Below, piece after piece: positions 1 to 64,000 of a DNA stretch of 64,000 nt. This stretch comes from Chaetoderma sp. LZ-2023a. Its lineage: Eukaryota > Mollusca > Caudofoveata > Chaetodermatida > Chaetodermatidae. The number at the start of each line of letters is the position of its first letter. The stretch's first letter is position 1. The stretch is from NCBI GenBank assembly GCA_034401795.1, contig JAVVLW010001440.1, forward strand, positions 271,501-335,500, given 5' to 3'. The notes below the pieces were generated by a model that saw only the letters and a list, made by a program, of their open reading frames with translations, did not search any database and was not told the DNA's origin. The position numbers and the translations under genes were made by a program.

Positions 1-1239
1 AGATATTCTAATTTCTTAGTAATCCCTCTCTCAGTAAGAGAACAAACAGTTGTTGACTTAGGAGCAATGGTTCCGGCCACTCCCTATGGCTTCTGAAGCT
101 ATCCTACGTCTGCTGCAATAACATTATCAAACAAACGCAAATGAGTGCAGATGGCAACAGACAACAACATTTCATACTCTCACAAATGCTAATACGTGAC
201 TACGTGGTACAAAGTAAAAGATATTCCAATTTTAAAGCTAACAGGTATATAGAGGAGGAATGTGGCAATATATGTAATAGTAAATGCACAGAGTCGCATC
301 TCAGCCATTTACAGTGCGTTGTGCTAACTATCCATCTTGTATTTGTCAACATGATTGAAGACCTGCATATGCACCATTATATATGAATACTCTTGAAATG
401 TCATATAATAGAGGTGAAAGTATAAATGGCATTTAGGGAGATTTCAGCCATATTCTGATTTAGCAATGGAGACACATCCTCGAACATTGAACGAAGCTAT
501 CACGTATTTCTATGAATTTATTAATATACAGTAGGAGGGCAAACAAGTTTTGTAAATCGTTATCCTTCGTTTCGACCGATGAAATGTCAGCCAAAGCCTT
601 CGTGCCTGGCGCGTGCTTGCCCGGCTTCAGTTAATGGATATACGATAAAGGCCACACGACTGTCTGCGTGCACGTGTGCCACACGTTTGCTCTAGAGAAC
701 ATAATTGTGAATTGGTCATAGTTTATTATTGATCTACAAGAGACAACTAAGTATCCAGGCGTACAATAGACAGCGTGATCAATGTGCTCTTTCTGAGGCT
801 TCGTCTTATTCCTATGCTCGTACTTATTTATTACTTTAACACAAAAAATCACTGAAATATGTATTAGTCAGGAAAGCACACATCTATTTACTGACAAACT
901 TTAGTTATTAGGAAGCACTTCACATAATTATTATATCCACAAAATAAATGGAAACCGTATAAAGTAAACGCGATGCGCGAGAGGCAGTGTGTGTTTGAAC
1001 TGTTCTCTCCATAGTACAATGATGAGTCGTTGGTTCGTAAAATGTGTAACTTAAAGACGACTGAATTACAAAAAAGCAATTTATTGTCTAGCTACAAATA
1101 TTGTAAAATATCACGGAAACGAGACCGCCACGGTTTTGCTGATTGGTAATCAGATAAACAGATATACCAATGTAAGAACTAAATTGCTTTTGATTATGTA
1201 CATGGTATTTCAGCAATTGGTGAATCCAATCTGTCAGTC
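1..1239. other. No recognisable feature
   Basis: AT-rich sequence. Frames are short and show no family motif on either strand. No repeat shared with the rest of the window was noticed. Confidence 0.5.
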
Positions 1240-1606
1240 AATAAAATCACGTCATAATGAATCACATCACATGTAGGCTGAAGTCATAATCAATTACGCA
1301 ATGAATAGCGCAGATAAGTCCGCCATGAGCTTTTAAAGGTCCGTCATTTGTACGAAATGTGTCTTTACAATTTAACATCCATTCTGTTGAATATTTTGAA
1401 ACTAATTCGACTGGGAGCTGTCGCAGTCATATGTAGCAACATCACCCAGTTAAATTAGTTTCAAAATATTCAACAGCTTACTTGTATAGTTTTCTTGGAA
1501 ATTTAGATTAAGGAAGGTCACTATTCGATCGATCCCAACACGGGCAACGAATGGGCGGAGACTTGTTAGAGATGGGCGGGACATAGGCATAACTGGATTC
1601 ATCTAT
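1240..1606 (+). repeat. Palindromic CRE-rich interspersed repeat, copy 1
   Basis: This decayed copy has the family's landmarks in order: a region with CRE-like remnants, a central inverted repeat around GAATATTTTGAAACTAATT and its complement (about 1385-1480), the word GATCGATCCCAACACG, and a GGGCGGGACATA block. Shared order with the copies at 4.0, 10.7, 47.3 and 60.9 kb defines the family. Coding potential is absent, so it looks like a non-autonomous element. Confidence 0.75.
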
Positions 1607-3956
1607 TCTTATCAAGTATAGATCTCATCATCCAGACGTTCTGCCAGTCAGGTATGGTGTTGCTCAGTATATTCCGTGGTTTGCACACGTTTTTAAAAAG
1701 AATGTATACGAAGATTGCCGATATAGCACATATGTGCCGGCTCTTTCATTGCGTTTTATTGCCATGAACAAGGCGTCGTATTTGTAAATTTAGTCATAAG
1801 TTACTCTAACAAAATAGTGTTACGATGTGTGACATGTGGTCCAGTTGTTACCTAGTCTATGAGCGCCGAATGGTAAGAAATCCTACTTTCTTTCAGATTA
1901 CTTCAACAAACTAGAAAATGCTCGTTCCAGCTTATATCCGAACCGTTCCACAACTTGCATAGATTTATTAAAATTTAAGCATGGGTGCCATCTATAACCC
2001 CCTGAGAGGTCAGTAAAAAATTGGATTCGTTATGACGTAATTGTTACCCGTATAATATTACCGGTAATATTTTTCGAGATCCGCTCACCAATAACAGATG
2101 AGCAGATTGGTGATTAAGATTGGTTTTCCCTTCTACGGCCTGATAGAGGCGAATCGAATACCAGGCTCCGTTCTGGTGTCGATAGCTACGACTGTAATAC
2201 CGCCTAATGTTCTAGCAGGATCTATTCAGCAGCAACAGAGGAGTTGAGATTTTAAAATCGAGTAGTGGGACACCCTTCTAAAAGTTATGAGGGCGTGTAT
2301 AAAACTCAGGCCGTATGCTGATCTGGGTAATTAATCCATGCTATAGCTCCACCCCAACCTTTATCCAGATCTAATCATATATAGCGGATGAGCAATGATT
2401 TTAGCTTTTAAGTACAGGGTATCCTTCTAAATGTTTCTAGGAATTAATCGAATTTTAGCTCATTTATGACACCGAAAGCCACCCCACCCAATACCTCCAC
2501 CACGCCTAAAATCCCTCCACAAGTTCTAGATTAGGACGCGTTCCTCAATAGTGGAGTAGAAACGGTTTTGACATTATTACAGTCACTATTATATACCACA
2601 TTGCATGTTATCTACTAATCTTAAAACAGCACTCAAATTATTAAAGCGCGTTCCGTTTCTTTAATTGACTCTGGAAAAACTGTGCTCCCTGACAGCAAAT
2701 GAGTGTGCCATCATTTGATGTGACGTCGGTTGAATAGTGCCACCCTGGATGAATGGCAGTTCAAATCCAGGAGTTAAACCTTTTGACGGATTGCCCTGTC
2801 GGCTCATACACTTCTAGTTCTTTATGTAGCATATTCAAACCTTAAAATATTCCAATTTGCATTCTTTATTTGAGCCATCCATATTGGCAGATGCAATATA
2901 GAGGATAACGGGAAAGCCACGCTGCTAATAGGAGGAATTAGTATCTGAGTTGGGCAGCATGAAGCTGAAAGGTGATTTATCTGGTCAGTATGTTGATAGC
3001 TTATTATTGAGCAGGCCATCAATTCCCGTACCACTTAGGGATGGCTCGTCAGTACTGACGGTTAAACTTTCAATTTGAAGCTGCCATTTCCAATAGATAG
3101 TACCTAATAGTATCTAATACTGATTTGTCGACAATAACATATTATTGCTATGATTCTTCTTGGCAAGTTTGCAGTCTCTTATCGTGTAATAGCCCTTATA
3201 ATTGAAGTAGAGACAGGGCAATTAGAATTACTTGCAATAATGTGCATCTGTCAGAATGGAATTTGGAATTTTGCTTCGCTTCCGTTAATTCAGGCCTGAG
3301 TGGAACATAAACTGATAATGCGCTTGCTATCCCTAAAAACAACGAATGATATACTGAATCTGTAAGTTCTTACAAGATTATGAAAATGTGCTCGTTATCA
3401 CGTAAAACATTGAATTCTCAGCATCTCAATTTCGATGATTTGAGATAGTGGTTGTTAATATAAGCAGGAATCATCTGGTAGTAAACAACATCAGTGTGAT
3501 GCTATTTCCACACCGGATTTAGACTGTTCGGCCATACAGACTGAGATCTGAAAATGCGAGATAACTGTGATAAAATATTAGAATGTGTTGCCCAATGCAT
3601 AGTAGATATCTCATTGCTTATTTATATTTATTTTAGCTGCTTTAATCGAATGGCAACGTAGCGAAGATAAATGGTCAAATTGTGGTTAGCACAATTTAGT
3701 GACACATATAACATATAGATATAATTTATGAGCTGGACTACGCCATACAATCCCGGATTCGTAAGAGACGGCGAACAAGTTGGTCCTCCAATACACCACT
3801 GAAAGCTATAATTCTCATAGAGTATGGCGCTAAAGTATATTTGTAGAATTATATCCGTCAATTAGAAATGATTGTAGCATGCCAATGCCCAAGAGCAGAA
3901 GAGGAAACTAGATGCTGGCACAGATTAGGGAAACGCCATTTCTGGCGCAAATTAAA
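1607..3956. other. No recognisable feature
   Basis: Unique-looking AT-rich DNA. Only short frames without motifs are present. No repeat or RNA gene was recognised. Confidence 0.45.
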
Positions 3957-4372
3957 GAGCAATTCACCTTTCTAGAGTATCCATCCATCACCTGACGTCG
4001 TATGACGTCATAATCAGCCCAGGCGTGTATGATGACGTCACAATCATTACGTCACAGTGTGTTCCATATAGACCGGCATCAAATCTCAAATACTCCGACA
4101 CGTTGTATGAATTGTATGTCTATGTAATTCTTTGCAATTTAATAAACATGCTGTTGAATATTTTGAAACTAATTTGACTGGGCGCTGTTGCTGCCTTAGG
4201 CAGCAACAGCACCCAGTCAAATTAGTTTCAAAATAATGAACAGCTTACCTGTGTAGTTTTTTGGAAATCAATAGTCAGGGTGTTCACAGATCGATAGATC
4301 CCAACACGAGCGAGGTGTGGGTGGAGCTTAGCTAGAGATGGGCGGGGCATATCTAAAACCGGAAATGTCCAT
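3957..4372 (+). repeat. Palindromic CRE-rich interspersed repeat, copy 2 (best preserved)
   Basis: It starts near ACCTTTCTAGAGTATCC and ends near AAACCGGAAATGT; possible short terminal inverted repeats are ACCTTTCC and GGAAAGGT. Two TGACGTCA palindromes lie at about 4000-4045. A near-perfect hairpin has arms at about 4150-4196 and 4198-4244 around a single T. After it come the GATCGATC-type word and the AGATGGGCGGGGCAT block. No protein is encoded. It is most likely a MITE-like element whose autonomous partner is not in the window. No convincing target duplication was found. Confidence 0.8.
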
Positions 4373-4434
4373 TGGGCAATGCAGCTGATGCATAGACTAG
4401 CCAAACACTGTCAACGTCCATAAGAAACAATCCA

Positions 4435-4762
4435 GAAATGGATGAATCCGCTTTTCACCACGCCCTGGCCATCTCTAGCTAAGCTTCGCCCACTGGTTGA
4501 CCGTGTTGGGATCGATTGATCCCTGAACTCCTTGAATATCAATTTCCAGAAAACTATACAGGTAAGTTACTTACCATTTTGAAAGTAATTTGAATGTGTG
4601 CCAAATTAGTTTCAGAAATATTCAAAAGAATGGTTATTAAGTCGTAAGGACATAACATTCTTGCACGTCTTAATAAACCATACGGCATTCATACCGTATT
4701 TTAATTGCGGCATTACTCTATCTGTGGCGTATTGGATTATGACGTCATATACATGATAGACA
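4435..4762 (-). repeat. Palindromic CRE-rich interspersed repeat, copy 3 (inverted)
   Basis: Reverse-oriented relative to copy 2 and only about 60 bp from it. The blocks CCATCTCTAGCTAAGCTTCG, GTGTTGGGATCGATTGATCC and CAAATTAGTTTCAGAAATATTC appear in reverse order, ending with a TGACGTCA near 4741. Copies 2 and 3 therefore form a large inverted pair. Confidence 0.75.
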
Positions 4763-5567
4763 AATGGGTTTCCTCTAGTGGCCAGTACAGATGTTTGTGT
4801 TCTAGGATGCTTCACGTCTTCCGAGTTTTCCGAGTTGAACGTCTCAAGTGAACGCAGGGAAATTCACTGCAACCTTTGAAGGAGTACGACTGGAGGAGGT
4901 TGTTATATATTAAGCCAACATAAAAGATCATCGCATGGTGACTAATGTTGTTCTCCAGACCGAAATATACTTAATAAGTAAGTGAAGAATTATCAACCGG
5001 CTTGTACAGCCTGTGAAACAAATGTAAGAAAAGGAAGATTCTAAAGTGGCAATCTAACAGTATTTAAGTCTCGATAGAAAATAATGGGAGCAAGAAACCA
5101 AATGTTTTGGATATTCTGAACTCGCCAAATAGTCCACAACGTGACAAACCAAACAATAACCGAAATAACAAAGCTAATCAGCAAAATCTCCAGGAAATAC
5201 ATACAGCGCGCGTGGAAAGCCGAGTGTTATGCAGATGGCGCAGAGAAATTAAGGATAGTATGGATCTCCTGATAGAATAAATTACCGAGTTGATGAGGAG
5301 GATGGGATTATGGAAAATTATGGCTGATGTATTACAAGAGCGCAAATGTTGGAATTTGGGTTTTCAGAACGAATTTGTGTAGAAAGACAATTTTCAGAAG
5401 AGATTCCGAAATATACATTTTCCGAATAACAATTTTCAGACTCATGCCATGCGATATAATTATGGTGTGGTGATTTAATTTGACGTAATAAACGTTTCTC
5501 ATTGATATTTTCCTGCAGTAGGCCTAAAATCCCTAATTGAATTATTTAAATTGATATGCCGACATCG
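4763..5567. other. No recognisable feature
   Basis: No motif-bearing frame, RNA gene or repeat was recognised between the inverted repeat pair and the hAT-type element. Confidence 0.45.
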
Positions 5568-5881
5568 ACATAATGCAGGGCCGGCTCAAGGCATAGGCGA
5601 ACTAGGTACTGCTTAGGTCGCCATATTTTAGAGGGGCGCCAAAAAGGGAGTGGAGGTGCCTCTCACCACCAAAACTAGATGTACTCAAGGCAAATACGAT
5701 TTCTCCAAAATCCACACTTAGGACAAGAGCCATATTTCTCTCTAGAAATGCTGGAAAAGCCCTCTCAGCGCATCTGGATTTCAATCTTTTCCGGGGGAGG
5801 ACCCCGGACACCCGGCTTAAAGGCTGGTCTTTTGCCTTTGTCTAGGGCACCAGAGACCCTAGGGCCTGCCCTGACATAATG
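5568..5881. mobile_element. Non-autonomous hAT-type MITE with 8-bp target duplication
   Basis: The element occupies 5576-5873 (298 bp). Its ends are CAGGGCCGGC on the left and the complement of CAGGGCAGGC on the right, a short terminal inverted repeat. It is flanked on both sides by ACATAATG (5568-5575 and 5874-5881). CAG-type termini with an 8-bp duplication are hallmarks of the hAT superfamily. A frame at 5602-5811 on the minus strand resembles no transposase, so mobilisation would need a source elsewhere. Confidence 0.85.
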
Positions 5882-6223
5882 CAGTTTCAATTTGGGAAAC
5901 TGGTGTACTTAATTTGTCAGTCGTGGTGGCTTTACAATTTGTGAATATCCACATGAATTCCCGCTTCATACCACGGGAGAACAAAGCACAACGCACAATC
6001 TTTAGAGTTGACATACATAGATGTTGGTGATATGAAGGTTTTCTTCGAACCCATCGAGTACACAGAGACTGAGTTGGTAGTTTGTCAAGACACTAGTCTT
6101 TTGGCATACCTTGTATATTTGTATATTTATATATTTGTTTGCATGTGTGGTAGCAGCCTGTACCGCCGGAAAAACACTGGTGTAGCGAATTTATTACCCC
6201 TCAGCCGTCAGCGAGAGAGTAAG

Positions 6224-6225
<2 letters not shown>
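5882..6225. other. No recognisable feature
   Basis: Short unannotated stretch between the MITE and a GA microsatellite. Confidence 0.4.
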
Positions 6226-6276
<51 letters not shown>

Positions 6277-6298
6277 AGAGAGATATATATATATATAT
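6226..6298. repeat. (GA)n then (TA)n microsatellite
   Basis: About 55 bp of GA dinucleotides with few interruptions, followed directly by about nine TA dinucleotides. Confidence 0.95.
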
Positions 6299-7611
6299 TT
6301 TATCTTAACTTAGACATTGCCCATTTTCAACACGTCATGACGTCATTTTCAGAATACACCAACACTCATCACATCACGACCTTCGGCAATGGCTATTGTT
6401 AAGTCGTAATTAATCTGCGCATTAAGACTAAAACACGATGTTCGCGCGTGGGATGCCGTGTAGTATTGCCTTGGCGTGAGGGAAATACCAGATCATACAT
6501 CACGTATCTTAACCAATCAAATAACAGCATTTGGTCATGTGGCATTGCTGATGGGGTAATATATAATCCATATTTCCCTTCTCATTCCTTTTATGGTGCG
6601 ACAGTGAACCTTTGAAAGGAACCGTCTTTTGCCATTCGAGATTAGCTATTAAGATATGCATCCAAGACAGACCACAATGGCTTCGTCAGTATAGACAACA
6701 CACTGATGATATATCTAAACCGGTCTTGAAAGAACCCGATCGAGTAACTGGCAATTCCCACCATATGTAAATAATGGGCACTAAAAAAGATGTAGGCCTA
6801 CATAGGCATTGATCTAATGCCAAAATATCGCAGATCCAACTTGGTGGCTGTTTACCATGAGTTAGTGGCTCACTTACGAGATATTTCTTTCAAAGGATTG
6901 AGCTGTTCCACGTCAGATCAAATGGAACATGAATATTTATGTCATATCAAAATACATAACTTTCATTAGGATCAGTATCCGATTCAGATTGTTTGCCAAT
7001 GAATTCTATTTTGCTCTGTTTGTTTCGAATAGCTGTAGCCAGTGACAAATAGCATTGCAGTCGAGGTAGCCATGTGTATCGATTCATTAACTTCATATAT
7101 CCACATATCCAACTGATTTCCTTGTCCGGATTCTCATCAGTTACATTTACGTCGATTCTGGAGCTCCGTGATACATTGGTTAGTAAGCTGCTATATTGTA
7201 TTGTATTTCGTAATGTCCTCCTTTATAGGAGCACTGCCCAGACTGACAGCGTCGCTGCTCAGTGAGGTTCCTAGTCACATATCCGCACCCATTGGGGTGA
7301 TGCTACAAGTATTTGTAACGTATCTACAGACAGTCTAAATAGTGAACCAGGGAGCCACCCACAGGGTCGCTGACAGCTGTGGCGTTGGTTGGTTAGAGTA
7401 GGATGCCAACTATGCCTCACAGTGAAGACCAGTCTGCTCACATATGTACCCATCCGCTTTTTTTAGATTGGTGTCTTACAGGCTTCAGTTATGGAATCTT
7501 GGAGATACTTACGGCAGGGCTGTCATCCGACATCTACTATTTACACTATCAGGGCGTATTCGCAACTGAGCTCCCGATACAGGACCTGACACTCAGCGTG
7601 AGTTCTAATAC
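6299..7611. other. No recognisable feature
   Basis: No motif-bearing frame. One TGACGTCA lies near 6337 outside any recognised repeat copy. The part after about 7250 may be the unassigned tail of the SINE at 7.6-7.8 kb. Confidence 0.4.
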
Positions 7612-7637
7612 GTCACCACCACCACCCCCCCCCCCCA
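7612..7637. repeat. CCA/poly-C tract
   Basis: CCACCACCA runs into about 13 C residues and then CCA again. It is a slippage-prone simple repeat inside or next to the SINE 3' region. Confidence 0.9.
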
Positions 7638-7841
7638 CCACCCTCATTGGCACAGACAACACACGAGACAGGGCCGAGGGCTTTATGTCCCCTCCGAAGG
7701 ACGTGTCATTTGAATGATGTATGGAATAGCACAGGTTTTACACCTTGATCGCATGCCTGAACGCGGGATCTAACCCGGCTCTTTGGATTGGAATTCCAAG
7801 CATGTGCGGCACAACGGTTTTTCCAACCGAGCCAATGGGTC
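7638..7841 (-). mobile_element. tRNA-derived SINE (long variable region type)
   Basis: On the minus strand a tRNA-like head begins near 7841: a 7-nt acceptor-like GACCCAT, an A box TGGCTCGGTTGG, and a B box GGTTAGATCCC (7765-7775). The boxes are about 46 nt apart, wider than in most tRNAs and closer to Leu/Ser-type tRNAs. The body contains CCTTCGGAGGGGACATAAA, reminiscent of the central core of several animal tRNA-SINEs (from memory, unchecked). The 3' end is uncertain. Confidence 0.6.
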
Positions 7842-8938
7842 TAATGAATATAGAACTCAGACGTCATGCCAAAATCAGTTCTAAATTGATTAAATAACCC
7901 ACAAGCTCTTACAAAACGTTCTTTACACAGTTGCGAACATAACAGCAAATTTAGTAGCTAAATATAAATGAACCAAACGCTAGGATACAAATTAGAACCA
8001 AGTAATTTGATTATTTATTTGTGAGGTTAGTGTCGGCCTTGGACGTGTGAGTATGAAAGTGCAGCTGTCTCCATGTTTAGCAGGTGTATACTGATGTATG
8101 CTGCTTTGTTCAGCTGTTCTGAAATTATCACATCCAATGAGGACAACATTCATGCACTAGCGGATTGATAGTCAATGAAATAATGTTGCTTTAAGCAAAC
8201 ACATGATGGCTAATATATGTGTATCCCCCTCATGAATTGTCGTCAATAGCCTGTCATCAGCGTAATTTTCAATTGCAATGGGTACTCTTTGTCGGATAGA
8301 AGGCTATTATAAATTGAGCGTGATGCGATATTTTATCAGCTCGCCTGTAATTACGTGCCTTTGTTAGCGAACCGGATGTATCGTGCACTTCAATTAACCA
8401 CAGCTAAAAGAAATACTAATCAAATGTTTGAAGGAATAATCATATGCTGAATCAGATTGCTGCGAAAATCAGTTTAATTTTCAAAATCCGAACATGAGCG
8501 AGCCATAGCAATGGCACGATTTCTTTCTTGCCAAAGTAAATATTTAGTTTAGTGGAACCGACAGCAGCAATAACATGGCAAAGACGGACGCCTGCTCTCA
8601 CCACTCATGAGTCATGGCAGTGCGTAAATTCTTCAAGAGCGTATACGAGAGAAGTAAAACATACTGATGCAATATTATCATAGACAACAACGGGCGGGAT
8701 TTATCCACTCGCTACATGAAATAATTAGCAGCTATGTACTACAGAGAAGAGCATAATGAAATGAGAAAATTCAATATTACAATCAGTATCTAACCAATAA
8801 GTGGATTCTGATTATCAAACTTTAACCGAATATTATTCATCCTAATACCGCTGCTTGTCTGCAATGAGTAATGGGGGTGTCTGATGGTGTTATAGCTTAC
8901 TGCATTGATGTACTACTGATAGAAAGTGTGAATCAAGA
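7842..8938. other. No recognisable feature
   Basis: AT-rich stretch; no motif, hairpin or repeat shared with the rest of the window was noticed. Confidence 0.4.
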
Positions 8939-9066
8939 AGGGTCCTTAGGAAGTTAAGGATTTCGGCTGAGGACAAGGCACAGTGGGCAAAAGCGAAGGT
9001 GGCCCGCTCGCAGCTGTAGTATCTATCTACTACTACAGCCGCAGGATACAGTAATCATACATACAT
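8939..9066 (+). mobile_element. 3' fragment of a LINE (same family as 11.9-13.5 and 15.3-16.7 kb)
   Basis: The stretch encodes a remnant reading R.LRISAEDKAQWAKAK, matching the 3' ends of the copies at about 12.0 kb (minus) and 16.58 kb (plus). It then runs through CTACTACTACAGCC into ATCATACATACATG, the same tail as the 12-kb copy. This is a strongly 5'-truncated insertion. Confidence 0.7.
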
Positions 9067-9543
9067 GTGTAAATGGATTGAAATAAAGACTTCTGAAGAA
9101 TAGTTAGGGTTAATAATTAAATTGCCTATGATTCTGTCTTTGTGTAGAAAGTTTATCTTCGAATCAGAAAGATGATTCTAGTAGTAATCATATTGTGTGC
9201 TTACGATAAATTGCCATATATTCACTTATATACGACGAATTTAAAGACAATGTAAGAGTTATTGTCAAATTTGAGTGAAGTGCAGTCAACACGTGCTGTT
9301 CGTTTTGAGCATATTCCATGGGATTCCGTTTCAGTGACGTGATCACATGGTAGGTCGTGTAATTAAGATGGTTTGGTTTAAACAAAATTGTATTTCATTC
9401 AAGTGGGAGCATGATAAGACATGCGTCTTGTGACCGTATCTCCCACATAATACAATTGTTGTACATAGAGTACAATAACAAGTGGCGGATGCGCAACATA
9501 GCATTAGCATTATTAAATAATAATATAAGAATAATAAACTTGA
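9067..9543. other. No recognisable feature
   Basis: Nothing recognised between the LINE fragment and the GAGT/GGGT minisatellite. Confidence 0.4.
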
Positions 9544-9764
9544 AGAGAGTGAGTGAGTGAGTGAGTGAGTGGGTGGGTGGGTGGGCGGAGTGAGTGAGTG
9601 AGTGAGTGAGTGAGTGAGTGAGTGAGTGAGTGAGTGAGTGAGTGAGTGAGTGAGTGAGTGAGTGAGTGGGTGGGTGGGTGGGTGGGTGGGTGGGTGGGTG
9701 GGTGGGTGGGTGGGTGGGTGAGTGAGTGAGTGAGTGAGTGAGTGAGTGAGTGAGTGAGTGAGAG
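9544..9764. repeat. (GAGT)n/(GGGT)n compound microsatellite
   Basis: About 220 bp of tetranucleotides in blocks: GAGT, GGGT with a GGCGGA interruption, a long GAGT block, about 14 GGGT units, then GAGT again. All overlapping His/Ser/Leu/Thr-rich minus-strand frames here are translations of the repeat. The GGGT block is a G-quadruplex candidate. Confidence 0.97.
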
Positions 9765-10664
9765 AGACAAGGTAAGAAGGGTATGTGTGGAAGGAACTCA
9801 GTGTGCTGTGTGTACCCACATGCTTGCACAGTTTCAGTAAAATACAGCGCATAAATAAGTTAGAATATCTTCAGAATAGGAACGCTAAGAAAGTTGTGTT
9901 GAATATTTGATCGCAATTTGGCGGGACGACATTATTGTCGGAGGCTGCACAATCCTCCAATCCAATTGTCTCCAAGACAGTATAAAGTATAAAACAAATA
10001 TAAACGATTGCGCCACCAATGTACATATGTGGATATATGCAGTACAGCGCAGGTCGTGAAAGACTTGACATGTTTCCAGGGCAAGATAAAAAAAGTACTT
10101 TAATTAAGATGGTTTGTTATGTGAACAGTCATGATTGCCATTAGATAAACACTGGTCAATGCAGAAAACAAGCAAAGCAGGAACCACACACTTACAATGC
10201 AATGCGTTGTTCGAAAATGTAAACTCGAGCTATCACCAAATCTGCAGGCCGCATACAGATAAGAACAGTCTATGCCACTTTTAAACGTCGCAACATAGTG
10301 TCTAATCCATAAAATATAGGCAAAGGTTGACACACACGTGCAAAAGCCCATCAGCTTTTAGTCATCTCTCACTAGTTCAGACCATTGTAATATATTAGAA
10401 ACTCGCTTATTGTGCTTTCTTTCAAAACTCAATTATGTAAATCATGGCGGAATTGTGTGGGATATTAGAGATGTAGTCTTTGTTCTCAGTACAAAGCGTG
10501 TGAAAATGATGCGGCATTAATGAGGGAGTCGCTAGAAGAAGAACAAATCTCCATTCTAAACACCATATTGGTGAAACATGTTGTTGGTTAACATTGAAGA
10601 ACACGTATATAAAATGGCCCTCAGCTGAACGTTGCAATGCACCTTTGCAGTTTACCCGTCCACC
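9765..10664. other. No recognisable feature
   Basis: Only short frames without motifs. Confidence 0.4.
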
Positions 10665-11010
10665 GTATGACGTCATAATCCACTACGTGACGTGTAGAAT
10701 TCACGGATGAATGACTCAATTTAGTTCGTCTTAAACGTTTAATTGTCCGACATGTTGTAGGAATTGTGTGTATTTACTATTTAATGAACATTATGTTGAA
10801 TATTTTAAAACTAATTTAACTGGGCGCTGTTACTGCCATACGCAGCAACATAACCCAATCAAATTAGTTTCAAAAATTTCAACAGATTACCTGTATAGTT
10901 TTTGGAAATTGTGAGTCAGGGCGGTCGTGGGATCGATCGATGCCAACACGACTGAGGTGTGCGTGGAGCTTAACTAGGGATGAGCGGGGCATAACTAAAA
11001 CCGAAAAGGT
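10665..11010 (+). repeat. Palindromic CRE-rich interspersed repeat, copy 4
   Basis: Starts at TGACGTCATAATC (10668). It continues through TTGAATATTTTAAAACTAATT and its inverted partner (about 10795-10880), GATCGATCGATGCCAACACG, and ends at GGGGCATAACTAAAACCG. Order and spacing match copy 2; the central inverted repeat is partly decayed. Confidence 0.8.
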
Positions 11011-11647
11011 ATATTGAATTATATCAAATCTCAAACTTGGAAGACGGTCGAATGTCGATGTGCATATCATATTAACACAATCGTAATTCGATTTGTGTTG
11101 TGCCTTGAAGTTATTACAAAAAACAAGTAACCGGTGCCGCATATGGCATAGGAGCGTCCAGTATCTCCTTCCGTGTCCATCATAAAGTGGGTAATCTAGG
11201 AATACTCCGCCTGTTTAACAACACCAACTCACAAGCAGCTGTTATTTTAAGATACAACTAAACTAAAACACACAATACTGTACTTAAATGGAAGAGTAAT
11301 TGTAATGGTATTTGGTGATTAATGTTTGGCACATTTCTAAGCTAAACTATTGCTATTGACTCGGAAATCTGCCACTAAATGTGTCTCTCACAGATTTTCA
11401 ATAGAACTGAGGTTCCAGCAATAATACAACTATGGCAGAAAATTATGATATCTTGCTTAAATATGGATGGTTTGGAGAATTACCAGAGAGAAGGAACGAC
11501 AATGTCTGTACTGTTCATATGTGACTTCATCAACTGGCGTTTTACATTCGTATAAATGCTTGTTTCAAATCGCCAACTTCCATAAATATATACACGTATG
11601 ATTATGCATTTATTTTACATATTCAAAATTAATTATATTAGTTGAGG
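11011..11647. other. No recognisable feature
   Basis: Nothing recognised. Confidence 0.4.
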
Positions 11648-11937
11648 AATGTATGTATGTATGTATGTATGTATGTATTTTTTATTTTATTGACGCACTA
11701 GCAACGTGCGGCTTCAATTTTCATGTGCTAACTTAGCCGACAGTGATGCACCCATTAGTTTAATTTGTTGATCACCATCTCCCGGTCGGGGGATCGAACC
11801 GCCATTCTGCAACTCCGCATAGCATCAGCAACCAGGCATCTTTCCACTGGACCACGGCACCAAGTATGTATGTATGTATGTATGTATGTTTGTATGTATG
11901 TATGTATGTATGTATGTATGTATGTATGTATGTATGA
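11648..11937. repeat. (ATGT)n microsatellite, LINE 3' tail split by a SINE
   Basis: Two ATGT blocks, 11648-11677 and about 11864-11937, flank the SINE at 11678-11861. Read on the minus strand the tract follows directly on TACAGTAATCATAC, which is also the tail of the LINE fragment at 9.05 kb. It therefore looks like an expanded ATAC-type LINE tail. Confidence 0.85.
11678..11861 (-). mobile_element. tRNA-derived SINE
   Basis: From 11861 on the minus strand: acceptor-like GGTGCCG, A box TGGTCCAGTGG, B box GGTTCGATCCC (11790-11800), a tRNA-unrelated body of about 90 nt, and an A-rich end AATAAAATAAAAAA. It is not a functional tRNA: the B box is too far from the A box for a class I tRNA and no matching acceptor 3' strand is seen. 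ATGT repeats on both sides are the target and hide the exact duplication. Confidence 0.8.
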
Positions 11938-13530
11938 TTACTGTATTATGTGGCTGTAGTAGTAGAACAATGATACAGTTTCACTCAGTCCTTCTTCGCA
12001 ATCTCCCACTGTGTCTTGTCCTCCGTCGAAATCCTTAGCTTCTTCAGGTCCGTTCTGGACTTGAGTGGACCGAGTCCTGCTTTCTTGATGTCACCTCGTA
12101 GCACACTTAGCAGATTTATGCAACGACGTCCTCTCCTGACTTTGTATATATTTGCTGGCTCCGAGTAGAGCGAATTCCAAGCCTCTCTGTGCTGGTGTGT
12201 CTTCTGGCATCCTTAGCACATGGCCAAACATGAATTATTTTTGCTGGACGACTTTTACAGACAGAGGCGATGTATTACACATCTTGTATAGTGCATCATT
12301 GCAAATTATGCTGTCTGGCCACCGGTGTCCAGCGATGGTGCGTAGGTGTTTGCGGTAACAGTCATCGAGATTGTCTAAAGCTGCCTTTAGAGCTGTCCAA
12401 CTGTTACTGTTATACAGCATCAAGGATACGCAGGTTACATGGTATAAACGTAGTCTTCTTATCAAGGGCAATTTGATCTACGAATCCATATCTTCCAGAA
12501 GGACTAAAAAGCTATGTTCCCCATGACACAGCGTGCACCAATGTCAGCAGTACTGCAAAGCAGTGAGCCCAGGATTTACTTTTTCTATATGGTTCGCCGC
12601 CACGAAGTAGAGTCTCATTTTCTTTAGTTTCATTCTTTGTAGACAGGTTTAATGTCGGTGAACTCTGTTTTGGATTCATTCATAAAGAGATTCTCAAGTT
12701 TTAGTATGCTTGCAGCTATTGGGACACGTTCGTCAAGGGGTTTCTTTTCCTCGTCTCTGAAGTCCACATCATCTGCATATTCCATCTCTAGCGGCATGCC
12801 CAGTATTTCCACAAGGGGTGTTGTGTTGTGGAACTTTCCCGCACGGATTTCAATGCAGCAGCAAAGTAACAGGTGAAAAGCAGATGAGATAGACCACCTC
12901 GGTGTGTGGAGCCGATTGATGTCTTAAACTCTACGGACTTCACTGACTTGACTTGTACCTCAGCTTGGTGTCTGCAAGCAGTAGTCTCACTAGTCATAGC
13001 TCATCATCATTGTAACTGGCCTGGCGTAATACATCTAGGATCCACCGTTTAATTGTGTCGGATGCTCGTGACATGTCAATTCCCATTTTGTGAAAATCAC
13101 AGTGTTTGGACATGATTACCGACATAAGCATGCGTTGAGCCCATGCAATGTCTACGCAGCTGCGTTCACGTTTGAAGCTACTTTGACACGGTCCGGTGAA
13201 GTCATCGATCTTGTCTCGGATGCGGCATAGCGTAACATTGGATAGGATTTTCCGTATGATGTTGAGGAGTACAATTGGTCACAGATTGGCTGGGGTCGGG
13301 TAGCTTCTTGGGCCTGGGTAGCGCGATAATGGTGCCTTGCCCTACAGCGTCGATGGGCAAGTGGCGCATAAAAGCTGAATTGATCAGGTGCATGATCGGT
13401 TTTGAGATAATAGCACATGCATATTTGAATAGTTCATTGCTCATGCCATCAGGTCCAGATGCACGTCCATTTTTCAGGGCTTTAAGGGCCTTCTAAACTT
13501 ATGCTGTTTTAATTGGTGGTAGTAATGGCC
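11938..13530 (-). pseudogene. LINE reverse transcriptase, 5'-truncated and frameshifted
   Basis: Minus-strand frames give RT landmarks in the right order. NGRASGPDGMSNELFKYAC lies near 13430-13490. A fragment with GIDMSRASDTI at the LDxxxAFD position follows near 13070. The palm box MEYADDVDF (YADD) is at about 12760. A C-terminal remnant RTIAGHRWPDSI is near 12320. The 3' end abuts the ATAC tail. Frames are broken repeatedly and there is no endonuclease, so the copy is dead. The clade is unassigned; shared residues show it is one family with the copies at 8.9 and 15.3 kb. Confidence 0.8.
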
Positions 13531-13996
13531 TGGGGCCGTATGTAGTTGCTTTGAATAAATAAGCGGAATTCCATATGCTAATTCTATTTCTGTTCGCAAC
13601 ATAGTTAGCTCGTCAAATTAAAATATGTTAATTCTTACTGATATATGTATATCCTTCCGGATGTTAAGTTTTGGCTAATGCTTAGTAATTTAATTTAGTT
13701 TATCTGGTGTAGCTATCAGTAGCGTAGGCGCGTTCATATATACAGTGTCTGGAATGATCACAGCTTTTTATGGTACTGTTATACATATATCGTGTGTTGA
13801 CTGATATGTAAGGTCCTGCTCCTGGTATCGGGTATTTTCTAGTACATCATATTGATTTTGATTGGAAAAGTAGCACAGCCAACTGCTCACACATTATTAA
13901 GACCGCAATCAACGTGGCATGACATGTATGTTGAATTTATTTTGTTTCGATTATATGCGATATTGATGTGTGTGAAGCTGGAATTTATATATGCAG
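13531..13996. other. No recognisable feature
   Basis: Nothing recognised upstream of the truncated LINE. Confidence 0.4.
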
Positions 13997-14180
13997 CGCT
14001 AAACCAACGCTCTCTCTCCCTCTCCCTCTCTCTTACCCTCCTCCATCCTTCACGCCCTCTTTCCATCGCCCATGCGTTCATTCGTCCCGTCCCATTCTCC
14101 CCTCCCTCTCTCCCTCTCTCACTCCATATTGCCCTCTCTCTCACTCTCTCCTTTTCTCCTACCCCCCCCCCCTCTCTACC
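13997..14180. repeat. Polypyrimidine CT/CCT-rich tract
   Basis: About 180 bp, nearly all C and T on the plus strand, with CTCTCTCCC motifs and a run of about 10 C near 14162. Ser/Pro/Leu-rich frames here are by-products of the composition. Confidence 0.9.
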
Positions 14181-15325
14181 GCTTGTATCGCGCGTGCTCT
14201 CTATCCCTCTCTGCCTGCCAGAACACATGCTCTATTAGTAAATATCTTAACCTACCGCTACAGGGCAACAGATGCAAGAACAATTTGCCGTTCAAACTAC
14301 AAACGATAAGTGAGAAATTACATTTGCACGATTCATAGCGATTACACCTTGGACGTACCGTAACAGTGGTGGATGAATAAGCAAGAAGTGAATATATTGA
14401 TGCAGTACGGCTTTGTAGCCAAGAAATCCATTTTGCTTCTCAATTAGGTTATTTCATTTTCATATATTATCATGCCGAACACCAACCAAGTTACATATAG
14501 AGGCAATGGACTACCTGTGTCCGACACAGACAAATCAAGACGCATTGCCTCTGGCCGGTTACATCCTATGTTGAGTCTTTTGAAAAAGTTACAATCTTAG
14601 ATCAAGGACGGCACATAAAATACGATTCTGATCGAAGAATGATTGAAAAGTTATCGAGCGCACATGCTGTCTTGGAGATAAGTTGGTACGTTTAAGTGAT
14701 CTGACTAGACAAATGGCATTATGCCAATTGACGAGTAAAGTATTGCTATGCTTTACAATACTATTCATGGGTGAAGGCAACCCAGAAATGGAAGATGTAT
14801 ACCAAACATGGAACGCCACGCTTAGTTCTATTTTGATTCTTTGACAAATACTACATGTCAACGTATTTGCTTGTTGATGCTAACTAAGTACTTATCGATG
14901 GGCGAATATGTGTCATGTAACTGCCGATGACATAACTCAATTCAACGATGACGAATTGATATCAGTCCTGTCGCAGTCCGAAGTAGCACGTGCCTTTCAT
15001 AGCACACAGCAGGTAGTAGCAAAATATAGCTAATAGCAATGTTTGTCATGCTATTTATGCAACTGTTCAAAGTTAGTCAGTTCAGATGTTGGTATTATGC
15101 TTCGCAAAATCATAGATGCAAGTGCATGCTATACATAACTGCCCATATGTGTGCTTTGGTATAAGGTTGCATATTTCGCCGGAAGGCGCCGTATAAATCC
15201 GTAATAAAATGATCTGAAACAATATAGATATTTTCGAATGACGGACCCACTACGTAATTAGTAATCCAATTGAAAATGAAATTAATTGCAGATATTATCA
15301 ATATTTCGCGAGCTCACTGATTTTC
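14181..15325. other. No recognisable feature
   Basis: Nothing recognised on either strand. Confidence 0.4.
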
Positions 15326-16680
15326 TTGTATTTTATGGATGGAAATGTTAAGATCTGTGTGAGGAATCTCAAGATGGGATTATTAGCAAGACACATACTG
15401 CCTGCGGAGGTCGAGACGTCTAACGGGTCCCCACAGGAAGATGACCTCTCTCCAGTGCAGTTTCCGTGCTACATTGCTGCAGCTATGGAATATGTGCGGT
15501 TACACAATACTATACCAACACACTGGGCCACAGACTAGAAATTGAATATGTGGGTGGCCTAGACATCATAGAGGAGGAGAAGAAGCCTCTCAATTACTTT
15601 TTCCATAAATGAGCAAAGGAAATCAAGGATAATAATCTCTGTATGCATAAAGCCAATGTGTACATATATATCAGCTAATGGCGGATTTAGTAGCTAAGAA
15701 TGGATGAATCCAGTTTTAGTTAGGCCTTGTCCATCTCTAGCTAAGCTCCACCCACGCTTTGCTCGTTGGGATCGATCCCCGCCCTGTCCGAATCTCAATT
15801 CCCACAACAAAACAATACTATACCTATACCAATAATAGCGCCCAGTCAAATTAGTTTCAAAATATTCAAAAGCATGTTTATTAAATAGTACATGCATAAA
15901 ATTCGTACAGCCTGACGGACTATTGCGCAAATAAGAGGGACTATATCGAGTAATTCATGACGAAATTGATTATGACGTCAGCCTACATGTCACGTATTTC
16001 ATTATGACGTCATATAATTGACTGATGAATTGGATTCATGAATTAACGAAGAGTAAAAACCTCGACTCATTGATGTCCATCTGCTCTAACTGTGTTGCAC
16101 CTTTCGTCACTGAAAACAGTCCTTTTGAAAACATGGGATCCGCGGCTCAATGGTCTTTTTCGCCGAGATACGGCGACTGCATGATGCAATCTGGGTATCC
16201 CTGAAGCTGTAGAACAACTGTAAAAACTGGGCAGCCCCAGTTGCAGTTCCAGATAATTATGATGCCACTCACTGCAAACACATTCGTACTATCACCCAGA
16301 ATCGATGGCCCAACATCCTATGCTTTGATGATGGGTTATGGACTATTTGCAATATCGTCCCACTATTAGTGAAAGTGACCAAACAGAGATGGTCTGTGTT
16401 TGGCCATGGTAGGCAGATGCCACCAGACACCGTTGCAAAAACAGAATGAATTCACTGTACTCGGCACCAACGCATATAATTTTCGGAGAGGGAGCCATGA
16501 AATATTCCCGTTAAATGGGCTTTATTCCGACGTCAAAGAGGCAGGGCTGTGTCCCCTAGCTACCGAGAGGAACATATGGGCGCTAAGGATTCTGGCTGAG
16601 GACAAGAAAGGGTAGCTAAATAAGCAAAATTGATCGCAGCAGCAGGGTGGTCTAAAGAGCGCAGCCGCGAAACCATACGA
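15326..16680 (+). pseudogene. LINE reverse transcriptase 3' half, split by an inserted repeat
   Basis: The first part (about 15326-15610) reads GSPQEDDLSPVQFPCYIAA and then LEIEYVGGLDIIEEEKKPL, the degraded equivalent of the YADD box of the 12.7-kb copy (the DD is lost). The second part (about 16255-16680) reads HIRTITQNRWPN, then RWSVFGHGRQMPPDTVA and the LRILAEDKK 3' end. Between them lies palindromic repeat copy 5, so the LINE was the target of that insertion. It has multiple stops and lies in opposite orientation to the 12-kb copy. Confidence 0.75.
15695..16025 (-). repeat. Palindromic CRE-rich interspersed repeat, copy 5
   Basis: Inverted orientation: CCATCTCTAGCTAAGCTCC, GTTGGGATCGATCCC, then GCGCCCAGTCAAATTAG and TTTCAAAATATTCAAAAGC, ending with TGACGTCA near 15974 and 16006. 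Only one arm of the central hairpin is retained. It lies inside the LINE remnant. Confidence 0.78.
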
Positions 16681-16697
16681 ACCTGTATAACTAATTT

Positions 16698-16745
16698 CGA
16701 AAAATACTATTTAATGAATATGTGTTGCTTAATATTACGAAAATA
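16698..16745 (+). repeat. Decayed fragment of the palindromic repeat family
   Basis: TATTTAATGAATATGTGTTG followed by AATATTACGAAAATAATGAG resembles the hairpin arm of copies 2 and 4. It is short and weak. Confidence 0.4.
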
Positions 16746-17745
16746 ATGAGACTGGTTAAAATCAAATTATATACTGGATATTCAGCATCCTATTGAACAA
16801 GGTTGTCTTGTGCCTTCTTGGGTGAAAAAGGTGAGCAATGGGATTAGTATAATCTTCAGCATGATATTTAAGTGGTGATGTCAAATGTGTTCTAGTAAAC
16901 AACGGTCTGCTCTCAGTAAAGCAGCGTTCGACGTTATCATTATTTCTGCTGGCTTGGTTATTGATTGGCCTGGCAAGAGCACTGGACACAGCAATCCGAA
17001 AGGTGAAGTGAAACCGGAAACTGTGTGAATGATCTGCTTTGATTAGAACTTAGCTGAGCAGAAAATGCTTTTTTCTCAGCAAATCAAATGCGTTACGTAA
17101 ATTCAGTTTCGCGATTCAAGTATTTGGCGTTTGTTTTAGCCAGTAGGGATATATTACACGGTGACATGTGTTTGAGCTTATTTATCGCTGGAAGCTATAT
17201 TCGTAAAATGTAGTCCGGCATGCGATGATTGATATTCGTGACTCAGTCAGCTATTTCCCTCTGCTAGTCAAATAAAAGTTTGACTTTCCTTCTATATCGC
17301 TTCAGTGGTATGCCTATATTGCTTTCATGATCCACTTCTGAATCAATCGCCACAGGGATTTCCGAACAACCATTTCCCAATATAAATTTGATGATTCCAT
17401 TTTATCAAAGTGTGCATTAAGGTCCAGTGAATAGATCTGAGATTAAAGACATTTCTAATAAAAAATCTCGCTGACGCTTAATGGCAAAAAGCTATTTCAT
17501 AGGTTGAAGCAAAATGATAATGGTGCGAAAATAGGCAGATTGCTTTGCGTTTCCATTTGATATATTCTAACTATGTCTAAATCCTTTGGGTAGTTAGTTA
17601 TTTGAAAATATCTATGGTGCTTATTAATTTACAGCTGGATTGCTATGAACGACGCGTGAAAAACACGCACAACTGTACGCATGATCACACGGCATGCAAG
17701 CATGGACGAACACGTACGCGTGTAGGAATATATCCCCAATACACG
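16746..17745. other. No recognisable feature
   Basis: AT-rich, nothing recognised. Confidence 0.4.
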
Positions 17746-17803
17746 CATGCATATACACACGCACATACGCACGCACGTACGCACGTACGCACGCACGCAC
17801 GTA

Positions 17804-17899
<96 letters not shown>

Positions 17900-17903
17900 C
17901 GAC
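17746..17903. repeat. (ACGC)n microsatellite
   Basis: About 150 bp of CGCA tetramers with a few GTAC interruptions at its left end. Alternating purine/pyrimidine makes it a Z-DNA candidate. The Thr/His/Ala/Arg- and Val/Arg/Ala/Cys-repeat frames on both strands are artefacts. It abuts repeat A at 17.925 kb. Confidence 0.97.
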
Positions 17904-20673
17904 ATGATAAGACTCATTCGGGGGTGACATTTCTAGCTCGCGGGGGTGATGGGTGGGGGGGGGGCGGGGGTACGCGCTGGTCCGCCATGTCGCTCCACTC
18001 CGCCGCACCGCATGAACAGGATGCGCGGAAGGGCTGGTTAGCTGTGATTTTCGGGGTTGCGCATCACGTATCGCATCTCTCCTGAAGGTACAAAGACCGG
18101 CCTCTAGAGCCGGTGGAATGTTCACGTTCCAGTGGGGCCGTGCGACCATTGACGCCGAGATTGAACCTCACTGTCTCGTCCCAACTGTTGGTGTCACCGG
18201 TATGACAGTCTATTACTAACTTATAAGTCTGGACAAGATAATAAAATTAAACAGTCACAATTAATAACTATACAAACAATGCTACTCGTTTAAAAGTAAT
18301 AAGCAAATAATACAGTACATGGAGCTATCCAGTGTTCTTTCTACGTGGTCTCGCCGAGGGTACGACACAGACTCGTAAATTCGCACAGGTATCCCAGCAA
18401 GGGAGCATCGCAACGAGGCTGCTTGGTAGTTTAATATAAACTAATTGCACCCCTAACACACAAAACATTGCTGTTGCAAGAGGAAAGTGTCTCACACGGG
18501 CCTCCATCAGGAAAATGCCTTCAACGCCGAAGCGAAGGAAAAGAGTTGGCAAAAAGGGCCACCCTTTTGTTCAAACAAAAAGCTAAGCGCTGGTCAATCC
18601 TAGTGACGCCATAATTAATGTGATGCACACTGGTTTACGTGAAGACTGGTCGAATGATTTCCGAAGAATTCACAGGTCCCCGTCTTATGTAGGTCCAACG
18701 ATACTGCAGTGGTAGTTGCTGCTTTATTTATGTGGGCCTTCTGCTACATTCTAACTTACCATTTGGTTATTAGATACGATTCTAAGCTATGGCCGCAAGT
18801 GGCAAGGATTCCTACCTATCTGTAGACACATATATCTGACTGGCGAAGATAGCCAGCTTCCAGAAAGTCGCCCCGCATAGCATCTACCTCAGAAAGAGAG
18901 CATGCATACATGTTACGACGCAATAGCTTCTGAATCATCTGACGATCCGGTCACTCTTGTCCGCAACCACATATAACATCACTAGGACAAGTTTACACAG
19001 TTCACAAAAGCAAATTAGAAAGCACAAAATCGTTTATGATGGGGAGTAACAGACAGATATCCACCGCCATTTTCCTTCCCGTGAGGGCGTGGTGAGTTCT
19101 AAGATCTCACTCAGACTCTGCAACGAGTTAGATGAAGATCTGTGTCTCACCCGGCACCCACGTGCTACGGAATTAACATATTACCTGTTATTAGGTTTAA
19201 GTTACAGAATGTTCAGAGATGCACTGCAGGCCGGTGTCACAATAATAAATAATATAATTTCTTTTCGCAGTGGTTGCTATATTGGCGGGGGAATCTAAAC
19301 TAAATATTATCCGAAGATACGGGGGTGGGGGTGGGTGTATGTAAATCGGCTCTTTAGTCGTCAACGCTCAGAAACCTCCAATAGTTTCACAGAGTCGGAT
19401 CCTGCCAACGCGTGGATGGGGAATCCAAACAAGTAGTAAGCCTTGCGGCTAGATGAGGCGTGGAAGGAGACAATAACTCGATATAAATAAGAGGCCATAA
19501 GGTAATTGACAAATTTTTACACAACCTAGCTGGTGCGTAGTGTTACATATCCACTACAGCCGGAAAAGAGGTGTACACAATATGTAGAGATTGTCCCTAA
19601 CCACTCTAAACCTATCCTATCGAGCTAAAATAGCCAGGTATAGTCGGAAACATGTCAAGCTCGAGCAACTGGAGCATGATCAGCGACCTTGATGCTGGGG
19701 GAATATAGTGATGTGGACATAATGTTGCTGTATAGTATTACCTAGCGTACTGCATCCTAGAGCTTTTATATAGAAACAAAACATAATAACTAGGGTGGCT
19801 ACTTGCCATATACACAACTAACTAATACAGTGCTAACGATATATCACAGGTCATAGGACCTAACGGTGCTGTTAGTTGAGAGCACATGGAAATAAAGATA
19901 ATATTTACAGTATGAAACGGAAAGTATAAAAATGCGGTCGGAAAGACCGGGTAGGGACCTATTAGTCATCAGTACCATTTGCGGAAATAATTAAATGCAC
20001 AATAGTATAGTTACTTGAGTACCTATTGGTCATCAGTACAGTGAGAGTTCATAAGCCACGGAAATTAATACGCAACAGTTGTGTAGAGTGAGATGGCACA
20101 ATCTTGAATGCAGGGAAAGTTTCCGCAGGCAGACTATTGATGCAGCTCACTCTCATGACGGTGAAGAAGAACGGATAATAAGGATGTCCATTAGACACTC
20201 AGATTAACTGATACATAATTTAAACAGTTGAAAGCTGCCCATTAACAGAGAGGGCTCAATTTCTAATTAAATATGCATGTACAATAACTGAGTACATCGT
20301 GCAGGATACGTCACATAGCTTTTGCGGTGCACCGAGCAGAGTCCCACCAGACTGTGATCAAAAAATTAATTAACACACGCGACATGCAGCGCGGACGTTT
20401 GATACCACTTTTCAGCATGGTCGGAAGATTTGGCGAGTTATCCACCAAGAATCAACATCAACTCTACGTTCTGTAAAATCACATTGGGCCCGTAAGACCC
20501 TTCCGGAGGAAACTCCTCTGAGAAAGATCTGGAAAGGGAGTTCTTATATTAGTCTATAGCCCCCGGATGGCCGTCCGGGAGCTTCATGAATTGTTTTTGC
20601 AGAAAGGTTTTAAGACTACTCACCGGCGCAGGGTAACTCAATTCCGAATGGCACTGCTGTAGTGTTGGTACTA

Positions 20674-20732
20674 CAGTCGGTTAGCAGTTGTCCCGCGTCT
20701 TGCACTGCGCTGGTCAGCAATCTTCCTGACTG
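20674..20732. repeat. 59-bp segment inverted relative to copy C
   Basis: The segment begins CAGTC and ends GACTG. Its reverse complement, not its direct sequence, matches 42536-42595 of copy C at roughly 90% by eye, while the flanks stay colinear. Confidence 0.85.
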
Positions 20733-20779
20733 CGTTGGATTCCCACCGATGATGCTCTCGATTCTCATTTTTTCGTCCG

Positions 20780-20845
20780 TTTTATACTACTCGTGACGTC
20801 AGAGGCAGGACGCTCCAGCCAATCAGAGGGTGAGCAGTAGCCAAT
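20780..20845 (-). promoter_or_regulatory. Pol II promoter module of copy A (CCAAT, CCAAT, CRE, TATA)
   Basis: On the minus strand in transcription order: ATTGG (20841-20845), ATTGG (20819-20823), TGACGTCA (20794-20801) and TATAAAA (20780-20786), 7 nt after the CRE. Start would be expected about 25-30 nt beyond the TATA, near 20752. The same four-box order recurs in copies B and C. Confidence 0.75.
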
Positions 20846-23800
20846 CATTGTGCAACCAGAGGTTGTGACGTAGCTATCATGTGAACAGCACATTCCCCAT
20901 TCAGTTAATGCACACACGCAATTACGACGTCAACGCAATATTCTGAAGATAATTTAAACTGGAGTTTTAATGATAACTCGGCCATTTCTGGTCCGAACTT
21001 AACAAAGTAAAAAGTTATGTAATCCTCGTTTCATTCTGGTTCTGATCGCTTCCACAAAATCACAAGTACCAACTCGGTACACTATAAGCGCCACAGTATT
21101 ATAGCTCGCGGGGTATTGTCGGGCCGTTCCGGTGTCTGGTGTCGACTCGCCGCGCTGCATATGCACGACGAGTGATGCCGCTGGTTAGCTTCCAGTCATG
21201 GGGTTATGAATCCCATGTGATACTGCCCTATGGGTAACAAAGACTGCATCCTACGGCCGGTAGAACACAATCGTTCCGGTGGGGCCGGGCGACCATCGTC
21301 GCGAATATTAAACCCTACAGTCTCATCCCAAGAGTTTGTGCCACCGGTATGCCTGTCCATAGCAATTTCGTGATCTATGGACTTACAAGATTTGATTGGT
21401 GACCTAATTAAAATAAGTCAATACAATGATTTTACCTAAAACAGACCGTCAAGTATACTAGATAAAATGAGCATACGAAATACAAGACATCGAGACAGCC
21501 TGAAGAACTTTTAAACGTGGGGCTGCCGGAGATACCACACAGACTCGTAGGTTCGCAGAGGTATCCCCGCAAGAGAGGCTCCCATACACGAGATAACTAA
21601 TTAACTTAATATAAGCTATTATACCTCTAAGCTGAAAGGAAAGAAAATTATCTTTTATAGTGTTGAAAAGCCATGTGCCTCACGCCGGGCACTACTCCTA
21701 GTGCTAGTTTGGGTGAGGAGTATTATCCTCGTGTGGGCCGTCGCCACTGAATCCTTGCGAGAGGCAAGTGCCTCGCGGGGGCCTCCGTCACAGAAAAATG
21801 TCGCCATCGCTTAAAGTGGGAGAAGAATATTGGCCAAAAAGGGCTTACTCTAATATTCAACCAAAATGCTGTAAAGAAAAGACCATACCTAGTGAAATTA
21901 TGACTATAAGGTAGCGTGCTGTTTTATGTGAAGATGGGACGAGCGATTCCCGAAGGATTCCCACGTCCCGTCTTATGTAGTTTTCAATATGCTGAATTAG
22001 TAGTTGCCACTTTTATTTTTGCGGCCTCTTCCATGCCTAACCTAATATTTAGTTTTTAGAGACAAGAACTATCTTAGGCTGCAAATGGCTGGCGTCGACA
22101 TAGCTTTTAGATATAGCTGTCATTGAGAACGGATGCCCTAAGACATCAATACTGAAGACACCGTGCATACATGTTACTTTGCAAGATCTCCGAACTGGGT
22201 AAGAATCCAGACATCTTGCTCCGTAACCACATAAAACGTCACAGGACATTGGTTACTTTTCACAAAAGCAAGTTTAGGCAACTGATCTATCGTTATGGTG
22301 GGGGTGGGGTGTAAGAGAGACGAATACCCACCGTGAATGTCCTTCCCGTGAGGGCATAGCAGATCTTAATATCATGCCCAGACATTCTTACGGAAATCGG
22401 TGGGGATGCACATCTCGCCTGTCACCAGGTCCTATGGAGCTATCTTTTTTAACCTACGTTAGGCTTAAACGCAAGTTGCCCAGTTATGCACTGTGGTGCG
22501 GGGGGTTGTCAAGCAGATAAAAGGAAATAATAATTAAGGTATGTTTTCACTTATACCCTTTTGCCTTCCCGGTGTGGTTCCTTGTCCCCGCCACGACGAC
22601 CGGATGCCCAGTTCCCCACACAGGACGCAGCCCAGGCTAGGTACCTTTCCGTATATGCCTGAGACAAAGACCTGTCCAAGTTATGGGGCAATAATCCGGG
22701 ACAGAGTCAAGGTGCACACTGACGACTCCCGTGCCGAGCGGACACAGTACTGGGCGCCAATTAAGGTCATTTAGGCAAGAGGCCGCAGCCTGCATAGACC
22801 GTACCACGGAGGTGAAGTCTGCTACACGCATCACAGCTAAGGCGTAGATCATTCTTTGACGTCATTTTAGCTGAGAGGCCCTGCGCAGATCGTACTAGAC
22901 AGGTCATCCACCCCACGGGTATCTGGGCCCCAGACTGCTCCACCCGCCCGGCATGTGACAGGTTACACTGTCTCACACACATACCCTCCTGCTTCCCAAA
23001 GAATCATTTTTCATGACCTCTGATCACAGGAGGCATGACTCACAATACTAATGCTTGCCATGGCCTGACTGTACATTGAGCCATCTTGACCACTCATAAC
23101 CAGTAATGTGTTAAGGAACTAACATGATCAAGACGACCGGCTGACGACCCAGTCGATAGCGATCACCATCTGAGCTCACACTCAGGGGCAACCGACGGTC
23201 TGATCCGTACCTATCTGCCGACAGAATACAAACTTTGACCGTTTTTCCCAGCCATGCCTGCAGGCCATCTCTAGCAAACACAGTGAACTTCTAGTCTGCC
23301 AGAGATGTCCTGGGTGTGGACTATCATTCACGCACCACGCATGTCCACTTATCCCAAGCCTCAGCAGTCCGAACATGGCGCTGACTAGACGATACCACAG
23401 TAGGATGTTAATTCATCCTTCATTAGACACGGAGGCCTTCAGTATCTCCTCTGCACTATATGAAGCTGTTTCTTATGTGTCCCGGACCCTCGCGGGCCCA
23501 CTGCTGCCTGTTACTGCGCACCTTTGATGAGCCTATCCCTCTCGGTCCGCAGTGCTTCCTACCTTGGCAAGGATAACTAACTACTAAGTATCAGAAGATA
23601 CGCTGGAAATGTGTGTGACACCACACCCTGATCATCACCACTCGGAAACCCCAATAGTTTCCCAGGGTCGGATCAATCCATAGTGCGGATAGAGGCATCC
23701 AAACAATTAAGAAGCCATAAAGCTTAGTGGAACATGAAGAGAGACAATAACTTATAAATATGAAGCCCATTAGGTATGTTGGCCAATTTTACACATCCTT

Positions 23801-24176
23801 GCCCGTAGGTTGGATAACCACTTTTTGGTGTAGCCGGCAGATCCAGCGAGTCATCCACCAAAGAACATCGCTGCCTCTACATCTGTGGAATCACATATTC
23901 AGGCCAGGAAAGGCCTCACCACAAGTTTGTGTTCCGAGTTAGTTCTTGATGTATTCATGAACAATATTCAAAAGTTACAAAAATGCTCCCGCACAATCGG
24001 GAGATACAAAATTGCTTTTAGTGCGGTGGGTTGGATTACTGCTGTGGCTATGGAAGAGAAACCTCCCGAAACAGAAGTGATCTGCTTACTGCCTGTTTTG
24101 CTGATAGTAGTTGCATACAGATCCAACCTATTCGGCCCCTGGCCGAGGATGCTCTCGAGTTCTGGATTTCATCTCC

Positions 24177-24239
24177 TTTTATACTACCTGTGACGTCAGG
24201 CGCAGGTTTCAACCAATCATCGGTCGAACACTAGCCAAT
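24177..24239 (-). promoter_or_regulatory. Pol II promoter module of copy B
   Basis: Minus-strand order: ATTGG (24235-24239), ATTGG (24213-24217), TGACGTCA (24191-24198), TATAAAA (24177-24183). Spacing matches copy A even though the surrounding sequence has drifted, which suggests selection on the module while the element was active. Confidence 0.78.
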
Positions 24240-24266
24240 CAGCGCGTAACTAATAATGATGCAGTT

Positions 24267-24289
24267 GAATGTTCTAGAACATTCTAGAA
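24267..24289. promoter_or_regulatory. Perfect five-unit heat-shock element
   Basis: Five alternating pentamer cores GAA-TTC-GAA-TTC-GAA, each separated by exactly two bases (24267-69, 72-74, 77-79, 82-84, 87-89). This is the canonical HSF-binding arrangement. It lies about 85 bp upstream of the copy B TATA box and about 30 bp beyond the distal CCAAT. Copies A and C have no comparable array. Confidence 0.85.
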
Positions 24290-24551
24290 TTTCTGTGTAC
24301 ACGTGGTTACGACGTAAAGGCAATATTTTGAAGATAATCAAAAAGGGGTTTTCCGTAGATAACTCAGCCATTTCCTAACCGATTTTGAAATGGTTTACAG
24401 TTTCGGAAAGCCCGTCGAATTCTGGGGTTGATTTATGCCAGATTCGGCGGGAACAAGTAATTAGAAAGAATTATAATGTACCTAATCGGTACACTAAAAG
24501 CGCCATCCTATCTTGGTCATGAAATACACGCTCTGTCAAAAATAGTATTAA

Positions 24552-24607
24552 GCGCGCGCATGCGCGCTATGCGCTTTAACGAACTTAGTCGTTTTTATAA
24601 CGCCATC
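24552..24607 (-). repeat. Left part of a 229-bp promoter-upstream subrepeat, cut by the LINE
   Basis: GCGCGCATGCGCGCTATGCG to the target site TATAACGCCATC (24596-24607). The remainder of the same unit resumes after the LINE at 32928. The next unit (from 33101) shows colinear similarity across the cut. Confidence 0.75.
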
Positions 24608-26522
24608 GTGTGTGTGTGTTGTAATATTTAAGGCGTTTATATGCTAGTTCCCAATGCTAGGGTCTAGACTCACGCCTGGCCTTTATGGTTTCTGTTGAAT
24701 TCTTGTGAATTCTTGTGACATCGGTTTGTGCATTAGCTTGTGTCTCTCTGTGTGTGTGTGTGTTGATCATTGTCTCTCGATTTTGTCTCATGTTGCTGTT
24801 CTTGTCCATGGCTTTTCTGTTGCTCCTCGTGCTTGGGCGTGGGTGATGGCGATGGCCTAACCTGGACCTAACTGGGGTGGGGAAGGGATGGGGTAGGTGC
24901 TGGGTCGGGGGAGGGGGAGTAGGTGCGTACGGTCTTATGACCTGATGCACCCGGGGGGCGGGGCTTTAGGTCAGAGACCTCGCCGGCCCCTTTGGGGGGA
25001 GTGGGGAGGTTGGGTTGTGGGGTCTTTCGGGTCCTGGGACCCATTTGCACTTCTGGCCATCATCCGAGCAGGCACCAGCGCGCACTTGTTTGATTTTGAT
25101 TGGTTAGGTAGCCCGTATGGTGACTGTGTCCGTCCGAGGACGAACTCGATCAGTCATCCGGGTTACATCCCTCCATAGTCCCATCGAAATGTCCGAAAGA
25201 TTCTAATTCTAAAAATTGTGTTTTGTTTTTGAAATCCGTATGTTGTGTGGTTCCATCCGAGGACGAATCCATTCAGCATCCGGTTTACTTTGATTATGCC
25301 GAGATTTTTTTTTTCCCTACCTAACCCTAGCTCACGTTCGCACAGTGATGGGCACTGTATGATGGGACCTCAATTTAAAGTCCCATCCGAGAAGACTGAG
25401 CAAGTGGGGCCAAGTACATTGCTTAAGCGTACTCCAGCAGCTTGCTGTGCCCAGAGTTGTCAGTCGGTCTGTCCATTTGTTGTTTGGTTTGTCAGTCCGT
25501 TCGACAGACCAGCATACCTGCCTATGAGCCGCGAATGAGATGGACACACGTCCATTTCCCTCGCGGTCCGCCAGCAGGCAGGCCCATCTGTTGTTCTGTT
25601 GTCCATTCCAGTCTTCCATCTGTCTTTCTGACCGTCTGTCATTGTTGTGTTTGTTGCTGCCTTTTAGCTCCAGCTCCAGCTCTGGATCTGAAAGAAAAGG
25701 AGGGGAACAATGCTGAAAGAAAAAGAAGGAGAAGACAGACATTGTGGACAGGTGTTTTGGGGCATGTACTCACATACTCTGGGTCATCATTCATGACCAT
25801 CTCACGATCCTTAAGTGGAAAAGTCAAGCCAGGTAAAAAGTTTTCAAGAATTTAATAACAATTCATAGAATGTCATCACAAGTAACATACTATATAGGCC
25901 ATGCATACAGCAAATCATTCGCTTACACGTATTTCCCCTCGGACCTGACACCTCATGCGCCTAGGGGAAAAAGTGTGATGCGATTCCCCTCGGACCTGAC
26001 ACCTCATGCGCCTAGGGGAAGTGATTTGCGTTACTCCTCGGACCTGACACCTCACGAGGGTGGTGAGGCAGTAACTGCTGCATTGACCATAGGGGTCGGT
26101 GGTGGGGTGGCAGTAGATGCTGCAATGGCCGTAGCGGTCGATGGTGGGAAGGCACTAAATGTCGCAGGAGAGGCCGGGGATTGGAAGGCAGTAAATGCTG
26201 CGGGACAGGCCGGGGTCATAGAGGCCGCAGAAGAGTGCTTCTTGCGCCATCTCACGTGTTTTCTTTTTTTGACATCACAGATTACATACTGTATAGGCCA
26301 TGCACACAGCAAATCATTCGCATACACGTATTTCCCCTCGGACCTGACACCTCATGCGCCTAGGGGAAACAGTGTGATGCGATTCCCCTCGGACCTGACA
26401 CCTCATGAGGGTTGTCTCAGTTGTTGTTTCGGTCGGTGTCTTGGGCTAATCAGAATGTGTTCTGATTATGTGATGTGTTTGTCCGATGCAAGCACGAACT
26501 TGATTAATTCGTGGTTGATCTG
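24608..26522 (-). repeat. LINE 3'UTR with internal repeats and CA-rich tail
   Basis: The 1.9-kb 3'UTR contains a G-rich core (24830-25060), two copies of a TCCGAGGACGAA block about 124 bp apart (about 25131 and 25257), and a repeat unit with CCCTCGGACCTGACACCTCA. That unit occurs at about 25938, 25988, 26038, 26336 and 26386, the result of a duplication about 400 bp apart (25866-26040 versus 26268-26420). The minus-strand end is CAACACACACACACAC next to the target site. Plus-strand frames such as 25870-26898 are antisense. Confidence 0.8.
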
Positions 26523-29500
26523 TCAGTCACGCATCGCTATAATGTCTTCTACAGGGTCAAGATTGAGGTTTCCCTTTCTCAGCGTATTGATGAGTTCCTT
26601 TCTAATGTCGGTATATTCAGTGCACCGTAGGAAGAAGTGGTCTAGAGTTTCAGTCACCTTGCAGGCCTCACATTGGTCTGTGTCTGACAGGTTGAGTTTT
26701 TTTCGTATCTGGTTAACGCTGATCCGACCCATTCTGATGTGGCGTAATACAATGTCGCCTTGGCGTCCTGGGATGTGGTTTTGGTATTTGCGTTTGACTC
26801 CTGGGACGACTCTGTACAGGGATCTGCCGGTTGTGCTTTCGTCCCATTGTCTTTGCCATTTGCTGTTGATGTGCCTTTTGACCAGGGCAATTGCTTAGGA
26901 CTTTGAGAGTCCTATGCTGGTCATAGTTCCATCTTTGAGTGCTTGCTTGGCTGCCTCGTCCGCCTGTTCATTGCCTTTAATGTCAACATGGCTTGGGACC
27001 CAGTCGATGTCCACGGTTTTGTTGTCAGTCACCACAGTTGCATACAGCTGCCGGATTTCCTTGATTAGGTTGTCCCTGCTCTTGCTGCTGCTAGATTTGA
27101 AGCTCTTCACCGAGCTTAGTGAGTCTGTGAGTATAACGTATTTGCCTGGATTAGCTGTTTTAATCCATTCTAGAGCCTTTTTAATTGCCACCAGTTCGGC
27201 TGTGAATATTGACAGGTGATTCGGGAGCTTGTACTTGAGGACTTCTTCCTGGTCGCCTATGACTACTCCTTCTCCGCATTCGCCGGAGTTGGGCATTTTG
27301 GAGGCGTCGGTAAAGATTTTTCTGTGCTCCTTCCATCTGTTGTCAATGTTTTCCAGAGCATAGCTCTTGATTAGCGCTGGTGGATCTTTCTTGCTTATCT
27401 GTGAGGATAGGCTGTCATGCGCCTTGATCTGCGGAAGTAGCCATGGCGGGTCAGGAGCCGGCCTTGAGCTTTCTATTTCGACGTTTACCAGTTCAGTGGC
27501 ACTGGCGAGCTCTGTCATTAACAGGCCTGGTGGTTTGGTCTTTTTGGTCATTTTGGGCAGTACCTTGTGTCTTAGGTGCTCCTTGCATGGTAGACAAACC
27601 TCCCTGGTAGGGTGTGTAGGTGCAGAGCTTTGTAGGTATGTCCAGAATTTGAGAAGCCGTTCCTCTCTTCGCAGATCTAATGGGATTTCTCCACACTCTA
27701 CGTTGATTGCGTCTCGAGGGCTACTCTGTGAGGCACCACAGCAAATGCGCAGGCATTTTGTTTGGAGGGTGTCAATGGTTTCTAACAGTGACTTTCTCGC
27801 CGTGGCATATGCTTCGCATCCATAGTCTATCCTTGACAGGATTAGGCCGCGGTATAGCATAAGCATGCTCGGCAGGTCTGCACCCCAGGTGTGCTTTGTT
27901 AATGAGCGAAGGAGATTTAATTGCTTGAAGCATCTCTCTCTCAGACTCTTGATGTGGGGGTTCCATGTGAGCTTCCATCAAATGTTAGTCCCAGGAATTT
28001 GGCTTCAGCACATGTCTTGACTTTCTGTCCATTGAGGTACAGATTTGCATCCTGGCCTGTGTATTTAACATTGGTAAAGTTGATTTGAACTGTTTTTTCC
28101 GCAGACAGTTTGAAACCATTTTTTTTGCACCACCGTGAGACTATGTCCAGAACTTTCTGCATGGTCTTACGTGCACGGTCTATCTTCGCATATTTGTTCC
28201 ACAGTGCTGTGTCATCAGCAAAAATAGACCCGCCTATTGCGTTGGGACCCAGTGCATGGTCTTTTTCAATGTCTTTGGGTAGATCACTCATCATGATATT
28301 GAACAGTAGGGGACTTATTACCCCACCCTGCGGGGTGCCGTTTTCCAGTGTTTGTTCCCTAGACATTTGCCCATTAACGCGGACGCTAATCCTTCTGTTA
28401 TCGAGAAAATCTCGTATCCAGAATAGGATGCGGCCACGGTAACCAAAGTCATAGAGCTTTTTTAGGACTCCGTTTCGCCACATCATATCGAAGGCTTTCT
28501 CGACGTCTAAGAAAACTCCTATTGTTGTGTTTCCTCTTCCCGCATCTAGGGCTTCCTTGGCTGCCTCAGTCAATCTGACTAGGTGGTCCGTAGTGCGTCT
28601 GCCCTTTCTGAAGCCGCTCTGCCAAGGGTGGAGTAGACCGTTATGTTCGAACTCATGTTCTAGACGGTTTTTGATCATCCTCTCCATGACTTTGCATAGA
28701 CAGCTCGTCAGGGAGATTGGCCGGTATGATCTTCGGTCAGTTTTGTCCTTCCCTTGTTTTGGGATAGGAACCACGATCCCAGTTTTCCAAACTGAGGGCA
28801 TTTTTCCAGAGCTCCATATGAGGTTGTAGAGATTGAGTAGCATTTGCTTACCCTCCTCTGGCATATTACGAAGCATGTCGTATTTCAGGCCGTCCTCACC
28901 TGGTGAGGAGCTTTTGCCTCTGCCAAGGGCTTGCTCAAGCTCCATTCTGTTGAACGGTTTGTTGATGTCTCGGTTGTTAAGATCTTCGCATTTTCCTGAG
29001 CTGAACAGGTGATTGATATGCTCATCGACCTTTGTTTTGGTTGCTACAAAGTCATGGTCATGGTTATCATTGCTACTGGTTGCAATGAAGACTGTGGCAA
29101 GCACTTCAGCTTTTTCCTTGTCATTGGCGTGCTTTACCCCATTTGCTATGAGGGTGGGTAAGGGGTTTTTGGACTTGGTTTTTTCGCTGGCTATAGCTTT
29201 CGCTTTGCGCCATATTTGGCTTGAGGGTGTGAACCGAGTGATTTCAGAGCAGTATTGTCGCCAGTGATCGCGTTTTGCCTTTTTGATGGTTCTTGTTACC
29301 TTGGCCTGGAGTCTCTTGTGTTCAACCAGGCGTTCAATGCTGAAGTTTCTCTTTAGTCTATTCCAGGCTGTTTTCTTGAGCTTTACTGCTTCTTGGCACT
29401 CGCTGTTCCACCAAGGCACGCGTTTGTGTTTGGGGTTACTGTCTGGCCTTGATTGGGGGATGGCTGAGTTGGCAGCCTTGTAGAGAATCCCCATACATTG

Positions 29501-30321
29501 CTCATAATATTCCTCAGTGCTGGTACTAGTGATTGGTGTCTCCAGCTCCATGGCCATTATGTGCTTGTATTCGGTCCAGTTGGCCTTTTTCAGATTCCAA
29601 TTGTTCCTGTGCAGTGGCGCCTCGTTCTTGCTCTGTAGGCTTCCTATCTGTATTTTGATAGGGAGGTGGTCGCTTCCGAGGAGCTGGTCTTGTATGTCCC
29701 AGCTGGGGGTTGGTCGAAAGCCAGGTGTTATGAGGCAAAGGTCCAAGACCGACCATTCCCCATCACTAGAGTTATATCTGGTTGGTCTCTGGTCATTTAG
29801 TAGGCACAGGTTGTAGTTATCGATAACCTGTTCTAATATTCGGCCTTTGGGGTTCGTGTTTTGCTCCCCCATAGGGCATGGTGGGAGTTGAAGTCGCCCA
29901 GAAGTATTGTTTCACCTTCTAGGCCTTCAAGGAGCTTGTCGTAGTCCGAGGAAGAGTGCAACCTGGGACTATAGACGTTTACAATATTAATAGTTTCGTG
30001 ATTGGTTTCTATTTCTATCGTAAGGTGCTCTACGCTACTCTCACATTGTGGCAATCTTTTGTAGGAAAGATTACTTTGTATGAGGGTCGCTATGCCGCCG
30101 CCGCCTTCACCCCTAGAGGTGGTTGCAGATTCTGTGGTACGGTCTTGTCTTTCGACATTGTAGTTGTACCTTTTGAAATCCTGGTTGGGTTTCAGACGGG
30201 TTTCCTGTAGACATATAATGTCTGGGTGGTCATTTTCGTTGTGGAATGTGTACCACAGTTCGTCAAGGTTGGTATTAGACCGGGTGCCTCGAACGTTCCA
30301 TTGAAGAATTTTGACCCCCAT
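26523..30321 (-). pseudogene. LINE ORF2: APE endonuclease, reverse transcriptase, RNase H, CCHC
   Basis: Start ATG at 30321 (MGVKILQWNVRG) lies two bases after the ORF1 stop. The endonuclease shows QETRL, GDFNSHH and SDHLPI. The RT shows LDVEKAFD, NGTPQGGVISPLLF and FADD (about 28205-28220). RNase H (about 27320-26930) has TDAS, AEL, TDSLSS and PSHVDIKGNEQAD. A terminal C-x2-C-x8-H-x4-C knuckle is near 26640-26680. Breaks: a one-base shift near 29860 in the endonuclease, a one-base shift near 27976 after the RT, and an in-frame TAA at 26895-26897. All catalytic residues remain visible. It would nick target DNA and prime reverse transcription of its own RNA. Confidence 0.93.
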
Positions 30322-30323
30322 GA

Positions 30324-32120
30324 TTAGTTTGATGAGGAGCAAAGTTCTACGAATTTCGCAACGAGTCCGTCGACATCGACCTTGTTCCTTGCTGCCTCGT
30401 TACCAATGCACACTGATGATATGATCGTCTCTATGATCAGTCTGAAAGTTTGGACATTTAGAACAATTTTATGCTCTCCAACAATCGGGGTGGGTCTTAC
30501 CTCGCTCGTTGGTGTCCCTCTGGTGATCTCGGCCGGCAGGTCACTGCAGCTGCTAGTACTGCTAGTGGGGTTCACAGGTTTGATAACCTGTTTTTCCACT
30601 AGCGTTACCTCCAATGGGCCGTTTGGTTCAGCCCTTTGGTTTCGGGCCCTGCTCCTGCTTATGACTTTCAGCCCTTTGCAGGCGGGATTTTTAGGCGTTT
30701 TTGTTTGCCTTTTGGCCTGTTTACAGGCTTTGCTGGCCGGACTCCCAAGCGGGAGGGTGGGCGTGGCCGTCTCTGTTGTGGGTGGCACAGTAGGAGCCTC
30801 CTCCCCTTTTCCCTGGTGTCTCATCACTGAGCAGTCCCTCATGGGGGTGGCCAGCTTCCTCCTTACGGATTCAGCCCTTTTCTGCTATGCTGTTCTTTCC
30901 AGAGGTGTGGCTGGTCCAGGTGCTGGTATTCCGGCTGGCTGTTCAGTTCCCCTGCTTATTTGCTGGGTAACCCTCTTCTTGGCCTCCCCGTATGAGACCT
31001 GCTCTGTTGTTTTGACCTTGAGGATGTCCTTGGCTTTTTGCAAAGCCGGGCATCCGCGATATGCAGCACTGTGGTTACCCTTGCAATTTCTGCAGTGGGG
31101 GGTCTGCTGGCAGTCCTCGCGTTTGTGGTTCCCTCCACAGTTGACGCATGCGCTGGCTTTGGTCCTGCAGTGCTTTGCCACGTGATCCAGCAGGTGGCAT
31201 CTGAAGCATCTGACGGGCTCTGGGATGTATGGTTTGACTTTGAAAGTCATCCATCCCAGTTTAACCTTACTTGGCAGTGCGTCTGAGTTGAAAACCAGTT
31301 TCACTGCATAAGTCGGTCTGGCTGTTCCGCCAATCCGGCCCACCCATTCCACTTTACGTTCCCCCTGGGCATTCAGTTCTTCTTTTATGTCGTCATTCGT
31401 GAAGTCCCTTGGGACTCCCGATATGACACCTACCGCTTTACTTTGTCTGGTGTTTTTGGTGGTGAATTCTTCAATAGACACCACGTGGCTGCCTATCATT
31501 GTGATTTTCAGCAGCTTCTGGAACTGCCCTTCACTGGTGGGGGTTACCAAAACCTCCCCGTCCCTTTTGTCTAGGCCTGCCAGCATGCCCACCATGGCAT
31601 ACAGCAACCTATAGATTACCATGCGGGTTAACCCCGCAAAATCATCTCCCGCGAGTCCCTTGACCCTGACCCTCCTTCCCTGGGTACCATCTCTCTGCCC
31701 CCCCCCCTTATGTCCCACCTCCCTCCCTTCCCTACCGGACGCACCACCCGGGGAACCCCCGCCCTGCGCGGTGGTTTGGTCTCTCCCTCCCGCTGGGGAG
31801 GCCCCCTTGTCCCGCGACCTCTTGCTGGGAGTGCCTTCCCTTCCTCCCACTTCCTCCCCCTCCTCTAACACCACGACCATCCTCTTCCTTTTGGGGCCTG
31901 GTGTATCACCACCCTTCTTAGGGGTGCTTTGTGGTGTGTTCTGGAGATTGCTCTCCAGGATCACCACTTGCTGGGCCACCTGTTCGTGGGTGAACTCGTC
32001 CATTGCCACTTCGTCATTGTCTTTGCCACCATTTGGCGCCGAGTTGGCTGTGTCCAGTTGACCACCACCAGTATCATGCGCCACTACAGGAAGCTGTTTG
32101 AGGAAGTCAGCTTCCTCCAT
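30324..32120 (-). pseudogene. LINE ORF1: gag-like RNA-binding protein with CCHC knuckles
   Basis: A frame of about 598 codons is interrupted once by TAG at 30885-30887 (codon 412) and stays in frame afterwards. Residues about 1-170 are charged and low-complexity. Residues about 225-300 form the RRM/PRE-like region typical of Jockey/I gag (GVPRDFTNDD to PYIPEPVRCF). Three zinc knuckles follow at about 303-357, all beginning C-x2-C, with H-x4-C spacing in the first two and H-x6-C in the third. The C-terminus ends CSSSN then TAA at 30324. It packages element RNA. Read-through or a nonsense mutation cannot be told apart from sequence alone. Confidence 0.9.
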
Positions 32121-32915
32121 GTTGCTTACCCAACGGTGTGGATTATTTAGAAGGTAGTGTGTAGTAGGAAAATTTAGTAGGTACAGTATGAGAGGTAGGA
32201 TAGAATGCAGTAGGATTAATGTGTTAAGGAGATGAGTAGAGTAGGCTGTGAAAGGCGGAAGTGTAGAGAGAAGAGGTAGAATATGCCTAGTAAACGTTAC
32301 CAGTATACCAGTGCTGTGTCAACCCCTTCGGTAAAATTCGCGAAAATTCCAACTAAGCACTGAAAGGAAGATTTAAAAAAAAAAGGAAATTTTTTTTTCT
32401 TAGAAAATTGGTGTCGAAACCGATCAAGACTAGCGCTAATGGCCGACAAATGCGGCTGTTTGAATGGCGAAAAATCTAGTGTTTTAAAGCACGCAGACGA
32501 ACATCCAAAATATAATTGATCAAAGAGGTTTAAACAGGTTTTAAAATTACGAAATTTATTAAAATAATTTAATAACAATACCTTGTAGTTACGACTCGGG
32601 GAGCACAGCAAATAAACGTAAAAATAAAAAGCTTTGTTTTCGAAAATTGGCGCCAAATAGAAACGAACAAGACAACACTAATGGCCGACAAGAACAACGA
32701 TTTTACTGGCGGAAAAGCTAGTGCTTGATGCACGCGAACGAACCTCAAACGGAAAATGTTTAAAATAGTTTAAAGAAAGGAACTATCGAATAGCACTATT
32801 CTTTAAACTCTAGTCTCACTTAAGCAATCTAATTTTGTCGCAACCGCAATAATGGACGCAATTTACACTAATCTAAAACACGTCTATCATCAACGAACGC
32901 AAATTTGAACTGGGG
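32121..32915 (-). promoter_or_regulatory. LINE 5'UTR with tandem monomers
   Basis: Two related monomers begin with GAAAATTGG at 32404 and 32642, about 238 bp apart, each with CTAATGGCCGACAA and GCTAGTG or CTAGTG words. A third partial unit lies near 32340. Repeated 5' monomers are known internal promoters in some LINEs; a promoter role here is inference. Confidence 0.65.
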
Positions 32916-32927
32916 TATAACGCCATC

Positions 32928-33265
32928 TCTCTCATTGGCCCATATACGCTTATAGCTCTACCCCGGGGGCCGTGTTCAGGGAACGAATCCGGGACGGATG
33001 GCGCGTAACAAGCTTAGCTGGTACGGCCGACACCTGACCGGTCGATCCGAACTACACCCTCTCCCAATCCTGACACATGCTGCCAGGGAAGCTCTGATGT
33101 GCGCGCATGCGTGCTATGCCTTCTTACGGACTTAGCCGGTTTAACAAAACCTCTCCTATAGGGCTTTATACACACATACTATCCTACTGGAGTGCATCTG
33201 GAGCAGTCGTCCCGCACCCAGATTAGCTGGGACAGTCCGTACCCATCCGGTCGATCTGTGCTACA
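32928..33265 (-). repeat. 229-bp GC-rich subrepeats upstream of copy B, ending in TGTAG
   Basis: The rest of the LINE-split unit (to about 33100) and one complete unit (33101-33265). Shared words are TTAGCTGG, CCGGTCGATC and CTACACC. The period, after removal of the LINE, is 229 bp. The same unit occurs next to copy C at 42931-43139. On the minus strand the outer edge is TGTAGCACAGATCGACC, and each unit has a TATAAA or TATA-like word. Confidence 0.75.
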
Positions 33266-33277
33266 CCAAACCCTCCT
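33266..33277 (-). promoter_or_regulatory. Candidate polypurine tract next to TGTAG
   Basis: On the minus strand AGGAGGGTTTGG directly precedes TGTAGCAC at 33265. A purine-rich tract immediately 5' of a TG-starting repeat is the layout of an LTR retrotransposon plus-strand primer next to its 3' LTR. Two T-runs interrupt the tract. Confidence 0.45.
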
Positions 33278-34052
33278 AGTTTGACACCTGTGACAAACGA
33301 TCAACGCATTGCGGATTGAATGCATGGTAAAACGCTAGCCAGGAATTATAGACTTCCAAAGTAGACGTGTAGCCGAGAGGAGTAGTGATGCATGAGACGC
33401 GTAGTTATCAGAGAAGAGCACAGAGAGGTGCAAAAGAGTTTGGGAGGGAGACATACTTTTAGTTATTATTATTTTTCCTGGTCTTTTCTTTTTTTGTTTG
33501 TTTTATTTCGTGGTGCATGCTGTTTCTTTATTCTAATACCTGATTCGGCTAAAACAATAGCTCGCATGGGCGTTCTCTTAGTTGCGGGTAATTATTCTTC
33601 TGCAGAGAACGGCCAAGTCAAGTTCCAACGTACCTTAATCATTTATAGTTATAATATAATATAAGAAAATATATAATTTTAAAACGTACAGTAATATCAC
33701 AGTTAAAATGTAAATTACATATGCATCCTGAGTATATAAAGGGATGCATACAGTGCGGCCCGTTTTTGGCGGGTCCGCGCGGATAGCTCTCGCTATCCAC
33801 AATCCGTAATGACATACTAACGCGGGAAGAAAAATAATAAGAAAAATAATATCTTAATAAAGTAAAACGACTAGTTCATCTGGCAGCCCCAGCATAGCTG
33901 GGACGGCATGCCGGGAGTAATGACATATTTGTTACGGTGTGTTATGTACTTACGTCACACATGACATGTTTACATCACAGGTTTCTTCAGCAATTATTTA
34001 TGTGAGACACAGCTATGCAACAAAATTGCGCAGCTGTGTAGGATGACCATGG
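33278..34052. other. No gene recognised; small TATA-bearing hairpin
   Basis: AT-rich stretch. At about 33721-33750 GCATCC and GGATGC flank a TATATAAAG. No motif-bearing frame. Confidence 0.4.
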
Positions 34053-35313
34053 TCAGCCTAGGGACTGGGTTACAATTATAAAAACATGTATAATAAGAAA
34101 AAGAATATCTAACAAATAATAAAATAATAAGTTCCGTGGCGGATGGTTCTCTGCTGCCGAAATATCACTATCTATGTTGCCAAGGTCAGTAGTACTGAAG
34201 CTGGATGAAGCTGCTGATATATCCATAGATGCACTAGTGGTGGTGGTGATGATGACGCATGTTGTACTGACTGGAAGCGATGCTGATACGGCTGACATCA
34301 CTGTTGTCGAGGAGGTGGTGGTAGTGGTGCAGGCTGCAGGTTGGCTGAATACTGTGATGATGAGCGGTGTCGATGCTGCTGCAATGATTGCGGATAATTT
34401 TCTTATTTTCACAGCCTTAAGTAACTTGCTGGCGAACGTCCTGGAAATTGCATGGATTTCAGGCTGTTGCGTGATTCTTCGTTTTTCAGAATAGGGACGA
34501 TCCGGCGTAGGTGTTATTTGTATGGCAGGATCTATTGGAACGATGGTGGTGCGCGCGTGTGTCAGTGTGCTTATCTGTGGTGCACTGGTGGTGATGACGG
34601 CTTCCATCCATATTTAAGCTACACAGAGATATTGATCGATCGGAAATGTCCTGTAAACCTGGTTCAGATCCTGTCACAGGAGTTGAGATTGGCACTGACA
34701 TGGGCTGGCCGATCACGGATGTGGTGATGATGCTGAGTGTTGTCAGTGGAGTCACTGCAGGTGCTGCCGGTGCGGAAACTACAGTTGGTGTATATACCGA
34801 TACTGCAGGTGTTGCCGGTGCTGTACTTGCGGGTGCTGCCAATGCTGTGGTGATGGATGCTGGAGTGCTGATGCTAGCTGGCTGTGTTCCGGATGGTGCT
34901 GGTCTAACAAAATGTGGAAAGTCAGTTTGTCGTCGTTGGGTACATTTCGTCTTCGACATTTTTCCCATTGGAAGCACAGTAACTGGAAGTCTACTTTCGA
35001 AACATGGAGTGAGGATATTTATGTCCTCATTCTGTTCACCAGGTTCTAACATCACAACTAACACATGATGTTTGAAAGATAATGTGTGTGTTACACTGTA
35101 CAGAGTAGCTGAATACATGCAGTCTGTACAGTATGCACATTGTAATAAATGATCGCGATTGACATGCAGCATCAACTCCGAGTTTCTGGAGAATGCACGT
35201 TCACAAGGCTCTCCATTATGTTGTAACACTGTACATGGATACTTCTTCCCGAGATGAACATGTGCTGACTCCTCCGAGCTGTCAGACAAGGCGAGATATT
35301 CCGCAAGTGACAT
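34053..35313 (-). CDS. C2H2-like zinc-finger protein with Ser/Thr/Pro-rich tail, frame-shifted end
   Basis: The main frame runs 35313-34486 (275 codons). Near the N-terminus are two C2H2-like fingers: C27-x9-C37-x12-H50-x4-H55, with the usual F and L positions but a widened first loop, then C59-x2-C62-x13-H76-x5-H82. Residues about 130-215 are rich in Ala, Pro, Ser, Thr and Val. A second minus-strand frame, 34607-34053, overlaps it and keeps the same Ser/Thr-rich composition. It ends with a hydrophobic stretch (about YYLLDILFLIIHVFIIV) that could be membrane-spanning or an AT-rich artefact. A one-base frameshift or unseen splicing near 34.6 kb is likely. A CRE/TATA module lies about 210 bp upstream. 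I do not recognise the family. It may be a host gene or an extra frame of the surrounding element, 3' of the Gypsy pol remnant and on the same strand. Confidence 0.55.
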
Positions 35314-35514
35314 CTCATTTCGGCATGATGTGCGGAGCTGCCTAACCTAATTTAAATTTCCTACCTCTTCATACTTTCCTGGCCAAATATAATATAGATA
35401 ATAATAAAGTAATAAGTAAACAGCAGAATTTGGTTTATGACATGAACGTAGCCTAATGCTCAATCGTCCCTAGTGTCGAGTTTGAGGGGAAGATGGAATT
35501 TCAGTGCACGTTTC

Positions 35515-35545
35515 CTCCTTTTATAAAATTTTGGTGACGTCACAG
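35515..35545 (-). promoter_or_regulatory. CRE-TATA promoter ahead of the zinc-finger frame
   Basis: Minus strand: TGACGTCA (35535-35542), about 8-9 bases, then TTATAAAAGG (TATA at 35519-35525). Spacing is the same as in copies A-C, but no paired CCAAT boxes are seen. A start near 35490 would leave a leader of about 180 nt before the ATG at 35313. Confidence 0.65.
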
Positions 35546-38259
35546 GAGGGCGGATGACCACACCCGAAAATTTTAGGGTGAGTCGGCAAGGCCCAATATG
35601 GAAAGTTTTAATTTTAATTCTCCTGGAGTCGGATCATATATTCCCTCCGTAGGAAGGACGTAAATATAAATTTAGAAAGGAAGGATAGTTGCATTCATCC
35701 CTACTCACCAGGAAAATCGAGTCTCTGATCAACGTTAAAAATCCGCAACTACGTATTTCCGTGGAAGCTCACCTTTTAATTAGCATGAAGCGTTTTTTCA
35801 AATTGGATGCTTATAAACTCGCCTGTTCAAATTTCAGGCTGGAATGCCTGATGGGGTGTAGGAGAGCGTGATGACATCAACGGCCGTGGCCCCAACTCAC
35901 CACCTCTTGCCTCCTCCATCACGTTGGGCGGTTCTTCTGTTTATAGTCTTTGATCCAATTTACTGGAAATTAGAAGTGCTGATCACGTGATTCTTGTTTT
36001 GGAAAGTACGTGGTTGATCGGAAACTTGGGAAATCTGTATGTAATGATGGAGTGTTGATGATGCTGATTATTCGTAGTTGATGTGAAAAATGGAATATAT
36101 GTTTTCAAAGTTCTGTTCCTCAGAACAACGTCCCTTTACATGTGCGCGATCTTATACATGCGCCGCCTCTTTGTCTGTAGTAGAATTATTCCAGCTCATG
36201 TTGATTAGTGACCGGAATATGTAGGTAAGAGAATATTTGAAATTATCCATGATGTTATACTGTCGAAGGTTTGATGCTACTTCACAAGACCGCGTGCTAA
36301 TGATTTGGTTATGCGGTAGGACAGCAATGTTCTTAATCAAAAGTAAGACATTATAGCTGACTGTAATTTATTGTTTGGTTTAAACAGCTCAATGTCTTGC
36401 GGAAAACCAAGTCTACTGATCCGTGAAGCTGGATTGTGTTTTCCCGGTGGGTGGCCTGCCAAGCATCCTCCTCTGTGTGTAGGACCAGTCCCATCCCTAC
36501 CTAGACCAAACTTTATTGTCACAGTATAGCTCGGAAAATGCGTGTCTCATTTTTACAATTACAGTACCGTCGTATGGAGATTGTGAATACAGTCATCCTG
36601 AGTGTCTGTGTCTTTGTCATGTTGGTGAATTTGATTGATATGCATGGTTGCTTATCTGCGAACGATTCTTGGACTGATGTGAAGTGTGACGTTTTTATAT
36701 CAGCGTGGCGGGAAGTCTGCATGTGGGTGATATCAACTTTATCGGACATGTTGTATTTCGCTCTGTAATGCCCGAGTCCTAAGATGGGGCAGAGTTACTT
36801 TAGAATGCGGATGACCAAGGAAGAAATCAGACCATCATCAAATTTCCTTTTGGTAGCAAAATCCTACTCGATACCGACAACAGACTGTGGGCACCTGGCT
36901 CTCTTAATAATAATATTGACTGTTATTACATCTGAATGAAGTGTGAAAGTTTAGCTGTTTACGTACGGCGATTCCGAGGTGGGGGAGGGGTGGGGCAGGG
37001 GTGTGGGGGAATCTCCCGTCGCGCGTACTGTAGATGGCTGTGGTGTTGTTCCTCTCCATATGATCGGTTTTCCGCATACTGGATAAGGAGGCATTTGTGG
37101 AAAATGTTGACTCGTGTTGATGATGATGGTGATCTGTTGTAGGGAAGTCGGGTTTGCTGTGTGACACTAGCATAGTGCAGATTGGGCATATCCAGGTTTC
37201 CAAGCTGGGAAATGCCAATTCTGTTGCTATTGTGGAAAAGCCGGGTTGCGGAAAGTGAAACTTTTTCGATTATCAAAGCTAGGTGGATGTTTACGATGTC
37301 GTTGATGATGTTGAATGTCCTCGTTATATGATTAAGTAACTAGGTATGTATGTGGCATTCGCGCGACGATGCATTGACGTATCCAGCCTTACGGGAAAGT
37401 GTGTTCTGTATGCTCCTGGCGTTCTGTGTCTTGGTGTGATGTTCTGACTGCTCACGGGGTGCGTGGGGGTAGGGGTGGGGGAGGGGGTGGGGAGCGCTTG
37501 GTAGGGCGGTTGTGGTCAGGGATGCACTTTTGATGAAGCCGGGCATCTCCCATTACACGACAGTTGGTACTCTGTCATAATTTTTAACTACTGGGAATAT
37601 TCGAGCCGAGAGTCTGCTGAACAGGCTGCTTCCCTGCCCACAACCAGCACGGGGTGGTGGGGTGGTGGGGTACGTTGACTACGGTCTGGAAGCCACCTAC
37701 TTGGTACCAGCTGACTCTCTCATATCTTAATATTGCCAGTCAACAGACAATTTGTGGAGTGTGAATTGGCCAGGATTGATGATATCCGAACTTGGTGCAT
37801 ATACGAGAGAGGTGAGTTGGAGTGGGGGGTGGTGGTGCTATTGAAGGGGTGCACCTTGGAGTGGGATTGGTCTCACGATTTGCGGATGTGGAGGAGTACA
37901 CCGAGTTGTGTGGTTTTGCTGTTCTTCAAAACAAGCCAAGACCTCATCAAGCCTCTTCACTTCCATTCCATGTATTGCATGTTGCACTCCATAAGAAGCA
38001 TGGCCCAGGGCAGCCTCAGCTTCCGCTTGTGGTAACTTTATAATTGGAGTAATAGCCTGAAGTGGGTGGGAATGGGAAGAGGTCGGTGGAACAACTTTTC
38101 CATCCTTACCCATGGACAGCACAAACGAGAATGTCTTCAGATACGACTTCCCAGATCGTGCAGACCCGCACTGAGGAGGGAGTGGGCAAGTACATATATC
38201 GTCATCGTCCTCAGCGTTAGTTATTCGTTCATCAGATTCCTGGTACTGGGCCGTCACTG
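35546..38259. other. No gene recognised; G-rich islands
   Basis: Possible 3' internal region of the Gypsy-type element. G-rich tracts with several GGGG runs at about 36976-37010, 37445-37495 and 37650-37670 are quadruplex candidates on the plus strand. A minus-strand frame at 38257-37838, just past the integrase end, has an acidic DDDD stretch and no recognised domain. Confidence 0.4.
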
Positions 38260-39720
38260 ACCCACGGTTTAAGTCGATCGAAGTGGATGACTGAGATCAG
38301 GCTATCTGAGGCGCGGATACGGTAGGTCACGTCTGACTTCTTACCTACTACCACATAGGGGCCTTTCCACTGGTATCTCAGTTTACTCGGCACGTTTGCA
38401 GAACGTCGCTAATCGTGAACCCAAACCATTTTCCCTGCCTCATACAGGTCTCCATGCACTCGCCAGTCATGCCACGTTTTCTGACGCCGGTGTGCAGTGG
38501 ATAATGTTGCTCTAACTAGCTCATGGGTCTGTTCTATCTGCTGCTGCATGAGCTCTACGTTGAGAGATTGTGAATCTTTCACTCCCGGTTTCCTATGCAT
38601 GGCCAGATAAAGGGGTAAGGCTAATTCATGGCCTAAAATTAACTGAGCAGGGCCATAACCCATGCTGGAATGTATTGAAGTGCGGAATGCCATGAGCACA
38701 AATGGGACTCATAGATCCCAATCTCGACAAGCAAGGCGTGTTTCCTTAGTCAGCATCTCTGCCAGGGTTCTGTTGAACCTCTCTACCATCCCATCAATTC
38801 GCGGATGGTAGGGCGTTGTGCGTGTTTTAACTATATCAAACAATTTGCAGAGCTCAGAGATCACCCAGCTCTCAAAATTACTTCCTTGATCGGAGTGCTG
38901 TTCATAGGGCATACCGAATCGGCAGAACACATTGTTTGTCAAAACTTCTGCTACTGTGGATGCCTCTTGGCCCGGCAAAGCAAATGCTTCCACCCACTTC
39001 GTAAAATAGTCTTGCAATACCAGGATGTACTTGTTTCATTCACCGATCGTATTCAAGGGTCCGAGCACATCAATAGCCAGTCGCTCCCACAGTGCACCAA
39101 CAATTTTAACTTTTAGGCCTGTGGAATGGTACTGGCCAACAGCGAATCTTTGGCATGGGACACATTTGGTGACCTATACCTTCACACTATCGCATATCCC
39201 GATCTGGTGGAATATCTGTTTTATCCGCATTGTAGTTCGCTCGATGGCTAAGTGTCCAGCGCTATCGTGTAGTTGTTCTAATATGGTTTTACGATAATGC
39301 TCAGGGATCACTATCCGGTTATTTATGTGGAGAATGTTGTCTTGTATATGACACTCTCCAAACCGCTGATTGTAGTATTTTGCCTCGCGGAAAGTGGTGT
39401 AACAGATTCCTTGGGAGGGCGTACCTCCTCCTGGATGATTGCGCATCTGTTTCTTTTTTATGAGCGACTGTCTCCGTGTTCCACTCTGCACACCCCAATT
39501 CGGAGAACACCAGAGATGTCTGTGAAGTATTTGTCATGGTGGTGGCCACTTCTTGTTCATCCTCAAGCCTGATTCTGCTCAAGGCATTTCCATGCAGTTT
39601 GCCAGGTCTGTGAACAACATTGACGTTGAAGGCCTGCAGGGATTCCTGCCACCTCGATACTGCGGCGAATGCGTAGGCGATGACGGAGCTGGGGTAGCAA
39701 TGGTGGTGGTGTTGATACCG
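38260..39720 (-). pseudogene. Ty3/Gypsy pol remnant: RNase H end and integrase
   Basis: Minus strand, in order: the RNase H C-terminus (RWQESLQAFNVNVVHRPGK, near 39650-39600), the integrase zinc-binding part (HDSAGHLAIERTT, near 39250), and the catalytic core with Asp in DVLGP, Asp in HSDQGSNF and Glu in MVERFNRTL. The later core follows (GHELALPLYL), and a GPY-type module (KGPYVVVGKK) ends near 38290. All three DDE residues are visible but the frame is broken several times. Protease, gag and RT are missing on the 5' side. No chromodomain is seen. It is on the same strand as the promoters of copies A-C. Confidence 0.88.
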
Positions 39721-40198
39721 TTTCTGTGTACTGTGAATTAGTGTAAACAGCCATGCGGATATGATTATTATGATCATGGATGCGGGCTACCCGTGTGAGC
39801 CACTTTTGACAATGCATCATCAGATGTTTAGTTGATGCACAGAAAAAAGCAATGATGGCGTGGAGTTTTCCCATCCTTTGTGCGACGCTTCTTCTTGCAG
39901 GTCCATGATGCCAAATGTTGACTGTGAATTTCAAACCACCAAGGGACACTGGGTGTTAAGTGCCCTGGTGGTGGGTCGTGGTGCTTGTATAAACATTGTT
40001 TCAGCAAAGGTGCTACAAACTACCACTGCCGTTTTACATAGAAAAGAAGGTTTGTTAGATGCAGAAATTGTGGGGTCACATTTTCAGCTAGGGGGAGATG
40101 TTAGTGCTGTGGATGCGGTATCCATCGTTGGCAATGACGTGCAAGGAGCTGGGTGTGTGTATGCATGCTGTCATAGGAGAATGAATTGTTGTGTTGGA
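39721..40198. other. Unassigned junction between Gypsy remnant and copy C
   Basis: Neither gag/RT motifs nor sequence from the promoter repeats are recognised. It separates the truncated pol from the abrupt end of homology of copy C at about 40199. Confidence 0.45.
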
Positions 40199-41438
40199 CA
40201 ACATTGTTGTTGCGAGAGGAAAGTGCCTCGTGCGGGTCTCAGTCTCAGGAAAATGCCTTCAACGGCGAAGTGGAGGAAATGAGCGGGCAAAAAGGGTCAC
40301 TCTATTGGTCAAACAAAAGGCTAAGTGCTGGTCAATCCTAGTGAAGCCATAATTAATGTGATGCACACTGGTTTACATGAAGACAGGTCGAATGATTTCC
40401 GAAGAATTGACAGGCCCCCATCTTATGTAGGTTCAAAGATACTGCATTGGTAGTTGCCGCTTTTTTATGCTGGCATTCTGCTACATGATAACCTACCATT
40501 TGGTTATTAGATACGATTCCAAGCTTTGACCGCACGTGCCAAGGATACCTACCTATCTTTAGACACATATATCTGACTGGCGAAGATGCCCTGCTTCCCG
40601 AAGGTCGCCCTCCCCCCCCCCCATAGCATGTACCACAGAAAGACAGCATGAATACATGTTATGGAGCAATGGCTTCTGAATCATATGACGATCCGGTCAC
40701 TCTTGTCCCGCAACCACATATAACATCACTAGGACAAGTTTATACGGTTCACAAAGGCAAATTGAAAACACAAAATCGTTTACGGTGGGGTGTAAGCGAC
40801 AGATATTCACTGCCAGTGTCCTTCCCGTGAGGGCGTGGTGGGTTCTAAGATCTCACCCAGACACTAGATCTGTGTCTCGTCCGTCACCCGTGTGCTACGG
40901 AATTAAAATATTACCTGTCATTAGGGTTAGGTTCCAGAATGTCCAGAGATGCACTGCAGGCTGGTGTCACAATAATAAATAATATAATTTCTGTTCACAG
41001 TGCTTACTACATTGGCGGGGGAATCTAAACTAAATAGTATCCGAAGATACGGGAGGGAGGGAGGTGTATGTAAATTGGCACTTTAGTCGTCACCACTCGG
41101 AAACCTCCGATAGTTTCCCAGAGTCGTATCCTGCTAACGCATCGATGGGGAATCCAAACAATTATTAAGCCTTGCAGCTGGAGGAGCGTGGAAAGAGATA
41201 ACAACTCGATATAAATAAGAGGCCCTAAGGTAATTGCCAAATTGTACACAACCTAGCCGGTGCGTGGTGTTACATATGCTCTACAGTCAGAAAAGAGGCG
41301 TACACAATGTGTCTCTTATGGAGAGATTGTCCCTAACCACTTTAAACCTATCTTATCGAGCTAGAGTAGCCAGATTTAGTCGATAACATGTCAGGCTCGA
41401 GCAACTGGAGCATGATCAGCGACCTCTGTGTACGGTTT

Positions 41439-41626
41439 GATGCTGGTGGAATATATTGATGCGGATATAATGTTTCTGTATAGTATTACCAAGCGTACTG
41501 CGTCCTAGAGTTTTTATATAGTGTGAAAAATTGATGCTGGTGGAATATATTGATGTGGATATAATGTTTCTGTATAGTATTATCAAGCTTACTGCGTCCT
41601 AGCGTTTTTATATAGAAACAAAACAT
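41439..41626. repeat. 94-bp tandem duplication inside copy C
   Basis: Two units starting GATGCTGGTGGAATATATTG at 41439 and 41533. Copy A has a single unit near 19691. Confidence 0.9.
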
Positions 41627-42629
41627 AATAACTAGGGTAGCTACTTGCCATATACACAACTAACTAATACAGTGCGAACGATATATCACAGGTCATAGGA
41701 CCTAACGGTGCTGTTAGTTGAGAGCACACGGAAATAAAGATAATATTTACAGTATGAAACGGATAGTATAAAAATGCGGTCGGAAAGACCGGGTAGGTAG
41801 CTATTAGTCATCAGTACCATTTGCGGAAATAATTAAATGCACAATAGTATAGTTACTTGAGTACCTATTGGTCATCGGTACAGTAAGAGTTCATAAATCA
41901 CGGAAATTGATTCGCTACAGTTGAGTAGCGCGAGATGGCACGATCTTGAATGCAAGGAAGATTTCCGCAGGCAGACTATTTATGCGGCTCACTCTCATGA
42001 TGGTGAAGAAGAAAAACGGATAATAAGGATGTCCATTAGATTGTCAGATTAACTGATGCATAATTTATACAGTTGTTGTACAGTTTCCGTCCTGCGACGG
42101 CAATTTGAAAGTTGCCCATTAACAAAGGGGGCTATATTTGTAATTAAATATGCAATAACTGGGTACATGGTGCAGGATACGTCACATAGCTCTTGCGGCG
42201 CACCGAGCAGAGTCCCACCAGACTGTGGTCTAAAAGTTAATTAGCACACGCGACATGTAGCGTGGAAGTTTGATACCACTTTTCAGCATGGTAGGAAGAT
42301 CCGGCGAGTTATCCACCAAGAATCACCATCAGCTCTATGTCCCGTAGAATCACATTGAGCATAGAAGGCCCTTCCGCAGGAAACTCCTCTGAGAAAGTTC
42401 CGGAAAGGGAGTTGTTATATTAGTTTATAGCCCTCGGATGGCCGTTCGGGAGCTTCCAAAATAGTTTTTGCAGAAAAGTCTTAATAATTCTCACTGGCGC
42501 AGGAGAACTCAATTCCGAACTGTACTGCTGTGGTACAGTCAGGAAGACTGCTGGACCAGAGCAGTGCAAGACGTGGGACAACTGTTAGCCGACTGATGAT
42601 GATGCTCTCGATTCTTATTTGTTCGTCCC

Positions 42630-42695
42630 TTTTATACTACTCGTGGCGTCAGAGGCAGGACGCTCCAGCCAATCAGAGGGCGAGCACTAGCCAAT
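42630..42695 (-). promoter_or_regulatory. Pol II promoter module of copy C (mutated CRE)
   Basis: Minus strand: ATTGG (42691-42695), ATTGG (42669-42673), CRE position reading TGACGCCA instead of TGACGTCA (42644-42651), TATAAAA (42630-42636). The order is the same as in A and B. Confidence 0.72.
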
Positions 42696-42930
42696 CAGCT
42701 TGCAGCCAGACGTCGTGACGCAGCTATCACGCTATTACGACGTCAAAGCAATATTTTGAAGATAATTTAAACGGGAGTTTGTATGATAACTCGGCCATTT
42801 CTGGTCCGATTTCAACAAAGTAAAAGGTTCTGTAATCGTAGTTTAATTCTGGTCCTGATCGCTGCCAAGAAAGACGGGGGAATAGTGCGATTTGAGAAAA
42901 TCACAAGTACCAACTTGATACACTATAAGC

Positions 42931-43139
42931 ACACACTCTCTCCCAATTCTAACACATGCTGCCAGGGAAGCTCTGACACGTGCGCATGCGTGCTACGCAT
43001 TCTTACGGACTTCTCCTAGAGGGCTTTATACACGCGTACTATCCTACTGAGGGAGCGTGCCTGGAGCGCATCCGGAGCGGTCGTCCCACACCCAGCTTAG
43101 CTGGGACAGTCCAGACCCATCCAGTCGATCCGTGCTACA
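42931..43139 (-). repeat. Single 229-bp-type subrepeat upstream of copy C
   Basis: Matches 33058-33265: CACATGCTGCCAGGGAAGCT, GCATGCGTGCTA, ACGGACTT, GGGCTTTATACAC, TAGCTGGGACAGTCC and GTCGATCCGTGCTACA. The minus-strand outer edge is TGTAGCACGGATCGAC at 43139. Confidence 0.82.
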
Positions 43140-44147
43140 CATTGCCAGTGGATTACCAATAGACCAGATGAAGTATGTTAAACGAGCGGATAAATAAGAC
43201 AAATTACAAATGTACAAAGTGAGATTACTTAAGATTCCAGTTAAATGATGAGCACGAGATTTTATTTAAAAATCACAAAGCGCGATAATTTTGTAAATAG
43301 GCCCTATGCGATGCATTTTTACTCATTTGGCTCTATGTGCCATTGCTTATCATTGCAGTAATGCCGAGAATGTTGATTCAAATATATTACGCCCATGCCT
43401 CATCCATTGACCATACATTGACCTAGTGGGTCGAAAGTGGTCGTTGGGGTGGTGTGGTTGAGGGGGATAGCCAGTCCCCCCACCCAGATGCAAACCAAAC
43501 CATACCAATACAGAATGGGGAACATTATATCTTAGCTGACACATAGCCATGATATATTGCCCGCCCATACCTAGTCCATCAACGATACATTGCTATATAG
43601 GCGGAGGTGGGTCATAATATGATGTAAACTTCCCAATCAACTAGCATATTTTCTCCCCACACAAAATATTTAACTTTTCTCTAAACAGTGTGGGAACATT
43701 CTATCACAAGTCTAACTCAGCCATGCTATTTGGTCTCCCATACCTAATTCATTGACCATACACAGATCTAGTGGTGTGGCGGTCAGAATTACATGGCTCC
43801 TACACAGCTATCTTATTATGTCCACCCATACACAAACCAGTATCCATACTCAAAAACAGTGTGGGGAGGGTTATCGTATGGGTCATGATATTTGGTATAA
43901 CCACACTTAATCCATCAACCATATATTAAAATAGTGGGGTATGTCTCATGGTGGTGTGGTATCGCGCGTGTGTATGTGTGTAAAACGTGGCTTTCATTCA
44001 GCTATCAAATTATGTTTCCATCCCATACACATACCATTATCTATACTCTAAAGCAGGTTGGGTGACGTTATATCATGGCATACATGTGAATGTGACATTC
44101 AACCATGACATTGTGCCTGCCCAAACATAATCCATCAAACATGTATA

Positions 44148-45519
44148 TTGAACCAAAAAGGTTTAGCAACACTGAGAATATTACTGTATAAATGTTATTT
44201 AGCAAAAACAATAAATTGATTCAAATATATTATTTAATTGATAGGTCATTTTCCAATTTGAACAACAGTCTCTTGTTATTGTAATGCTAGCATCACGCCT
44301 TTAACACGGCATCATTCAACGGAAGGGTCCCATTTAAATAATAACACTGAGCTGTCAATACCGGTTGTGACCTCCGCGCGCATTAACCACCGCCGTATAT
44401 CGCTTTCTCATGCTTCGAATTAAGCACCTGATGTCACGAAGAGGAATCGCATCCCATTCCTGGAGCAGTGCATCTTCCAGCTCCCGCACGTTGTGAAGAT
44501 GTGGATGGTTCTCACGCACCATACGGCCAAGAATTCCCCACACGTGTTCGATAGGAGACAGGTCCGATGATCGCACCGGCCAGTCCAACACGGGACGTTT
44601 GTTAGCCTCAAGGAAAATCCGTTAAGTTTCCGCGAATCACAATAAGATCTGTTTTGCCATTTTCATGGATTCCAGCCCACACCATGATACTGCCGCCACC
44701 GAATCTGTCGTGCTGAATCGTGTTGGCTGCATCATACCGTTCGCCTAAATGTCGCCAAACCCGTTGCCTACCATCCGCCACATCCAAACCAAACCTCGAC
44801 TCATCACTGAACAAAACGTGGCTCCATTGTTGAGCCCATGCAAACCGATTCTCGATGTGACGCTCTGTAAGCGAAACAGCAACAAGTGGACGACGGGCAT
44901 GCAGTCCAGCATCATGGAGTCTGTTTCGCACAGTCTGTGCATGCACTGTAGTGCCGGTAGTGGTGTGCAAATTACGGGACAGCCGCGGCGCAGTCTCAAA
45001 CCTGTGACGTCGTGATGACGTCACTAAGTAGCGGTATTCTCGTGGTGTTGTTGCTCTCGGTCTGCCAGATCGTGGTCGGTCATTAACATGTCCAGTTTCC
45101 TGCTCACGTTGGCGGAGACGGGAAATGGTTGAGGCGTGAACATTAAAATGTCGAGCAACAGCGTGAAAGCTCTTCCCAGCAGCGAGTCTTCCCATTGCTT
45201 CATGGCGCTGATTTTCGGGTAACCCTGGGCGGCGGCCCATGTTCGGTAGGGTAAACCTTTAAGCATTTTCTGTGAACGTTCGTTATCTGCTTTTGCAATA
45301 TGGTGAATTTCTGCCTTCGCTACCCGCCAATGTGGGCCAGTACATGAAAAATGCATTTTCACATGCAGTAACCGTGCGGCCGAGAAATGCAAGAAATGAT
45401 TTGCATTTCTTCATGAAACATTACATTGACGAAACATGCCTGCAAATTTGGTTATAAATGGACGCATAGCTTTAATACAACAAACCAAACTTCACTGTTG
45501 CTAAACTTTTTTGGCTCAG
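44148..45519 (-). mobile_element. Tc1-type DNA transposon, internally deleted
   Basis: Terminal inverted repeats of about 29 bp (44148-44176 and 45491-45519) share CCAAAAA(G/A)GTTTAGCAACA, with about 27 of 30 outer positions matching. A TA dinucleotide flanks each end (44146-44147, 45520-45521), the Tc1/mariner target duplication. It is 1372 bp long and inserted in the satellite. Confidence 0.93.
44355..45240 (-). pseudogene. Tc1-like transposase, lacks the second catalytic Asp
   Basis: The N-terminal part (45240-44608, 210 codons) has the paired-type helix-turn-helix, the GRPR-like RPRSGRPRAT, and the first catalytic Asp in LFSDESRF. After IRGNLT the frame jumps to a DFLEAN-like stretch with a one-base insertion. 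The C-terminal part (to 44355) has DLSPIEHVWG with the catalytic Glu. In intact Tc1 relatives the QDDNARPH block lies between them; here about 45 codons including the second Asp are missing. The enzyme cannot be active, though the ends could be used in trans. Confidence 0.93.
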
Positions 45520-45936
45520 TATATTAATGTATTGCGTAATGTGTGATGGTGATGGTGTATGTACATGTGTGTAAAAATATGGCAATATGACTCTCATTCA
45601 GCTATCGTAATATGTTCCGACCCCATAGACAAACCATTATTCATACTCTAAAACGGGGGTGTTGTGCCCTTATATCACAACTTAAACTCAGACATGATAT
45701 TTGGTCACCCATACCTCATTCATTAACCACATATATGTATATCTTGTGGGTGGGGATCAGAATATCACGGCTCCCACTCAGCTATCTTATTATATCCACC
45801 CAAGCACATGCCATTATCCATAGCCTAAAACATCGTGGAGGCGTTATACAATGGGTAATATTCAACCGTGATATTTGGTCCGACTATAGATAAATCATTG
45901 TAGTTTAGTAGGAATAGTTGTGGCGGCGGGTGAGTT

Positions 45937-45973
45937 TGGGTTGAGGGGGGGGGGGGGGGGGGGGAGGGGGGGG
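45937..45973. repeat. Poly-G tract
   Basis: About 22 G, one A, then about 10 G. It lies in the satellite at a position where other units carry GGGGTGG, so it is an expanded satellite block. Confidence 0.95.
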
Positions 45974-46369
45974 GCAATCATGGCTCTCAATTATATTATG
46001 TTCCAACCTGTATACAAATCAGTATTCGTACTCTAAGCCTGAGTGGGAGACCTTCTATTGTGACTCAACCTCACCCATGCCATTTTGTCACCCAATATAT
46101 AGTCCAGCAACATTACATTGTTATAGAGGTGGGGTGTGGGTCAGAATATGCTGTAAACCTCACACTCAGCTAGCATATTATCTCCTCATACACAAATAGT
46201 TAGCCTTACTCTAAACAGGATGGGGGCAATATATTGCTACTCAAACGCAGCCATGATATTTGGTCCGCCCATACCTAATCCAGTAACCATACATTAACCT
46301 AGTGGGGTGGGATTGGTTGCGGATCGGGGAGTGTGTGAGGTGGGCGAATATCATGGTTCTCAGATATTA

Positions 46370-46407
46370 TATACGCGCGTGCGTGTGCGTGCGTTGTGCT
46401 GTGTGTG

Positions 46408-46467
<60 letters not shown>

Positions 46468-46583
46468 TTGTGTGCGTTTGTGCGTGTGTGCGTGTGTGTG
46501 TGCGTGCATGCGTGCGTGCATGCGCGCGCGTGCGTGCGTGCGTGCGTGCGTGGGTGCGCGCGTGCGCGTGTGTGCGTGTGTAG
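46370..46583. repeat. (TGCG)n / GTGTGC compound microsatellite
   Basis: About 210 bp of GTGC-type repeats with GCGCGCG interruptions, at the end of the satellite. Purine/pyrimidine alternation suggests Z-DNA potential. Frames rich in Val, Arg, Ala and Cys are artefacts. Confidence 0.95.
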
Positions 46584-46597
46584 CAGTGTGTGGGTCA

Positions 46598-47215
46598 TCT
46601 TATCCATTGTAACGCAACTCCTTCTAGACCGTTTAAGAAACTTGGAACCTTTGGGGATGATTATACATATGGGCAAGGATGCGCATGCCACTTTTGGAAT
46701 TTTGTTCTGACACCCTTCCCCCCTGGAGCTGGGCCCAGTGGTCAAAAGGTCAAAATTGGCCAGTAATTATGCACACGCTTTTCGAAGAAAAATTTCCCCG
46801 CTTTTCGAAGAAAAGGTGGGGATTATGGGATGCCGCCTGTGTTTATGTGAGCCGGTCGTTTGTGCACTTATTGATTGTAACGCATCTCCTTCTTTACCGT
46901 CTACGATAGAAACTTGAAATCTTGGGGATGAGTATACCTATGGGCAAGGATGTGCATGACACTTTTGGAATTTTGTTCGGGCCCACCGGGCTGGACCTAT
47001 GGGGGATAAAAGGTACAATACATTAATTTGATCCTGGGTCAAGCTGAGGGTAGGGGGCGGGGTCAAAAGTGGGGACCAATCGATTGTAACGCAACTCCTC
47101 CTAGACCATTTCACCTAGAAACTTGAAACCTTGGGTATGATTACACATATGGCCAGGGATGTGCATGACACTTTTGAAGTTTTGTTATGACGCCCATGGC
47201 TGGGGCTTCGGGGTG
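46598..47215. repeat. Short tandem array, three units of about 210-265 bp
   Basis: Units start ATTGTAACGCAACTCCT at about 46608, 46876 and 47088. Each continues with CTAGACCGTTT, GAAACTTGAAACCTTGGGG, ATATGGGCAAGGATG and TGCATGACACTTTTGGAATT. Unit cores of about 130 bp are conserved and the linkers vary. Confidence 0.88.
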
Positions 47216-47264
47216 GGGGAGGGGTGGTGTGTGGTGGGGTGGTGGTGGGGAGGGGTGTGTGTGC

Positions 47265-47595
47265 ATAATCAACTACGTCGCGTGTAGGCTGACGTCACAA
47301 TCATAATTTACAGAAATTCTTCGTCGTGGAGCTGACATCGCCCGCCAAGTGCACGAATTACATGTCTTTGCTGTATTTACTAATCAAAATTCTGTTTGGA
47401 ATTTTTAAACAAATTTAACTGTGCGCTGCAGTACCCCGCATGACACGTGTGTTAATATTCAATAACTTACCTTATATTTACCTAGAGAATGGGATTCTGG
47501 GATGCAAGATTAGATCGATTCCAACACGGGAAAAAGCATGGACTGAGCTTAACTAGAACCTATCGGGGCATAGCTAGAAATGGATCCGTCTATTG
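47265..47595 (+). repeat. Palindromic CRE-rich interspersed repeat, copy 6 (decayed)
   Basis: GTAGGCTGACGTCACAATC, GAATTTTTAAACAAATTTAAC, TAGATCGATTCCAACACGGG and GGGGCATAGCTAGAAATGG in family order. The central hairpin is almost lost. Confidence 0.7.
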
Positions 47596-48419
47596 TGATT
47601 ATGTCATCATTGGCATGACTTGCTTGAACAAAGGTTCCAATCTTCAACTGCAATTCCCGCGTGAAAATTGGTGAAATATCGGCTATTTTTCAATTCACAT
47701 TTAAAGGAACGAACAGCGGAACCATGCTGTTGAATGATAACGTCATATAATAATAAACCTATAACTATGGGTAAAATCCAGAAATATATCGGAATAATTT
47801 CATAAATGTAGCTAAATACCATTTATGCTACTCTAATGGGCGCGGCCATTTCGTCTAAGCGGGAACCAATCAGTGATGCTGCTGGGAAATTGCGCTCTGG
47901 TGCAGATGAATAAATATCATACTCTACAACTGATCATATAATAACAGTTATATTTGTGCTAAGCGGATTAATCCTGATTGATTTTAAAATGACTTGTTCA
48001 TGCATTGTTTCAAGCCACCGTAACTGCTTCTAGTCACAGTGATTTCAAAATATTTAACATGTATCACGTTACGACTCTGGAAATCAGCAACAATTTTGAA
48101 AACATTTTGACCGAAATTGTTGCTTCCACCAAAGACCCAAAAACAGTGACCTTCCATTTTAATGTTTTCAAAAATTATCAATGGTGATTTAACAGTAGCG
48201 ATATCCTATCTCTACATAGTCATCTAATGAGTATGGTATTTGGTACCGACCACGAAACGATATTTGGGTATGCGGTACCTACTTACGAAGTTACCACACG
48301 ACAGGGCGCGAAGGGCCATCATCATTGTTAATTTGTCCCAGGTTAATCAAAACAGCTATCACTTCTAGAGTCCCTAAATAGTTTTTCTCAAATTATTCTG
48401 ATTTATTTTTTACAGGCGT
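47596..48419. other. No recognisable feature
   Basis: Nothing recognised. Confidence 0.4.
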
Positions 48420-48462
48420 TATTATTGTTATTATTATTATTATTATTATTGTTGTTATTATA
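48420..48462. repeat. (TTA)n microsatellite
   Basis: About 40 bp of TTA/TTG trinucleotides. Confidence 0.93.
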
Positions 48463-49442
48463 TACATTTACCATGCATAACCATGTGATGGTTCTCTTTG
48501 CCCTTCCTTTAAGCAATTTTCTTCGTGTGTACAATTCAGTAACTACATATACTTTACGTTACCGTGGCAGAAAAGATATACCGTGACTGATAATGTCTTG
48601 TCAGAATAGGTTTGGAGATGTATCTACGTTGTTCATAGTTTGTTTCATGACATAGCGATCGATGGTTTAGACTAAACAAATGGATACTACATTTATCAAC
48701 ATTTTGTCTGCTCGTATCACCATCCTTGTCGAATTAGATTAGTGTTCATACAATGCAAATTAGATTTATTCCACCATGTAAGTTGGGATTTGCTGCGTTT
48801 TCAAAAGAAAGTTTGATCAACTGACCAATTCTATTACGTTCCTAGCTTGGCTAACCTAAAGCACAGTTAGACACAGTACGGCTTTTTACAGTATTATGTC
48901 AGAGAGAATTGAATTTCACATTGACGGATTTACAAGTAAACTAATGTACAACGACCTCGGGCGACAGCCTTTGTCATTGTATTAAACAAACTTGTTCACC
49001 CGAATGATAATGTGACTAGACACACATTCAGGAATGTTGGAGCTGCTACTGAATGGCGTGCTGTTCTGCGACGATGCGCTGTAAGCTATTGATGCAAGTT
49101 CTCAGTAAATCTTATATATGCCGCCAATTCAAATTCAATTCCAATCCCAGACAAAATTTTATATGTCTTCTCTCTGATTGGGCTGTTACTATGAGGGATT
49201 ACTTTGTCACTATGTAAACAATTATGTGGATTAGATGGTTTCATGGGATATCTTTCCAAATCGCCCTGGATATGTTTCTTACACATAGTGAAAACTGTTT
49301 TCCTACTTACGTCTGAGTAAGACTGTGGTCGAAGTCTGAAGGCGACTGGTCAAGGCTAGGCCTGATGACTCGGCGTTAAGTGAAGAATTTGTAATTCACC
49401 TTTCCAGAGTATCCACCTACATAACCACATGGCCAAGCAAAC
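48463..49442. other. No gene; possible scrap of the palindromic repeat end
   Basis: TTCACCTTTCCAGAGTATCC at 49396-49415 matches the outer end of repeat copies 2 and 8, but the rest of the element is absent. Confidence 0.4.
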
Positions 49443-49636
<194 letters not shown>

Positions 49637-50460
49637 CACAAAACACGTTTAGGAACAGCTTCTACCCCTCACCCTCATACCAATACATGGTATGGCAGCA
49701 CGTCAGACAGTTACTCTCTCACTCAGTCCTACAGCCACCTCCTCACATGTTCCGCCATACCCTCTTTCCCGCGCTCGCTTACTCACTCATTCACTTACTC
49801 CCTAACCTCATGTCTCCCTCCCTCCCTCCCACTTTTCCTCCATCCCTCGCCAGCTCTCTCTTCTTTCCTCCCTCCACCACCCCCCCCCCCCTCCGCCTTC
49901 CCTCACTCACTTACTTACTCCCTAACCTCATGCTTCCCTCCCTCCCTCCCACTTTTCCTGCCTCCCTCACCAGCTCTTTCTTCTTCCCTCCCCACCCCGC
50001 CTTCACTCACTGACTCACTGACTCACTGACTCACTCACTCACTCACTCACTGACTCATTCACTCACTCACTCACTCACTCACTCACTCACTCACTCACTC
50101 ACTCGCTCACCAACCAACCCACCAACCCAGCAGCCCATCAAACCACCAACCCACAAGCTCTCTCGCCACCCACCCGCCCACCCACAAAACCACTCACTCA
50201 CTCAGTCACCCACCTACCCACCGACTCATCCAACAACTCACCTACCCACTAATCAACCCACTCACTCACTCACCACCCACCTAAACTACCCACCCACCCA
50301 CCAACCCACCCACCAATCTACCCACCCACCTACCAACCAACCCACCCACTCACCAGCCCACACACCCTGCCACACATCCAAACACCCATGCAACCTAACT
50401 CGTAGCTGTACACACAATCTCTCACTCAATCCACTCTCCACAAACCACAGTTTGGAACAG
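49637..50460. repeat. Pyrimidine-rich and ACTC/ACCC repeat region with a 120-bp duplication
   Basis: TTACTCCCTAACCTCATG followed by CCTCCCTCCCACTTTTCC occurs at about 49793 and again at about 49914. Then come (ACTC)n (about 50010-50104) and CACC/CAAC-rich low-complexity DNA. Confidence 0.85.
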
Positions 50461-50462
50461 TT

Positions 50463-50502
<40 letters not shown>

Positions 50503-50507
50503 TATAG

Positions 50508-50584
<77 letters not shown>

Positions 50585-50598
50585 TCTCTCTCTCTCTG
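50463..50598. repeat. (CT)n microsatellite
   Basis: About 135 bp of CT with few interruptions. Confidence 0.97.
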
Positions 50599-50699
50599 AC
50601 TGACTGACTGCTTGACAGACCGATTAACTCAGTAACTCATTCACTCACTCGCTCGCTTGCTCGCTCACTCACTCATTCACTCACTCCCCAACGCCTTCC

Positions 50700-51465
50700 T
50701 CCCACACTGACTCACTGAAGGGAGGGAGACAGTGGTGAAGGGAGGGAAGAAGGGGGCGATTCCATAAGGGAGGAATGGAGATATGGAGGGCGCGAACAGT
50801 GAGGGAGGGATTGACGGAGGGAGACAGTGAGGAAGAGATGGAGACAGTGATGGAAGGAGGGAGGAAGACCGTGAGGAAGGGCGCAAGACAGTGAGGGAGG
50901 CTAGGAATGGCGGGATGGAGGGAGAGAGAAAGTGAGGGAGAGAAGGAGGGAGAAAGCGAGGGAGGGATGGAGGGAGGAAGGGAGGGAGACGATGAGAAAT
51001 GGCAGGAGACAATGAGTGAGGTAGAGGACGGGAGGTAGACGATGAGGGTGGGCGGCAGGGAGACAGTGAGGGAGGGAGGGAGTGGAAGGATGGAGAGAGG
51101 GAGACAGTGAGGGGAGTTGGGATACAGTTCGGGATGGATGGAGGGGGGAATGGAGACGGGGATGGAGGGAAGGAGGAAGACAATGATGGATGGGGGAGAT
51201 AATGAAAGATGTATGGAGCGAGGTGATGGAGGGAGGGAGGGAGGGAGACGGTGGGTATTGGAAGGGCCAGAGGGAAGGGGCACAATTGGGGGAGAGAGAC
51301 AGTGGTGCAGAGGGGGAGAAGGGAGGGAGATAGTTAGAGGAGGCAATGAACGAGGGAAACCATCAGTGAGGATTGCAGCTAAAGCGGGAGGGAGACGGTG
51401 AGGGATGGATGGATACAGTTATGAAGAGAGACAGTGAGCGAGAGAGACAGTGAGAGAGGTAGACT
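50700..51465. repeat. Polypurine GGGA-rich tract
   Basis: About 760 bp, overwhelmingly A and G on the plus strand, built from GGAGGGAG, GACAGTGAGG and related words at irregular spacing. It faces the (CT)n tract about 100 bp away. Pro/Ser/Leu-rich minus-strand frames of up to 221 codons are by-products. Confidence 0.93.
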
Positions 51466-51469
51466 TTGA

Positions 51470-51912
51470 GGGAATGGTTGATTTATTAAGCGTAATAATT
51501 CGATTTATTATGTGTATTAAATCAACCAATCAATAACGAATACCCACAATTCTAGCCTTCTGGTTGGTTGATTTATTACGCATAATAAATCGAATTATTA
51601 TGCATAATAATTCGAATTATTATGTATATTAAATCAACCAATTAATAACGAATAAAAAACATTCGTTATTGATTGGTCGATTTATTACGCATAATAATTC
51701 GAATTATTATGTGTATTAAATTAGCCAATCAATAACGAATAATAGCCATTCTACCCTTCTGATTGGTCGATTTATTACGCGTAATAAATCGAATTATTAT
51801 GCATAATAATTCGAATTATTACACATAATAAATAGGAAAGATTCTAGCCTTCTGCTTGGTTGATTTATTACACATAATAAATCTAATTATTATGCATAAT
51901 AAATACCGAATT
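51470..51912. repeat. Array of AT-rich palindromic units
   Basis: About five units of roughly 90-110 bp. Each is built from TTGGTTGATTTATTA or TTGGTCGATTTATTA, then TAATAA and TCGAATTATTATG words. Its mirrored partner ends CAACCAATCAATAACGAAT. Spacers read TAGCCTTCTG or TACCCTTCTG (about 51553, 51753, 51844). Several units are near-perfect inverted repeats with CCAAT boxes at both ends. Confidence 0.85.
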
Positions 51913-52384
51913 GTGACCCTGATGGCCTTCCATAATATATATACAGATATGGTCGATTTTTCCACAAATAGGGCCATAGCTGTACCGAATTTGGTACAGC
52001 TATGTCCAGATGTCTTTTTCGGCTAGATCCTAATAATTAAAGACAAAGTTAACTATATAGTCTGGTAGCCACTTCACTGCTCTAGTCACAGATAAAATTG
52101 CGTTAATGTTAAATGAAGAAAATTTTTTCTATGGCCCGTCAAACTTTTGACTATATCTTCGTATATATAGCTAATGCCGGAAAACTCGACCTTAGCTGTA
52201 TCGATAAAGAATCAGGAATTATTTCTTTATTAGGTGTATTGTTTTATAACAAAATTACCTGCATAGAAGTGACCCTCCAGCCTATCATAAAGCATGCTTA
52301 CGTTTTAATTATGTGCGCCAGATTACGAGTACTAGACAATATATGTATATCTCATTGCCTTTTTAGTTTTTAAAGATATATGAT
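51913..52384. other. No gene recognised; short palindrome
   Basis: CATAGCTGTACC and GGTACAGCTATG near 51970-52004 form a hairpin. Nothing else recognised. Confidence 0.45.
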
Positions 52385-52592
52385 TATCCAGAGTATCCAT
52401 CCATCATCAGACCTCGTATGAAGTCATACTCAGCTCAGCGCGTATATGATTACGTCATAATCATTACGTCACAAGGGGTTGCATATAGACGTCATCAAAT
52501 CCCAAATGGTCCGACACGTTGTATGGATTAAATGTCTTTGTATTTCTTTGCCATTTAATAAACCTGCTGTTGAATTTTTTGAAACTAATCCT
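52385..52592 (+). repeat. Palindromic CRE-rich interspersed repeat, copy 7 (truncated)
   Basis: Starts CCAGAGTATCCATCCATCA, passes TCCGACACGTTGTATGGATT and stops at TTGAAACTAATC, exactly where the central hairpin of other copies would begin its inner part. Confidence 0.8.
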
Positions 52593-53225
52593 ATCCAAGA
52601 ACTAACAGACAGGCTTTCAATAATAACGAATATAGATTTATTAAAATAATAAACAACTTTGTAACTTGAAGAAATAACTTGATAAACTTGCATAATTATT
52701 TACAGATTAACTTCTGCAGTTGACTAAACAAATACTGTAAATCTGTCAGCTAAAACAAATTCAAAACTGAGATAGCTTGTATTACAAATCAACTGAGCTT
52801 AGGAGCATCGGTTGCTCAAGTGTTTATGAGTGTAATCATCAGCTAATGTTATACACAATAATTGATTTAGCCTACGTTGGAACTTTTTCTTAACTCTTCT
52901 GAGCCATGAAGGTTGATTGGGAATTTACATATATTACGTCAGTATGGCCTAATTAATCTCCACTTATTCTTGTAAGGATACTTCCATCTGTACCATTATG
53001 GTGTGGATTGAGCCAGTACAATCAGGATCTGTTTGATGGCATTCTGATAGTTAACAATGACACACTTTACCTTGACTTGGTCACCAACTGGAAATAACAG
53101 GCATACTTTCGAATTCCAAACTCGCTTGACAGTTTAGTGACTAAGCTTTCCTATTCATAACTTAGCACTTATCCTTAACATTACAAGAAACAACTTTCAC
53201 CAGCAATAGTCACTAACGCAACAAA
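52593..53225. other. No recognisable feature
   Basis: May include decayed 5' sequence of the LINE that follows; no motif could be assigned. Confidence 0.4.
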
Positions 53226-55012
53226 ACGCATGGTAAACCAAGCCTCAACTATTCTAGATCTTCTTTTAACAAATAACAGTAATTTAGTTTACGAAATAAA
53301 TCACTTACTTCCTTTAGGAAAAGTGACCATGCTGTCCTTCAGATCTTACTGCATCCTAATATAATGAATGCCCACACCCAAAAAGCACTCCTAAACTATT
53401 ACTACATAAATGGCAATGCTATAAGATTCGTCATGAATTAGATAAGATTGACTGGCAACAACTTCATAGACTAAATACTACCGATGCTTGGACTTCATAC
53501 ACACAAAGCTAACTTTGTTAACCAAAAAATATATACCAACCACAAATTACCAAAAATGTGGAGAAAAGCGCCTGTGCTTTAACATCACTACCACTAAGTC
53601 TCTCAAAATAAATAGGACTTACAATAGATATAAAAAGAAATTTACTTTTGATGCCAAATACTAGCTCTCAACATAAGGAAAATCTACTAACTGATATATT
53701 AATAACACCAGTTGGTATAGAGAAAAAATTAAAAGCCTGAACCCAAGCAAAGGTAACGGGCCAGATTAAATACCTGTACGAATACTTACTGAAGCAGCGA
53801 AAGAAATTAGTAACCCACTTGTGTATTCTCTTTCGAAAATCATTAGAAGAGGGAGTACTGCCCGGAATTTGGAAATTACCAAACATCTGTACTATATACA
53901 GAAAAATACCAAAAAGTTACCCCGAGTAACTATAGACCTATAAGCCATACCTGTACTCTCTTCAAAGTCCTTGAATCATTTATGCGAGATCAAATTATGA
54001 ACATTTTAGAAGACAACAATTTACTTTCCCTATGCCAACATGGCCTCAGACCAAATCGATCATGCAAATCACAACTACTGGAGTACATTGACCACATAAC
54101 CACTAACTTAGGCAATAACAGCCTGACAGACGTAGTTTACTTAGATTTCTCAAAGGCATTTGATTCATTTCCACATAAGAAACTCCTAATTAAAATGAGG
54201 AAATATAGAATAGGAGAAAAGATTATAAAGTGGACAGAAAATTTTTCAACTAATAGAAAACAACGTGTAGACGTTATTCGTGGTGTACCACAGGGTAAGG
54301 TATTTGGAAATGCCCTTTTCCCGTTATACATAAATGGCATGGCAGAAAGATTAAGCTGTTGTTGTAACTCTTTTACAGATGATACTAAGATCTATGAAAA
54401 TCCCACCGAGTATGACATTCAGGAAAATATAAATATGGTATGCAACTGGTCTAAAACATGATAACTTCCATTTAATGCAAACAAAACCCATGTTCTACGC
54501 TTTGGATATAATAATCCAAGAAAGGAATACAATATGACATATTCCTCACAAACATATAGTGTCGACATCATAAGTAGTAAAAGACCTAGGAGTCGATATT
54601 GATGACACACTTACATTTGATAAACACATAAATTCCATAGCGTCGAAGGCAAATCACACAGTGGGAATAATCAAACGAACCTTTACACAGTTAGACCCAT
54701 ACACATTCACATTATTATACAGGTCTTCGAATATTGTAACTGTGTGTGGGCCCCTAGATTCAAGAGGTAATCAAAACTGATAGAACGGGTTCAGCGTCGG
54801 GCAACAAAACTGGTTCCCCAAATCAAAAACTATGCATATCCAGTGAGGCTTGAACAGCTTAATTTAATATCATTGAAATATAGACGATTCCGTGGTGATC
54901 TAATAGAAACATATACGTTTATTAATGATAAATATAACACAGACAAAGATATCTTCTTTGAAATCTCCAAAATACACACACCAGAGGAAGATACTGTAGC
55001 TCACCTATCTGG
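53226..55012 (+). pseudogene. CR1-like LINE, endonuclease end and reverse transcriptase, decayed
   Basis: A remnant reads STILDLLLTNN (end of a CR1-type endonuclease, near 53245). The longest open part (53982-54461) covers the RT: QHGLRPNRSCKSQLLEY, VVYLDFSKAFDSFPHKK, GVPQGKVFGNALFPLYING and FTDDTKIY. The 3' part has QLNLISLKYRRFRGDLIETY (about 54858-54915), typical of the C-terminus. The usual FADD reads FTDD and GVPQGSVLGP reads GVPQGKVFGN. Many stops and shifts lie between. It is not the family of the 8-16 kb fragments or of the I-type LINE. Confidence 0.85.
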
Positions 55013-58000
55013 TGTTTGTATTTTAATCAAGGTTGAGTGGCAACATGCAATATGCATATATGAACTAAAATGAGACGCATGTATATATCAGCGAATATGT
55101 GAATTGGCTGCTTAATTTAGTTTCAGACTTCTATTACACGGATTAGGTATTTGGATGTGTTCAACCATTGCGCTGCATAATCTATTAATTAGACGGAAGC
55201 GTGTGTCTAAGTGAAAATAGGGGTATTTAAGGGCTAGTTAATGTCGGTACATAATATTACCATTTGCAAATGTTGAAACGGAAAAAATAAGCAGAGGTAT
55301 ACGGATGTTAATTTGAAGATCTAATACTAATATTAGAGAGTAGTTAGACACACATACAATTTAATTCCTTGTAGGAAGCTAATAAGTGCACAACCCATCG
55401 AGGTAAAGCCACCTTTTATGGCATTTGGTATCAACAACTACATCTAGTCATAGTACGATTTGAAGTTTATCTACGAATTCTTTATATTGTGCACATTTGC
55501 TTTGAATGAAGAATATCTGCTGCGTGACTTTCGATCATCATATGCAGCATGTATGTCTTTGACGAGATGGTCAAGCAGTGTGCCATGTTCCAAGGGTATG
55601 GGACATACTGATTCTCTTTGATGGATATTGTAATCCGTGCAATCACTGGCCTCACTAAGTTGATTATGAAATGCACTTATATTTTACGAAGGCTTTTGTG
55701 TAGGTGGATGCTTAAGCATTAGATTCCGTTACTTTCACCTTTTAAATATTACCCTCGTGCCACAAGGGGAAGCGAGTATTAAAGCTCAGTCATCATCGGC
55801 TCCTTCATAAAGTATCAATTTTATAGTTTGAAGCCATTTGAATTTTGAATTTGGGTTCCTTTCCAGATATAGGCAGAAGAAAGGATTGATGATAATTTAC
55901 CATAACATGCTTTAACCAGATCTGTCCAGAGCCATATCATATTCGTTTTGATAATGATGCCCATGGGATGGCGGCACGTTTCCACACACATTTGGTGTGT
56001 TTTTCTTTGTATGTAGTGATTTAAAAAAAAATTTGACAATCTTCGAACACAACAAGATTTTCGAAACGCCAGATTTCGGATTCATATAAAATAAGTCGTG
56101 CTATCATGGTGTTGAATAAGCTGCATTCAAGGTCAAATCTTGTTCTTTCGTTTTGAATCAACGGGTAGAAAGCTGGGGGAAGGGGGATAGTGTTATTGCA
56201 TAATAAAAGCCTATTTCGTTGGGCAGGTGGCACGACTAAATTGGGGGTTTGGTATTTGCCCATGCACCACTCCTCCCACCCTCAGCACTCTAACCGCCTT
56301 CAGGGACTTCTCCTACCTACATGTCAATGAGAAATCTATAGAAACGTTAGGAAAATAAAAGTAATATATAAGTATGGATCTCCTGAACAATATGATCAAT
56401 GAAGCTGTTGTGTGAAGCGCGAGCACCCTGACAAGAGGCATCAATAACCATTGCCAGTATTGTTGATCAGAGTGTGCAGGAAAGCCAACTACTTGGTACA
56501 ATAAAGACTGGTAAATGGCCACACTGATAATATAAACTAAGGATACTGAGTCACAAATCAATTGCAGCAATAAAATCGTCCGTACATAGAAAGGAAACTT
56601 GTCTAAAAAGATCACTTTGTCTGGTACCAGAATGGCTTTTATAGACATGTTTGAATGTACATTATTTACCAAATTAATTGGCTTGGGACATATTTGCAAC
56701 ATTTCTCTCAAGGATTTATCATACATGTTGTCAGATTTGGTCAGACTAGCTACCCTGCCTACACTGCCTTCGATAGCTCGCTATCTAAGTCAAAGTGATG
56801 CCATTCATTATTCATAGCTGGCTGAGTTGAATTGCCACAGAAAAGATAATTATCTGTTCTTCCAATGTTCTACCAATCGCAGCGACCATTTCCAGGAACA
56901 GCATTGCTCCACATATCTCAACTTGTTTAGTTCGTTATTTAGTTGAATACCTGGAAACCCCTGTCATTAATATCTTGCTGTACTCTCACACGAGGATGGG
57001 CTGCCACAACTGACAGTTTCTCAGCTTTATTTTCATTTCCTCATATGTGATCGACTCTGCCTAGTTGTTTACATCTCGAGTCTCTTAACTCCTCGTTTGA
57101 CTGTTCTTAACAACAGGCAACGTATTTGGCTGTATTACAGTTCCCGACAGATGTTGAAATCACAGCTAATTTGTGACAAGGATACTAAATTTCTGAGAGG
57201 TTGGTCGACCTTCCTGGGAGCATCCCATGGGCAGAAGCCTGACCCTCATCTCGGCAGTATACATCCATGCGTACATCCTCCTGCACTGGTGGCTGAGAGG
57301 AAGTTACGCTAAATGGTGCAATCTGTTTAGTAAGACGTGGATCTGTACGCCGATGACTTACATGTCAGCAGCATGTCTACGAGGGTAATTAATAGTACAT
57401 ATGAATAATTCTTGTTTCCTTATTAATAGACCGCCAGGAAACGTGAATGTATTCCTCTGGAAACAAATGGTCCGGACTTTGCGAATCTGAAAATAGTTTC
57501 AGAATCGGATCCGTCTCGACTACATTATTTAAGATTGAAGATTCTTCAAACAGTGTGCAATGAAACCTTGTCTATTTCCAGTACATGTTCTTCACACATA
57601 GGCTTTGGTTACGTGGTTAACTTCATGCCCAATCTTTCGCACACAGGATGCGTTTCTCATCGTGAGAGTCGCGCCTTTCAATGCGAATCCAGTGACTATA
57701 AAAGAGATGATTAGCAGTCTCGACATATGCATGTAAAACTAACTTTCGATGGTGATGGTTAGGAAAACCGTTAACATTTCTGAATCTAAATGTTCAGGTC
57801 CTTCTCGCAACAAAGGTTAGATCATCGCCGACCCTATGCGTGGACATGCCTTGCCCACGAGTCTCGTCAGATACTTAATAATTAGATGATCAGTGCTTCC
57901 AGCTTGTATATGGAGGGGAACATAAATTCTTCCCCGGTTCCGCAGTTTTCAGGGAACTTTTAGAAGATATCCACGCCAGGTGACCTGTCGTATGCCTGAT

Positions 58001-58674
58001 AAATTAGCTCTAGCTGCTCATGTTTCTATCTTGCAACCATAAACCAATGAAGAATTAATGGCATAGTTCCTGTATGTTCCAGTACCATGGACAGTTTGGC
58101 TTCTAGCACGAACTTTGCTGTCTTTTATTCTGCGTACACCATCAGGATCCTTTCACGAATATTATTACTGAACTTCCAGCCTCAAAATCGACCGGATACA
58201 TTTTGCCTCCAGATTTCTCAACAATAGCCAGCTCTTGACACATTGACATGTTTCCGAATTCGTTCACAGACCACAAGTGACGCACTGTGAATTCTTGCCA
58301 CTTCCACCAGCTGAGAAATTGTACTTCCACAAGCAGAGAAACTGTTGTGTGTTCTTGTCCTACATCAGCATCTATCATACCGTGGATTTCCATATCTGTA
58401 AGCGGATACCAGGAGATTGTGTTCTTCGACTTCCGTTGTTAAAACTATCAATTCCCTCGGGCGGACCTTCGTCAAGTTCCTCTATAAAAGTATCAATGCA
58501 AATCGATTTTGGTGCTTAACCGGTGATGTGCTCCTGTACATTTCCTTTAAGTTTGGAAGCACACGTTTCCACCAGAACCATTCCAGTGATCCAAGTCATC
58601 ACGCTCCACTAAATCCTCGAACTTCTGTTCTTGTGAAATGTTGGCATTCATTCAGAGTCAACTTGACAGTGTGT

Positions 58675-58678
<4 letters not shown>
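55013..58678. other. No gene recognised
   Basis: About 3.7 kb of ordinary AT-rich DNA. Frames are short. A minus-strand frame at 58393-58142 (83 codons) resembles nothing I know. Confidence 0.4.

Positions 58679-58752
<74 letters not shown>
58679..58752. repeat. (TA)n microsatellite
   Basis: About 36 uninterrupted TA dinucleotides. Confidence 0.98.
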
Positions 58753-58753
<1 letters not shown>

Positions 58754-60842
58754 AATAGGACTATTATAAGAGAATTAGTAATCCCACGCCGGTCATAAGT
58801 TTTTAACCTAGTATAAGTACGTTATAAGTCAGCAACATTTTAGGTAACTCTCTATGAACTTCAAGAAAGGTTAACATCGTTTTCGAATATAATATTTGTA
58901 CGGTAATAGTATTTCCCAGAGTCACTCACCGTCGTTCCCTGAACGCATTTCCATCCTATTTTCGCCACTTGCGTTGAATTTTCCGTTGGCGATCATCTAG
59001 GATGGGCATAATCTCTGTGTAGCATCACCTCTTAATAATTTGTACTGTTGGAAGATCCATTGGACTCCTCCCACATTGGATGTCTTGTCCAACAACTAGA
59101 CTGACTTACTCACCGTGGTGGAAGTGTATCGGCAGACAGTCTCTGTGAATCCGTACTTAAGGCAGACTCTGACTGATTGAGACTCAGACAAATGCAATTG
59201 ATCGAGATGTTTTCATCATTTCTGTATCAAATGAGTTACAAATGAGTTGCAGAGACGTCAGAAATCTCTCCCTCGTTCTATGTGAGTGCGATACTTAGCT
59301 TGCCATGGTGACAGAGTGTTTTCAGTATACGGATATTTCAATCAAAATGGAGTTGAGATCACCTAATTAGCATATATTGAACCACCACCATGTAAAGTGA
59401 TTATTGTATTATTTTAGGCTGATATTATTGTATGTGTTGTACACGTCTAGGTAACCGTTTGCAACACTTGTCTGGTGAAACATATGTCCATCGCAATAAT
59501 GTGCATTATTGCTTATCACTATTGAATGCTCTGTTTGAGAACTCAGTAATTATCATATAAGCAAATAAATGTTAGCGGTCAACTTCCATAATTGCTATAT
59601 CATTTAAATTGTGTTCACGTAACTCTTCCCCGCCTCGTCAGACTACGAGGCAAGCGACCTACGTCCACCCCTCTTGATTACTTGTGATCTAGATAAAAGA
59701 AGGTCATTCGGAGCATTACCTCGGACGCCACCATTGGCATAGACAATTGGTGTGCGAATGTGCGCCAGGGCTCACTGGTACGAAGCCATTCCATTGACAC
59801 ATGATGCTGCCAATAAAATGTGTCTGTAGTCGACCTATCCCCGCCTACATACGCCACCAAGATCTCCAGACGCCGAACAGTGCAGGGCACACAGGTTAAC
59901 ACATCGTTGTCGTCCCAAGACGGTGGGGAGGCACCCGCGCCACGTGCCGAAAGCTCAACGCGTGCGGGGCGACGCAGCTGTGACGCACTACACAATATCT
60001 AAGATCCAGTTAACACATTTACTAGCTGCAACATAGCATGGCTGGGCGCTGAGAAGGACATATTAAACACAGATGTTTGCATGCGGTAATACAACTGTGT
60101 TTCACAACCACTTATTCAAAATAATTCAAAGCTAATTTCTACGAATACGTTTGAGGTAGAAACAATTGCGAACATTACACCCGTGCAGTGCTGTAAGACG
60201 ACCAGCTTCTGCCTGCCATGAACCAAAATGCCAGTGATAATTGTGAACACTTGCCATGTGCTAGGGAATATTATAAAAACGTCATTGATAGGATGTCACA
60301 GTCATATTGTCATGGCTTGGTGGTTGCCTTGTCTAGTGACATGCCGACTTAACCTTCAGACTTCCAAATACGGATAAAGCCGTCAGTCAATACAGGCGTT
60401 CCTATGCATCAGTAAAGTCCAATGGTGCTTAGTACAGCACGCCATGATGTATCAGTTGGCTGGATAGCGGGTGCGTCGAACATCTATCTTACACGGGCCC
60501 TTATCTAGTGATCACATTTAATTGAAATAGAACATAAACCATTAATCAGCAATTAGGTATAATTGTCGAGCTACCTCTGTAAATTTATGTGAAGCACGCA
60601 TGCATACATGCAGTTACATTTAACAGTGTGGGTCTAGCTCTGGATTTGCCTTTTGTACTAGACCTACATGTATTTCAAATGCAAATATTCGGCGAGAAAT
60701 AGCGCCGTTGAGTAGTGTCCTTTCATGTAACCGTTTACTTGAGTGTCTAATCCTACAGCTAACCCTTTTATTCTCGCATCCACTCTTACAACGGACTCTC
60801 ACTAATCTCTCTCTACCAATATTTACCACTTTCACACATAAT
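58753..60842. other. No gene recognised
   Basis: Includes a locally GC-rich patch at about 59820-59980 with a minus-strand frame of 105 codons (59995-59678) without known motifs. Confidence 0.4.
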
Positions 60843-61190
60843 GGACCTTTCCGGTCTTAGCCATGACCGCCCATATCTAGCTAAGCTCCACCCACATCTC
60901 GCTCGCGTTGGGATCGATTGATCTCTGAACTCCCTAACTATAAATTAAAAAAACATACACAGGTAAGCTGTTGAATATTTTTAAACTAATTTGACTGGGT
61001 GCTCTTTCAAAATAGTCAACAGCTTACAAAGACATACAATTCATACAACGTGTCGGACTATTTGAGATTTGACGACGGTCCATATGAAACCACTTGTGAT
61101 GTAATGATTGTGACGTCATCATACACGCGCTGAGCTGATTATGACGTTATACGAGGTCAGATGATGGATGGATACTCTGGAAAGGTGAAT
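60843..61190 (-). repeat. Palindromic CRE-rich interspersed repeat, copy 8
   Basis: Nearly complete, inverted. It opens ACCTTTCCGGTCTTA, continues with AGCTAAGCTCCACCCA, GTTGGGATCGATTGATC, a shortened hairpin (about 60966-61027) and TGACGTCA (61111), and closes ATACTCTGGAAAGGT. The outer ACCTTTCC/GGAAAGGT pair is the best evidence for the family's termini. Confidence 0.82.
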
Positions 61191-63549
<2,359 letters not shown>

Positions 63550-63556
63550 GTGTGTG

Positions 63557-63612
<56 letters not shown>

Positions 63613-63625
63613 GGCGGGCGGGCAG
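63550..63625. repeat. (TGCG)n then (GGGC)n microsatellite
   Basis: About 15 GTGC units followed by GGGC/GGCA variants. Confidence 0.95.
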
Positions 63626-64000
63626 GCGTGCGGGCAGGCGTCTGCACGGTGGACCTGCGCAGTTTGCCTTGAAAAATATTTGATTGAACCGTAGTTCCTA
63701 ATTATATTGGCTAAATTGTGGCCCAATTCCTTCAGCGAGATTCAGAGGAAAAATGTTTTTTTAAACTAGGTTATCCAAGATAAGTCTACCACTCATGTTG
63801 AACATATGAACACGCTTTGTTCAGCTCTTGCCTTATATGAAGACCATGGAGTTTCTTGAGCTTCATGCAAAACAGTTTCACAGAAGGTCTTTAAATGTAA
63901 TTTCCTAAAGAGTGCAACATCCAAGATGCAGATTCTCGGGACCAACCCTGGATCTGACCCTATGGATCCTTCCAGACCAGCCGTATTTACGGGCTCGCTT
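63626..64000. other. No recognisable feature
   Basis: Nothing recognised up to the window end. Confidence 0.4.

Follow-up and report, generated by a model that had tools for sequence, protein, structure and literature searches.

The window, by which we mean the whole 64-kb stretch of Chaetoderma sp. DNA analysed here, carries a perfect heat-shock element (HSE) on its minus strand. The array, GAATGTTCTAGAACATTCTAGAA at positions 24267-24289, comprises five alternating cores (GAA/TTC/GAA/TTC/GAA) with exact 2-base spacers and has 15 out of 15 fixed bases in place, as the first-pass annotation had stated. It is the sole zero-mismatch five-pentamer match within the window, and a search for three or more contiguous inverted nGAAn units finds five at this place. 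The two CCAAT boxes, the CRE and the minus-strand TATA box that the same annotation had placed beside the array were all found, together with an E-box upstream of it:

24300..24305, unstranded: E-box CACGTG, upstream of the array (present in 18 of 20 B-like copies)
24267..24289, minus strand: perfect HSE of five alternating GAA/TTC pentamers (motif scan; family-wide in related copies)
24235..24239, unstranded: CCAAT box, CCAAT on the plus strand (window sequence and copy alignments)
24213..24217, unstranded: second CCAAT box, CCAAT on the plus strand (window sequence and copy alignments)
24191..24198, unstranded: CRE, TGACGTCA (window sequence and copy alignments)
24175..24183, minus strand: TATA box TATAAAAGG (array-to-TATA spacing constant among the measured LTRs)

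Both CCAAT boxes are inverted (ATTGG) relative to minus-strand transcription. In this copy of the promoter, referred to as copy B, 83 bases lie between the array and the TATA box and hold the CRE and the two CCAAT boxes. We infer a transcription start near 24150 on the minus strand.

Copy B is one of three related promoters located on one strand within 22 kb. The aligned pieces of the other two, copy A (20746-20988) and copy C (42598-42812), are 70-81% identical to B. Both were said to lack the array and to keep the remaining boxes. This stands for the TATA box and the two CCAAT boxes, which are present in A and C, and for the CRE of A (TGACGTCA); C has TGGCGTCA instead. Neither copy contains the array, the best five-pentamer fit having 6 mismatches and the longest run being a single pentamer. 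The promoters are embedded in long terminal repeats (LTRs) and other mobile sequence, arranged as follows:

17930..21099, minus strand: A LTR of the sister clade without array, left end approximate; the B element is inserted into it
21100..24607, minus strand: main part of the B LTR, left end TATAG (a decayed TGTAG)
24608..32915, minus strand: nested non-LTR retrotransposon splitting the B LTR, with endonuclease, RT and RNase H ORFs
32916..33056, minus strand: rest of the B LTR on its upstream side (sense 5' end), terminating in CTACA, from comparison with copies
33057..33264, minus strand: other end of the A-type LTR into which B is inserted, matching 42933-43140 next to C
33265..39655, minus strand: a portion of a related element's internal region, adjoining its 3' LTR
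40200..43138, minus strand: C LTR of the sister clade without array, left end approximate

The nested non-LTR element is flanked by a 12-base repeat, TATAACGCCATC, at 24596-24607 and 32916-32927. An insert of ~1 kb interrupts the B LTR at about 22549-23547, and ~1 kb that is present in related copies is missing at 23803/23805. Since its LTR is broken by other insertions, copy B is a relic as an element; its promoter is intact in sequence and could at most drive local minus-strand RNA. The minus-strand RT, endonuclease and RNase H ORFs at 25870-32120 were considered as the promoter's gene and rejected, because they belong to the nested non-LTR element upstream of the promoter. This nested element contains a second, near-perfect five-pentamer HSE (GAATTTTCGCGAATTTTACCGAA, one mismatch) at 32327-32349 on the minus strand, ~0.2 kb upstream of the ORF at 30885-32120.

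Several other features of the window were recorded. The minus-strand ORFs at 34053-34607 and 34486-35313 (184 and 275 aa) gave no Pfam match. The stretch from 33265 to 39655 adjoins the LTR in the same orientation at three other loci (L026, L027 and L028), so that the element may have a post-pol gene region here. At locus L010 a B-type LTR is nested in opposite orientation in a homologue of the window's 35.4-39.7 kb stretch. A GC-rich near-palindrome (GCGCGCATGCGCGC...) is located in the upstream part of the LTR (24548-24580 and 33101-33142), where the versions of B and of the A-type LTR end resemble each other (81% over 42 bases). The ORF at 44608-45240 encodes a helix-turn-helix of the Tc1/mariner transposase type (PF01498), and a tandem array at 51472-51905 is built from units of 87-112 bases rich in the palindrome TTATTATGCATAATAA.

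Chaetoderma sp. is an aplacophoran mollusc of the deep sea, found at the Site F methane seep (PMC10810820). A 401-base query was compared with the window's own assembly (2.44 Gb, 2753 contigs; the table in PMC10810820 gives 5,340 sequences), and the best 40 of 4384 first-look candidates were scored. Two of these are 100% identical, namely the window itself and contig C1131, which was omitted as an apparent duplicate. From the remaining 38 matches (92-95% identical) 20 were fetched as B-like copies (L009-L028).

The dispersed copies have TGTAG...CTACA ends in common; the left end was located in 14 and the right end in 18 of the 20. Target repeats seen by eye in the fetched LTR ends are TTAC (the element of L009 and L028), TTAT (L024) and TTTT (L019), and the other fetched copies showed no exact target repeat by eye at their LTR ends. 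The seven LTRs that were measured with both ends present are 3.4-3.6 kb long (~3.5 kb when complete). In these seven the array starts 419-455 bases from the sense 5' end and a polyadenylation signal is found at 2560-2722. Six of them have an intact TATA box, at 544-563, with a constant array-to-TATA distance of 108 bases start to start. The positions of the TATA box and the polyadenylation signal imply a length of ~0.6 kb for the U3 and of ~2 kb, which is unusually long, for the R region. The first-pass annotation was thus right in proposing a repeat-borne minus-strand promoter with a strong HSE; the promoter is the U3 of an LTR.

At three loci (L009, L015 and L017) the LTR is followed in the sense direction by a primer-site-like TGGCRCCCGATRTGRGGCTCGA, which we take by its likeness to be the complement of a tRNA 3' end. 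A purine tract precedes the sense 5' end of the LTR (AGGAGGGGGTGG in L020, AGGAAGGGGTGG in L027) and is altered in L026. One ~16.25 kb element on contig C14 (about 66.5899-66.6061 Mb) has L009 and L028 as its LTRs and the TTAC target repeat at both outer ends; the two LTRs differ by 162 mismatches in ~2,860 compared bases (roughly 5.7%). ORF fragments between them (L029) encode an aspartic protease, RT, RNase H (RT_RNaseH) and an integrase zinc-binding domain (H2C2), in this order. Protease and RT domains are also found in L030. Judged by this domain order, the carrier is a Ty3/Gypsy (Metaviridae) retrotransposon, and of the two natures that had been offered for the promoter, mobile or tandem, the first applies. 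Membership of the ONSEN family (COPIA78) was rejected: there is no Ty1/Copia pol, and an integrase zinc-binding domain after RT and RNase H is the Gypsy order. The element would therefore work like ONSEN without being a member of it.

The perfect array occurs 5,071 times genome-wide (2545 + 2526), a count in which sites with six or more units can appear twice (the first 100 listed contain 99 distinct loci). The same pattern read backwards, used as a control, occurs 17 times. This difference excludes a chance match as the origin of the array, which had already been called very unlikely. The first 40 loci listed on contig C1 (41 listed sites) were fetched as a sample. All 40 match the LTR promoter, their longest pieces sharing 75-90% identity with B; in L060 the array is read on the other strand, shifted by one pentamer.

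Two anchors outside the array gave a view of the family. An anchor in the TATA/CRE region has 4,146 places genome-wide (control 1). On C1 up to 31.79 Mb, 9 of its 49 places have a perfect array, and the other 40 were fetched. Nine of them belong, in damaged form, to the five-pentamer clade (L077, L080, L089, L095, L096, L099, L102, L103 and L107, the last broken by an insertion), one has a shorter array (L106) and 30 have none. The second, non-array anchor was chosen to fit the five-pentamer clade and has 3,732 places (control 0). All five pentamers are present in 48 of its 72 copies on C1 up to 48.87 Mb, as they are in 18 of the 20 fetched B-like copies. Further members with the array, on which the first-pass annotation had made its reading depend, are therefore plentiful. 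Its view of B as an odd variant among the three copies has to be given up, since the array is standard in the large clade of B, and A and C belong to an array-less sister clade.

The shorter array of L106, TTCTAGAACATTCTAGATC, is found in an A-like setting. Twenty of the 39 non-self matches of this locus were fetched (rows 2-20 and 22 of the match table). Seventeen are of a three-pentamer type, 15 with three intact units and two (L127, L128) with one unit damaged. The remaining three (L114, L122, L124) are of a two-pentamer type, with one unit damaged in L122. The exact three-pentamer string occurs 168 times genome-wide; as more bases are fixed in this string, the figure should not be set directly against 5,071.

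A tree was calculated for 78 promoters with the array columns removed (29 five-pentamer, 28 array-less and 21 two- or three-pentamer copies). It does not contain L107, L082, L105, L091 and L109 from the 40 anchor copies, 20 of the 40 perfect-array copies, or any of L009-L028; an earlier tree had dropped L060, L055, L066, L035 and L052 from the 40 perfect-array copies. The five-pentamer copies make up one split and the array-less copies another, both with 100% ultrafast bootstrap; the 21 copies with two or three pentamers are arranged as a grade between the two clades. A split uniting the five-pentamer copies with L116 and L119 has 48% support only. Closer steps are missing, as the length of the five-pentamer stem (0.19) shows. 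Because the two- and three-pentamer copies lie between the clades in this array-free tree, a stepwise build-up of the array from 0 through 2 and 3 to 5 pentamers is suggested, with the root of the tree not fixed. The simpler arrays in the genome are perhaps earlier forms.

Two of the damaged copies, L102 (C1:26290535-26290965) and L103 (C1:26298140-26298570), lie 7.6 kb apart on one strand, have zero-length branches and carry the same damaged array. They may represent both LTRs of one young element with an internal deletion. As their promoters are identical and both arrays are damaged, the damage may not have prevented recent copying.

The genome contains three matches to the HSF_DNA-bind domain. 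One HSF exon (L132) reads ...FKHRNIASFIRQLNM and ends in ASFIRQLNM, another (L131) reads ...SFIRQLNLYGFRK; both presumably match the canonical HSF recognition helix. Downstream of the exon, L132:1446-2200 holds a tandem repeat in which pieces of the recognition helix (SFIRQLNMCKYFIV...) are encoded again in several frames. It looks like an intronic minisatellite that arose from the end of the exon. For a comparison with hsp70 genes, the six best of 57 Hsp70 matches were used. The two best, on C19 and C2688 (L134, L135), start like bacterial DnaK (MAKVIGIDLGTTNS, MSKIIGIDLGTTNS), which suggests that these are bacterial contigs in the assembly; they were set aside as DnaK-like. A run of 3 contiguous perfect pentamers is absent from all four remaining upstream regions over about 560 bases, and just one of the four has a marginal five-pentamer fit (6 of 200 shuffles are as good). 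The use of HSEs by this species is thus not confirmed by its hsp70 genes.

We consider it probable that the array belongs to the U3 promoter of a high-copy Ty3/Gypsy LTR in Chaetoderma sp. that is driven by HSF under stress or in the germ line, and that the element gained the array stepwise, after which the five-pentamer lineage spread most. To the anatomy, copy number, graded arrays and HSF exons described above, this reading adds a presumed binding, induction and cause of the expansion. Host HSF trimers would bind the five pentamers cooperatively, and NF-Y and CREB/ATF-type factors would act alongside HSF on the CCAAT and CRE boxes. The genomic RNA of the element would start at the TATA box, which for copy B means near 24150 (minus). 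Transcription would be triggered by proteotoxic stress or by the activity of HSF in germ cells or in embryos.

The strongest competitor, which we nevertheless regard as unlikely, is a founder effect in which an active lineage happened to carry the array as a passenger and spread for other reasons, with little contribution from HSF. In its favour, the five-pentamer copies form a single clade on one long stem, so that gain and expansion count as one correlated event. The decay of the array in the copies also looks neutral. Departures in the copies amount to 3/300 in the array core, 3/160 in the spacers, 111/4100 in non-CpG flanks and 44/660 in CpG flanks. Selection on the array in the copies is not supported by these numbers, 18 of 191 flank sets of 15 sites being as conserved as the core, and its retention, including the 48 of 72, is consistent with plain neutral decay. 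L102 and L103, with identical promoters despite a damaged array, point the same way. However, the strict 15/15 array, its fixed place in the promoter and the existence of two- and three-pentamer relatives are hard to explain without use. Copies only 75-90% identical in the promoter still have the array, with the restriction that they were chosen for it.

The series might also run in reverse, with five pentamers ancestral and lost from the A- and C-type LTRs (5 to 0). The midpoint root falls within the two- to three-pentamer grade, and the direction of the series is therefore not forced. Median terminal branches are 0.068 for array-less, 0.047 for perfect five-pentamer, 0.030 for damaged five-pentamer and 0.031 for two- and three-pentamer copies, in samples that were chosen differently (the two- and three-pentamer copies were picked by similarity to L106). 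The value of 0.031 versus 0.047 does not suggest that two- and three-pentamer copies are older than five-pentamer ones. On the other hand, the longer branches of the array-less copies (0.068 versus 0.047) speak weakly against a loss, again with differently chosen samples, and hint that the array-less clade is older than the five-pentamer clade. On balance we find a reversed series quite improbable and retain the stepwise gain.

Binding of the array mainly by another factor, one that reads TTC(N2-4)GAA or TGTTCT/AGAACA half-sites (STAT-like or nuclear receptor), seems very improbable. TTCTAGAA and TGTTCTAGAACA do resemble what we take to be such half-sites. The five units, however, keep the strict 5-base phase that we regard as the signature of an HSF trimer, CTAGAACATTCTAG equals what we take to be the classical HSE consensus CTnGAAnnTTCnAG, and HSF exons are present in the genome. 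That A, B and C, three related promoters that share a strand and fall within 22 kb, are duplicated genes of a host stress-gene cluster with a tandem promoter has a practically negligible chance, being refuted by thousands of dispersed copies, LTR ends, target repeats and pol domains beside the LTRs, and the tandem half of the first-pass alternative falls with it.

By analogy with ONSEN of plants, the array would most likely serve to let HSF drive transcription of the element, be it under stress or in the germ line. A retrotransposon would profit from induction only where it takes place in the germ line or the early embryo, or where stress extends to these cells. For an animal of a cold seep, heat would be a less likely trigger than hypoxia, sulfide or a developmental role of HSF. 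We would go further only tentatively, to a reading that we hold possible rather than probable. One animal genome may preserve the steps that build a top-strength HSF array (0, 2, 3 and 5 pentamers), and the completed array may have set off the expansion. Should the 40/40 sample be representative, a single LTR family would contain almost all 5,071 perfect five-pentamer HSEs (against ~17 expected from the control), a number sufficient to dominate or titrate HSF. What HSF responds to in this deep-sea seep animal would be chemical stress or signals of the germ line, and not heat.

A single genome thus provides ~5,000 counted perfect HSEs, apparently from one source, together with intermediate forms. 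Two questions therefore become testable: whether the affinity of mobile elements for a stress factor rises in successive steps, and how the stress response of a host is affected if its master factor has most of its strong sites in mobile DNA.

HSE-driven LTR retrotransposons are already well known in plants, and the HIV-1 LTR (PMC9367301), DIRS-1 of Dictyostelium and copia of Drosophila, which are different kinds of elements, have been linked to a heat-shock element or to stress induction. In the full-text literature, with the best matches judged by titles and abstract starts and with subscription papers and outside preprints excluded, we found no animal Ty3/Gypsy LTR family with such an array, and among the same listed matches no report of the Chaetoderma element family. 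Activation of transposable elements by heat shock through host machinery is described as already shown in plants and animals (PMC12810828). The same source reports that the LTR retrotransposons TCN12 and TCN3 of Cryptococcus move at 37 C and have one and two putative HSEs, respectively. These are LTR-borne as in the Chaetoderma element, but the elements are fungal and the HSEs number only one or two (PMC12810828).

Nearest in its working is ONSEN, with which the Chaetoderma element has HSE units in the LTR promoter in common (PMC5059998). ONSEN/COPIA78, COPIA37 and TERESTRA are LTR retrotransposons of Brassicaceae with heat-responsive adjacent nGAAn units in the LTR promoter, up to four in ONSEN and six in TERESTRA; A. 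lyrata has 55 COPIA78 copies (PMC5059998). The LTR HREs of ONSEN, made of four nGAAn, are bound by HSFA2 and driven by HSF in heat, and its heat-responsive element is reported to have evolved from a smaller proto-element and to have been lost in some lineages (PMC5059998). The ONSEN group consists of plant COPIA elements of low copy number with adjacent nGAAn units, whereas the Chaetoderma element is a mollusc Ty3/Gypsy element with ~5,000 perfect arrays of five alternating pentamers and a putative heat response.

In animals, the HSE-bearing Helitrons of Caenorhabditis account for 61.4% of the HSEs of C. elegans, and HSF sites were spread by the element (PMC6927752; PMC8896005). Like the Chaetoderma LTR, as far as our sample indicates, they are an animal mobile element that supplies most HSEs of its host (PMC6927752). 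Helitrons, however, are DNA transposons with dense HSE clusters, which the portions of PMC6927752 used here do not present as the element's own promoter, whereas the Chaetoderma array is part of the promoter of a retrotransposon.
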